Assembly (NCBI GenBank): GCA_950106755.1
Contig: OX467084.1
Location: 28,833,213-28,897,212 of the forward strand
Reading direction: 5' to 3'
From: Climacium dendroides
Lineage: Eukaryota; Streptophyta; Bryopsida; Hypnales; Climaciaceae
Length of the DNA stretch: 64,000 bases
The position numbers and the translations under genes are program-made. Under the pieces are notes generated by a model, which worked only from the letters and a program-made list of their open reading frames with translations, searched no databases and was not told the origin of the DNA. Positions 1 to 64,000 of this stretch are shown one piece after another (position 1 is the stretch's first letter; each line of letters opens with the position of its first letter).

Positions 1-2
1 TA

Positions 3-731
3 GTTACCATCCTCATAGACTTCACCGCGAGGATAGAGCGAGTTTTTAAGGAGATCCAGAAGTTACTGGCGGCCATCGATCCAAACCATGCGATGGATTT
101 CTCCACCTTTCCGGAACTTCCTTTTGTCGCAGGTACCCCAGGGAAGCCAGTGGCGGATCATGCAACCCGGATGGAGGGTCTGAGGGGGATACTCACACCA
201 GCCGAGCCTTCCGCCAGTAAGATACGGATGACGGAGTTGAATCTGAGGCCAGCCTCGGAACCGGAACCTGAGTCTAGCGCGAAAACGGTTCCGGTGCCAT
301 CTAAGTTCTCAACTCCGGAAGTCCCCAAGGCACAAACAATGCCGAATTTGATGACCGGATCATTCAAGGTTCCGGGACAGCAAGTGAGGGGAGATCTCAT
401 CAACCGGATCGGTGGAATGACCAATTCGGCTCGGACTAATCCGAAAGGATTTGTGCACATGCAAGAGACCACGCCGGAGAAAGGAAGCGAACCCGCAACA
501 TTAGAGGATACAACACCAGAGAAGGAGAAGGAAGTTCAAGTCATTGAAGATTCTGACGAGGAGAGTGCCCACTCTACTTCCGGAACCGAAGGCGACAACG
601 ATCCGTCTCCCGCAACGCGCCATATCCAGACTCGGGCCACAGCAAAAACTACGCCAGCAAAGAATACGAAGGGGACGCCTACCAGCCAAGCGGGGAGTCG
701 TTCAAAGAAAGGACGGAAGCCAAGACATTAG
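3..731 (+). pseudogene. gag-like protein, C-terminal fragment (copy 1)
   Basis: The frame is open from the left edge to a TAG at 729-731. It begins with a helical stretch (VTILIDFTARIERVF) that aligns with VVHILTDFEEQMEKLL in the copy at 17,471-18,904, so it is the C-terminal end of the same protein. After that it is low in complexity: Pro/Ser/Thr-rich with acidic runs (EDSDEE) and a basic tail (RSKKGRKPRH). No enzymatic motif is visible. The N-terminal part lies outside the window, so whether it was intact cannot be judged. Confidence 0.5.
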
Positions 732-1625
732 GATTGGTAGGAGAAGAAGTATAGGATCCGGAATGGGGTTCCGAGCATGGACCCGGTTTCCGGAATCTTA
801 GGCGGATAGTAAAGAAATCCGGTTATCTTGGACGGTAATTAACAATCTTTCCGGATATTTCGGGAGGTTCAGGGATTGGTGGCCTGGATTTCCGGGTTTC
901 CTTTTCAGGCTTTTAGGAGTTGACTTTGGGTTTTTGTGTTAGTATTTTAAGGGCAGACAAGTTAGTTGTCTGCCATTCCATCCTACTCCATTCCGTTTTA
1001 GTACCTTCACGTATGTATTACAATTCTCTTTTCTTAATCTAAGTCAACTAGGGTGCTTCTAGCTGCACTTTGCTTAGGCGGAATCTTTGGCTCAGTGTAT
1101 GCATGTATGTTTGTATCCTTGTGCTAGAAAAAGAGAAAAGGGAGAGGAGGAATCCGGATCTTGAGCCACGGATCATCTGGGGGTGGAGCTAGTGAGAAGG
1201 AATGCAAAGCTGAGTAAGGGAGTGTAAGTGTGACGTGCTTTTAAATTGCCGGAACGGCAATCCGGATAAGACGGTAGAGGTCCCTGTGAATCCGGAACCA
1301 GGAGGGTTCTGTACGGAGTTAAGCAACCGCCAAAGGAAGGGATCTCTCGCTACTTCGGAAAGTCTGCCAACCTCCCTCTTGGTAAATTGTCTTCTCCTTA
1401 AGATTCTATTCTTTTGGGTCTATAAGTTTTGATCTGTCGTTGTAGTAAGAGAGGTGTGAAAAGTGCTCTGTGTGACCTGATTTCAGATCAGCCAATCCGG
1501 AAACTGTGAGAGAATACTCCTCCCTCCTCCTACAACTGTGTTGTCTTGGGTGTGTTGTTTAGTAGATTTAGAGTACAGAGAGGATAATTGTACAAGTGGT
1601 GAGTCCCCACCCCTTTCTAGATCAA

Positions 1626-1660
1626 GGGCGGACCCTCTGAGGGTAAAACAGAGGCAACAA
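1626..1660 (+). repeat. conserved 3'-end hairpin, copy 1
   Basis: CCTCTG and CAGAGG form a 6-bp stem around a 9-base loop. The same stem with a different loop sequence occurs in copies 2 and 3 of this element family at the same distance before an A-rich, CCGG-containing tract. Confidence 0.5.
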
Positions 1661-1922
1661 AAACCAGTGACGGAAGGGAGACGGAACTAAATTCCGGGTG
1701 TGTTCGGATCCGGAACGGAATCCGGAATGTACTACGTTTCCGGAACAAGATAGGGTAAGTGAAAGAAAGAGGATTAAGTGAGTAGTCACGATCTGGATAC
1801 TTCTAACTCACTCGATATCTTACTAGAAGTTCCCTGGAACGATAATTCGTGTCATCTTGCAACCATTTGTCGTTGTAAGGATACTTACGGCTAACTACGC
1901 GAACGACAAAATATTTACTTAC

Positions 1923-4081
1923 CATTTGTATGAAGCCCCCCCACTGTCGATATTTGAAATGCCAAAATGCCAACCAATGCTCCAAGTGATGAAGCGCATC
2001 TTCCGTAGTAGCACCTGATGATAACCACCATGAACGAATTGCTAGGTAACGTGTCTCTGCCTCTTCTATAGTTTTCGCATCTTTATACTGTTTGCACAGT
2101 GTATTGTGCTGTTGTTGAAATGCTTCCTTTATGTATTTCTGAGTATGTTTTTGGAGAGAAGTACTCCAATGCAATAAGCATGTCCTCTCCCGATTCTCCA
2201 TTTTGTCATTGGCACATCCACTTCCGTAAACAATTCGAACTGCGTTCCAATTGGCCATAGCACTATCTACCATGAACCCTTTGAAGTTTGGGTGATCCAG
2301 TCTATGTCTTGACATTACAACATTCAATGACCTCCAGAATTGTACTTGAATTTCTGTGTCTTCGGACTGCATATCACATGTTGCAATGGTCATTACCTTT
2401 TTGTATTCAGAATCGTACACGTGGCAAGCCATTGTAGTCCAATCCTTCACACGCTTCACGTGGTCAAACATCATCCATGCATTCTGCAGATTTCCCCCTG
2501 GTTGCATGCGCTTCACCAAGTCTATTCCACTACCAGGTCCTTCGGTGAGCATCTTGAAAAGGTATACCTTCTCCTTTCCTTGTCTAGGAAAAACGCTATC
2601 ATGAATGTACTCAAACTTTGAGTCTCTCTTCATGGTCATAATGTTGTCTATGACTCCTCCTCTATTGTTTGAGCGAAATGAAGAAATCACATTCCAAATG
2701 TTGGGACTACTCAAATACTGGAAACGATCCATTACTTCCTCCAATTCCTCCCCTTCCAACATCTTCTTCTCTCCATTTCCGTTGTGGAATAGATAGTTTG
2801 TAAGGAAGTCTTTGCTTGCCGATAGAGCAATGGCGGAGTTCGTGGCCGTTGGTGTTCGGGCCACTTGTTCTGCAATCAATTCACTAATTTTCTCTGCAGA
2901 ATCTCTATACATGCCTTAGCAATAGGGTGAGCATGATCTCCGAAATGAATAGCGGCCCTAGTCATTTTTGAATTCTCACTATAGCAGTAATACATCCTAG
3001 CATCACAGGTGCTTAGACACGTAGGAGTTTTTTTACAAAGTTTGCAAACTAGAGTACAATCTCTGGGAGGAGTATCCCCTACTGTGAAAGTGAAGGTTGT
3101 TGAACCACTCCACTCAGTTTCGTTGTGCTTTGAAGCCCTCTTCAGATAGTCACACTCTACATTTAGACAAATAAGATGACCAGCGCAGTATGACTTACGG
3201 AACTTCAACTTATTGGAGTTGTGGATGTTTGTGGTCACCTACTTGCACCATGGGTGTCCATCATATCTCTTGTCCATTCCCTCCAAGTTCTTGGCCGCTG
3301 ATGAAGAAGAAGATGAACGACATGGAGGCAACTCAAATATGACATTTCCATTGAAGACAGGTGGAAGAAATTGTACGCGATGGAGCTTCATGCTGTTCAA
3401 GTCCGTCATCGACAACTCATTCCGTGAACGATGCATTTTCCCTAATCCCCTCAAAGACTCCATTATACTCACTCGATTCCCTACATCTGGATGCAATGGA
3501 GGACGGGACACTTGAGTTCGACCTTCACTGTTTGATGGGGTGCTTGACAGTGGCTTCACCAAAGTATTTTCTTGCCATGCAACTTTGATATTGCACGCAT
3601 TTTTGTGAACTATTAAGTCAAGGGACTCTCCTTTTGATTCACTAGACAACTCTATGATGGCATCTAACTTCTCAATTTTCACTAGGCGGAGAGTAGAATT
3701 ATCAAGAAGGACTGGAAGAGCTTCACGACTAGGACTGGGTGAAACCATATGAGCAACGTATGGCATATCTACAGAAGAGTTATCTGACTGCCGACTTCGA
3801 ATTTCTGTTGATGCACCTACCATAGATAGTGGCAGTCCATACGCTTTATAGTTTCCAATAGGAAGATACCAACACTGACTTCCTTCCTCTGTAAACTTCA
3901 ATATTGAAATTGATTGCTGCACTTCTCCTGATTCAGACATTCTCTCTTCTTCGACATAGATGGAAGACTCTACAAATCTAAAGCGAACGTGCAATAGATG
4001 GCTTAGAACTCTAGCATGTCCACCTTCATCTACTGGAAACACTAGGGGAATGTCATGGCCATCTACACAAATACAAGCCAT
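1923..4081 (-). pseudogene. MULE-like transposase, exon 1 (element A copy, broken)
   Basis: This is exon 1 of the same gene as at 22,316-26,133. It starts at ATG 4,081 (MACICVDGHD) and ends at CAAATG before a GTAAGT donor at 1,921. The exon is 2,159 nt long, one base less than the 2,160 nt of the element B copy. Two lesions break it: TAG at 3,239-3,241 (Leu in the other copy) and a one-base deletion near 2,912 in an A run. The encoded part has a Ser/acidic N terminus, a Cys/His cluster ending in HFGDHAHP (WRKY-GCM1/FLYWCH-like zinc region), and the MULE DDE core with FDHVKRVKDWTTMACHVYD, FMVDSAMANW and CLLH. The SWIM-containing second exon is missing. Confidence 0.75.
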
Positions 4082-6248
4082 GATTCAAACTTTGCTCTTG
4101 GAGAACAATATGGATCAAAGAAGGCAGTCTTTGATCTCTTGTCAATGAATATTTGCTTTCTTATAGTGTATGGATTTGTTACTGTGGAACTAGTGAAAAT
4201 AAAGGAGGATGGAAGTTACTAAGTAAACTGGAAGTGTATGGAAAAATAACAGTTGGAAAATAACTTTAAAAAAATTCCAATCATAGTGCCATACAGTGAA
4301 GCATTTATTGTTGTTGGCGGCTTTAATCAACACATTCAATGCATCCACAATAGAAGTACTTGCACGCCAATCACACAAAATAAAATGACATGACTTAGAC
4401 TAAGCTACTGAGACAAACATAAGTCCAAATTCTTTCAATACATTTGGTCATGGCATGTCTTATAAGAGTGTAATAGGTTTGAAACATCCTTTGCTATAAA
4501 TTCGTACGTGTATTCCATATGATTGATGTACTTGGATGCATGGTCTAAATGCAATGTTTGAAGCAATGCACTTCTGATGTTCATGGGAAAAAATCTCTAA
4601 ATGCAACTAAGTATGGGAAAATCAACTCTTCATATAGGACAAGAAAGCAGTACAATACCATAGAATAACCTATTCTTTGTGTACGACAAGAAGCCTATAG
4701 AATCAAATACTATCTAGAAGAATGAGAATCAAAATTCAAAATGTCACTAACATCATGGCTTTTTCCAAATTAGAATAAAAATCTTTACAGATTAGAATCC
4801 AATGTCTTCTCCAACTTCATGGTTGCTTTCTTAATCCATGATGCTCCTTCTGGTTTTTTAAAGCATTATTAATAAAATAATTTGCATAGAATCCGCCTTT
4901 TACTCGGAGTTCACTTATAATTATTATCAGAGGCAAAAATAGAACCAAAGGAATGAACTTGAGCTTGGATTATTCTTCCACAATCTAGGGGGCCCCTTCA
5001 ATGAAAACATTCTATTTCCTAAATCATAGCTTCAGGTAGTACCATGGAGACACAACCAAGAGGAATCGAGTGGGTATTAAGGTTGTAATGCAGAAAGGCA
5101 AGACCTGGTAAGTCCAGCTGTTTACTCGCACTTCCTTTGTACTAGAGGGCAAGTCCTCTATGCGGAGTCCATATTGAATCCCTCCTTTCTCATTTTCAAG
5201 AAATGATTCGTTTCCCTACATTCCTATAGTATTCTAGTTCCAACTTATATAGTTGAATTTTAAGAAAAACAATATTTTCTTTCATTTTTTGCTCACTACA
5301 CAAAAATGTCACATTTTTTTACAATTTCTTCCCGAAACATGCCTTGGGACTTTAGAGGTTAATTCAATTGCTAGATGCTTTATTTTATTTTATATTGCGT
5401 GTTTTGCCTTTAAAAAATTCCAGAATGTTCATGACTTAAGGGCAAAGACAAGACTTCCTTATTATCCAAGTAGCCACTAAATAGTTGAAAATAAAACTGT
5501 TTCTAGTAGAAAAATGTAGCAAAACATGTATCTTGCATTGTTTGAATTAACTTGAGTTATGATTTGATATACAAATATTACCCAGCAGTAAGACATGTAC
5601 ATCCATGAGCACCCTACTAAGGATTTGATCATAGTTCCTATTATTACTCTGACTTCAATTTTGTTGAATCTTGTTGGTAATCGAAAGAAGATCCCAACAC
5701 AACTGAGCATGTATTTTGGTGTGCTATATTGAAAGTAAAAAACTTTGGAATGTTGCTCGTAGGTGTTCTCAATTGTCTTTGGGCTTCTTTAGATTGCAAA
5801 GGTAAAAGAAACAAGCTCAAATTTTCTTTCGATCCTCCCCTTAAACAGATGCTTCGTACCCTTAACCTTGAACAGCAGTGTAGCTCGTCCCGTGTTTTCC
5901 TCAATTCAATCTTACCACCGCCTCAGACGTCAATGCAACTAGGCAAAGCAATAGTCCTGTAAAAATTCTCGCATGTTCTCTTTCCAAAAATTTGAGAATG
6001 ATGAAGTTCTGTAAAATATCTAATGCTAGGTTCTTTGATTCTTTGATCGGTAGGTAGATGCAAGTGTAAGGGGTACCACATCTGTAATGGATATTATCGG
6101 TACGAATATTATCTAGTAATTTGTTTTTAAAATAAAATATTTTTTTTAATAAAAAAAGAATTTTATTTAGTTGATTAACAATACTTAAATTATTTAACTA
6201 GAGATTTTTCCAAGATCTTTGAAGGGCCAGCAAGTCAACCGGGCAGGA

Positions 6249-6292
6249 GGACCAGAAACGGGGGTAGCGGGAGCTACCCCCATTTTTGGTCT
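6249..6292. repeat. foldback hairpin, GGGGGTAGC family
   Basis: Two 20-base arms flank a GGGA loop: 6,249-6,268 and 6,273-6,292. The inner 9 bp (GGGGGTAGC/GCTACCCCC) pair perfectly and about 17 of 20 positions pair overall. It is the most compact member of a family found at five places in the two large transposons. Confidence 0.75.
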
Positions 6293-6798
6293 TGGAAGAA
6301 GGTGTACGGATGATGAGGCGACCAACCAATCCAACGTCTTTTAGGAAAATAATTTTTTTTTGTCTTGTGGAAGTGACTGTAGGGCTTTTTAAACCTCTTT
6401 GAAGTTGTCCTAAGTTTTCTCTCTTTCCATGTTGAATGTTTTAATTAGTTTAATACTTCAACATCAATGGTCCTTGTTAGTGTTAGTGGCATGCCACGTG
6501 GAGGGAGATGCCAATTTCAATCACTTGGTTTTGGTAAAACATTTTCTCTTGGACTGACTATGACAGTGTTTGCTCGTTTAACCATATATTCGAAGAAAAT
6601 GTTTGAAATATTCATATAAATGCCTGTTATTTGTTCGTGGAAGCTGAAATGTGAGGAGATAAATATTTATGTTGTCTATAATCTTGCTGTATTCATACAT
6701 TAATGTTAGTCTTAGTTGTGTCTATGTGAGAGTTTCACGAGGATGTGAATTTCATGTTGTAATGTAAATAAATCCAAATTGACAGTCATGTTCTGTCA

Positions 6799-6900
6799 GC
6801 AAGACCAATAATGGGGGTATGGCTAGATAACCCCAGAAAGGCCATCAGATCCGACGACATTCCTAGGAGTATCTTAATGTACACCCATATCTGGTCTTGC
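6799..6900. repeat. foldback element, GCAAGACCA ends
   Basis: The terminal arms 6,799-6,819 and 6,880-6,900 begin and end with GCAAGACCA / TGGTCTTGC and are complementary over most of 21 bases. The interior is about 60 bp. It is the same family as the foldbacks at 6,249, 29,947, 30,967 and 31,394. Confidence 0.7.
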
Positions 6901-7234
6901 AAACCAAAGGAAGACTTGTAGAATTATGATATTCTCATTTTTAGTGTTGAATAAGAATATGTCATGAGAAATAGGAGGAATTGAGAGGGGTAATTTAGAG
7001 TTTCCACTTTTTTAGTGTTTTCTTGCATAAGGGAAGTTCTACAAAGCAATTTTGGAGTTCAATTTAAGTTGTATACATTTATGAAGTCAATAGAATTTAC
7101 AATAATATAGCAACGTTTTGATATTTATTTTATCTTCCCATTTGTCATTTGGTTTTTCTTCCTATTTGTTATAAAAGTTTTTTTGTTTGTTTTGATTGTC
7201 ATTGGCCTACCTCATTCTTATAATGCTTGTGCAG

Positions 7235-7687
7235 ATGGATACAGATGAGAGTCTGAACGAGCATGTACCTTTACCATTGCCAAGCAATGTGGCAACCCAT
7301 ATTGTAGATGTTGCGCGTACTTCGGAACTTAGGACTCCAGAAGACAGGATTGTCAACATAGGTAGCCAATCATTGCCTCATGAAGACACTGACTTGGTAA
7401 GCCTTGGAGACATTCTTGATGCTTGTGACCGAGCCGCTGATGAATTAGATGAACCTCGTTGCAATAGGTTCAGCGACCCCAACAGACGAAAACGAAAACA
7501 ACAAGTGTTTTCTCCTGAGAGTTCTGAGACTGAGTATAGTAGCTCGAATTCTAAAACGTCAATCTCAATTTCTAGTCCAATAATAGAGGATATTAGAGAT
7601 TGTGCTTGCAGCTCTGGTTTGGGCAAGCATGAAATTGTCCTCATCCACTTGAGCTCCGACTTAGATGGTACTATAGAAATTGATTGA
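7235..7687 (+). CDS. small acidic nuclear-type ORF (ORF1, element A)
   Basis: This is a 150-residue ORF whose ATG follows directly after an acceptor-like TTGTGCAG, as in the element B copy. It has a basic patch (RRKRKQQ, about residue 88), a Ser-rich stretch, and ends with EIVLIHLSSD followed by an acidic tail, which looks like a SUMO-interaction motif. The stop TGA is at the same place in both copies and the C-terminal half is well conserved. A GTAAGC donor after ...DTDL (about 7,396) is also conserved. Splicing from there to the CAG|ATG at 7,908 would keep frame and fuse the first 54 residues to the ParB-methyltransferase protein. The ORF could therefore be a separate protein, an alternative product, or both. 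Its family is not recognised. Confidence 0.55.
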   Translation: MDTDESLNEHVPLPLPSNVATHIVDVARTSELRTPEDRIVNIGSQSLPHEDTDLVSLGDILDACDRAADELDEPRCNRFSDPNRRKRKQQVFSPESSETEYSSSNSKTSISISSPIIEDIRDCACSSGLGKHEIVLIHLSSDLDGTIEID

Positions 7688-7907
7688 GTTTGGAAGGAGT
7701 AGATACCATTCCATTGCTTCAACATTTGTATTACTTAACCATTGGTGTTATCATATTTCTTTCCATTACGTATTACTTTTACAATTTTTTGTAATGAAAC
7801 ACTTTTTACCATCATAGTAAAGATTTGTTGTATAAATTTAAATTGTAATTTCATGAAGACATATTCATACTTCCCGATTGACTTAAAAAATGTACATGAT
7901 ATTGCAG

Positions 7908-10900
7908 ATGGAGGAGTCACCAATTAATTTATCACAGCCAGAGGAAGTTCTATCAACTCTACCTACCAATGAAAGAGGTCAGCCAGAAATTGGCACTCAA
8001 GAAGAAAGAAATGCAGAGGTGAATGCTGATGAGGAGGAGAAGGAGTTGCTGGAAGATGAACTTCGACGGTTGCAGAAGGTGGACTCTGTGGCCACCATTG
8101 AGAGTTTGAGGATGGGGCCTCAAAAACACTCACGAATGTACATACCTTTGTGTAGATTGGTACCTATGCTAATGGTTAGACCCACCCTCTCTTGTGATCT
8201 TGTTAAACTTGAGCAAGAGTTTGTTCATGGATATCAAGATGGAGCCGCAGTTTTCTATGTGTCCACAACTAATGAGGCTGGGGAGTCCTCGGAATTCTCA
8301 GCAGCTGACATGGAGGCTTGGGGCCCTATATGGAAGGCAGAAAATGAAATCTTCAATGATTTTCTTAATTCTATCCCGGAGCTGAGTCACTTAAAGAACT
8401 CCAAGTTCTTTATCTGCGATGGAAATCACCGTCGCTTGGCTTGGATGAATCATATTTCTAGGTTGCATGTTGCGGACCGGTCTTGGCACATTTCGGTGGA
8501 CACCATAATTTTGGATACAAAGAGCAGAATAGAGTTGGTCATGCAAATTATGCATGACATCAACAAGTAAGTAAAATGACATCATAATTTATTAATTTAT
8601 TGTTTCTGAGCTTTGACATTTAGAATTCCTAGGTTGAATTTGTATATATCTCAGCAAAATACTTATTGTATTGTATGAATTGTAGGTCAACGGAGGATTC
8701 CCATGTGAAGACCAATTTGGTTCACACTCTATACCGTGTTCAAAAATATGGACTTCTGCCTTTTGAAAAGTTCAATGAAATGTTGAGACCTTCTGAGAGG
8801 AAATGTTGTGGTATGCAAGGAGTGAGGAAAACATGGTATTCCATGCCAATTGAGGTCTTCATAGCATTTGTTTTTCGGGTGAGAGTCTCAATGTTCTGAC
8901 AATGTTATATATCTTTTAGTATTTATCATTATTGGATAGCAAGGGCTAAAGCATTAACAAAATTGATGTAACTGAAATGATACTGATGATATTTTGTAGC
9001 AAGAGATAGCATAAGGAGCGGATGCTGTAGTACGAAAGTACAATGAAGTGACAGTAGTGGATGATAAAAGCGATGAGGGAGTGGCTAATGCCATGAGGAC
9101 AGGAGCTAAAGAGAAGGCAGCTAAGTTATACGTGAAAATGGGGAAATTGCTTGCAGTGGCAAACCTTGCTCATGGTCCAGGATTTCTGGAAGAGGTGCTG
9201 AATGCATTTGAAGCATGAATTTGTTGTTGCATGTTTTATTTGAATTGTTAATTTGATGTTGATAAAATCTTATGTGACTTTGAAGGTTGAAAAGCATTGG
9301 ACCACAAATGAAGTTCCAGAAATGACTTTGGAAAAGCTCCAGATGATAGCCACTTGCAATACCTCTGCAACTCAGAAGATAAAGTTGTTGAAGTGGTGGA
9401 ACTCATCCGTACCTTCACGGGATGCTAGACGCTTCCCTCCAAAGCCAGTTTCCGAAGAGAAGTTGGGTCCCTTCCTCAATAAATGGGTCTGGTGGGCAGG
9501 GGTAAGTGATTGTTTTCATGTGAAATAGCTTTATGTCTGTAATGTCATTTTCTTGAAGTGGTGCATTTTATTAATGTTTGACAACAATGAAAATTATTTA
9601 ACAAGAACATCTTGTAGATTGAGGATTGCGCAGTGGAATACTTCGACAGTGTGGTCAAGAAAGATGGCCTCACAATCAATATGGCAGTCCCTCTTCAACC
9701 GGAGTATCTTTCAGAGTATATAGAGGGATGGAGGAGGAAGATTTGGGATCAAGGTTTTGGCCCAGCTTTGAAGGGATCGAATCCTTTCAAGAAGTCCGAA
9801 ACCTTTTTAAATTTTGATGGTTCAAATGACGCTGTTCGTAGAGTTATTTTCCGGTATGTTTAAGTGAATTTGGATTTTATGTTTCATCAATTTCTTAGAA
9901 GATTAGTATATGTGGTTATTTGTTTTGAGTTTTTGAGTTTTTTAAATGAAGTGAATTAGTTTCTAAAATACAATGACAACATTGAAGGCTACGGTACGAT
10001 GAAAACCCCCCCAAACCTGCATTAGGTCCAATAGGGGGAGTCGTAAACCTTCATTGTACCCTCACTATAGCATTATTTTATAGAATAGTCGTGCATAGTA
10101 GAACTTCTTTGGATGCCTAGAATACTTTTGTAGTGAACAACTGTTTCTGATTCATTTTTTGAAGTTGAAGTGGTCAGTTGTGTGAAATAACCCTAAACAT
10201 TGATATTTTAATGAGTATTCAAATTTTGATATGTCATTATTATTAAATTTTTTATGTTCTTATCATAGGTACTTCAAGTATGAGCTCTTACAAAAGAACG
10301 CCATCTCTAGGGAGGATCTTCCTCCATTTCTGACCACATGGTTGGATCGGAGTTCTGAAGAATGCATGTATACATCCAGCCAACTGAAGACATTCACCAC
10401 AGTTCATCTTAGTGGTGGTGCATGGTATTTAGATTGTCCATTGACATTCACTCATCCATCAAAGGTGGAACTTCGAAAATCATTAGATGGTCTCGGCGTC
10501 ATTGATGTGGAGGTTCCCGAATTCAACAACTACACTGATCAACAGAAGAAGAGAGCAATTGCAAGGAGGATGGTTGCTGACAAGAAGAAAGAAAACAAAG
10601 AGCAGGAGATTCGTGAGAACAAGGAGAAAAAAGAAGCAGAGCGTCTTGCGAAGTTGGTAGAGAAGGAGAAGGAAAAAGAAGAGGGCAAGGGGAAAAACAA
10701 AGGCAAGAAGAAGGAAGAAGGGAACAAACAAGTGCCAACCTCTTCAACGGTTGATCAAAACTCGCACATGCAAAGTGGATCGCAAAGTGGAATAAAAAGA
10801 AAGGCAGTACTTCCAGATTTCACAGAGGATATGGTGACACAAGGTACTCAGGTCATAGTTGTTAGTGATGATGCAGACGTTACTTCAGAGGAATTAATCT

Positions 10901-12478
10901 TAAACGTCTCTATTGCTGATATTATGGATAACATGGAGTCTAAGGGACCTACATGCTATAGTGAAGTTGCGACCTTTCTAAACAAGGTAAGCATTGTTTT
11001 TTTCCTAAAACTTTGAATCTTTTGGGGGGGGATTTTTAAAATTTTCAATTGCTATATGAAATATTGATTATTTCAATTAATTTGTTTTTGCAGTTCACAT
11101 CAAGGAAGCCCCGTATGTATGGAGGTAAAGTGAGCCGAGCACCCTTAGTGGACCTCATCTTTTTTGACTGCCAAGAGAATTTACCTGTTCTAGAGGTATC
11201 TGCTCCAGAGAAAGCAATACCTTCATGGAATTCAGACCCAGAGTATGAGGCCATTCAATCGGCCTTCCTCTTTGCAGATATGCACTTACAAGACCATGGT
11301 TGCATGATAGTATTTCAGTCATGGTGTGCCGATTCAAAGGGCATTATTGCAGGATTGTGCGAGTCTTATCTTTCATTGGTGAAGAAGAAGGAATGGTTGG
11401 GCATCAATCGTATGCACTTAACCTCAGCTGTGGATGACTCCGAAACGGTTAGTGTTTTCAAATGTTTTCATGATTTTAATGGAAATTGGCATTCTGAAAT
11501 TGTTGTATTCAATTCTAATATATATTTTTTTTATGACTCCAGACTTTGAAGTTTGGAATCACTCTTCTGGTGAAGGACCTTGGTGATAAAGAGAAGTCGA
11601 AGTTCTTTTTGAAGCGGTCACAAGCAATGCAGAAGGCGAAAGTAGACCTCCGCAAGGATGACACATTAATTAACTACACAACTGAAGATACCATGTTGAT
11701 CAATCCAGAAACCAAAATTCCATGGCGAGGCCCTTGCGAAAAAGATAGTAGGCTCTTCCAATTCCTTATAGAAGGGACAACTGAAGAAGGAGACTTGGTT
11801 TTGGACTGCACAGCATCTACTGGTTAGTTTTCATTTCAATAATTGATTTTTTATATATCTATTGTCATAGTGATTCATTCATATCATGAATTGCATTTTG
11901 TAAATTGTAGGTGCATCGATTACAGCATGTCGCGGTACGGGACGACATATAGTGGCTTTGGAGGAGGACAATAATGTCTTCAATGGTGTCCTTAGACCCA
12001 TGAAGAAAACCACTAAAGTAGATGTGATAATAACTGAAATGCAACCACCACCACCAATTACATCTTCACAAGATCCAGACGCCATGACTATAGTGCCTCG
12101 AAAATTTCCTCGCCGAACTAAACCTAGTAAGTAAGTTTTTCATATTTTCGGAGTCTCCCTTTACATACTACTTCTTCTATTTTGTAATTCTAATATTCTA
12201 TCTGTTCTTTTTGCAGGTGTCAAAAACTGATGTCCGCTAATGCATTGAGGAAGAGACGCAAACTTGTTCTAAGTCCGGAAAAGTCTTTTGATCTCCCAAT
12301 TTATGCAGAGCAATTAGCATCAGCGTTTGCAAACTTTGGTAGCTTAGAACCAAAACGTATAAAAGATACATATGCTCTTAATGTTTTGCAATTCATAGAT
12401 GGATCAACATCAGAGGGAAAAGAGACTTCAGAGTCTGAGAGTAGCTTGGCATCTGCAACTGAGTCCACTGCAACTTAG
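7908..12478 (+). CDS. ParB-like / degenerate N4-N6 DNA methyltransferase fusion (element A copy; one premature stop)
   Basis: The exons are 7908-8566, 8686-8878, 9000-9194, 9286-9501, 9618-9853, 10269-10986, 11094-11447, 11543-11822, 11911-12130 and 12217-12478, giving 1,110 residues. A ParB/sulfiredoxin-like domain covers about residues 75-240, with FFICDGNHRRLAW (DGNHR at 171-175) followed by the typical beta strand and helix. A helical middle and a Lys/Glu coiled coil (about 593-655) follow. The C terminus has a beta-class methyltransferase order: motif IV at DLIFFDCQENL (764-767 DCQE where DPPY is expected), then motif I at LVLDCTASTG (945-951) and HIVALEED. The last exon ends in a basic patch (RKRRK). 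Exon 3 of this list (9000-9194) contains TAA at 9012-9014 where the other copy has CAA, so this copy is truncated as it stands. Bacterial and phage methylases with N-terminal ParB domains are the nearest known architecture. Catalysis is unlikely given the lost DPPY. Confidence 0.75.
9980..10075. repeat. foldback insertion in an intron of the ParB-methyltransferase gene
   Basis: The intron 9,854-10,268 is 415 bp, while the same intron in element B is 148 bp. The extra DNA includes GGTACGATGAAAAC...GTCGTAAACCTTCATTGTACC, whose halves can pair. It looks like a small foldback transposon that entered after the two elements separated. Confidence 0.5.
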
Positions 12479-12714
12479 ATTCATGAGATTGACATATCTC
12501 ATGAGTCAAATAGTTACGTATTCATTTTCAATATGATTTGATTTCATTTTGTGTTTTATGGCTACATCTTTAGTATGATTTATTTCCCTTCACAATTTTG
12601 CATTCTATATTTTCTATAAAAATTAATCACAATTGATTGTTGCAATTTTTTATTTCATTTAAGTTTGTAAGTAAGTTAAATTTTTTAATAATGAACTCAT
12701 ATTTAAAAAAAAAA

Positions 12715-12821
12715 GACACCTACATCCACGGTCATAGGTCCCTCACATTTTTTTAATAAAAAAAATTTCCCGCTCACAGGCTCATGGACTCACGCTCACA
12801 AGCTCGCCTGCTAGCAACCCT
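12715..12821. repeat. right terminal inverted repeat of element A
   Basis: Read inward from 12,821 this begins AGGGTTGCTAGCAGGCGAGC, then repeats of TGAGC at about 8-bp spacing, and further in CCTATGACCGTGGATGTA. It is nearly identical to the right end of element B (37,299-37,410) and matches its left end in inverted orientation. Confidence 0.8.
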
Positions 12822-13270
12822 GAAAATGTATATCCAAGTAAATCCTAAGAAATTAGGTCAATCCGTTTAGATTACTCAAGAGGTTTGTTTGTCTTTGTCC
12901 AATGGACATGTTTATGATCCTAAAGTTGTCCAATGTAACAATCCTGAGAATACAATCTCCATGTTATAGAAAAAAAATGGAACTAGGCTTTTAATTTGCA
13001 ACAACTAGGTGAAAAGAAAAACCCACTTAAAAGTAGAAAACCATTGTAAACTACCATTTACATTCACTAGTCTTTTGAGTCAACTTGAGTGAAGTTTGTA
13101 GTCTTTTAGTTTAGTCTTAGTGGACATGCTTTCTATTAGTAGTATCTATGACAATAAATATGCAAATCAAATTTTGTATACTATCTTTGTTCCTCTAAAA
13201 ACTTCCAAATTAGGCTTAATTTGTGTCTTGCTAAAAAGCTCCATTTACTAATTTCGACCATTGAATTAGC
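12822..13270. other. AT-rich spacer between element A and the next element
   Basis: I see no gene or clear repeat here. It is the host or older DNA into which element A inserted on its right side. Confidence 0.5.
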
Positions 13271-16200
13271 TGTCGCAACACAGGGTAAGTGAAATTCCCT
13301 ATTATGCTCACAAAAACCTCTTTAAAGCATAATAAAGTGACTCTAAAGATCGAACCCAAGAGACTCTGTGAAGTGTTTCGTGTTACTAGATGATTTGAGG
13401 AAAGTTTCCCAATTCCATTATTCTTCTTTATACCTCTCTCACCCTTTTTCCCAAATACCGGATGATTTCCTGATCTTCCTATAAACAGATCCGGTCTAGA
13501 CTAACACTGACTCGAATCAAACTCAATCGACAACCTACAAGAATCAAACCGGAACTCATACTTCCGACCGGATCTCGTACTACTTTAACCGAGGACTTCC
13601 TTTCCTCAGCTTCTGTTCCGGTTTTGTTTAGCCTCTGTTGGCACTTCAGAGGGATTTGCCGCTTATTTTCAGAGAGGTAGGCACTCCTCTCTTTCCGGTC
13701 TTTATAGTGATGGAAAATTTACTAAGCTAATCTATCCTCCTATTCTAACAGGATCCGGTTTGATCTTTCACAGCAAACTAGAAGTAATCCCAGCCTGTAG
13801 GTCACACAAAGATCCCCCGTACAACCCTCACTTACTACAACGACCTTACTACCTTTTGTAATCCGTGCGAAACTAAGGTGGCTACAAGTGCGTATGTCCG
13901 TACCAGTACAATCTAGCGTTCTTCCGTTTACTTCTACAGATGGTGAAACCTCTCAAGTGTTCAGAGGCTAATCCAGACATTCCATCTGGTAGCTCTAGTA
14001 CAATTTGAGAATCCTTTCTCTTACTGTCTAACCTAGTACTAGTTATCTTACCCAGAATCATAAACTCTAAACCTAATAAGGTGTCTTGACTCACTCCCAA
14101 CACTTACAACCTGTTTACATACACCTGTAATCACAAGAAGACAACAAGGGGAGAAGGTCCTCTCACACTCTGCTCATCTATACTCAATCTTTCCCTCCCT
14201 TATCCGACCAATCTTTGGGAAGACAAGGAAAACAATAGACAATACACAAGAGACAACATATGCAAGAAGGAAAAACTCCTAGTCTCAGTCTTGAGACTTG
14301 AATTATATACAGAATTTTACAGAAAGGTCTCCCCGGAAATCCGGCACTGATCCGGCCGAGATTTTCGAATCTGAACTTTTCCTAACTTTCCGGAATGAGG
14401 TCCAGTCTAACAAAATTTCCTACTCTCTAATTTCTAACTACCTATCTCTCCTGTGGGGGTCCACCACTATCTGGAGTAGCTATGGGGGAGAGCTCACTCA
14501 AATTTCTACTTTTATCTCCCCCTTCCGGAACTCATTCCGGTTCTACAAGAGAAGTTACTGCTGTCCTTGTCCGTAGGGCTTCTGAAGTGGAAGTCCTTCC
14601 GGCCTCCTTCTCCTTCGACATTGGAGTTTCGAACTTCCCCTCCAATATCTCTACCTCATCGAACTCATCCGGGATCGAAATCCCAGATAAAGAGACTAAC
14701 CCACTCTAGAATTTCCGGACAGTATCCTCCAATCCCTTTGCATCCTTTTGGAATTCCTTCATTGCCTCTTCTAATTCCCTGGCAAAGTCAGCCAAGATGC
14801 AAGCGATGCGGGTACCCGAAGGTTTCGGATCCTTATGTATCCCCTCATCAAACAATTTGGCCTTTGCCATTACCTCACCGGATGCCCCTACTACTGTCGT
14901 CATCTGGTTGATTGCAGTCTTGGTCTCTTCCTACAGGGACATTGCGGCCTTCACTTGGTCGTGACTAGCATCCAAGTCCTTCCGGTAGCTTTGGATCTCT
15001 CCTCGCAACCGGACCACCTGCTCGTCTGTCTCCCGTTGGTTGATATTCTGCTTCAGCAACCTATCCTCCAACTCCTTCACTTCATCTGGATTGCTAATGC
15101 AGTTCGCCACGGCTTCCGTCAAGGAACTGGTTGGAGCGCTTCCTACCAAATCCGCCACCTCACGAAGCGTCGTGGTCTTCACTTTCCAATCTGCTCTCAC
15201 TGCATTGAGAATCGAGATTAGGTCGTTGTATGGACCCATCAGGTCCAACAACTGGGACGATGGAACGGGTCTTGACTTGACCACTTCCATCGGTTCCTGC
15301 TTCTTTGGAATGACCGGCTCTACTAGTTCCGGTCCCTTATCCTTTCGAAGCCCTGAAGAAGACCCCCTTAGACTGGGCGTCCTCTTCATCCTTCGGTTGA
15401 GAGGGATGTCATCTTCCTCCTCTTCTTCTTTTGTCCAATTCCTCTTCTTAGGGTTCTCACCCTTCTCCTCCGGTTCCGAGCTATCCGGTTCTGTCTCGAA
15501 TTCTTCATCCGATCCACCGTATGTCCGGAGAGCCATTTGCGCCCTCCACTCCTTGTTCTTCTCCAACGTCAAGAGACTCTGATTCTTGTATAGGTGGAAA
15601 AGGTAGGGGCCTACCGGGGTAGCCCTACTCTTTCCCACATTTGAGACTAAGACATTCACCATCGTTTGAATGAATGCCGCCCAATCCATCCGCTTCTCTC
15701 CGCTCAGGGCTCCAAAGATCACGTTTCCAAGCGTGGAAGTCACCCGGGTGGGTTTTTCCAGATGTAGGATCGGGACCAGGAACTCTAGTAGTCGTCTGTG
15801 CCGCGCATTGACGCAGTTCTCGATTGCGTACCCGTCTTTGGGGTTAGTTGCTCCCCGGAACTTCCCTCGCACGAAGTCTCCCTTCCGGCTGGCCTGTTCC
15901 GCGCCGCCTTCCTCCAAATCGTAAACTTTCCTCCAGATCTCCCTGGTCCATATGGGCGGAGCCGGTCGAATAGTGTTGTCAAATTGGTTAGGGGCTCCTT
16001 CGATGAGCTCCCTCACTATTGCCTCGTTCCGAAACCCCTAGGGTTTTCCCAGGAATCCTGCGCACCCCATGGCGGAGAGGTCCTCCATCAATTCGACTCT
16101 CTCCTGCTCACTACTGGGCTCTAAAGGAGCCACTTTCCTCACTCTAATTTCTATCCTCTAAGCGCTCGCCGGTACCTGATTTCTTACGCGCTTTAACTGC

Positions 16201-16800
16201 GGCATTTGTCTCTCTTTTAGATCGCAACCTCCCTTCTCTCCTAGCCGCACGTCACGTTTCCTCACACACACTCCTCGGTCTCAACCGAATCGCTCAATGC
16301 ACAAGTCCCGCGGTGCTCCCTTTCTCTCTCTCTCTCAATTTCCGCCTCGCTCACGCACTCAATTCTTCTCTAATCCCTGCGCCCGTATAAAAAAAAACGC
16401 GCTCACTCACAACTCTCAGACTTTGCACAATTCACACCCAAACACACTCAAATTGCAGACACAAACTCAAAACACTGAGAGCGCGCCAAGTATGTTGGTG
16501 CTCTCAGGTGCAAATGACAGCCAAACCCTAAAACAGTCTCTTTTATACCCCGAAAACCTAATCATTACTTTTTTCCGATTTTCCGGATGCGAATCCTGGA
16601 TCTGTTTCTCCGGTTATGGGACTAGACCGGATTTGTTTCCGATATCTGTTCCGCTCCATAATCCGGTTCATTCAGGGCTTATGTTTCTAGTTGTGACAAC
16701 TCATATTTTTTATTTTTCTTTGTTTACCTTTTTGAGTGGAACAGAAATTAGAAATAGGTATCCGGATTCATCTAAAGGGAGAAAGATAAATCAAAAATAG
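13271..16800 (-). mobile_element. CCGG-rich gag-like element, copy 2
   Basis: This copy is oriented leftward and complete enough to compare with copy 3. It has a TATA-like TATAAAA at 16,541-16,547 (minus strand), a gag-like pseudogene (16,205-14,532), and a conserved non-coding 3' region. The 3' region contains CACTTGTAGCCACC, GTCGTTGTAGTA and TCTTTGTGTGACCT, and the CCTCTG/CAGAGG hairpin near 13,638. Its 3' end, ...CATAATAGGGAA...TGTGTTGCGACA, at about 13,271, matches the end of copy 3. No reverse transcriptase, integrase or long terminal repeat was recognised by eye, so the class is left open. The right boundary is approximate. Confidence 0.65.
14532..16205 (-). pseudogene. gag-like coiled-coil protein (copy 2), interrupted by four TAG codons
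   Basis: One reading frame of 558 codons runs from ATG 16,205 (MPQLKRVRNQ) to TGA at 14,532. It is interrupted only by TAG at 16,158, 16,038, 14,931 and 14,706. The longest open part (16,037-14,931) contains NQFDNTIRPAPPIWTREIW, NPKDGYAIENCVNARHRRLL and VGKSRATPVGPYLFHLY, then a Glu/Lys-rich linker and a coiled coil. The central region resembles the putative plant transposon protein domain seen in gag positions of aberrant plant retroelements. That is a resemblance by pattern, not a demonstrated family. It aligns along its length with the copy at 17,296-18,904. It acts presumably as a structural nucleic-acid-binding protein of the element. Confidence 0.6.
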
Positions 16801-16972
16801 TCACAAGAAGACCTTACGGAACTAATCTAGTCTTAGGTAGAAGCGGATCGGATTAAATTTCCAATCGGATTAGATTTCCAACCGGATTCTCCTTGACCGG
16901 ATTGGAGAGAACCGGATGTCAAGAACCGGACCGGATATCCGACCGGTCATAAAGACAGTCCAAGGCGTCAGG

Positions 16973-16983
16973 ACTATATAAAG
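16973..16983 (+). promoter_or_regulatory. TATA box of CCGG-rich element copy 3
   Basis: The sequence ACTATATAAAG lies about 310 bp before the gag-like ATG at 17,296. Copy 2 has TATAAAA in the equivalent upstream region. A preceding cluster of CCGGAT words may be upstream regulatory sequence. Confidence 0.5.
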
Positions 16984-17295
16984 CCTGACCCTGCCCATTT
17001 TCAGGTCTCTGGTTTTTCACGTGTTGTCGTTTCCTGTCTTAGCGATTGACGTTTTCCTGTTTACCGCGGCAAGGAGGGAAAGTACAAGAGGGCCCGGTAG
17101 TGAGTGAGGGGTGTGAGACGGAGAGATCGCCTCCGGGCACGAGTGGGTGAGATATTGAGTGCGAGCGGATACGGAACCGTGAGAGATTGAGAGTGTGAGC
17201 ACGCCAGGAGGTTGGTTTGCAGGTGGAGTGGAATATCAGAGTGTGAGCACTCTCTTGTAGGACCGTAGAGAGCGAAACCGGGTAGAGCTACCTTC

Positions 17296-18904
17296 ATGCC
17301 GCGGTTGAACCGGAAGAGACCAGGCTCTAGCACCCCGCCTCCGAGTGAAGTAAAGTTGAGAAAAGTGGTTGCCGACCAAGGAACCGGAACAGAGAGAGCT
17401 CAGGGAGGATTTATCGTCGATGGATTGTTAGGGATTAGCTTTGAAACCTTAGGGTTTCAAAGACGAGAAGATGGTTAAAGAAATTCTGAGTGGCGTATCG
17501 AATCAATTCGATAACACCCTGAGAGGGAATCCGGTCCAATGGACCGAGGCTTTGTGGCGGGACATATACGAATTTCGGACGGGAGGACTCGGGCTTGCCA
17601 ACCGGAAGGACGATTTTGTCTAGGGCAAGTTCGGAAGTGTTGTAAATCCGAAGGATGGCTACGCGGTAGAGGACTACCTCGATGACCGGGAGCGTCGCCT
17701 GCTCCAGTTCCTGTTTCCGGTTTTGCATCCGGAAAAGCCCACCAGGGTGACCATCACCCTGGCTAACACGATCTTCGGAGCGCTGAGCGGAACCTAGAAA
17801 GTAGACTGGGGCCGGATTTTCTTTGATCTGGTGTCCCAGCTTACTACACGAGTGGGGAGAAGTAGGGCTACCCCACTGTGCCCTTATGTGTACCACCTCT
17901 ACCAGCAACAGGAACTGTTGACGGAAGTGGAGCTGAAGGTGTGGAAGGCCCAGGAGCAGACTATGAAGTACGGTGAATCCGAGTCCGACCAAAAAGCAGA
18001 TTCCGGAAACGAAACCGAGGAGGAGGAAGAAGAAGAAGAGGAAGAGGAGGAACCGTATGTTCCCTCCAAAAGGCAGAAGACCACGCCGATCCGGAATCGA
18101 AGGACGTCTCCGGTTCAACCCCATCCGCGCAAAGAGGAGACTCCAGCCGGACCGGATGTGGCATCCGGATCGGGAACCGGAGATCCGTTCGACGAGTTGG
18201 TTGGGATACTCTGCGGAATCCGGGCGGATTGGGAAGTTAAGAAGCGGACGCTCGGGGAGATCGCGCAATTAATTGGAGCGGAACCGGACAGTCAGTTGCC
18301 GCAGCGGGTAGCTGAGAGTATCATCAATCCAGATGAGCTCCGGAAGATGAAGGAGGAAAGCAAGTGGCAGCACGATGAGGTGGACACCCTCAAGGCCGAA
18401 CTTTTTGCCTTGCTCGAGAACGCCACCGCGACAAAGGAGATGGCGGAGGAAATGAAGAGGCTAGCCGCAGAGGTGAAGGACGTGCTCGGAGGACTCGGAG
18501 CTGCGGTCACCAAGGCGCGCCTGTTCGAAGAGGAGGTGCACAAGGACAAGAAGATATCCGGAACTAGGGTGGTGCACATCCTCACCGATTTTGAGGAGCA
18601 GATGGAGAAGCTCCTATCCAAGGCACGGGAGTCAGCGGACCGAATCGTCGAGAGCAGCCAGAAGTTGACAGAGGTTCTGATCCGGCTCTCTGAAATTTCT
18701 CTTCCGGACTTGTTTCCGGAAGACGTAGCTCACGAACCGGGAAAGGACAAAACGCCCCAGTCCAGTAGGGCACAGAAGAAGACGCCCTCGACCGGACCGC
18801 AGCCGATCAATTTAGACTCCCCGGAAACTGAGGAAGATCACCCGGTTCTACCTACGGATGGGGAACGGAACCGGAATCTAAGTGAGGTGTTTGAACAGTT
18901 GTAG
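17296..18904 (+). pseudogene. gag-like coiled-coil protein (copy 3), four TAG codons and a frame change
   Basis: The N terminus (MPRLNRKRPGSS, ATG 17,296) is homologous to the start of copy 2. Near 17,390-17,400 the frame changes by one base. From there to TAG 18,902-18,904 one frame encodes the rest and is interrupted by TAG at 17,429, 17,450, 17,621 and 17,795 and by no other stop. Recognisable blocks are NQFDNT, NPKDGYAVEDYL, RRLLQFLFPVLHPEKPTRVT, VGRSRATPLCPYVYHLY, a poly-Glu run (18,015-18,050), and a long heptad-rich coiled coil ending near residue VHILTDFEEQMEKLL. The part from 17,831 to the end is open. It was probably a structural protein of the element and is decayed or recoded. Confidence 0.6.
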
Positions 18905-19724
18905 AGGCCTGACGAGAGCCCTACCATTGGATCCCGAGTGTATGAAACGGAACAAGAAGGGTTGTAAAAATAGGAATTATAGAATAGGAACCGGAATAGA
19001 ATCCGGTTAGGATTTATAGGTAGAACCGGATTGTCAGCGCCTGTAGGGGCGGAAATCATGTATTCACTTTTTGCTTTTTTGCTTTTTGTATATAAAATAG
19101 TCTTTGAGCTGGAGACTGAGAGAGTTCTTTTGGCATTTCCTTGTGTACTTTCCATTGACTTGATTTTGTGTAATCTTCCCGAGTGTTGGCAGGAGTGCAC
19201 AGAGTTGGAGTAAGAAGGTAGGTACGGAGGTGTTGGTAGAGTTCTCCCTTTGATACGTGTTTCCGGTTCTAAGTACATGTGAGTAGGTTATGAAGAGTTA
19301 GGAGTGGATTCCAGTGCCTCAGTAGCTGCAGAAGTTTAGTATTCCGGGTAAGAAATCCATTGATTAGGCTAGGCGGATAGGGAGGGATTCCTTAGCTGCG
19401 CTAGAACTCCTGGGTGGGAAATCCGGTCGAGTATCCTGACTCCTGTGAGGTCTTGCCACCGTTGTGGGTGAACGGAAGAACTTTTGTAGGTGTTGGAACG
19501 GACAGGTGCACTTGTAGCCACCTAAATTAGTACGGAACGGATCAGCGTCAAGGTCGTTGTAGTATGAGAGGATCGTACGGGGGGTCTTTGTGTGACCTGT
19601 GATCCGGATTGCTGTGAAGGGCCAAACCGGATCCGTGTTAGTTAGGGGATCAGTGGATAGGAGAGTGGGTCTTCAGCCACTATAAATCACGGAAGGAGTG
19701 GTGGGCCTACCACTTTCAAAAGCA

Positions 19725-19765
19725 AGTGGTGAACCCTCTGATAGTAAAACAGAGGCAAAACTAAA
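19725..19765 (+). repeat. conserved 3'-end hairpin, copy 3
   Basis: CCTCTG and CAGAGG pair around the loop ATAGTAAAA. The sequence after it (GCAAAACTAAACCGG) parallels copies 1 and 2. A CACTATAAA box lies about 50 bp upstream here and in copy 2. Confidence 0.45.
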
Positions 19766-20224
19766 CCGGGTACAGAAGGGTGGACCGGACCGGATCTGCC
19801 CAGGAGTGTACTTAGGACCGAAAGTTACAGAGTCCAGACTTGAGAAGTTAGTCCAGAAGACTGTGGAGCTAGTAAAACCGGAAGAAGGATACAGTCCGGT
19901 CGTAGTTTTCCGGTTGGTTTTGGATGTTCTGGTTTTCAGAGGTAGAACCGGAAAGTAGAATTGAAGGGTTTAATTGGGTTTATCTCCTTGTTAGAATTAG
20001 CTACTTTACAGGATCTCATGGGTTCGATCTTTAGGGTCATTTTGTTATACTCTAGGGTGATTTTTGTGAGTATAATAGGGAAATTGCTTACTCTGTGCTG
20101 CGACACTAGTCTTTCTAACTCTTGGCTTTTCTTTTCCCTTCCGTGCTAATCCGGGTCTACTTAATCCGGATTCCGTGTTACAAAACATGATAGAGAGAAA
20201 AATCAAAAAGTTAGGTTGCGACAT

Positions 20225-21230
20225 TAGCATTAGCCGTATTGAATGTCCTCATGGGGGCAAGTGGAAAGCAATTTTAAAGGGACATTCCTCTCCTAGCAAG
20301 CTTAGTCTTGCCAATATGAGGCACCTTGCACTTGTTGGATCCTAAAATAGTTGTATTGATGATGAATTCAATGACCACTTGGGTGCTATGAAGATTTGTT
20401 TATGAACGGGGGCATGTCTTATTGTGGGTATTGAGGTTGGGAGTAGATATTTTTAGAATTCCATTGTTGCCACAAACCTTTAAATCATTGGGAATGATGA
20501 GTGAACAACATTCACAAACGATGTTCAAACACGATACTTTTTGTATGGATTTTGAGTGCTTGAACAATGTTGCCTAAGTTGGAGATTTTGCATAGATCTA
20601 GGGGATAGGTTACTAGTTCTTGAATGCATGTATTATTGGCACAAAGACTAAAAATATAGTTGATCCATCATAGGGAAGGTTTTTGGAGGCTTTTAGAGGG
20701 ACAAAGGTAGCATCAATTTTTGCTAAGACAGTAAATACAAGATATGGTTTTTAGAATTTGGAGTTTGTTCCAATTAACCTCCAAGACCTACACATTAGAC
20801 AATGAAAGCTTTTCACCATGCAACCTTAATATATTCTAGACATATATAGACATGGGACTTATTGCAAATAATCTTTAAAGTTTTTGGGTGAACTCTTGAG
20901 CTTACATTTTGCTCAAAGTCAAATTATAAAAGTTTTAGACTGAGTTTGCAAGTGCATACAAATTAAAGGAAGTAACATTAAACAAACTTTTAGTAGCACT
21001 ATAGAACAAAAATGAGATAGTTCCATGACTATATTTGTGGAGATTTTTGGACTATGATGAAGTTTGGCTACTCAATTTACATAGCATAACGTGAAGAATT
21101 CCAAATTTTAATAACCATAGTTTTCACCTACAAAAAAGTGGAGAATTTAGATTCTAATTTTTACGGCACAATCAAGTATTTAACTTTAGTCAATGATCCT
21201 AATCTATTAACAAAACTAACAAAAAATATT
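20225..21230. other. AT-rich flank left of element B
   Basis: No gene is seen. It contains scattered short frames only. The last 20 bases lead into the target-site duplication of element B. Confidence 0.5.
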
Positions 21231-21244
21231 GTTGTCTAAAGCAA
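21231..21244. repeat. target-site duplication of element B, left
   Basis: GTTGTCTAAAGCAA is repeated exactly at 37,411-37,424, immediately outside the opposite terminal inverted repeat. One to three of the 14 bases could belong to the element or match by chance, so the true duplication is 11-14 bp. Confidence 0.9.
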
Positions 21245-21445
21245 CGACACTAGCGTGCGAGCCTTGAGCGGCGAGCTTGTGAGCTGCGAGCATAAGCCTT
21301 GCGAGCGTGGAGCCCCAAAAATTATAAAACCCACCTCCCCCCCCCAAAAAAAAAAGTTAAAAATTTTTGTTCTAAAAAAAGACTTGTACTTACTATTTTT
21401 AGTAAAATTTGGGTCCTATGACCAAGCCACCTATGACCGTGAATT
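21245..21445. repeat. left terminal inverted repeat of element B with subterminal CGAGC array
   Basis: The end starts CGACACTAGCGTGCGAGC and continues with GCGAGC, TTGAGC, TTGTGAGC, TGCGAGC and TTGCGAGC at 7-9 bp spacing. Further in is CCTATGACCGTGAAT (about 21,431-21,445), which is inverted with respect to ATCCACGGTCATAGG near 37,312. Such arrays are typical binding sites of a transposase. Confidence 0.75.
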
Positions 21446-21639
21446 TAAAAAAAAAAATTATTTCAATAATTACCATTTGATATGTGAAAATTTTCTTCAA
21501 CATTAGTATACAGTTAGGCATGTACTTCCAACTCTATAATGCAACTATGTATGCAATCACCAATCATTTATAGGAAAAGATATAATTAGTTTAGCAAAGA
21601 ACACTATAAAAAATATTTGATGGACATTACCTAGCCTCC

Positions 21640-21800
21640 ACTATAGCTGCTCTAGAAGAACTCTTAAGACTTAGCTCAATATGGGGATTGCGCCCAACGG
21701 CATAATTTGGGGCCTCACGGGATTCGAACCCGGGCCATCACATTTCAGTCTCATGGACCTCTCGCTAATATACTCCAACTTAATGGAGTGATTGCTCAAT
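21640..21800 (-). repeat. tRNA-derived SINE
   Basis: On the minus strand a B box GGGTTCGAATCCC (around 21,719-21,731) lies about 25 bases after an A-box-like TTAGCGAGAGGTCC (21,755-21,768), the spacing of an RNA polymerase III internal promoter. The flanking sequence does not close into a proper acceptor stem. I therefore call it a SINE and not a functional tRNA gene. It sits inside element B. Confidence 0.55.
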
Positions 21801-22315
21801 TGAAAAAAATAAATATAAAGCATAGAAGACGTCTTCCTGGAAAATGGGTAAGCAACCATAAAAGATAAATGACATGAAAGACAAAAGGAAAACAAAAGAA
21901 AGAAATGGGAAGTAAAATGTGAAAAGGAGGATACTAAATTATACAAAATAGAAAAATAAAATGAAATACAAGTAACAGTGGAGGAAAAAAAATAGTATGG
22001 ACTTAGGATAGGAAAAAAATAAAAAAACATACAATTGCATGACGAAACAAATGACAGTCAATATCAAGAAGAATGGAAATACTAATGGAAAGCCAAGGTA
22101 AAAAAAGGGGAAAGACATGTGAAATACAATTCAAGAAGAGAAAAAGAAAGAAGAAGGAAAAGAAAATGTCATTCATATTCATATTTTCATAACTACATTA
22201 CCTCTTTCAATTGTAGTTTTCAAGCTTCCATTTTTCTTTACTTCCCATCAATTCAATGGTATTTTAAATATATTAAAAAAATACCATTCAAATACATATG
22301 AAGTTTAGTACGTGC

Positions 22316-25300
22316 CTACTGTGGCATAGTGATTATTCCTGCTCGAAGTAAAAGAAGTTTCAACTCATTGAAACTATAACTCGGTGTATGAATGAATTTG
22401 TCGTCATGGATGTCCATCTTGCAGAAATATCGATACAAGTAATATAGGTGCTTGTAATTCACATACTGTTGACGTCCTCCAATAGCTGAAGTAGACATGT
22501 TCACAAAGTCTGGGCATGTGCAGGAAGGGAACATACCCATGGTTACTCGATACACATTTTTGTTCTGATCTATCCCAGTCTCCAGAGATATGATTGCTCC
22601 TAGTCCCGGGAAAGGAAACAAGGTCACTCCCAAAATTTGACCTCTAACATTGCCTACACTCTCCCACTTATTGCGTTGTTCTGTAGTTGGTGCATTTGCT
22701 ATTCGCCGTATGGTTCGATTGTTCCTCACTATAGGATACACATCTACATTTGTTGGCGGGACTTCATCATACACAACACTTTCAAAAATCTTTGACATGC
22801 TGAACAAACGACGTGGTGACAATGTAGGTTGTTCTTGCAACCGGAAGCCAACATGTTGCAACAATAAAGTCTCGTCTCGACTGAGGTTTGTTCCTATCAA
22901 AATAGGCCAAATTTCTGGCACATCCGGCCAATCTATTACCCACTTACGCTTTGTACCCTTCACACATCGTTCAATATCATCTGCACAGAATCAAAAGTCT
23001 GCAAATACCTCTCGTTTTGTTCCGTAATCTTCTTTTCTACCACGATAAGTTGGAGCTGCTGTTCCCTTTCGTCCTCTTGCAATTCGAGCAGTGCACTTCA
23101 TATTTGACCCTCGCTGCTGAGCTTGACACTTAGCATTAGATTTGTGACTGATCCTTGCAATGTGCCATTTTGATGTGTCACAGTCACTTTCAAATGCGAT
23201 TGTGACGTGGTTATACCTATTTGACTCTGGTTCTTTTCCTTTGCCTTCCGAAGAGTTTATAGGAGGAATAGTGGACCTTGTTCGGACACGAGGTTGAGAG
23301 AAATTTACTTTGTCTGGTCGATGTGAGTCTCCTGCATCGCCAATTGGAACGTCCAATTTCCTCTTCGTGCTCCCAAATATCTCTTCTCCTTCCAAATGTG
23401 GTATACGACTTCCAATTCCTTCAGACCCAGGTAGGGAATTCAATGCTTCTGCCATTTTCTTAGGATCTCCACTTCGTCTTGCAGCTCTCAACTTCAACTC
23501 CCCCTTTGACGGACCGGAACCAGAGGCATGGCCTCTCAAATATGCACGGTAGTTTGTCATTTGCATCCACGCACGGATGCTATCATCACATGTGGCATCA
23601 AACAAATTGTTTCCTCGGTTGCCAGACATTTGAAGCCATTTATTATGAACTGTCTCTGATAGATTGCACGAAGGCATATCTGCCATCTCTTCTAGATTCA
23701 AATCCTAGACATGCAACCAATAACCAAAATTACTTCTCATAATTACTTTCATTCATTCCACCTACAGAAAATACTGAAGACCATTAATTATGTGCATGTA
23801 TAGTTCAAATGGCATAAAAAGCATTCCTAAATAATTAATTAGAAAACACATACTATTTATGCTGAAACAAAATAATACATCATCAATATACAATTCACTT
23901 TTTACGTCGAATATGACTACAACTTGCTTGTACGGTAACAACTTCACATATAGAAAAGTGAATATTCTCTTACCATTTGCATGAACCCCCCCTATTGTCG
24001 GTATCTGAAATGCCAAAATGCCAACCAATGCTCCAAGTGATGAAGTGCATCTTCCGTGGCAGCACCTGATGATAACCACCATGAATGAATTGCTAGGTAA
24101 CGTGTCTCTGCCTCCTCCATAGTTTTAGCATCTTTATACTGTTTGCAGAGTGTATTGTGCTATTGTTGAAATACTTCCTTAATATGTTTCTGAGTATGTT
24201 TTTGGAGAGAAGTACTCCAATGTAGTAAGCATGTCCTCTCCCTATTCTCCATTTTCTCATTGGCACATCCACTTCCATAGACAATTCGAACTGCATTCCA
24301 ATTGGCCATAGCACTATCTACCATGAACCCTTTGAAGTTTGGGTGATCTAGTCCATGTCTTGACATGACAACATTCAATGACCTCCAGAATTGCACTTGA
24401 ATTTCCGTATCTTCTGACTGCATATCGCATGTTGCAATGGTCATTACCTTTTTGTACTCGGAATCGTACACGTGGCAAGCCATTGTAGTCCAGTCCTTCA
24501 CATGCTTCACGTGGTCAAACATCATCCATGCATTCTACAGATTCCCCCCTGGCTGCATGCGCTTCACCAAGTCTACTCCACTACCAGGTCCTTCGGTCAG
24601 CATCTTGAAAAGGTATACCTTCTCCTTTCCTTGACCAGGAAAAACGCTATCATGAATGAATTCAAACTTTGAGTCTCTCTTCATGGTCATAATATTGTCT
24701 ATGACTCCTCCTCTATTGTTTGAGCGAAATGAAGAAATCACATTCCGAATGTTTGGACTGCTCAAATACTGGAAACGATCCATCACTTCCTCCAATTCCT
24801 CCCCTTGTAACATCTTCTTCTCTCCATTTCCGTTGTGGAATAGATAGTTTGTAAGGAAGTCTTTGCTTGCTGATAGAGCAATGGCGGAGTTCGTGGCCGT
24901 TGGTGTTTTGGCCACTTGTTCTGCAATCAATTCACTAATCTTCTCTGCAGAATCTCTATACATGCCTTTGGCAGTAGGGTGAGCATGATGTCCAAAATGA
25001 ATAGCGGCCCTAGTCATTTTTGGATTCTCACTATAGTAGTAGTACATCCTAGTATCACAGGTGCTTAGACACGTAGGAGTTTTTCTACAGAGTTTGCAAA
25101 CCAGAGTACAGTCTTTAGGAGGAGTATCCCCTACTGTGAAAGCGAAGGTTGTCGCACCAGTCCACTCAGTTTCGTTGCGCTTTGAAGCCCTCTTCAGATA
25201 GTTACACTCTACATTTAGACAAACAAGATGACCAGCGCAGTATGACTTACGGAACTTCAACTTGTCAGAGTTGTGGATGTTTGTAGTCACCAACTTGCAC

Positions 25301-26133
25301 CATGGGTGTCCATCATATCTCTTGTCCATTCCTTCCAAGTTCTTGGCCGCTGATGAAGAAGAAGATGAACGACATGGAGGCAACTCAAATATGACATTTC
25401 CATTGAACATGGGTGGAAGAAACTGTACGCAATGGTGCTTCATGCTGTTCAAGTCCGTCGTTGACAACTCATTTCGTGAACGATGCATTCTGCCTAATCC
25501 CCTCAAAGACTCCATTATACTGACTCGGTTCTCTATATTTGGTGGCAATGGAGGACGGGACAATTTAGTTTGACCTCCACTGCCTGATGGGTTGCTTGAC
25601 ACTGGCTTCACTAAAGCATTTCCCTGCCATGCAACTTCAATTTTGTATGCAGTTCTCCGGACTGTTAAGTCAGGGGACTCTCCTTCGGATTCACTAGACA
25701 ACTCTATGATGGTATCTAACTTCTCAATTTTAACTGGGCGAAGACCTGAGTTATCAAAAAAGACTGGCAGAGCTTGACGACTAGGACTGCATGAAACCGT
25801 ATGAGCAACATATGGCATATCTACAGAAGAGTTATTTGACTGCCTACTTCGAATTTCGGTTGATGCATTTACCATAGACAATGGTAGCCCATAAGCTCTA
25901 TAGTTTCCAATAGGAAGATACCAACACTGACTTCCTTCCTCTATAGACTTCAATATTGGAATTGACTGTTGTACTTCTCCTAATTCAGACATTTTCTCTT
26001 CTTCTACATAGATGGATGACTCCACAAATCTAAAATGGACGTGCAAGAGATGGCTCAGAACTCTAGCGTGTCCACCCTCATCAACTGGAAACACTAGGGG
26101 AATGTTATGGCCATCTACACGAATGCAAGCCAT
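22316..26133 (-). pseudogene. MULE-like transposase with SWIM-like C terminus (element B copy; four stops)
   Basis: There are two exons: 26,133-23,974 (720 codons, intact donor CAAATG|GTAAGA) and 23,704-22,316 (after CTAG). The frame is continuous for 1,182 residues and broken by TAG at codons 533 (24,535), 658 (24,160) and 714 (23,992) and TGA at codon 958 (22,991). The first 532 residues are open and hold the acidic/Ser N terminus and a Cys/His zinc region of WRKY-GCM1/FLYWCH type (CAGHLVCLNVEC, then CKLC, ending in HFGHHAHP). The DDE core has D540 (FDHVKH), D606 (FMVDSAM) and C635/H638 (CLLH), as in MULE transposases. The C terminus has CTCPDF (1115-1120) and YKH (1137-1139), a SWIM finger in which the third Cys is Tyr (TAC for TGC). 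Terminal-repeat binding, excision and integration would be its role. This copy is inactive. Confidence 0.8.
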
Positions 26134-27515
26134 GATACAATCTTCACTTAAAAACAATAGTCAAGATCAACTACAAATTAGTCTTTGGTGTTCTGAGTAT
26201 GAATACTCACTCTTTTATAGTGCATTTTCATGCATATTGATTTTACTATACAACTACTGAAAACTGAATAGGATACTAGAAAGTAGTTAAACTTCAAATT
26301 TACCAGACATTAACAACTGTCTTGCAACTTCTACAACATTCTCATAATAGGGCCCCACAGTTAAACATTTATTGATGTTGGCGGCTATGCCTGGCACACT
26401 TACACTACGTATAGAATAAGTACTTGCGCACCAATTTCAAATAATAGAATAATTGGCAACTAAGCCTAGTACTCTAGTAGGCTCAGATTGTCTACAATAG
26501 AATTATTTGCGCAACAATTTCAAAAAATAGAATAATTGGCAACTAAGCCTAATACTCCAGTAGGCTCAGATTGTCTACAATAGAATTCTTTCTGCACCAA
26601 TTATTTGAAAGTTGATAACATGACTACCACTGAGGTATACAGTACAAAAATATAATAGAATAACCTATTTTCCACATACAATAAAAAGGGATTGCATTGC
26701 AATTTTATGTACATAAATGAACACATCCATTTGTACTGTCTATGCTTCAGTAATTAGAACTGCTTCCAAAGCACTTCCTAAAGAAAGAAGATGGTTTATA
26801 TATTCCCTCGGATTGCCTCATGGGGATTGCATATATGTTCCTTCAAATTCCCTCATGGATGGCCCAAATGTCTACATTCATTACAATTGTGATGAATATG
26901 AAACTAACTTCTGATTGTGAGTTCTTGGCTAAACTTTATTTATAATCCTATTTAACTTTCATAGTTTCTGGTAACTATAAATCATGCCCAATGTTATGGA
27001 TATAGTACAATAAACAATGAAATAAGCCAATCAGTCTGCCTCTTTAATTAGGTTCCTTCATCATGGCAAGTTCCTTTATCATTCATTGGCTTCGGCATAT
27101 GGTGGCACACACCATTTTATAAGCCCAAGCCATTAACCTTACACAAATCCACATAACCCACATAGTTGCATCCTTTGATAGGAAATGAAAATATTTATCT
27201 AGTGTAGAATGTGAAGAGAGTATAGTGGTATCGTAAAACTTAATTTTTCTATTCACTGTAGTGGGAATGTAATTATTCGTATAGAGTAAAAATTGAAGAT
27301 AATAGTCAGAAGAGAACTAATTTAGCATAGCATTCCTGAACATTGTGTGAAATTAAGAATTAATCTTTCTATTCCATATTTGACAGTAGTCATAATGATT
27401 ACTCTTTCATTTTGTATTCAGCAAAATGCACTTCAAGTTTTTGGTTTCATGAAGTTTGGACTTGCATTAGAAAATTGATTGATTTCTAAGTATGTTTTGA
27501 GTTGTGGCAACGACA
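26134..27515. other. transposase-side part of the element B spacer
   Basis: This is AT-rich DNA upstream of the transposase and presumably its promoter. It contains an 83-bp tandem duplication (26,421-26,587) and the TTGGCGGC block shared with element A near 26,376. A short frame at 26,717-26,914 has no recognisable content. Confidence 0.5.
26421..26587. repeat. 83-bp tandem duplication
   Basis: Two adjacent units contain AATAGAATAATTGGCAACTAAGCCTA and GTAGGCTCAGATTGTCTAC-type words at a spacing of 83 bp (26,443 and 26,526), with few differences. A third partial start follows. Confidence 0.75.
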
Positions 27516-27519
27516 CAGG

Positions 27520-27870
27520 GCACTCCAGTATTCTCATGATATAAGGTAGGTGGCTCTTAAACCGACCCTTAAAGAGGTCATTGCATTTTGGGGAAAGCTA
27601 AACAGCTCGAAACAATTTTTAGTGAATTGGCGTAGAAAAAAAAATTGAATTGACATCTAATCCCAGTCGTTTCATATTCTCTGGACCTTTGTGGAATTAG
27701 TTACAGATTTATGAAGCTGGAAAATAGTGGTTTATAAAACCGACTCCCTTCTGAAATGTATGCATTTGATACACTCGAGAAGTAAAATCTACCAAATCGG
27801 TTTTAGGAGCGGGTCCAGATTAGAGCCACCTACCTTACGGTTTAGGGTGCAATTTGAGAGTATCGACTGC
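27520..27870. repeat. foldback / MITE-like element
   Basis: TAAGGTAGGTGGCTCT at 27,542-27,557 is the reverse complement of 27,822-27,837. The pairing extends outward through AAACCGACCC-like words and a GATACTCTC/GTATTCTC end, giving arms of about 40-50 bases around 250 bp. Confidence 0.65.
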
Positions 27871-28036
27871 ATCAACTAAAATGACACACTCCTCTTCATG
27901 TAAAGGAAAACCTGATTGAGTAGGAATGTCTGAGTAGGATTCGAAGTAGAAACAAAGGGCAAGCTTCAGAACTTCCGTAAACAGCCGAGCTCATCCAAAT
28001 GCATGCACCGAATTCATAACCACAAACCAAATTTGA

Positions 28037-29660
28037 TTGACATTCTTCTGTAAACAGTTGAGCTTGCGCATGCAAATGAGTTTTTTTTTTAAATCAGCAT
28101 ATTCTCAATTCAAACGTCAAAAATTACAGCACATGACGACGTCGCATGCAGGACGTGCCATCTCAGGATCTAAACTCGCTAAAAGTGAAGGCCACCGAAA
28201 ATTCTTTTCCCCTGAACTAGTTGTACTCCATGTGCACCATTATGAGATTGGAATCTCCTACCATACGGGAATGACGGACCGCATGTGGCCATACTGAAAT
28301 CGAGGGAAGGAATGTTTTAAGTTTGAAAAGCGTTTCCGGAGGTTCTTCCTAGGAATCTTCCGTAAGAACTTCCTTCCTTCAGCTTCGATTGCCAGTATAT
28401 AATTACAGTGTCTCCCACACATCCTCAACTGCTTGCTTCGTGCCTTCAATACTTGACGTTCTCTTCTTCGAGTCTCTGGACGTGTACTGTGGCAACTTTG
28501 CCTCATCTAGACAACTTTCTAGTTACCGTCTTCCATATTCGCTGTCCTACATTGAGCACAGTCCTCCGAGGTACAAGGTACACGAGTTTCCCGTAGTATC
28601 CCTGAAGTCTCCTTCGGTAAGTGTTCTCTCTTGTCTTACTGTAGTTTCCAGTTCCCATTTCCCGTTCGTTGAAGTCATTGAGTTGCTCTTCTATTGTAGC
28701 TGAAGGCCTGTAGTCCTGCAGGTGGCTTCGAATTCAGCGGTACGCTCCATCTTCCGAGAATGCGGAATATTAGGAGACAGCAGCGGGTGCAGTCGGAAGA
28801 GGTGGACCCGACACCGACTTTAAATGACCTGCACAACAACCAGGTTAGCATGGTACTTCCATCGAGATGTTTGGCTCTCATTGCGGAAGATCGCCCAATC
28901 TTCGTTTGGTATACGAATGCCTTCGATTAGTAATATCAACTCGATCATTAGAATCTAGTTCAATATCATGAACCGCTAGTTCAACAGTATGTTGGGCGTC
29001 TTCCACAACTGGATCAACAATGTCAACGTGCACTCGTAAAGGGTGTGACAGATGAACATACCCTGTCATCGGGCAGTTCTTACGCTTGTGCAACATTGTT
29101 TCTAGGCCGCCTCGGGTCAGAAAACTCCTGCAGTTGACATAAGTGGTGATCGATAAGTATGATTAGCAGGACTATATTCGTGATTAACCGTTACAAACTC
29201 GTATCAAACACCGCGTATAGGTTTTGGAAGTTGCAGAAATCCAGACAAAATTTAATTTCAAGGTTCTCTCAATACTCACTTGAAGCGAGACATGATGGCT
29301 CAGATTCGGGTTCGGAACACGCCCCACATTGCGGTCACGTCTTGACATGATCGATAACTTGAAATCAGCGACCCACTGGAAGTGGTCTCAATAGGTTCTA
29401 AGCCAACGTTCTAAGTTCTCGATCAATTGGGCTTCAACGAGGTTATAGCGGGGGTTATAGAACTGAGAAGTTGGAGAGATAGTTTGACGACAGTGATCAA
29501 AATGCAAGTTAAAGTGCGTAGATCGATCCCACTTACGATGTCGACTGCAATGGAATGGCAGACAATGTTTGTCTGGGACGGACCGGACTTAGTCGCCAAG
29601 CTGCAGCTCATCAGCAAAAGTAGTTTACGTCTGCCGACTAGTTGAACGTCCTAGTTCTGA
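28037..29660. other. less AT-rich island, possible captured gene fragment
   Basis: This stretch has visibly higher G+C than its surroundings and lies only in element B. A TATA-like TATATAATT at about 28,396 precedes a frame that begins with ATG 28,760 (MRNIRRQQRVQS) and meets a GTTAGC donor after CAG at 28,843. On the minus strand a 72-codon frame (29,096-28,878) also looks protein-like. The 20-base word CGATCCCACTTACGATGTCG occurs twice (about 29,524 and 29,814). Capture of host DNA is common in MULEs, but no source gene is recognised. Confidence 0.3.
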
Positions 29661-29946
29661 ATTCCTGCCACGGCTTCTAGCTTAGGTTGCGTGCTGGAGT
29701 CGAACTGAGTCTAAGTTCATCTCTCCAGTTTAATTTCCGAGTCCACCACACAGAGAAAGAATGATAAAAATGGGCAATCTCGTCTGGCCGTAGTCATTGC
29801 AGGAGCTTACGATCCCACTTACGATGTCGGCAGCTCCGTAGGTAAAAAATAAAAAAATCAATCTTTTAGATCGAGGCAGAATTCGAGCAAGGCCACAGAG
29901 CCAAAAGTTTCGGAATATGCTGGAGGTAAGAAGGGCAAAGTGAACA

Positions 29947-30047
29947 GCAAGACAGGATTGGGGGTAGCGTGAGCTACCCCAAGGAACCCTGTCGGGTCCG
30001 ATAGGGTTCCCTGAGGTAGCTCACGCTACCCCCAATTCGTGTCTTGC
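29947..30047. repeat. foldback element, near-perfect 50-bp arms
   Basis: The ends are GCAAGAC and GTCTTGC. The arms pair almost perfectly through GGGGGTAGCGTGAGCTACC and into GGAACCCT/AGGGTTCC at the centre, so nearly the whole 101 bp can fold into one hairpin. Each arm also contains a smaller palindrome (GGGGTAGC...GCTACCCC). Confidence 0.85.
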
Positions 30048-30242
30048 AGTACTGTAGTGAGGATTCAACATGGTCCTTCGATTCTTTATTTTTTTTATTT
30101 TCCATTCCTCCGATCTTGTCATGAGCAGTTGATTGGGTACAGCACGCTTCGGTAGTAGTATAGTAGTGATGATAAATACTGGTACGTATACTAATTGATT
30201 TAAAAAAGTCAAAAGTTTTTACTCTTGATGAAGATTTTTACC

Positions 30243-30661
30243 AAGTGTGGTTGTAGAGTTTTCCCACTTAGAATAATACTAGGATTTATTATTTTCACAA
30301 ATATTTTTACCAAGTGTGGTTGTAGAGTTTTCCTACTTAGAATGATACTAGGATTTATTATAAGTGTGGTTGTAGAGTTTTCCTACTTAGAATGATACTA
30401 GGATTTATTATAAGTGTGGTTGTAGAGTTTTCCTACTTAGAATGATACTAGGATTTATTATAAGTGTGGTTGTAGAGTTTTCCTACTTAGAATGATACTA
30501 GGATTTATTATAAGTGTGGTTGTAGAGTTTTCCTACTTAGAATGATACTAGGATTTATTATAAGTGTGGTTGTAGAGTTTTCCTACTTAGAATGATACTA
30601 GGATTTATTATAAGTGTGGTTGTAGAGTTTTCCTACTTAGAATGATACTAGGATTTATTAT
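30243..30661. repeat. 50-bp tandem repeat array
   Basis: Units start AAGTGTGGTTGTAGAG and end GATTTATTAT. Seven units lie at exact 50-bp spacing from 30,312 to 30,661 and all seven appear identical. A diverged unit at 30,243 is set 69 bp earlier. Confidence 0.95.
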
Positions 30662-30966
30662 TTTCGTGAAAATACCTACAAGGAGTAAAAAGTTATAGCA
30701 TTTCTAAAGCAGGTAGTGTTACATATTATTTCATCAAATTACAATGAAAAAAATAAAAACCTAAAAATATGAATTAAGAAATGGTGAACACAACACTAAA
30801 TGCAAACCAATTGAAATTTTGAGTGGGTGTGGTAGAAATTCAAGTAAAACTATTAGTAACATAACACGAAATACCATCATTAGTGTAGTCAACGTGACTT
30901 CAAGTTCATTGAGAAATTCATGGTCAATGCAAACGCCGTGGACCAAAACGCACACGCCATGAAAAA

Positions 30967-31016
30967 GCAAGACCAAAACCAGGGGTAGCTCACGGTACTC
31001 CTATTTCTCATCTTGC
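30967..31016. repeat. foldback element, 50 bp
   Basis: It begins GCAAGACCAAAACCAGGGGTAG and ends with TTCTCATCTTGC. The halves pair imperfectly around TCACG. It is a degenerate member of the GCAAGAC/GGGGTAGC family. Confidence 0.6.
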
Positions 31017-31393
31017 TATCCTAGTCTCCATGGTGAGGGACACTGAATATGGACGTTAGTAGTGGGTTTACAAGTACGTTTCAGCAGCCATGTTTGGGTG
31101 CATTGACCGGGAATGACCTCAAGTGATGTCCACATGATTTTGTTTTGACTCTATTGAAAAAAAGTTGGATTTTGACTTTATTTTCCTCCAAGTCTAATTT
31201 AGTTTCTTGTTATACCTTTAATGGAAAAATCACCGAAAATTAATTGTTTATTCTTCATGGAAGTTTACGAAATCCATTGTGAGGAAGCAATGAAGGGAAC
31301 TACTGTAAATTAGTCGTTTACTTTGACCTTTAATGTATTTATTAGATATGAAGTGTCCAACCTCTACCTTTAAGTTTCTGTGAGTGCTGGACT

Positions 31394-31495
31394 GCAAGAC
31401 AAAAAAATAGGGTAGCGTAAGGTACTATATAAACCCCCGTTGGACCCGACAAGGTTTATGGGGGTGGGTGGCATTACACTTCATTCTGGTCTTGT
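31394..31495. repeat. foldback element, GCAAGAC ends
   Basis: Arms beginning GCAAGAC and ending GGTCTTGT pair imperfectly. The interior has TAAACCCCCG...GACAAGGTTTATGGGGG. It lies about 350 bp before the small ORF. Confidence 0.6.
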
Positions 31496-31846
31496 AGAAA
31501 GAAGTATATTTTTAATTTTAGGAATGTTTCAATGTGCATGAGTTCTATTTTTTTAATTGTTTCGATTCCTTGAGTTTCCTCCCTGTATGATTATAAGGAA
31601 GGGGTAGGCATATGTCATAAAAGGGCTTTCCCTGTTTTCGTGCAAATTACAGAATTTATAAATATTTGGTATTCTAGCTATGGGAATGTTGAAATGGAAG
31701 TCAAGTAAGTTTGAGATGTCAGTTTCTGTTTTTAATATTGATTTTTTCTTCTTACTTTTTATTGATGTACTCTTAGTATTATTTTTTAAAAATTTATTCG
31801 ATTGTAACTAACATTGGCCTACCTTATTATTAAAATGGTTTTGCAG

Positions 31847-32299
31847 ATGAATACACATGAGAGTCTGAACGACCATGCCCTTTTACCAATACCTTCCAAT
31901 ATGGCAATCCATATTGTAGATGTTGCGGGAACTTCGGAACCTAGGACTCCAGAAGATAGAAACATCAACATTGCTAGCCAGTCATTGCCTTATGAAGACA
32001 CTGACTTGGTAAGCCTTGGAGACATTCTTGATGCTTGTGACCAAGCAACTGATCAATTAGATGAACCTTGTTGCAGTAGGTTCAGTGATTCCAAAAAACG
32101 AAAACGAAAACAACCAGTGTTCTCTCCTGAGAGTTCTGAGACTGAATATAGTAGCTCTAATTATCAAACATCAATCTCCATTTCTAGTCCACCAATTGAG
32201 GATATTAGAGATACTGCTGGAAGCTCCGGATTGGGCAGGCACAATATTGTCCTCATCCACTTGAGTTCTGATTCAGATGCTAGTGTAGAAATTGATTGA
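31847..32299 (+). CDS. small acidic nuclear-type ORF (ORF1, element B)
   Basis: This is a 150-residue counterpart of the ORF at 7,235-7,687. It has the same start context (TTTTGCAG|ATG), a basic patch KKRKRKQ, an SSETEYSSSN stretch, and a C terminus NIVLIHLSSDSD followed by VEID, close to the consensus of a SUMO-interaction motif with an acidic tail. The stop TGA is at the same codon. The GTAAGC donor after DTDL is also kept (about 32,008), so an in-frame splice to CAG|ATG at 32,520 is possible. The conservation of sequence beyond that donor argues that the full ORF is itself used. Confidence 0.55.
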   Translation: MNTHESLNDHALLPIPSNMAIHIVDVAGTSEPRTPEDRNINIASQSLPYEDTDLVSLGDILDACDQATDQLDEPCCSRFSDSKKRKRKQPVFSPESSETEYSSSNYQTSISISSPPIEDIRDTAGSSGLGRHNIVLIHLSSDSDASVEID

Positions 32300-32519
32300 G
32301 TTTGAAAGGAATAGAGGCAACTGCAGTGTTGCAGCATTTGTATTACTTAGTCATTGGTGTTATTATGATACGGGCAATTATGTATTACTTGTACAATCCT
32401 TTGTATTGAGAATTTTCTTACCATCATAGTAAAGATTTGTTTTGCAAGTTTAACTTGGAACTTCTGGAGGACTTCCGTGTATTTCGTAATTGCTCTAAAA
32501 AATATACATGATCTTGCAG

Positions 32520-35500
32520 ATGGAGGAGTCACCAATTAATCTGTCACAGGTAGAGGAAGTCCATTCAACTCCACCTACCAGTGAAAGAGGTCAACCAGAA
32601 ATTGGCACTGAGGAAGAAGGAGATGTTGAGGTCAATGATGTTGATGAGGAGGAGGAGAAGGAGTTGCTCGAAGATGAACTCTGACGGTTGCAGAAGGTAG
32701 ACTCTGTGGCCACCATCGAGAGTTTGAGGATGAGGCCTCAGAAACACTCCCGAATGCGCATACCTTTGTGCAGATTGGTACCCATGCTAATGGTTAGGCC
32801 CACCCTCTCTTGTGATCTTGTAAAGCTTGAACAAGAGTTTGTTCATGGATATCGGGATGGAGCCGCAGTTTTTTATGTTTCCACAACTAATGAGGCAGGG
32901 GAGTCTTCTGAATTCTCGAGAGATGAAATGGATGCTTGGGGTCCTTTGTGGAAATCAGAGAATGACATCTTCAATGAGTACTTAGATTCATTACCAGAGT
33001 TGAGGTACTTGAAGAACTCAAAGTTTTTTATCTGTGATGGAAATCACCGTCGCTTGGCGTGGATGAATCATATCTCAAGGCTGCATGTGGCGGATCGAGC
33101 TTGGCACATTTCAGTAGACAGCATCATTTTGGACACGAAAGGGAGAATAGAGCTTGTCATGCAGATTATGCATAACATCAATAAGTAAGCGTGTATCATA
33201 TGATGTTGTTTGATTGAACTTAATCTTTGACTTTTATTATTTTATTATTCAATTTATTCATATGTATGAAATGATTTTATAGCCTAATGTGAATTGTAGG
33301 TCAACGGAGGATTCCCATGTGAAGACCAATCTAGTTCATACTCTTTATCGTGTTCAAAAGTATGGGCTTCTTCCCATGGAGAAGTTCAATGAAATGTTGA
33401 GACCTTCTGAGAGGAAACGTTGTGGTACACAATCAGTGAGAAAAACATGGTACTCAATACCAATGGAGGTCTTCACGGCTTTTGTTTTTCGGGTAAGAGT
33501 GAGAATGTTCTAACTATTTTATATATCTTTCATTTTAGGTCATTACAATATAGGAAGGGCTGAAGAATGTGCAAATTTGGTATAATTGAAATTGTGTTGA
33601 TGTTATTTTTTAGCAAGAGATAGCTCAAGGAGCGGATGCCACAGTACGGAAGTACAATGAAGTGACAGCATTTGAAGATAAAAGTGATGAAGGGGTGGCT
33701 AATGCCATGAGGGTTGGAGCTAAAGAGAAGGCGGCAAAGTTGTACGTGAAAATGGGAAAATTGCTTGCGGTGGCAAATCCTACTCACGGTCTAGGATTTC
33801 TGGAAGAGGTGATGAAGATTTATGATGTAAAAAACGGTTGTCTTATTTTTTATTATTGTGATTTATTTAATGCTGAAAATTTTTTATTTCCTTGTGAAGG
33901 TTGAAAAGCATTGGACCACAAATGAGGTTCCTGAAATGACATTGGAAAAGCTACAAATGATAGCCACTTGCAATACCTCTGCAGCACAGAAGACAAAGTT
34001 GTTGAAGTGGTGGAACTCGTCCATGCCTTCACGGGATGCCAGACATTTCCCTCCAAAGCCAATTTCTGAAGATAAATTGGGGCCTTTCCTCAATAAATGG
34101 GTTTGGTGGGCAGGGGTAAGTGTTTGTATTTATGTAAATGATATTTCATGTATATAATGACAATATCATGAAGTACTACATTTTGCAGTTTTGTTTTTTC
34201 ATGTATACGAAACGATAATGGAGTTGTACTGATAAGAATATAATGTAGATTGAGGATAGTGCGGTAGAGTACTTTGACAATGTAGTCAATAAAGATGGCC
34301 TAAAAATCAATATGGCATCTCCACTTCAACCGGAGTATCTTCCAGAGTATATAGAAGGATGGAGAAGGAAGATTTGGGATCAAGGTTTTGGCCCAGCTTT
34401 GAAGGGATCAAACCCTTTTAAGAAGTCGGAGACCTTCTCAAATTTTGATGGATCAAATGATGCTGTTCGTAGAGTTCTTTTCCGGTATGTTTATGTAAAT
34501 ATGAATTTTATGTTTCCTTACTTTCTTCGAAGGATGAGCATACGTAGTTATTTGTTCAGTGAATTTGTGTTATTTGTAACAAGGAATTCGGCTATGTGAT
34601 TGTTACTAATTTTTTGAATGTTCTTATTGTAGGTATTTCAAGTACGAGCTTTTAGGGAAGAACGCCATACCTAGGGAGGATCTTCCTCCATTTCTAACCA
34701 CATGGTTGGACCGGAGTTCTGAAGAGTGCATGTTCACGTCAAGCCAATTGAAGACATTCACGACGGCTCATTTGAGTGGTGGTGCGTGGTATCTAGATTG
34801 TCCGTTGACATTTACTCATCCATCAGAAGTAGAACTTCGGAAATCACTAGATGGTCTTGGCGTCATTGACTTGGAGGTTCCCGAATTCAACAACTACACT
34901 GATCAACAGAAGAAGAAAGCAATTGCAAAGAGAATGGTTGCTGACAAGAAGAAAGAGAACAAAGAGCAAGAGATTTGTGAGAACAAGGAGAAGAAAGAAG
35001 CGGAGCGTCTTATGAAGTTAGCAGAGAAGGAGAAGGAGAAAGAAGAGGGCAAGGGGAAAGGCAAAGGCAAGAAGAAAGAAGAAGGCAATAAACAAGTACC
35101 GGCGTCTTCAACGGTTGATCAGAACTCGCACATGCAAAGTGGATCCCAAAGTGGGTTGAAGAGGAAGGTGATACTTCCAGATTTCACAGAGGACATTGTA
35201 ACACAAGGTACTCAAGCCATAGTTCTTGGTGATGATGCAGACGTCACTTCAGAGGAATTGATCTTGAACGTCTCTATAGTGGACGTGATGGATAACATGG
35301 AGTCCGAGGTGCCCAAGTGCTATACTGAAGTGACGACTTTTTTGAAGAAGGTAACCATGATGCTTTGTCTAGAACTATGAATCCTTTTTTTTGTGGACCT
35401 TTGAAAAAAAGTTGTATAAATAATTGATTGTTTGCATAAATTCGTTTCTGCAGTTGGGACCAGGGAAGTCCCGTATATATGGAGGTAAAGTGAGCCAAGC

Positions 35501-36836
35501 ACCTTTAGTGGACCTCATCTTCTTTGACTACCAAGAGAATTTACCTGTCCCAGATGTATCTTCTCCAGAGAAAGCAATACCTTCATGGAATTTAGATCCA
35601 GAGTATGAAGCCATTCCATCGGCCTTCTTTTTTGCAGATATGCACTTACAAGACCATGGTTGCATGATAGTATTTCAGTCGTGGTGTGCCGATTCAAAGG
35701 GCATTATTGCAGGATTGTGCGAGTCTTATCTTTCACTGGTAATGAAGAAGGAATGGTTGGGTATCAATCGTATGCATTTAACTTCAGCTGTGGAGGACTC
35801 GGAAACGGTTAGTGTTTTTCAAATATTTTCATAATTTTAATGGAAGCTGGCATTGACAGATGGTTGTATTCTTTTCTAATACATAATTTTTTTGTGACTG
35901 TAGACTTTGAAGTTTGGAATCACTCTCTTGGTGAAGGACCTCGGTGATAAAGAGAACTCAGGGTTCTCTTTGAAGCGATCACAAGCAATGCAGAAGGCAA
36001 AAGTAGACCTACACAAGGATGATACATTAATTAACTACACAACTGAAGAGAGCATGTTGGTCAATCCACTAACCAAAATTCCATGGCGAGGGCCTCGCGA
36101 AAAGAATGCTAGGTTCTTCCAATTCCTTATAGAGGGGACAACTGAAGAAGGCGACTTGGTTTTCGATTGCACAGCATCCACTGGTTAGTTTTCATTTTAG
36201 TAACTGGATTTTCATATATGTGTTCATATAATGATTCATTGATATGAATTGCATTTTGTAATTTGTAGGTGCATCAATTACAGCATGTCGCGGCACGGGA
36301 CGACACATAGTGGCTTTAGAGGAAGACAACACTGTTTTTCACGCCGTCCTTGAACCTATGAAAAGGAACACTGAAGAAGATGTGATAATAACTGAAACGC
36401 AACTGCCATTGCCGGTTGCATCTTCACAAGATCCGGACGCAATGATAGTGGTTCCTCAGAAATTTCCTCGCCGAACTAAACCTAGTAAGTAAGTTTTTCA
36501 TATTTTTCAAGTGCTATTTGACATCCTACTTCTTCTATTTCGTGACTTTAATATTCTATATGTTTTTTTTGTAGGCGTAAGAAACTGATGTCCACAGATG
36601 CATTGAGGAAGAGACGCAAACTAGTACTAAGTCCAGAGAAGCCTTTTGATCTCCCAGTTTATGCTGAGCAATTAGCATCAGCATTTGCAAACTTTGGTAG
36701 CTTAGAACCAAAACGTAGAAAAGATACCTATGCTCTTAATGTTTTGCAATTTATAGATGAATCGGCAGCAGAGGGGAAAGAGACTTCAGAGTCTGAGAGT
36801 AGCTTGGCATCTGCAACTCAGTCCACTACAACCTAG
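32520..36836 (+). CDS. ParB-like / degenerate N4-N6 DNA methyltransferase fusion (element B copy; one premature stop)
   Basis: The exons are 32520-33184, 33300-33492, 33614-33808, 33900-34115, 34249-34484, 34633-35350, 35454-35807, 35904-36183, 36269-36488 and 36575-36836, giving 1,112 residues. All exons after the first match element A base for base in length (193, 195, 216, 236, 718, 354, 280, 220, 262); the first is 6 nt longer. Domains are as in element A: ParB-like with DGNHRRLAW, Lys/Glu coiled coil, motif IV position DLIFFDYQENL, motif I position FDCTASTGAS, and HIVALEED. A TGA at 32,682-32,684 replaces the CGA seen in element A, so the frame is broken near residue 55. Everything downstream is open. 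The element A copy is intact at this site and broken at another. The protein may bind DNA through ParB and act as a non-catalytic methyltransferase fold, which is inference. Confidence 0.75.
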
Positions 36837-36984
36837 ATTTATGAGATTGATATATCTCATGAGTCAAATTATTATGTATTCATTTATAGTATGATTTGAT
36901 TTGATTGTGTGTTTTATGGCTACATCTTTAGTATGATTCATTCCCCTTCAACATTTTGCATTTTATATTTTCTGTCAAAATTAA

Positions 36985-37211
36985 CTCTTGAACGTCGGAT
37001 AGGGTCCCGTAGAAATCAATGATTCTGGAACCGTGTGACATCATTTACTTTAACAATACCAAAAATAATTATTGGGAGTCAAAGTATTGTAGAAAATCTC
37101 TCTTTTCCACCTTTAATTATGTCGATGAATAGTTGCAGTTACGTCCTACATATGAGATTATTTTGTCATTCATTAGACATTTGATGTCCTGTATGGCCTT
37201 TCTGAGTTGAA
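36985..37211. repeat. about 227-bp insertion near the right end of element B
   Basis: Element A reads AAAATTAATCACAATTG here, while element B has about 227 extra bp between AAAATTAA and CACAATTG. The insert starts CTCTTGAACG and ends GAGTTGAA. It is probably a small non-autonomous insertion acquired after the copies separated. Confidence 0.5.
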
Positions 37212-37298
37212 CACAATTGGTTGTTGCAATTTTTTATTTCATTTAAGTTTGTAAGTAAGTAAAATTTCAGAAGAATGAGCTCAAATCTTCACAAAAAA

Positions 37299-37410
37299 AA
37301 ATACACTTACATCCACGGTCATAGGTCCCCCACATTTTTTTAATAAAAAATCTTTCCCGCTCATAGGCTCACAGGCTCATGGGCTCACAAGCTCGCCTGC
37401 TAGCAACCCT
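37299..37410. repeat. right terminal inverted repeat of element B
   Basis: Read inward it is AGGGTTGCTAGCAGGCGAGC, then four TGAGC units at about 8-bp spacing, then a T/A-rich run and CCTATGACCGTGGAT. It corresponds to the left end, with several CG positions there appearing as TG here. Confidence 0.8.
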
Positions 37411-37424
37411 GTTGTCTAAAGCAA
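37411..37424. repeat. target-site duplication of element B, right
   Basis: This is an exact copy of 21,231-21,244 (GTTGTCTAAAGCAA) directly outside the right terminal repeat. Confidence 0.9.
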
Positions 37425-39790
37425 GCACAAGTATTGGTCTCTTATATCTATACTATTAAAAAAATTGTATGTTTTGTTTTGTTTGGGATGTAAATTGGAA
37501 TTTCCTGAACCGACATGCGAACGGGGTGCTCTTGGTGGTGATGCAAAGCCTTTGGAGGAATGTGTGTTCATAAAGGAATTTTCAAAACGTTTCAATAGAT
37601 GGAATAAGAAATATTGAATTTCAAGTGAACCACAATATTGCACCAATAATTTTGACTTTTACTTTTATTTATGTTGATAGTTTGTTTTGCTTTGGTTGTT
37701 TTGGCTAGTTGGTTGTTTGAAATGACAATTGAAATTTCTACAAATCCACAATTGCTAAGTTGATATGGGCACCTATAGTACTATTAAAAAGTCTTTGAGT
37801 AGGGGTTATGTGCAAAACAAGTTTTATAGCATTCCAACTCACATGAATGCATTAGCCATTTTTTCAATGGGAATCACAAATGGTATACTAATAATTATAG
37901 TTTTGGCAATAGTACAAGCCATATTAGTCTCTGATTAGTCTATATATTGTTTAAACATGTAGTTTGTTTGTTTTATGGTATTGGAGTCTTCTAAACCATC
38001 ATGTCAATGGGGGTGTTCTTGGTGTTGATTGAAGCTCTTATGTAACATGTGTACACAAAGCAAGTTCTTCTACGTTTTAATCAACAAAGTGAGAGATATT
38101 AAATTTTGAAGTTTTTATTTTATTTTTCATATTATATATTTATTAGGCATATTATTTTCATATGTCAACTAATTTTTTTAAAACATGATGCAAAATTGAC
38201 ATCAAACAAGATTTTAAACATTAGTGTTATAAATAATTTGCTTTGCTTTAAGAATTAAAAATGACTTATGAAAGAAAATTTTAAAAGGGATTGGTTATTA
38301 CTTTTGAGGCACTTACAAATGACATATTAATTATGGTTATGATAACAATACATGATAGGTACTAACCTTGTTTATAATATGTGCAATTATCAACAATTTA
38401 ATAAGTACCTATCATGTACAATTATCGCTTATTTAAATTCTACTAGTTTAATAGGTATTTTGTTTTTGATGTTTTAAAAATTTATAGTTTTTATGCAGAG
38501 TCCAAAAAATAAATTTTAAGAGTAGCAAAAATTCCATTTCAACTATCAACAAGATCCAATGAAAGCTTTTACACTTCAAAATATTATTTGGTCACAAGTA
38601 TTAATAGGTGATTTATTGTTCATTATAAAAACTCAAAGAATGCACCTATTGGTTCAACAATCAAAAAAATTTAGTGACTACCTTAGTCATGGGGACCGTG
38701 TCCTTCAAGGATTAACCTTTAAATGTCAAGGCAGACATTTGGTGTCCAATGGATGACAAAGAATCTTTTAGTGTAGGACATAAGTGCAACTATTCATCCT
38801 TGGAATTTTGCGTGAAAAGGAGAGATCTTTTACAATATTTTGACTTCCAATGAGTGTTTTTGGACTTTTTTAGACCATTGATTTCCATGGTATCAAAATG
38901 GATGATTTCCATAGTCACTAGTCTGTCATTTAACCCTTAAATGTTGAGGTGGATGTTTTGCATCTGATGAATGACAAAGAATCTTTCCATGTAGGACGGA
39001 AGTGCAACTATTCATCCTCCAAATTTTGTAGGAAAAGGGAACGTCTTCTATAGTAGCTTGTCTCCCAATGAGCGCTTTTTCATTTTTTTAAGCCAACAAT
39101 TTATATAGTACCCAAACAAATGATTTCCATGGTGATTGGCTTGTCATTTAACCCCTAAATGCCCAAGGCACCAAATTTTGGTGCGACAATACTTTGAAGT
39201 TGAATAAGATCCAATTAAGTTTCTATTTTTAGTAGTTTGTATTTTTGATAGATTTTTTTTAAAGTCTAGTTTTAGCATCAAAAATTTGATCTTAAAAATG
39301 AATGATTATGATTTTTCTATTCAAGATTTTATGCAAGGGTGTCCATTGCAATCTTGACTTTCCATAGTATTGAGGGCTCTTGAAAATGAGCCCCAAATAC
39401 ACTAGATCTTGAAGGAAAAATCACATTATAAATTCATTTAAAAATATTATAGAATAGATTATGAGAAGGCATAAATTGATTGGGGTTATGCATGTTAGGC
39501 CTTCAACCTCATATTTTTTTGGTGACCAACTAATTAGATTTGATATGCAAAATGAGAGTTGAAAGATTTTCATAGTTTTAATACCCTCATGATCAAACAT
39601 TATAATTTTTCAATCCATAAGTGATATTGTTGTGTTTTCTTCTCCTATATGATCTCTAGCATGTTTAATTTGAATTTGCGTGCTTACAATTCAAAAAGAA
39701 TTGTTATAGCTTATCAAATATTTTCTTTTTATTCAATTTAGAGCGAATTCCAAGAAGCAAAAGAGGCCTTGGGCATTTAGGGGTTAAGGG
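37425..39790. other. AT-rich intergenic DNA with 218-bp tandem repeats
   Basis: No gene is seen. From about 38,705 to 39,180 a 218-bp unit is repeated: TAACC(C/T)TTAAATG occurs at 38,713, 38,931 and 39,149, with GACAAAGAATCTTT and AGTGCAACTATTCATCC in the first two units. The word TAACCCCTAAATGCCCAAGG at 39,149 is inverted at about 39,767-39,786, bracketing 600 bp. Confidence 0.6.
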
Positions 39791-40357
39791 TTAAGTCTTT
39801 TGGTGATGGGGTCAATCTGCACACAAGAACTCTTTCAATGTAACCCTAAGAACTTGGTTTCAGCTGACTTCACCAATGCACAGAAGCAAAAAGACAGAAA
39901 ACGACGAGCGAACGATTTTCATCCATCTATTGGAACTCCCCGAACTCTCTCAGAATTAGGGTTTGAAGCTTCGATCTTGGGAGTCCCGTCAGTTGAGCTC
40001 CATCACGCTGCAGTTTGTGTTCAATCTCGTTGCGGGAAGAGTTGAGGTATTTCTTTGAAGGCTTGGATTTCGATTTCTCTTTGTTCTACTGAATTTGAGA
40101 TTTTTCCATTATTCGAATTGCTTTTGGTGGTTTAGGATTCCGTCGGAGTCATCAAAGGCGGGAGGTTTTGAGCTTTTGATGACGTTCATGGGTGATTGTG
40201 AGTATGTTGTAGGTGTATTTTTGGTTGATTCACGGCTTTTGGTTTCAGTGTGAAGAGAAGCGAATTTAATTTGGGTGCTTTTCCGATTTGTCGCAGTTTG
40301 AGGGTGGCGCGTTGAATTGGGGCGGATTTAGGGTTTATAGTTGGCGGTCCGTGAGCA
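39791..40357 (+). promoter_or_regulatory. promoter and 5' leader of the eIF4A-III gene
   Basis: Base composition rises toward the start codon. A GTTGAG|GTATTT donor near 40,045 could begin a leader intron, with an acceptor such as GTTGTAG near 40,212. No TATA box stands out. The assignment of the leader intron is tentative. Confidence 0.35.
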
Positions 40358-43262
40358 ATGGCAGAGACCGGGGTTGTTCCCAGGAATCGCAATGCGCGAG
40401 AGGGGAACATGGGGGATGACGAGCATCTTGTCTTTGAGACAAGCGCGGGCGTGGAGGTGATATCGAGTTTCGATCAAATGGGCATTCGAGAGGACTTGTT
40501 GCGAGGAATCTATGCGTACGGGTTCGAAAAGCCCTCTGCTATTCAGCAACGGGCCGTGATGCCCATCATCAGTGGTCGTGATGCGATTGCGCAAGCTCAG
40601 TCTGGAACGGGAAAAACCTCCATGATCGCTCTGGCAGTTTGCCAGATGATCGACACGGCCACGCGCGAGTAAGTGCTTTACTTTTTCACTCTGCTCCTGG
40701 CCCCTTTACACAATTGACTGTTTACATTTTTACCCTGTGGCAAGGTCCCTTCTCTTCCTCTTGTCGAATTCCGAGGATTGAGGGATGGTCCAGGAGTCCA
40801 GTGCAGCAACGTCACATTATTCTGAAATTACTTAGTCATCTTGTGGCATTATAGTGAGGGACTGATAATGTAGACAACTGGGGTGGTGCTGGTTATGGAA
40901 TGCTAAGATACCTGCAAAGCGTGCTTTCTTGTTTCAAGAGTGGTAATCGTTTGTGGATGGGGACATTGCTTTAAGATTATAGCTCCGTCATCTGTTTCTG
41001 CTATAGATGTGGATGAGTACGCCCAAATGATGTTAAATGGTGACAGGGTGCAGGCCCTCATTTTATCTCCTACTCGTGAGCTCGCCGCACAAACAGAGAA
41101 GGTGATCCTTGCAATTGGCGATTTTATGAGTATTCAAGCACATGCGTGTGTTGGTGGAAAAAGCATTGGAGAAGACATTCGGAAGCTTGAATATGGAGTT
41201 CATGTTGTCTCTGGGACACCTGGGCGTGTTTATGACATGATCAAAAGAAGGACATTGCGGACCAGAGCGATAAAACTCCTCATCCTGGTAGGTTTCAATG
41301 TCGTCACATGTCACTGCACTGTCGATATGGTTTCTGGCCGGTATGGTAATGGATACATGGACTTCCGAAAAACTCTTACCGGATGCTTTTCATTTTCTTA
41401 ATAAAGATATAATGAAGTTGTGAATTTGTTAAAATCTTAAATATCCGTGCTGTTCTCCACATTTTATTCATTCAGTCGATATAAAGTTTGATTTGAGTGT
41501 TGCTTACAAGCTTTCTATTTCAGTGAATCTTGCCTTATCATATTTCGCTGATACGTAGATTTATTGTGGGCCTTCAGGATGAATCTGATGAAATGCTGAG
41601 CAGAGGATTCAAGGATCAGATTTACGATGTGTACCGTTATCTTCCTCCTGACTTGCAGGTGGGTCTCAGGTTGTCAAATTTGCTGGTTAAATCATTTTTT
41701 GCCTCTTGTTTATTATTCACGCATCTGGCAGAAATGTATAATTCTGATAGATTACGAAGTCTTTATTTTATATGATGAATTGATGACTAAGCCAAACACA
41801 GTGTTGACTTAATGATATCCTGCAGCAAATTTTTATTTATTTTAGTAATGCATCTGAGCTGAATGTTCTCTTCTATGAATCTTTATTTCAGGTTGTGCTG
41901 GTGTCTGCAACTTTGCCTCACGAAATTCTGGAGATGACAAATAAATTCATGACCGACCCTGTTCGAATTCTGGTCAAACGTGATGAGTTGACCCTGGAGG
42001 TGAACGAACCATCACTTGCCAATCTCACTGTTTTCCTATTATTCCGTTTAATCTGGTGTTCTCATTCCAACCATTTGTATAGAGATCAAATTTCGTATGA
42101 ATATTCTTACCTTCTTATTCTGACAGCAATGTTGATTGCGTACCCTGCATTAGTGATGCATCTTTGGACCATGAATCTTGCATCTTTTGAGATTTTTGTT
42201 CAGAATTTTTACATCAGTCTGCCATTTACAGGGTATCAAGCAGTTTTTTGTGGCTGTTGAACGAGAAGAATGGAAGTTTGATACATTGTGTGATCTATAC
42301 GATACTCTTACGATCACACAGGCTGTCATCTTCTGTAATACAAAGAGAAAGGTATTTTTGTGATATGACTGCTTCCAACTCTATTTAGCTGAATATGACT
42401 ATAATTTAGTTTGCTTGACGTGTTCCTTTCTGTGTGCCAGAATTATTGAACACCACTGCAGGTATACCGTTACTCGTTGTACCGGATATGTGGAAGGTGA
42501 GAAGTATTTAGGATTAGAATCTGTTTAAATTACTGAAGAGTGTGATACTGTACGCAGGTTGATTGGCTGACGGAGAAGATGAGGAGTAACAACTTCACTG
42601 TTTCTGCCATGCATGGTGATATGCCTCAGAAAGAGCGGGATGCAATCATGGCAGAGTTTCGGTCAGGCACTACACGTGTCTTGATCACAACTGATGTCTG
42701 GGCTCGTGGTCTTGATGTGCAACAAGTAAGTTCAAACTGTTAAATTCGTGTTGCCGGTTTCTGATAAGACAGAACATAGATGTGGTCCTTCCTTTCAACA
42801 TTTAAAGACACTGCCACGCGCTGTCTTCGTTGTGAAACGCCGTTCAAAGCGTTAAACTTGCTTCTTTGATCTTGTCAGGTATCATTGGTGATAAATTACG
42901 ATCTTCCCAACAACCGCGAGCTCTACATTCATCGCATTGGTCGTTCTGGTCGATTTGGGCGAAAGGTGCGTGCAGTGAAGTTATTTATGGAGAAATGTTC
43001 GGTGTTGCTGATGTTACAAACTTGCTATTTAGTTGAAGTTCAATTTTACTTTTTTATCGTTTATACACTTTTTAGCTGCCCTTCAAGAATGTTTGTGAGA
43101 GGCTCATTTATGTCCTACAGGTTCTAATCACTCGTGCTTTGAATGTAGGGTGTGGCCATCAATTTTGTAAGGAGCGATGATATTCGAATATTGCGGGATA
43201 TAGAACAGTACTACAGTACACAAATTGATGAAATGCCAATGAACGTTGCTGACTTAATTTAG
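40358..43262 (+). CDS. eIF4A-III-like DEAD-box RNA helicase (DESD in motif II)
   Basis: Eight exons: 40358-40668, 41047-41287, 41578-41658, 41892-41999, 42232-42351, 42558-42725, 42879-42965 and 43149-43262, all GT-AG, give 409 residues, the usual length for eIF4A-III. The conserved motifs are all present: Q motif FEKPSAIQQ, motif I AQSGTGKT (80-87), PTREL (112-116), SAT (216-218), HRIGRSGR (361-368), and the family C terminus [12 protein letters not shown]. Motif II is DESD (185-188) where the family has DEAD: codon TCT for GCT at the start of the third exon. eIF4A-III is the RNA-clamping ATPase of the exon junction complex in the nucleus and acts in splicing-coupled mRNA surveillance. The D, E and final D are kept, so ATP hydrolysis may survive. 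Orthology is firm; whether this is the main gene or a paralog is not known. Confidence 0.93.
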
Positions 43263-45019
43263 TTGCGTTCCATAAGCAAGGTTGGCAGGTTGTTTTCAGG
43301 TTTTGTTTAGATCTACGTGTGTCTAATGTAAAGTAGATGATCAAGTCTTTTTCAGTTTGAAGGCATGTTAATCACTTGCTGTTTGTGGTGTTTTGTACTG
43401 AACTCATGAAGTACTGTAGAGTGGCAATCTTGTACTACCCAAACATTTTCTATGGTCATGGCTGTTTTATAACAGTTTATTGCTCGTTGGTTATACATTT
43501 CATTCTATTATATATCGTATGGCTCTTCTTGCCAGGATTCCGTTAGTACGCAATTGATCATCCTTTACGTCATTTATGTATGAGATCAGAGTTATTCTCG
43601 ATTGATTTGTAGGAGAGGATGTGGAATTGAACAGGTAGTGATAAGAACTTGTTCACTAGGATCACAAATTTTTCTGGATTGCTGCATTCTCATCCTGAAC
43701 TGGGAAATCTGTTTCTTCTCTGTGATGGTAGAAAGCCCATTGTCATCCCCTTATTTGTTGCACATCTTTTGGGGTGGTTCTACACAGACCAGAGCAGTGA
43801 CCTCTCGAAATCACCGGTTCCCGATTTTGTTGGATGTGATGATGGGGCCCAAATCAAAAAATGTAATGGTACTTTGTATGTTCTTAGTGTAAACCAAGTT
43901 TGACCATATCGGGAGGACATGTGTAATTAGACCTGATAGAGTGAATCCCAAGATCAATTGAACAGGAAAAATCTATGAAAAATCTATGAAAAATCTGGGT
44001 GTCCCTCAGAATTTTGATAGGCCTACTTCAAAGAGGTGGGAATGAAAAATGTTCCTAGAAACTTGGACATCTAGGATTGCAAGTGAACCTGTCATTCATG
44101 GAGAGAAGCATGGGTTTTGTTGTAAATGTAAATTTAACTTGGAGTACAACACATTTAATGACCAATTCAAAATAAACCCTCCTTGTGGTCTTGGCATACA
44201 CCCTTTGATTTGTTGAATTCATTATATTCTTTCGCAAAAGAATGGCAAATCATGTTTTCAGCCCAATCATGACCCTCTCCACCCTAATTCAAAATGAGAC
44301 TGTCTATATTCGAAATAGCGAAAATTTTCATTACTTAGGATGACAGTGCATTGGATGCAGTATTAAATCGCGATTGGGCTGAAGTTTCTTTCGGGATATT
44401 CTAACTTCTATGATGTTGAAGATTAGTACTGAAACTCAGGTACTCAGCAATAAGAGGGTCAAGAATCTCAGCACACAATTTGCAATCAATAGAAAGCAGG
44501 AATCCCTCTTGCATTGCCAAGTATGAAAATGGACTCTCCATGTAAATTTCTCCTTTCGTTCTTCTGCTCTTCATCTCCAATGCTCCACGCATTGGAGAGT
44601 ACAAAAGGCCGGACTCAAGTCCCCTATTTATTGAGATGGGGAAAAGGGAGCATACAACTGTTACACCAAATCACTAATTGTGCCTCATCTGTCTCATGAA
44701 CTAGGCTGCAAACACTCACCACTAAGAAAGATATCCAAACAGAAAGGCATCTTCTGTAATAACTTCAAAAATGCTCGTGGAAAAATGAACCAGATAACCT
44801 TCTAAGTAATAGCCAAGAGGCTTCACAATGTTATCGGACACCATGTTAAGTCCTTTCATAGCACCCTAAATCCGGATCTGCACTATTTGGTTGGATGCAG
44901 GGCTCACATTGAGCAAATGGGTTATCAGTAATACCCTTCTTCAGACAAGCGGATGAGAGAGCAGAACTTGAACGTGGCAGTAAATGATTTGCTAACAGAG
45001 TAATAAATCTTAAAACCTC
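43263..45019. other. intergenic region between two convergent genes
   Basis: This holds the 3' ends of the helicase gene (+) and the YqaJ gene (-). A minus-strand frame at 44,604-44,401 (ending in NLQHHRS) looks mildly protein-like, but I found no support for it as a gene. Nothing else is recognised. Confidence 0.4.
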
Positions 45020-47232
45020 CTACAAAGAATAAAACAACTCCATCCTCTCCTGGAGGTGTTTGTCGGACCCCAAATGCGGCGATTTCAAATCTTTCCATAT
45101 GAGAGGAGCGCGCACAGCCAGCAACCGACTCATGGACACAATCTCCTCAGTAAGCGGGTGCTTGGCCCGAGGGCGATACACTTGCACTCGGTCCAACTCG
45201 TTGCCCTTCATCAAATAATGCTTGGCAGGGACGACGTTGCCCCACCAGTACTCACTCATCACTCTAAAAATGAGTCCCCAGTATTTCTCATCTCTGTAGA
45301 TTCGGTAGATGGAGCTCCCGTTTACGCACCACACGTAGAAATCCATCCACTCTCTGTCAAAAATCTCCAGCAGCCCTTGCGCTTGCGGCATGTAGTAATA
45401 TGGTACAGACATCCAGGGAGCTCCCGTTTCTGGTCTGCCCTTGTTATGTGGGCACTTGACTTCTAGAATCCCCCCTTGACTGTATGCTCTGGAGAGGTTG
45501 GCATCAATGAGGCCGTCCGGAGATGCGCCCAGCCACCCGTGCAAGTCATCCCCCTCCTTGTAAATCTTGAAGGCCATGTGATCCACAAGGTTGCCAGTTA
45601 GTTGCTTGTATCGTTCAATGGCGCCGGCTTCCTGGTTTGAACCCCAGATTGTGGCCTGGTTCCCTGCAAAGGGTGTTCGAAGGCCCAGCTTCTCCTCCCA
45701 CAGCTCCGCCCTGCCCGTTTTCCAGAACCCGAGGGCGTTGCCAAACGCGCTCGCTGTGATGCGTCCTTTGCGCAGGCTGTGCCAGTGCTCAGTCCTTTGT
45801 TGCAGGTCTTCCTGGAAAACAACGATCTTGTAACGACTGTGATCTACCCTTCTCAGTGAATTTCATGGGACTTAGGGTAGGGACACCAAAAATCGTCACC
45901 GAGCAGAGCTCTTACTACAGAGACTTAGGTTGGTCAAATTAATATTGATGTTCAAATTAGCAAATGGAAGATGGTTCGAATGCACCAAAGAACGTGCGCT
46001 TTGGACACCATAGGCAAAAGTTATGAAGAATCAAAGTAGATGACCTAAAACCAACACTGGAACAAATGTTTCCTCCTTGTCAATATATACCACTTGTCTA
46101 AGATTTTAGGGTGGCGATTATAGGTGCCCCTACCTTGACATTCTTCTAGACTCATGTTCAGTCCCTTGGCTTCTGTTCATCTCAGACCATTTGATTTCTG
46201 CCACATAATGAAGAAAGATATGCCTGTGGGACTTCAGGGACCACCAACTCAAAGCTTGTGAATGGTGAAAGGGAGGGGGCCAGAGTCCTCAAATCCCTAA
46301 TGCAAAGGGACCCTCCCAAGACTCTTCAAGAATGCAAGGATCAAACATTCATTTAACAAACGTGCCACTGTACATTGGTCGTCAATAACACTTACTGGAA
46401 GGGCAAGCGCAGATTCACCTCCAACAGACTGAAGCTCCAGCCCAGCTTTGACAGCGTCCGCAGCAAAGCCTGTCACATCACTGCTCAAGCATGAAGATGC
46501 CATTTGTAAGGACACTTTTTCGTCCTTTTCCCTCGGCTGTTGATTCCAATAAAGAGAGTAAAAACAGAAATTGCCATCATGTCAGAAAGAACAATAGAGC
46601 ACATACCCCAAACCACTTGGTCGACTCGAAACAACACCGGAACACTGAGTGACCACAAGAGTACTGCAATGCCTTTTCATGGATCTTCCCTTCCTCCACA
46701 GCCCCTTCGAAAAACATCCTGTATGAAGATCCACGTACAGGGGAGCCATGAAACAATGAGCTTCAAATCTCAGGCACTTCAAAAATCTAATTTACGTACA
46801 AGTAAAATCAACACCAAAACCTCAACATAGTGTGTCCTTGCAACCATCGTACCTACAATCACGAAAGCATACTCAGCTGCAAAAGGCGAGGTACCTTGAG
46901 AAAACAAAGAGCAATGCCTGGGATGCGAAACAGCTGCAAACGCCGACTCCCTTTGTACCAGGCTTCCTGCACATGACCATTAGCAGAAATCACAACCCTA
47001 ATTTCCCCACCGGATGCATCACGTGCCACTAGCTCAACACAGCTCTCGCACTTGACAAAAGTTCGCCAGCAACGTCAAACCTTTTCGAAACGACGCCACC
47101 AGGAAGCGAATACAGAATTTGGTTCAATTTTCGCCAATTTCCAGGAAACACAACCACAAGCTTCGACTCGGCAATGAAATGGTGAAAGGGACTCACTGGT
47201 GAGAGCAGACGGCGGTCTCGAGAGCTGGCCAT
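45020..47232 (-). CDS. YqaJ / lambda-exonuclease-like nuclease
   Basis: The last exon (45,811-45,020) holds the YqaJ viral-recombinase domain: EHWHSLRKGRITASAFGNALG, GSNQEAGAIERY, GASPDGLID and ILEVKCP, giving the acidic and ExK residues of the restriction-endonuclease-like active site. It ends with TAG at 45,020. An upstream exon 46,536-46,396 (PREKDEKVSL...SALALP) joins it in frame through a good GTAAGT donor. A Cys-containing exon 46,718-46,607 (YSCGHSVFRCC) joins that one in phase. Further upstream, frames near 47,030-46,895 (CESCVELVARD) and the ATG at 47,232 (MASSRDRRLL) are probable N-terminal coding parts, but their junctions do not all agree in phase, so the N terminus is unresolved. 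Plant homologs are nuclear genes often predicted to be organelle-targeted. The role is likely DNA end resection or repair. It is divergent from the PHD gene. Confidence 0.7.
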
Positions 47233-48738
47233 AGAGAGGCGGCATTAGGGGAAGACGCAGTGCCCAAAAAACACTAAGCCATCCACGCCGCAAATTCCAA
47301 AGGTATAAGAATCCCAGACGGACTCCGCCCGCCGTACGAATTCAAAATTGCCTAAAACCCCAAAAAATTAAAGTCCACAATCCGAAAACCCACAATCCGA
47401 AAACGGATTCGCATTTAAAATTGGATGCGAAATCGTGCTTTGGACAAGAATCGGGTGTTCCCCAAAACGTTCCCAGACGTTCTAGTAACGTCTTCTGCTG
47501 TTCCCGAGCGAGTTCTCCTGCGCTTTGGTGGGCGGGTGAAGAAATCATGAGTGCCGACTTCCGACCTCGCCGAATCGTAATTTAGGTCTTCTGGTTTGCT
47601 TCTCCAATGGTGGCGACTCGAAGGTGCGGCACTGTAGCGATTGATTCTTTTAGTGAGGATGATCCGCTTTGAAGGAAAAATCGACAGGCCAGGTGTGGCT
47701 TGTGGTGTCGACGGTTCGTTAGTTGGCGCTGTGATTGTGAAAACAGGGGACGGCGCAGGAATTGGTTCGGAGATGACGGATCACACGGTCGTCTGAAGTA
47801 TTCTGGGACGACGACCTTGACAGAAATTATCTGTGGCAGGTACGTTGTGAAGTAGCTGCTTGGCGGCGGCAATTGAAGGTTTGCTGCCGTCTTTGTGTGT
47901 TTGATGAATTCTGGTGGCGGTTAGGATTATCTAATTGCACTCGTGGAGCGGTGTTACTTTTTTTTAATCAGAGGACTGCGATCGGAAGCTCGTTGCTCTT
48001 GAGAAGCAAACAATGCTGGTAGCTTAGTACACATTACATGCAGAGGAACGATAGTGGCAAGAAGTCTGAGAAGTTTTCTATGCGAGTGTTTTAGAAGCCG
48101 AAAACGTCTGTATGTCGTGGAAATCGTGCAGACGGGAACGAGAATTTGATTTCGTCTCGTTCGGTTCTCGTCCTTGTGGATCAATATCTGCCGTCTTCAG
48201 TAGCCGTAGGACTATACAAGAGAGAAAGATTGCACACGCTGCCATACAAGTCGAGCCTTTAGCAGGACAGGGTATACAGAATGGCTACGAAAATGGCGCG
48301 GTACAACGCTCGACGTGGAATGCGTGGTGCTGTCTGTCGAGGCTGGCTTGGCTACTGGGAGCAGTAACGACTTTGAAATTCACTTCCGTGAACTGTAGCC
48401 TCTGCTGCCCTTTTGTGAGCGAAAAAAATGTTCAGGAGGATCGTGGAGCAAGTCTTAGTGTTTCGCGAGATGAATTTTACTACTGCTCTAGATTTTCGGC
48501 ACGGGTTTATGGTATTTACAAGGATACTAACGCACGGTTGCTCTCGATTGTGACAGATATAATATTGGTGAATGTGAAGTTAGTGATGGTAAAGAACTTT
48601 AAGGCAACAACGAGACCCATCTGGTGGTGAAGCCTGATTAGGGCTGGAATGGCAAACGATCATACTTTGCTGATCGTCGTGGCTGCTGAGCTGTGAGCGC
48701 AAGGACCCATGGTTTAGTTCAGTGATACAGGAGGAGGG
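47233..48738. other. divergent promoter region and PHD-gene leader
   Basis: These 1.5 kb separate two divergent starts. A 172-codon frame at 48,112-48,630 lies in the probable leader of the PHD gene. It has no domain and no homolog I recognise. It may be an upstream ORF or spliced leader sequence. Confidence 0.4.
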
Positions 48739-51700
48739 ATGCCTCCCTCAGTTTCCATCCCTCCACAGCCCGTGGAAATCATACTGGAGTTATTAAAGCA
48801 ACCGTTAGAGAGTATGGGTACTCCCGGTTACCAGGATTTGCACTCGAAATGCGTTCCGAATGGTGTTTCACAAGGTGGCAATTTAAAGTCGAGTTCTACG
48901 CTTCAGGGAAAAGCAGAGACGCGGTTTGTGAAGAATTCCATGAGCGGCTCTCGGCAAAATACCTCCGGAGCTACTGGAGGTTCCCTTGCAGAATACACTT
49001 CCGCCTCAGTTATGGAGTTGGATAAACATGGGCCTCCATCTGTTCTTACACCTAAGAGTGCTGGCGCAGGTCTCATGCGAGGAAGAGCTTCGCGGGCCGA
49101 GGATTCGAAGATCGCTGAATTTCCTCGATCGCTCTTAAAATCCAGAGGGATGGGCACCAAATCTCGTAGTGGTGCTCGATCGCCGATGTTGTCGTTCAGC
49201 AGTCTGTTAGAAGGTGCCATCAATGCTTCTGGAGTTCAACCTCGAACCTCAGTACACAAGATTGCAGAGTCAGGCACGCGAGCTGATCTATCGTTACGTG
49301 GAGACACCGTTGGTGGCAGAGTACCGCCTGTGTCATACTATTCGCTTTTGCAAGCTCAACTGGGTGATGGTCCTGTCGAAGTAAGAGCAGCTCCTTGCAA
49401 GACAGCGGGAACCTTGCATTTGAATGAGGAGGCTCATTCTCCACCTATTAAGTTTCAGTTACGGTCTGCTGAAGTAGAGGGTGGGTTTTTGGCTCTACTG
49501 AACCAGACCACTCGATCGCTTGCTCCTGTTGCTCAATGGTCAAGTTCACCACGGGCTGATACGGGTGGTCACTTTTCTGATAAGCTTTTGCAAGCTGTGG
49601 CTCAAGATGCATCAGGGTCTGCAGACATTGTGTCCGAGAGGGATGGTAGCGTCGCCCTGAGAACTATTGCGGTCCCTACATCAGCTGCGCTGGCAAGATC
49701 CGAAGGTGGTGTTCCACGGGTGAAGGCTGTAGTGGAACGCAGAAGTTCAAGACTGGCTGATTCGATGTGTTCTGATGAGGATGCGTCGGGCATTCCGCAT
49801 CCGGAGAATCGCGGCGGCCCCTTAGCTGTAAATGAATCACGGTCCGCAGACATTCTCTCAGATAGGCTTGCCTTTGACTTCTCTGATACGGCTATGGTCC
49901 CAGCATCACCAGTCCTCACAAGTAGAGGAGAGGACGTATTACGGGTAGATACTGTGGTTTCTGATGCTGCGCCAATTGAGAACGAGATGTCGAATGCTCA
50001 GCTTTTCGAAGATTTAGAGCGAGGTCTTGCTAAACAGGATTCAAGTTTTGCAGAGAATGCATCGAATATGAGTGTTGTAAATTCGCCAGAAGCTGCTGCG
50101 GCCTTGACATCGGCTATACCTACAAGAATTCAGAGTGTTCCAGGGGAAGAAGTCGTGGTGGAACGATCAACTGTTCCGGTGGCCGATTCAGTGTCTTCCA
50201 ACGAGAAGGCATTGGATGTTGAACATTCTGAGGAACCCTCTGGTCCCCTAGGTGTAGATGAATCATGGTTTGCCTGCAATGTCTCAAAGAGAGTTGTCAC
50301 AGACTCCTCGAATGCTGTTCCAGAAGTTCCTGTTTTGACAAGACTAGAAGAGGCTGATCTTCCTACAGGGATCAAACGAGCAAGTTGTGCGGTGGCTGAT
50401 ATGATATCTGATGAGGAGAACGTATCTGATGTTCAGCTTCCAGAAGAAGTCCCACAGGTCCTTGTTTGGGATGAATCTCGGCGTGCTGAGTTTGTTCCAG
50501 AGAGTGATCCCATTGACTCGTTAGGATCTGCAACAGTATTAGCATCGCCTGAGCTTGTAAAAAGGGAAGAGGGTGTTCCACGGGTCGAGGTTGTTGTGGC
50601 TGGTTCGATGGGTATGGACGAGGAGATGTCTGACTTATTTGTTTGGGACGAACTATCACAAGCTCTGGCTTTGGATGGATTACGAAACAGAGGCATTGTG
50701 GTAGGGGAGGATCCAGCTAAGTTGCCAGGAGCTGTTGCGGAGCCAGAGCCACTTTTGGACACACGAACAAGAGAGGATGTTCCTCTATCAGAGGCTTTGG
50801 TCGAAATGGATCTAGGGCTTTGTGGAGATGCAGTGGAGCACTCTGAACAGAGCAAAGATCACCTTCTATCATTCAATCGTTCTGATGAAGGATTGTCGGA
50901 CAGGAAGATACAGTCTCCGTCACATCGTCTGGAGACGGAGAAACGTTGTGCTGACGGCTGTGATGGTCTTATAGATGGTGGGACTGCCTTGGCGTCATCC
51001 TGTGAGGCGGGTTTGAAACAAATGGGCGACGCAGAGGCTGATTCTGTGGATGCAGAGACGATCTTGGAATGGTCCTGCAAAGTTAGCTTGAAGAAAATGG
51101 AGGACGTCGATAGAGATGTTGTAGAGCAACGAGGGGACTATTTATGCGAAGGTGTATCTGCAGGAACAGTTGATGAATGTCCCCGTCAAGCAGCTTCGAG
51201 GCGAACAGAAAATCCGAATGCAGTCCGAGCATCACATGTACCCACACGCATAGAAGAGGATGTGTCACTGGCAAAGGTTTTGGTGAATCCTGTAAGTGTT
51301 CTGGTAGCTGATTCTGTGTCTACCGATGAGCAGATGTTGGATGTTCAACTTTTGGAGGAACTAACTGGAGCCCTTGAGGGAAGTGGATCACTATGTACTG
51401 AGGACATCTCTGAACCTGTTGATGAAGGGGCAATTGTGAGATCTTCCTGGCAAGCAGGTCCTAAGCATATTGAAGTCAGAAATGGTATCATTGGGTGGGA
51501 TCAAAAGGAGAGCAACTGTCCTATTGAAATGCGAGAAAGTCTGATGATTCAGAACGCGGGAGCTGTGGCGGAGAACTTGATTGGAAGTGATTGTGGAAGT
51601 GATCAAGAGAAGAATTGTGGTGGATCCGTGGGAATGACATCAACCACTGCATCCCCGCATGCGAACGGAAATCTTCTAGTTGCAAAACCTACTCATACAG

Positions 51701-54700
51701 ATGGAAGTGACCAGATGGTGGTCCTTGCGGAGAAGAAAGTAGGAGAGGTGCGCATGTTGGAATGCCTTGAGGATTCAAATGAGGTTGTTTCGCCGCTGGA
51801 GGGAGAGCATCACAAATTTTATGATTTTGCAGACGTGGCGTCTGGGGTGAAGAGGGCGATTATATCTTATTCAGAAAGTCGAGCAGGTTTCGTTGCTAGT
51901 GAAACAGGATATGAGTCGGAGCTAGTATCTCCTCCAGATTTAGTTGTAATCGAGCAAGATGTACGAAACGAAGAGGAAAGAGTGCCAGAAGGTCATATTG
52001 AAGAGATTGTCAATGTTGCGACAGATTCTGGTAATTTTGGGATTCCAGCCGACCAGGCCTTGAGTGCAGATCCTGACGCAATATCCGAGGGGTTAAGGCA
52101 AGTGATTCTACGGAATAGTGACGCCGCGGTTTCAGAGTCGCTGGAACCTGTGCAGGTTTCCGGAGCAGAAATCGGTGTTGCTCAAGAGGCAGGAAAACAG
52201 GTGCAGTCACCCCTGGGAATGAAGGCCAAAGTCGGGCACAGTCAACTTGTTGACGATTTTGAAGACAGGCATACTGATGATCTCACAGTCCAACGTACCA
52301 GACATCTTGACGAGCTTGAGGATAATGGAGATCAGCCATACGTTTCACCATTAAACGTGACCGTTGATGATCAGTTGGTGAGCGCTGTGGTAATTCTAAT
52401 AAATGTTTATCTGCTATGGTTTCCTGGCATATATTTAGTGCTTGATTTTTCTGTCAGTATCATATGAAAACTCATACTCTTTACGTCAATCGACTGTACT
52501 TCAGGTTCGTCCTCTCAAAAAGAGGGGCAGACCACGCGCCTACTATCACGACAAAGCTCCACATGAAACAGGGAGGCCCCATCCTCATCCTTTTGGATCA
52601 AAAAGAAGAAGCCAATTACCAAACACCAGTAATCGATCCAGGCGAAATCGACACATTAATCCAGACCAGCCAGTCCTCGTCCTTGTTGAAGGTCGCGATG
52701 AGGTATCAACAAGGGAATCAACAGCTTCATGTGGACTATTAATCCTCACAAGTTCGGATATTGAATATGTTGTGAAAGCAGTAGAAATTAGGTAATGAGG
52801 TAATGAGGTAATCTGGTATATAGTCTGTTGTACGCCCTGTACGTTTTTGTTGCAAATCATTGTAATGTTTAAATGAAGTAAGATTACAATGTTGGGATGG
52901 TACCCAGATTGTCATAGAATCCTGCTTAATTCGTTTGATTTTAATTTACTAGGATTTTGAGGACGCGGATTGCGGTCCATTTTGCCGATGGCTGACACAT
53001 CAAGATAAAGGGTATGCTGCACCATCCCCAACTGTTAGGAAAAGAGTTCGCAAGCCTGACCAAGAAATGGTCAAATCCAGAATAGCAACTCCATCATTCC
53101 GGGTTGTGTCCGACTATGAAGATACACAGCAAAATGTTGAGAAGAGGAGGAGGGTTGTGATGGAGCAGCATCGTGGTACTTGCGAGGTAATTTCGTTAAA
53201 CTTGGAGTTTTTCAGCTGCTTTGCATGGAAAATCTGGAGTTTTCGGAGAGCTTGTCATCACGTGTGTTTGTCCTGCCTGAGAGTGCGTCCAGTATCTTTG
53301 TTTTATCACCCTTCTTACTCGGAATCGTTGTTCATGGTCGTAGATGCAAACCTTAATGAGCTCGAGGACAGTGCGAGACTATGATATGGACGATGAAGAT
53401 GAAAGATGGCTGCGCGCTTGGAATAAGCGGCTCGCAGGAGGGGTCTTGAAGCAGTCCATATCTGAAGACAAGTTCGAAGAGATCATTGAATATTTTGAGA
53501 GGATGCATGCTCAGATGGAAGTTGCTCCAGCTGAGGATTTTCCAGGATTCCCGGTCTGTCAACAGTCTTCGGCACATTCTGTACCTAGTAGTTCTTTACC
53601 AAGCACCTCCCCATCAGGTCTGGGCTGTTTAAGTATCAATCCAGCCGGTACAGGTGTTCCAGTTCCGGAAAATGCGCCTGCGTCAAATCCTTCTAGAATT
53701 AGATCTCGACATCCTCCTTGGACTGGTGGTTTGAAAGATGTGCCGATCTCGGGAAAAAAGGTTTTAGCATCCTCAGCAATCCGGTTTAAGATTGTTGGTG
53801 GGGAATCTGGTTCACCAGCCAGCACAGTCATATTCCGCACGTTGACCTCGGAAAATGAAAGAAACTTTTGCAAATCTGTGATTGATACTGTGACTGAAAA
53901 AACAAGCGAAGGCTCATTACTCAAATCCTTCAGGGCTCCAACACAACAGAACCCCTCTGACGGTTGTTGCATATGTAATGGAGGCGAAGATGATGATGAT
54001 AACCCAGTACGTGTGCTTCTATATCCAGTGTGTTGTAATGCTTGAAGGATACTCTAGGTGCAGCGATCTTCAAGTCGTGCAAGCAATGTGCTTCGTCTCT
54101 CTTTGCATTAGATTCTTTTAACAGTTTTTTAGTCCCGTGATTTCTGCCTAACTTGACCTTTTAACATTCCTACAGAATAATAAGGTACATTACTCTTCAA
54201 GATTGATACCTGGTCCTGATGCATATGATGTGCTTTGCAGGTGTACACTTGCAAACAATGCTTGATACGCGTGCATCAATCGTGCTATGGAATTCGTGAA
54301 AATTTCTGTGATGCTCTAGGTCACGTTGTTGGGCCTTCAAGCTGGTGTTGCCGCAAGTGTGAGGCGGTGGCTGTTGGCAGGGCACAGCCTAAAGTCAGGT
54401 ATGCGCTTTGTTGTGAAGTGGTGTTGTGATTTCATGTTTTGAACTGAGTTTTCTGGGAATTCTTTCAATTTACCTGGGAGTATCGTTAGTCTCTGAGAGT
54501 GAGTTGACATTATTTTCCTCGAATTATGCCAATTAACTGGTTATTCGTACCGTAGGAAACTATCGTTTCGAATTGCAAACTTGTAAGTAAGTAAAGAGAG
54601 ATGTTCATGATTTGTGCATCTTCTTTGTCGTTTTTGGTTTAACTTGTTTATAATTTTGGGTCAGCTAGACAGTCTGTCGGTGCATATTGCTTTCGATTAG

Positions 54701-57700
54701 CATCTGAGCATCTTGAAGCTGGTTTTGCTCACATCTGCTACTGAGAGTTTCGATTGGATATTATGGTGCAGCTGTGCCCTTTGTCGAAAAAGAGGAGGTG
54801 CTTTGAAACCAACGGTAGCTCCTCGAAAGTGGGCCCATGTCGCTTGTGCTCTCTATACCAAGGAAGCCTTTTTTGTTGACCCTGATGCGATGGAACCAAT
54901 CGATGGTATTGCAGCAGTGGCGGCAAGGACCCAGGATCGACAGGATCGTTGTGGGTTATGTGGAGTAAAGAGGGGTGTATGTTCTCTCTGTTCAGTAAAG
55001 GACTGCAGAGCTCCATTCCACATCTCTTGTGGTATAAGCCATGGAGCTTCATTCGAGGCAAGTTTACTAACTTCCTGGATTGTTTGTGAATTACACTCAA
55101 GTTAGATCTTTACAAGCTTTCTTTATTCCTGTTCCTTGTAGTTTCCGAATTTTAAATGATAAGTGAACTCGTTGTTAAATGGGGATTGAGTATTGTTCAG
55201 TAGGATTATGTTCTCATGTCTGACAACTGGGGTATGTTCTTGCCGCCCATTGTGTTCAGTTGCGGCAATCTAAGCAAAACGAGGTAAGTGTCCGTTCCTT
55301 GTGTCCTCGCCATGCGCATACGACTCCAACCTCTGCCCCCTCAACTGGATTGAATGAAGGGAACCTGTTGAGCAGTACCATGAGCGGGGCCACAGTTTCC
55401 GCGACAGCCAGCAGCAGCATTTCAACAGCTTCGTCCATTGATTACAGGGAGGGGTGGTCTTCAAGGCAAAACACCTCATGTATGGACGGAAGTTTCGTAG
55501 CACCGGCTAGGCAAGCTACGAATGCGGCTACATACGTTGGTAATTTGACGGATAATGTGACGAGCATGACTGGGAAGGGTTTTGAGGATGCGGGTAGAGG
55601 GAGGCCCAATGGTTTGCGTTTCACTTTAAAGCGAAGAAGGGCCGAGTCTTGCAAGGAAGTATGCGAAGATGAAGTCTCCAGTGACCTACAGAAGAAATCT
55701 GGTAACGGAAGAGAAGTTACTGGAGACAAGATCAAGTCTCCAGGATGTAAATCTACGTGGCATGTGGTGGAGCTTGGGCAAAAGCTGAAGAAGAGCAAAT
55801 TCAAATTGGGAACGCTTGCTGAGAATGAGGATCCAGAGTCCTCTCCCACCCTTGTCCAGCAGGGGAGGATTGGTAGCGAGGACCCGCAGGCAGAGAAGAT
55901 TAAGGAGGTCATGCCTGTAGTCGGTGAAGCCTCTGGTGATGCCACTGGAAATGGCAGGGACATTGTGTTTTTCAACGGTTTCTCCGAAGACAGGTTAGCG
56001 AAAGAAGTGAAAGAACTTACCATCTTAGAACAGGCGATGAAGTCGGATGTTGCGCCGATACATATCATGCGGGAAGCATTTGTGTATTGGCGTGCCAAGC
56101 GAGCTGAGCACAAGGGTTCACTACTTTATGAGCTAAAGCATGTAAGTTTGATAGTGAATGTTTTCATGCTTGCAGTTGCTTGATGTTGGCTAATTAGTGT
56201 TTTGACCAATGACATCTGAATTTGAGGGCAAAAGTGTATGCCTTGCGATGATGGAAACTTGACATTTTTGGAATGTCGGTAGGATTGACAGACTTATTAT
56301 GTCTGAATGTCCTGTCTCGCATAGATCAGTACCCGGAGTTGTTTGAAGAGTCACTGACATCATTCGTGATGCAGAAGCAATGGTCGAAATCCTACGGCAT
56401 CTTTAATGTCCCCGGTGATGTGGGAAACCTTGCTACTGGAAAGATGGCTTCACCACTGCGTGTTCCACTGGCACAGCAGCTGTCCTCTGAATCTACTGAG
56501 AAGGTATATCTCCTTTGATAAGGTTACATTGTACACTTCGTGACTGAATGTTTTGATGCTCACTACTTGGAGGTTCTGAAATGCAAAAGTTTTAGCGAGC
56601 TCTTTTAGGATGTTTTCCTTCTGTTAATCAGCCAGTAGGACTTGACATTGTGGCGTGAAGCACCGGCATTGTGGGAACATCTGCGAGGTCACCATACCTG
56701 GAAATCTTCTTGTTTATGGCAGTTGGACACGTGCATCTCGTCTCTCAACTTGAGAGTTCAATGATTTTCCTTTGAAGAGGCTAATGCTTGTTGAATGCTG
56801 TAGAGGGGCCTGAGGATCGTAGGGTTAGTTGCCGAATCCAAGCTCGTGATAGGGAAGGATCTTGCACACGAGCTGCTACGGTTCGTTTCAAAGTAAATGG
56901 TGGAGTTTTTACAGTGGCAGTCTTGGCATGCTATAAGCGAATCAGTATGTAGTTTTCAACTTCTGCAAGTAGTGGAGGTGAATGTTATCGGGTTAGAATG
57001 TAGAATGTCCGCCCGCTGCCCCCCTGCAGTATACACAGGCCCCCCTAGATGTCTCCTGTTCAAGATGTCCTGTTCTAGGGTCATCTTGCCGCGTAAATGA
57101 ACGATTCTACATCTGTCCCTTTGGTCGTCATGGGTTGTATGGTTGATTGTTTCTAGTGTGGTCCTTTTATGCGTGGCAGATGTTGGAAAAAGCGAAGGAA
57201 CTTCGGGTGCAGCTGGATCGTGTGCGGTCCATGGCTCAAATGGTGGTACGACGAGAGAAACTTAAATACAATCATCAGCTTGTGCTAATGACGATAGCCT
57301 CTGCGGAGCTGAACAGGATTGAAAGTATATCAGAGGAGCGGCGTTGTGTTTGGTGTCCTTCAACCAAGACACTGTTGAGGTGTGGAACTTGTCCGCGCAG
57401 CTTTTGCTTCAACTGTTTCAAGAATCGGAAGGGATTTGGAGTGAAAGGGTGGATGGCTGCGATGAAACACCCCGGATACAGCTGTAAATATTGCCGAGAG
57501 CTCTTGTGTAAAGTAGCAGACTTGTCTAATAATTTGGAACCAGGTCCGAAGGAAATTGCGAATGCTGGGTTTGTTAGCAACCAAGTGATTCTGAGTGAAC
57601 CTACTGATGGGATGTTTATTACATCATTGCTTAGGAGTGATCCTATAGGTAAGGGTAGAAGGCAGGGAATAGGTAAAGGACGTGGTAAAGGGTGGGGTTT

Positions 57701-58133
57701 TCAAGGGTTTGATTACCCCGATTCTGCATCATTTAGACGAGCTAAAGGTGGGGTGGTCGCTTCAACGAACAAGATTGTGGATGTAAATAAAGTTCGGAGT
57801 AAGGGACTGGGTATAGGACGTGGTAAAGGAAATCGTTGGACAGTAAGTGACAACTTACGGCCTGGTCCTGCTAGACGTGGTCCTGGGAACGGAGCGAACA
57901 ATCAGAGTAAGACCAGCCACCTTGAGGCTGGTTTGAGCACACTCTTGAACATCACCAATGGCCAGATGGAACACACTAGCTTTGAAACAACGCTTCGAAG
58001 ACTGAAAATACTCCGGCGTTCAAACACAGATATCAACCAAGAGCTGACGATTTCTGCCGACATCCCATCTGAGGGGATAGCAGAAGAGAGTGCAGATGTG
58101 AGAGCTTCGGGGCCTGTCATTGGAAGCTCTTAA
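48739..58133 (+). CDS. PHD-zinc knuckle-extended PHD (PZP) chromatin protein, JADE/BRPF-like
   Basis: The exons are 48739-52377, 52505-52702, 52953-53186, 53344-54006, 54241-54398, 54772-55057, 55260-56141, 56330-56503 and 57180-58133, giving about 2,395 residues. All junctions keep phase. An extra 28-codon exon at about 56,806-56,892 would also fit. The 3.6-kb first exon is acidic and low in complexity with 71-residue repeats. Then come an AT-hook (KKRGRPRA), an enhancer-of-polycomb-like motif (YDMDDEDERWL, near residue 1370), a PHD finger (CCICNGG...CKQC...H..C..WCCRKC, about 1565-1620), a zinc knuckle (CALC) and an extended PHD ending SLCPRHA (about 1745). A later Cys cluster (CVWCPSTKTLLRCGTCPRSFC...CKYC) and GKGRGKG repeats follow. 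The intron after 55,057 begins with GC. PZP modules read the histone H3 tail and nucleosomal DNA, so it is a nuclear chromatin reader. Plant homologs such as the At1g77800 type are shorter. Confidence 0.85.
49670..51420 (+). repeat. imperfect 71-residue repeats in the first exon of the PZP gene
   Basis: The pattern P.LT..EE.VPRV..VV....VADS.S.DE..DVQ..EE..GPL..DES recurs. VAD-type codons begin at 49,756, 50,182 and 50,395, multiples of 213 nt apart. Diverged units fall near 49,957 and 50,596, and a later one near 51,306. This indicates expansion of a 213-bp coding unit. Confidence 0.65.
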
Positions 58134-58341
58134 GCGGGACGCAATCAATAGTGGCAATGTGCCTGTTCCCGTGTCTCCTGGTCCTGGTCCTGCATTGCTG
58201 GTGTTCAAGAAGAAATTGGGTCCGAGCTCCGAAGCTCCACTATCAGTGTATGATTTTGCAGATTACGCTCCCTCTTCATCCGTCAGGATGGAGAATGAGG
58301 CATTAGATAGCGTGTGGGGTTATTGCCTAGTGAGTGGTTAG
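58120..58341 (+). other. possible extra C-terminal exon of the PZP gene
   Basis: Just past the stop at 58,133, in another frame, EALKRDAINSG followed by PVPVSPGPGPALLVFKKKLG reads like protein to a TAG at 58,339-58,341. If an intron or a one-base difference precedes it, the true C terminus is here. No convincing donor and acceptor pair was found. Confidence 0.3.
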
Positions 58342-61300
58342 TGAACTGGGAATTGGGATGGCTTAAGGATTGTATCTTCTGTCCTGGAAATCCAGTGTCC
58401 ATGTGGCTGCAAAGCATTCTCTAGTTTCAGATTTTCAGTAGGGGTTGGTAGCAGCTATCCTGCTCCGTTGGCATATGCATGTTCCTCTATTGAAATGGAA
58501 TTACTGGAATTTGAGAACATTTCCGAGTAGTTATTGTTTGGTTCTTGATCGTGGAATTCGTTTCTTTTCTGATCTCAATAATCCTCCTTTTGAACGATCT
58601 GCTTGGTTTGCTGTGAAGCTCTCAGGTGTAAGTTCTGATTGAGTGACTACTCCGGTAGGATGCAATATTTTAGAGAGTTTTTCGTTAAAACCTTCGTACC
58701 ATTTTGGAGTAGTCTGTAAGACTGACGTCTCATCTCTATTCGGAGGCAGGAAGGAGGAAGGAGGTGGTCAATAAACCGTCCCTTTAAGCCTACCTACCGC
58801 ATCAATGACAATGACATTAACCCGCGAGTGCCCCATAGGCCAAAATCTGGCCTTTCCATTTTGAAAAACATTCTTGTTTGACTACTATAATCTTTTGGGT
58901 AGTATGGTCAAAGAATGTGTCTTTTTCTCCACACCTTCGGATCTCTCTTGACTACTAATCGGTATGGTTGGATTATGTGAATCTCTTTTTAAGAGAAAGC
59001 TTGAGCATATTGAAGTTGGATTTCACTGAATTGCTCTAGGAGCTCAAGGGTTAATAGATTTTTTTGAATTGCTCTAGGAGCTCAAGGGTTAATAGATTTT
59101 TTTGAATTGCTCTAGGCGCTCAGGGGTTAATAGATTTTTTGAGGAACACGCCACTCATTTCTAGATAGGGAATGCATTTAGAGCCTTAATGGCTTATGGA
59201 TCTCCTACTTTAATGGCCAAGAAAAAGTTGGGAGAAGTTGGAAGGAATTGATAAAATTGGAACCAAAAAATGAAGTCACGATACTATGACCTCAGTTTTT
59301 CTTCTCTTTCAAATGTAGGAATGGGAAGAGAAGAAAAACTTGCAAAAATGAACAAGATTTTACTCATGCTATAATTTATTTTGCCCAAAAAGCTTAAAAT
59401 CTACATCCACCTTCCTACTAGGGACTTTTAGGGATTAGGGATCATTCAACACTTAAGCAAGTCCTCAATACATCTAGATAATAAATAGACATAGGTTCAA
59501 TAGTAAATTTAGATAATAAGTAGATGTTCATCATACAATGTTCAGAACATTCAAATGAGGGGATGTTTTAAAAAATAAGTATTAATTAAATTCTGAAAAC
59601 TTTTGAAAACAATATTCAACTGTCATTCGTAGATTGCACATAACTTTGACAGTCATTATTTTGTTTAGAATTTATCAGCACTCAATCACGGTTGTTCAGT
59701 AGAATTTTTTGCTTGGGTTTGAGCAACCCTATCTTGAACTTGATGAATTCGCCATGAATCTGTATCAACTTCCGTGTTCTGTGGCCTCTTGCCCAAGATC
59801 GACCTAATGTCTTTGCAGCTTGCAGATTCTGGCCATGGAGCTAGATGGGTGCGTGTGTTCGATATGAGCGGACTTTCAGTGTTAAGTTTACTGGCGAAAT
59901 TTCAAGATTATCAGTTTGCCAACTTGGAGGTGCGCTTGCCACGGTCTTATTTTTCGTTTTATTGTGGAGCAATAGCTGGTCTTTGCTGAAAACCCTTGAG
60001 CACAATGAATTGACGTTCTCGCAATACACTGATTTATATGCTTTTCTTCTTTGCCACGTTTTTGCTAGCAATTAATCATTAGGTCAGGGTTTAGGGTTTA
60101 GGGTGCAACACCAAAAGTCTTGTGGAGTTCGACTAGGAAGAACGTTCAGCTGTTTTCGGGAAACGCATTCATTAGCTACCTTGCACTAAATCGCAGACGC
60201 AGTGTAGACGTGTATGCCCTGCTTTTACCAATCTAGTATTGTCGTTTAACTTTTAATGAGAGTTAGCTTACTTATGGAGGAATCTTTTCTGTTGTCTTGG
60301 TGTTATCTTTGCTGCTACGCTGCTGGATTCCTCCATGGCTCCATTTATCCAGCAGCTGAGTCTCGTTGAGGGTTGGTTTTCAAAAGTTTGGATTTTCTTG
60401 TCTCCAACATCTTCAAATATATGACTCTGAGTACCTGTTTCCTGTCATTCATGTAAAGCATCTTCTACCTGTTTGGTATAATAATTCCCTCTCATCTGCA
60501 TATATCTAGCTTGCGAGATGAGCAGGAGTGGGCATTGTTTGAGAACGTGCTTCTTTAGATTAAGCTATTGAAAATGTGTATTTGCAAAGCACAACCCTAG
60601 GGAGTCCTGCTAGTTTGCAGAATACGATGTGAGATATGGAATGATGACATGCTGGAAATTTTCCCTTTCTACAAGGGGACAAGGTGGCAAAATTGCCTTT
60701 GCAAGAGGCTTGTCATACAACTATAAGTACAACCTTCTTCTAGGGTGGAACTATTTCTAGGATCTTTGGTCAAGAATGGGTGGTCCTACCGTATTCCCCA
60801 ATGACTCATGTGATAATTTTTGTTTGATGGCTTATCAAATAAGGTATGAGCACCAATAGGACTAGATAATAGCATTCTAAATCATATTAAGGTAGAAGTA
60901 CCTATTTGTGATAATTTAAGCATTTTAACTTAATTAGGATATGGAAAGTTGTTGAGAAATTGAGTTCAATGTTTACACATAAGGATGAGGAAGAATGCAA
61001 AAAAAAGTGAAATTTTTTTCCCAAGATTGAGTATTTTATTCAATATAAATGTGAATTTTTCAGTTGAATCCATTTTGGTCTTATAGACTCACCTATTATG
61101 GTTAGCTTTTAGCTTTAGCACTTCTTCTTAAGTAAGGAAGGAAGAGATGAGTGGACGAGAAGGTAGACATAGAAAATATTTTTCAATGAACAATAACATT
61201 CACAAAATAGGCTAAAATTTGCTCCATTGCTCCATAAAATTTTCAATAGCAAAATGTGCATTGGAGAAAATCCTTGAAAAAATTAGATTTTGGCCAAGAG

Positions 61301-61700
61301 TGCAACAAACATTAGAATTTGATAGCTGATTTGCAACTTCCTCCACATTAGAATTAGCATCTATTTGATCAATTTCATCTTATGATACTTCCAATAATCC
61401 ATTATAACTTACAAAATCCTCTCTTTTCAATTTTTTTTTAATACTACTTTCTTTCAAGGTAGCCAAAATTGATGCTTCTTAGTCTAGAAGGTAACATATT
61501 GCAATATATTTCATAAACTAATTAAGGGATCATTGATGAATAGTGCAAGCAACTATTGTCCACCATGTAAACTAGGCTAGCGATAAAAGCACTAGAAGAT
61601 AAGAAGTGAATATTGGTTGTCTCATGGGCCTCCATGAGTAGAGAAAGAGGATTTCAAGTTTCACTAAAACCAGTGGACAATCTTCAAAGAATCAGTACGT
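58342..61700. other. non-coding region downstream of the PZP gene
   Basis: Mostly AT-rich. It contains the 38-bp tandem repeat at 59,027-59,140. A lone exon-like stretch at 59,812-59,928 lies between TTTGCAG and GAG|GTGCGC, reading LADSGHGARWVRVFDMSG, with no partner exons recognised. Confidence 0.4.
59027..59140. repeat. 38-bp tandem repeat, three units
   Basis: TGAATTGCTCTAGGAGCTCA starts at 59,027, 59,065 and 59,103. The first two units are identical and the third differs at a few bases. Confidence 0.9.
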
Positions 61701-64000
61701 GGAGAATTCTTACTCAATCTCACCCCATCCACAAGGACCACATAGCAAGACAATTCCAAACTTTGTCCCTGTAGCTCCCGCCCTTGCGAACTTGAACCAC
61801 CCATCTCACATGGCAAGAGGCCCTAAGTCAAGATGGGGGCTGTCCAAAATAGGTACTTCTACCTTATGGGGGATTCAGACCGAAATAGGGGTGATTTCAG
61901 TTAGAGTAAATCATCAAATTACTCTAACCCTGGATAAGATCTACTGGAGATCTACTGACGAAAGAATCCCTGTCTGAATTAACAACAAAAACAAATGGCA
62001 TCAAGAGTCAAGACTCCTCCAGAGCACTGGCTGACTCCATGACGTGCTCACATATATCCAGATTAAATAATCGGGCAGCGTTTTGTTTCATGAACAGGAA
62101 ACTGCCGTAAGCCTTCACAGCGCTCACTGGCGCCATTCTGGAAATCTGGAGGAAGGAGTTTGACAGGCTCAAACCTGTCAGAGTGGTGAAAATTCGCCAC
62201 AAGAAAATCACACTGCTGACAACCATTCATTGATGCCTTCAAGGACTAAACTGAGTGCCCATTCTGGCTACCAACCAGTGATGCTGTGGAATGTGGTTGC
62301 TTAACTCACTGGCTGCTACTTGTGTGAAGATAAACATGGCCTGACACTGTGATAAGAGCCACATGATTGTCTGAATGAAACCTAGTCAGCAATAGCAAAA
62401 TGGATGCAAGCATTTGAAAGCTAGACAGAGGCAAGAAATTTTGAAGGTTTTTGTTTTTGTTTTGGAACAAACGAAACAAGATTTTACTTATTTATTTAAC
62501 AAATGGGGAGATTCCACTACATTAAAGAGAAAACAGAACAAGTACAAAGCAACCAAGCCAGAAGGGCTGGTGGACAGTGAAGAGATAACGAGCAATTGAA
62601 ATAAGATTTTATTGTCAAGGGAGATCAAATACAAGCCTCCCATCTTGTAGGATGTAGTTATTTCCAACCAAGGTTGACACAAATTTCTAACTGAAGCTTG
62701 AAATGTTTTTTTTTTTCCTTTTCAAGGTTGGGATTAGCAAGGTCATACACATGTTCCAAAGTAGTGAACAAGAAAGTAGGAAATAATAAACAAGAAATAA
62801 TGAGAGTAGGAAAGTAGTTCTTGAATGATTAGAATGACTCTAGACATTGGACATCATTGGTCTATACCAACTTCTGCCTTTCAAAATTCATAATAATTTC
62901 ATTTCAAGCGATAAAATTACCAAATTTTTGGCAATCCCCTACTACTCCAGATCATGTCCACAATTGCTTATGAGTAGCTGCACTATAGCATCACTTCATT
63001 GCCAGTCCTTACATAAAAAGTTTACGCACCTACTCAGATTGCCTGACTGTAGCAACAAAACGAGTCGAGTAGTTACAGTCTATTATTGATATCAACTGAC
63101 GTACATGGATAGAGTCTCCCATGAGAAAAACGTGGCAGTATGAAGCTTATAGCTAGCTCGTGCTGCTGGCAGGTCACTTCAGGTACTGTTGACTTCTTCT
63201 GAAGAGCATGGATTTGCGTGCATTTTAATGGCTGGATTTATGCGATCCCCAGTGGAAAGAAACTTGCTAAGGTGAAGGCACGCATAACCAATCAAATAAG
63301 CAATTCTGGAGTAGTGCACAACGTTTTGTAGGTTAATATGATGAATGCTGGTAGCGCTGCTGCATGTAGCGTTATCAAATGGCATTATAAATTCTCTAGT
63401 TCTAATGCAACATGGCAAATTTTCCGAGGGTTACAGTGGAAACATCCAAAATCATCAATATAAGCAATTTGGCATAGTTGGAGGTACCTTTTCCAAAAAC
63501 TGATATTTTGATAGTATTAGCAAGTGAAAATCATGAATATTATGGAATTTTTTTTTTGGATGTGGTATGTAATTTTCATGATTTTTTAAAGTGTTGGCTT
63601 CTTAAACCACTAAAATTGTCACATAGGTGAACCCTAAATTGGAATCTGCAAAAATCAACGATCAATGAATCAGAATTAAATATGTGTCTTCCACATGCGT
63701 TAGCAAATTAGACTTAAGCATTTGGAGAACACATTATCGAAAGTCTGGGGACACATTTAGTGACAGTCCAGGGTGCAAGAATGGGAATAGGGAATAGGGA
63801 CGTGTTCACCTTAGGGGTTAAGGATGGCATTTATTAATTTTGTAATCTAATGACAGCAAGCAAGTTTTGCATGGGTTAGGGGATAACCGGATAAGGGGAG
63901 CACCTGCCAGAAGACAGTCACGTTTCGGATCGTATGCTCTTGTTACTGACTGCACCTTAAAGTCTGTGCAACTTGTAGAATATTCAATGACAGAGGGAGT
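61701..64000. other. non-coding DNA with one possible minus-strand last exon
   Basis: On the minus strand, after CTCTGACAG near 62,178, the frame down to TGA at 62,008 reads ISRMAPVSAVKAYGSF and so on (about 55 residues). It could be a terminal exon of a leftward gene, but no further exons are identified up to 64,000. The rest shows only short random frames. Confidence 0.3.

Follow-up and report, generated by a model that had tools for sequence, protein, structure and literature searches.

A family of large DNA transposons carries, besides its transposase, a second and co-mobile gene that is encoded by the element itself and is conserved beyond the two copies present in the window (the whole 64,000-nucleotide stretch of DNA analysed); judged by homology, its product joins a DNA-methyltransferase relative at the C-terminus to an apparently ParB-like N-terminal domain. 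The best explanation, held tentatively and at somewhat less than even confidence, is that this product is a self-directed DNA-binding accessory factor with an anti-silencing role; it probably works, in an unusual manner, on the DNA of the very element that encodes it. A ParB-methyltransferase gene opposite a transposase is already in print for algal transposons (PMC12477816); the other transposon type, the high copy number, an intact copy and an altered motif are new here, as is, probably, the plant host.

Both gene copies described in an earlier sequence-only reading are present, copy A at 7908-12478 and copy B at 32520-36836 (both plus strand), each with ten exons and GT-AG introns and with a product of 1,110-1,112 residues. 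Nine of the ten exon lengths are identical, the values being 659, 193, 195, 216, 236, 718, 354, 280, 220 and 262 in copy A and 665, 193, 195, 216, 236, 718, 354, 280, 220 and 262 in copy B, and the introns do diverge as had been said (59-84% identity, 72% over 957 aligned bases, equal length in three of nine). The start at 31847 that had been given for the gene belongs to a separate reading frame, ORF1. In copy B (plus strand throughout), exon 1 (32520-33184) holds the ParB-like domain with CDGNHR and is followed by exons 2 (33300-33492), 3 (33614-33808), 4 (33900-34115) and 5 (34249-34484), by exon 6 (34633-35350) with a charged Lys/Glu-rich stretch, and by exon 7 (35454-35807) with the motif IV position, where copy A and the intact copy described below have FDCQEN and copy B has FDYQEN. 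Motif I begins in exon 8 (35904-36183) with GDLVFDCTASTG, exon 9 (36269-36488) carries the remaining motif I region and then acidic residues (GRHIVALEED), and exon 10 (36575-36836) a basic stretch and the C-terminus. The two proteins are 87% identical (964/1110), and the dN/dS comparison that had been proposed gave Ka/Ks 0.15 over 1,108 codons; their likeness is more than chance, because Ka is 0.068 and Ks 0.455. Both window copies are broken by one in-frame premature stop each, at 9012-9014 in A and at 32682-32684 in B. Readthrough of these stops was considered and set aside, as two copies with a stop-free version of this gene exist elsewhere in the genome, which makes recent damage more likely.

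Copy B sits inside a DNA transposon (element 2, 21242-37411) whose ends are inverted and which is flanked by a target-site duplication of 10 bp, TTGTCTAAAG at 21232-21241 and its identical partner at 37412-37421; the identical flanking stretch is a few bases longer than 10, and the 10-bp limit was taken from other copies. The left terminal region (21242-21442, plus strand) starts with CAACGACACTAGCG, contains repeated GAGC motifs and CCTATGACCGTG, and matches the inverted right terminal region (37293-37411, minus strand), which ends in GCTAGCAACCCTG; the right terminal region of element 1 (12706-12822, minus strand) shares its last 22 bases with element 2. These terminal inverted repeats are imperfect in element 2, the common stretches being GCGAGC/TGTGAGC and CCTATGACCGTG, and three of seven other elements have the 12-mer unaltered at either end. 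GAGC/GCTC reaches 7 per 100 bp at the left end of element 2 against a window mean of 0.58, and the terminal 100 bp of all seven elements hold 6-7 such motifs on the left and 4-6 on the right, with whole-element densities of 0.43-0.51 per 100 bp. This terminal concentration is also what favours a rival reading, in which the protein and the transposase would jointly bind the GAGC-rich ends, the protein aiding synapsis or integration with no epigenetic function, for which mudrB is a precedent (PMC6446971). The terminal motifs could equally be transposase sites, however, and such a helper would leave the methyltransferase-fold domain unexplained; this reading is regarded as unlikely.

Further inside the element, tandem arrays stand upstream of both genes and vary between element copies: an 83-bp repeat of 2.2 copies lies upstream of the transposase (26424-26602), with the same period in the intact copy, and a non-coding 50-bp repeat of seven identical copies lies upstream of ORF1 (30312-30661), its core occurring 0-2 times in each of seven other elements. 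ORF1 of copy B (31847-32299, plus strand) has 150 codons, a basic KKRKRK stretch and a splice-acceptor-like CAG in front; its counterpart in element 1 (7235-7687, plus strand) has the same length, Ka/Ks between the two is 0.39, and by tblastn ORF1 is stop-free in nine of ten close copies.

The transposases of both window elements are damaged. In element 2 (minus strand) the 5' exon (23974-26160, where 23974 is a donor position judged by eye) has in-frame stops at 24535-24537, 24160-24162 and 23992-23994, and the 3' exon with a SWIM-like motif (22319-23704) has one at 22991-22993. The transposase of element 1 (1806-4084, minus strand) is broken by a frame change near 2879-2915 and a stop at 3239-3241, and its homology to that of element 2 stops near 1910. 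A stop-free counterpart of the 3' exon was found in another copy, where SWIM scores E 0.023; SWIM matches are weak throughout (E 0.023-0.064). No Pfam MULE transposase profile matched the window or the stop-free transposase, and the order D...D...CxxH...E of MULE-type transposases was judged by eye. MULE target-site duplications measure about 9-11 bp. With 10-bp duplications in element 2 and in six of seven other copies, and with the weak SWIM match, the element is likely a MULE, as the earlier reading had it.

For the C-terminal domain, homology to DNA methyltransferases, phage enzymes included, was borne out by PHROG profiles (E 2.7e-9, 3e-9 and 4.5e-8 for copy A; best 6.6e-8 for copy B), by hhalign (probability 96%, E 3.3e-9), by the CcrM model (E 1.8e-4, 20.5 of 830 bits) and by Pfam N6_N4_Mtase (PF01555), which matched the domain alone at E 3e-4 and 21.2 bits, below its cut-off of 26.7. 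A tblastn search against phage gave 521 records at E up to 1, the best among the matches listed at E 6e-4; in five of the phage records the alignment spans 85% of the domain, with E 0.3-0.4. In the beta-class N6/N4 enzymes the catalytic motif IV reads (D/N/S)PP(Y/F/W). No [DNS]PP[FYW] was found in any of eight full-length sequences; D-x-Q-E-N takes its place in 11 of the 12 sequences read (seven of the eight full-length, P0001, P0002 and two divergent copies), the lone exception being C40:28229584, and it retains the first Asp and the Asn. Likewise, in motif I all six sequences examined for it (P0003, P0004, both window copies and the two divergent copies) have Ser, Thr or Ala instead of the Gly that opens Gly-x-Gly, and motif I of the intact copy reads GDLVFDCTASIG. 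Placement of motif IV leans on hhalign of exon 7 alone without realignment, which set DLIFFDCQENL on DMVITDPPYNI with a score reached in one of 200 column shuffles; with realignment there was no match and an equally high score came up in 18 of 100 shuffles, and exon 7 alone matched none of the PHROG methyltransferase profiles. Motif IV seems, on balance, to precede motif I; the layout claimed from the letters is probably right, with DCQEN or DYQEN instead of DPPY.

Of the methylase reading, the homology stands and the activity is weakened. This reading would make the protein an active enzyme whose ParB-like domain directs it to its own element, there to deposit N6-methyladenine or N4-methylcytosine, and it is favoured by the clear methyltransferase homology, by the retained Asp and Asn, and by an architecture and size like those of the 1104-aa Ectocarpus protein (PMC12477816). 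Ordinary base methylation is nevertheless doubtful, because the DPPY-type motif is gone and D-x-Q-E-N stands instead, and the replaced motif I glycine argues in the same direction; an active methyltransferase is accordingly given a low probability.

The DGNHR motif was located in exon 1. In the ParB/Srx superfamily a core strand is followed by a conserved motif of the DGxHR type, and a structure model built from 38 sequences, among which CDGNHR is nearly invariant, predicts the order strand (167-171), DGNHR, helix (173-186) within a block of pLDDT 69-94 over residues 71-200; a two-sequence model of the exon was poor (pLDDT 38.7) and was set aside. The 21 VIA-align matches listed are all ParB/Srx-type by our reading, at low Z. 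Foldseek returned E > 0.3, and the ParBc profile matched none of the 38 members. DUF1015 (4 of 38 members, best 0.002), DndB (one, 0.032) and DUF6551 (one, 0.18), which we take to be ParB-like families, matched weakly, and families of no evident relation scored similarly. ParB-like profiles found nothing or unrelated weak rows in PDB sequences, and nothing in the viral fold library matched the domain at E 0.001. On balance a ParB/sulfiredoxin fold is favoured for it. That the fold is a different one and DGNHR arose by chance would suit the low Z, the missing profile match and the Foldseek values, but the modelled strand-DGNHR-helix order, the VIA-align matches and the near-invariance of the motif speak against it, and it is considered improbable. 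When viral and prokaryote contigs were scanned with the ParB-like exon, three sets of 59, 141 and 47 pattern matches contained no confirmed relative, and tblastn against phage produced just two matches, at E 4. The prokaryotic origin that had been proposed is accordingly supported for the methyltransferase domain; as to the ParB-like exon, scans of this sensitivity confirmed no relative from bacteria, archaea or viruses.

The 15-kb element is very abundant in the window's genome: a search with the ParB-like exon gave 1,004 first-look candidates, and all 150 that were scored match at E < 1e-69. Linkage was counted in 12 chosen, not random, copies (ten close, two divergent). Just as copy B lies opposite the transposase in element 2, the gene and the transposase are divergent in nine of the ten close copies fetched, and both divergent copies have the same layout with the transposase linked, which excludes, for the copies examined, a gene that is always an unlinked host gene. 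Perfect, locus-specific 10-bp duplications flank six of seven further copies with both ends read. Neighbouring genes in this genome include eIF4A-III-like and EPL1-like ones, and the sequence-only reading took the host for a plant. Copy C40:5845599 has no defect in any of the three genes: the ParB-methyltransferase-like gene has ten exons, all GT-AG, and no stop, the transposase match covers 981/981 query residues without a stop, and ORF1 is stop-free; window copy A differs from it by Ks 0.458 and Ka 0.065. A captured passenger gene without function for the element, in line with the acquisition of host gene pieces by plant MULEs (PMC6446971) and with the premature stops of both window copies, is very improbable and was rejected on sequence constraint across families and linkage to the transposase, the layout recurring in two divergent copies and tblastn covering 1,095-1,112 of 1,112 residues in all ten close copies, one of them rearranged.

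The full-length protein had no match at E <= 0.01 among 7,994 scored candidates from 5.8 billion proteins, probably because the entries there are fragments of one exon each; queries cut to the size of an exon yielded four relatives of the methyltransferase domain and 745 matches to the ParB-like exon. No precomputed Pfam domain is attached to any of the 120 listed among these 745. The family is very large in public sequence, and a name for it would put many unannotated entries in order.

In the preferred reading, the product, about 1,112 residues long, has its ParB/sulfiredoxin-like domain at the N-terminus, separated by a long linker from the methyltransferase-fold domain at the C-terminus, and would serve as the accessory DNA-binding factor of a large cut-and-paste-type transposon family. 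Its ParB-like part may recognise, or clamp onto, element repeats, either the GAGC motifs at both ends or the variable tandem arrays or both, and its methyltransferase-fold part with D-x-Q-E-N may contact or mark the bound DNA; host silencing would thereby be counteracted and the element genes stay transcribed, as proposed by analogy with VANC of VANDAL elements. That the protein binds DNA and at which sites, whether it has kept or lost catalysis, that it enters the nucleus and that it opposes silencing are all inferred. A bolder version, on the less likely side, would have a ParB-guided methyltransferase-fold protein with at least 150 genomic matches, its catalytic site rebuilt as the conserved D-x-Q-E-N, shield its own DNA from silencing, either by a new nucleic-acid- or protein-modifying chemistry or as a non-enzymatic SAM-fold DNA reader. 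The replaced motif poses just this question, new chemistry or a methyltransferase fold turned DNA reader, and the intact copy makes the protein testable.

Among known systems, DIRS and Ty3/Gypsy retrotransposons carry Dam or Dcm methylases (PMC6338049) and likewise encode a methylase-type domain in a transposon; theirs lie in retrotransposon polyproteins, whereas here a divergent gene of a DNA transposon is concerned. With the phage beta-class N6/N4 methyltransferases (PHROG 18293, 3008 and 6952; PF01555) the C-terminal domain of the protein shares the SAM-site region and probably the motif order; unlike them it lacks DPPY, is spread over several exons and is joined through a long linker to a ParB-like domain. 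VANC of the VANDAL elements, which are MULEs of Arabidopsis, is also an accessory product of a large plant DNA transposon, with non-coding tandem arrays that vary between copies (PMC5735166); its binding and hypomethylation effects were measured experimentally (PMC5735166, PMC10398659). The present element is likened to it by anatomy and may give plant transposons a further means, in addition to VANC, of controlling how they are silenced. The closest description is that of Sola1-1_Ec32 from Ectocarpus, a giant DNA transposon whose ParB-methyltransferase gene (1104 aa, against 1,110-1,112 here; ParB-like and N4/N6 methyltransferase domains) is transcribed opposite the Sola1 transposase, for whose product ParB-targeted N6/N4 methylation of the own element was suggested, and which is likened to proteins of green and red algal transposons (PMC12477816, whose section 5 makes no mention of a replaced motif IV). 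Unlike this Sola1 element of a brown alga, the present one has 10-bp duplications, a SWIM-like transposase and probably a plant host. With its ParB-like and methyltransferase-like parts, its length of about 1,100 aa and its position opposite the transposase, the protein fits the algal accessory class by description; a little-noticed class of accessory proteins, described for algae, thereby reaches another type of transposon and, probably, the land plants.

The accessory gene lies at 32520-36836 (+) in element 2 (21242-37411; copy B) and at 7908-12478 (+) in element 1 (copy A), in each case as ten exons separated by GT-AG introns. The ten-exon gene in two copies, with nine of ten exon lengths equal, was confirmed, and the introns, which the sequence-only reading had described as differing in both sequence and length, do differ in sequence (72% identity over 957 aligned bases) and, for six of the nine, in length, the remaining three being equal. 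The gene start placed at 31847 belongs instead to ORF1, a separate open reading frame of 150 codons in both window copies (Ka/Ks 0.39). The accessory proteins of the two window copies, 1,112 and 1,110 codons long, are 87% identical (964/1110 aligned positions), and the suggested conservation across copies is borne out by a Ka of 0.068 and a Ks of 0.455 between copies A and B (1,108 codons), a ratio of 0.15. Both window copies are broken, with premature stops at 9012-9014 in copy A and at 32682-32684 in copy B; the transposase of element 2 has four in-frame stops, and that of element 1 one frame change and one stop, its homology to element 2 running out near 1910. A donor-like GTAAGC within ORF1 of both copies (about 32009-32014 and 7397-7402) shares a reading frame with the CAG|ATG at which the accessory gene starts, which makes alternative splicing possible, such that ORF1 and the accessory gene may represent alternative splice products.

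A search of the genome (412.6 Mb, 123 contigs) gave 1,004 first-look candidates for the ParB-like exon 1; 150 were scored and all matched at E < 1e-69, these being exon matches and not proven elements. Ten close copies were selected for a stop-free ParB-like exon and high identity, and are therefore not a random sample. ORF1 and 1,095-1,112 residues of the accessory gene were found by tblastn in all ten, and the transposase was opposite in orientation in nine, in line with the divergent arrangement first described; in the rearranged copy C39:335587, tblastn found no transposase, and exon mapping covered the other nine. Two of these carry a stop-free accessory gene: C40:11344510, with one donor changed, and C40:5845599, with all introns GT-AG and with ORF1 and a 981-residue transposase match likewise stop-free. 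Four contain a single stop (two of them also a changed acceptor) and three contain frame changes.

The elements are 15.1-16.6 kb long. Element 2 is flanked by the duplication TTGTCTAAAG (21232-21241 and 37412-37421), and perfect 10-bp duplications, each different, flank six of the seven copies with both ends read. The seventh, C1:7757999, carries on its left side the duplication of C1:8076363, 0.3 Mb away, which suggests recombination or inversion between the two. Among copy B and six close copies having the full set of exon lengths, Ks is 0.011-0.051; the family has therefore moved recently. Ka/Ks inside this set (0.26-0.82) exceeds the between-family ratio, which fits young copies in partial decay. 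In the two divergent copies examined, out of ten selected, the layout is unchanged and the ParB-like exon is 72% and 66% identical; identity is 80-82% for transposase pieces, 43-76% for accessory gene pieces and 40-56% for ORF1, the transposase pieces thus being the better conserved. Between elements 1 and 2, the transposase Ks is approximately 0.245 (744 codons), and that of the accessory gene falls from its overall value to 0.25 at residues 801-960; an exchange of modules between elements is possible.

The methyltransferase relationship proposed for the C-terminal domain held in profile searches: copy A matched PHROG 18293 (E 2.7e-9), PHROG 3008 (E 3e-9) and PHROG 6952 (E 4.5e-8), all three described as methyltransferase, and profile-profile comparison with seven phage enzymes gave 96% probability across 60 columns. 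The significant portion of the match is the SAM-site region. Pfam N6_N4_Mtase was reached at E 3e-4 with the domain alone as query, under the family's own cut-off, and NCBIfam CcrM at E 1.8e-4, far under that of the model. By tblastn, 521 phage records matched at E up to 1 (best listed E 6e-4); the best 20 of the 521 are all annotated as methylase, and 85% of the domain is covered by five records among the matches listed (E 0.3-0.4). Exon 7, which holds the probable motif IV position, matched no PHROG methyltransferase profile as sole query, and one hhalign run against the phage enzymes was without any match; against the phage N-terminal halves, the best hhalign alignment without realignment placed DLIFFDCQENL on DMVITDPPYNI, and 1 of the 200 column shuffles scored as high.

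Set against the general definitions of methyltransferase motifs IV and I, both positions appear altered. The eight full-length sequences (the two window copies plus six others) all lack [DNS]PP[FYW]; seven of them have D-x-Q-E-N, the exception being C40:28229584. With DCQEN in the further sequences P0001 and P0002, and DCQEN and DLQEN in the two divergent copies, D-x-Q-E-N is present in 11 of 12 sequences overall. Motif I is DCTASTG in four sequences (both window copies, P0004 and one of the divergent copies); P0003 has DCTATTG, the intact C40:5845599 has DCTASIG, C40:28229584 has DCIASTG, and the second divergent copy has NNTGATG. These readings suggest that catalysis was changed or lost while the domain was conserved.

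The inverted ends of element 2 are imperfect and GAGC-rich, with CCTATGACCGTG common to both. At its right end, element 2 has the same terminal 22 bases as element 1, which ends at 12822. In all seven elements examined, GAGC/GCTC is concentrated at the ends: the first 100 bp hold 6-7 occurrences and the final 100 bp 4-6, compared with a density of 0.43-0.51 per 100 bp along the entire element. Both genes have tandem arrays upstream, whose units measure 83 and 50 bp in element 2 and, in the intact copy, 83, 54 and 69 bp; the core of the 50-bp repeat, present as seven repeats in element 2, occurs 0-2 times in seven other copies. These GAGC-rich ends and copy-variable arrays favour a role in which the accessory protein would bind DNA of its own element with an anti-silencing effect. 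A transposition helper would rank second to such self-directed binding, and ordinary base methylation seems less likely.

Fold-backs like GGGGTAGC recur at 6252-6300, 29955-30050, 30975-31035 and 31400-31510, several with CAAGAC/GTCTTG on their flanks; they may be short inverted-repeat elements in the intergenic parts of both transposons. A 218-bp tandem repeat (38749-39161) lies outside element 2 and has an inverted partner (37037-37150) inside it, in the part at the right end. Inverted arms of 83 bp (13292-13374 and 20003-20085, 82% identical) enclose a GC-rich stretch in which long unnamed ORFs lie (between 14931 and 18904), possibly another mobile element. An eIF4A-III-like helicase exon (40907-41401) and an EPL1-domain gene (53344-54045) near the transposons are likely genes of the eukaryotic host, and a gene with a YqaJ-like viral recombinase domain (45020-45862, -; Pfam 1.3e-19) also lies within this eukaryotic window. 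The host is probably a land plant, in line with the sequence-only reading.

Among the open-access literature matches listed, no plant case of a ParB-methyltransferase transposon gene was found. PMC6338049 presents land plants as being without methylase-encoding transposons.
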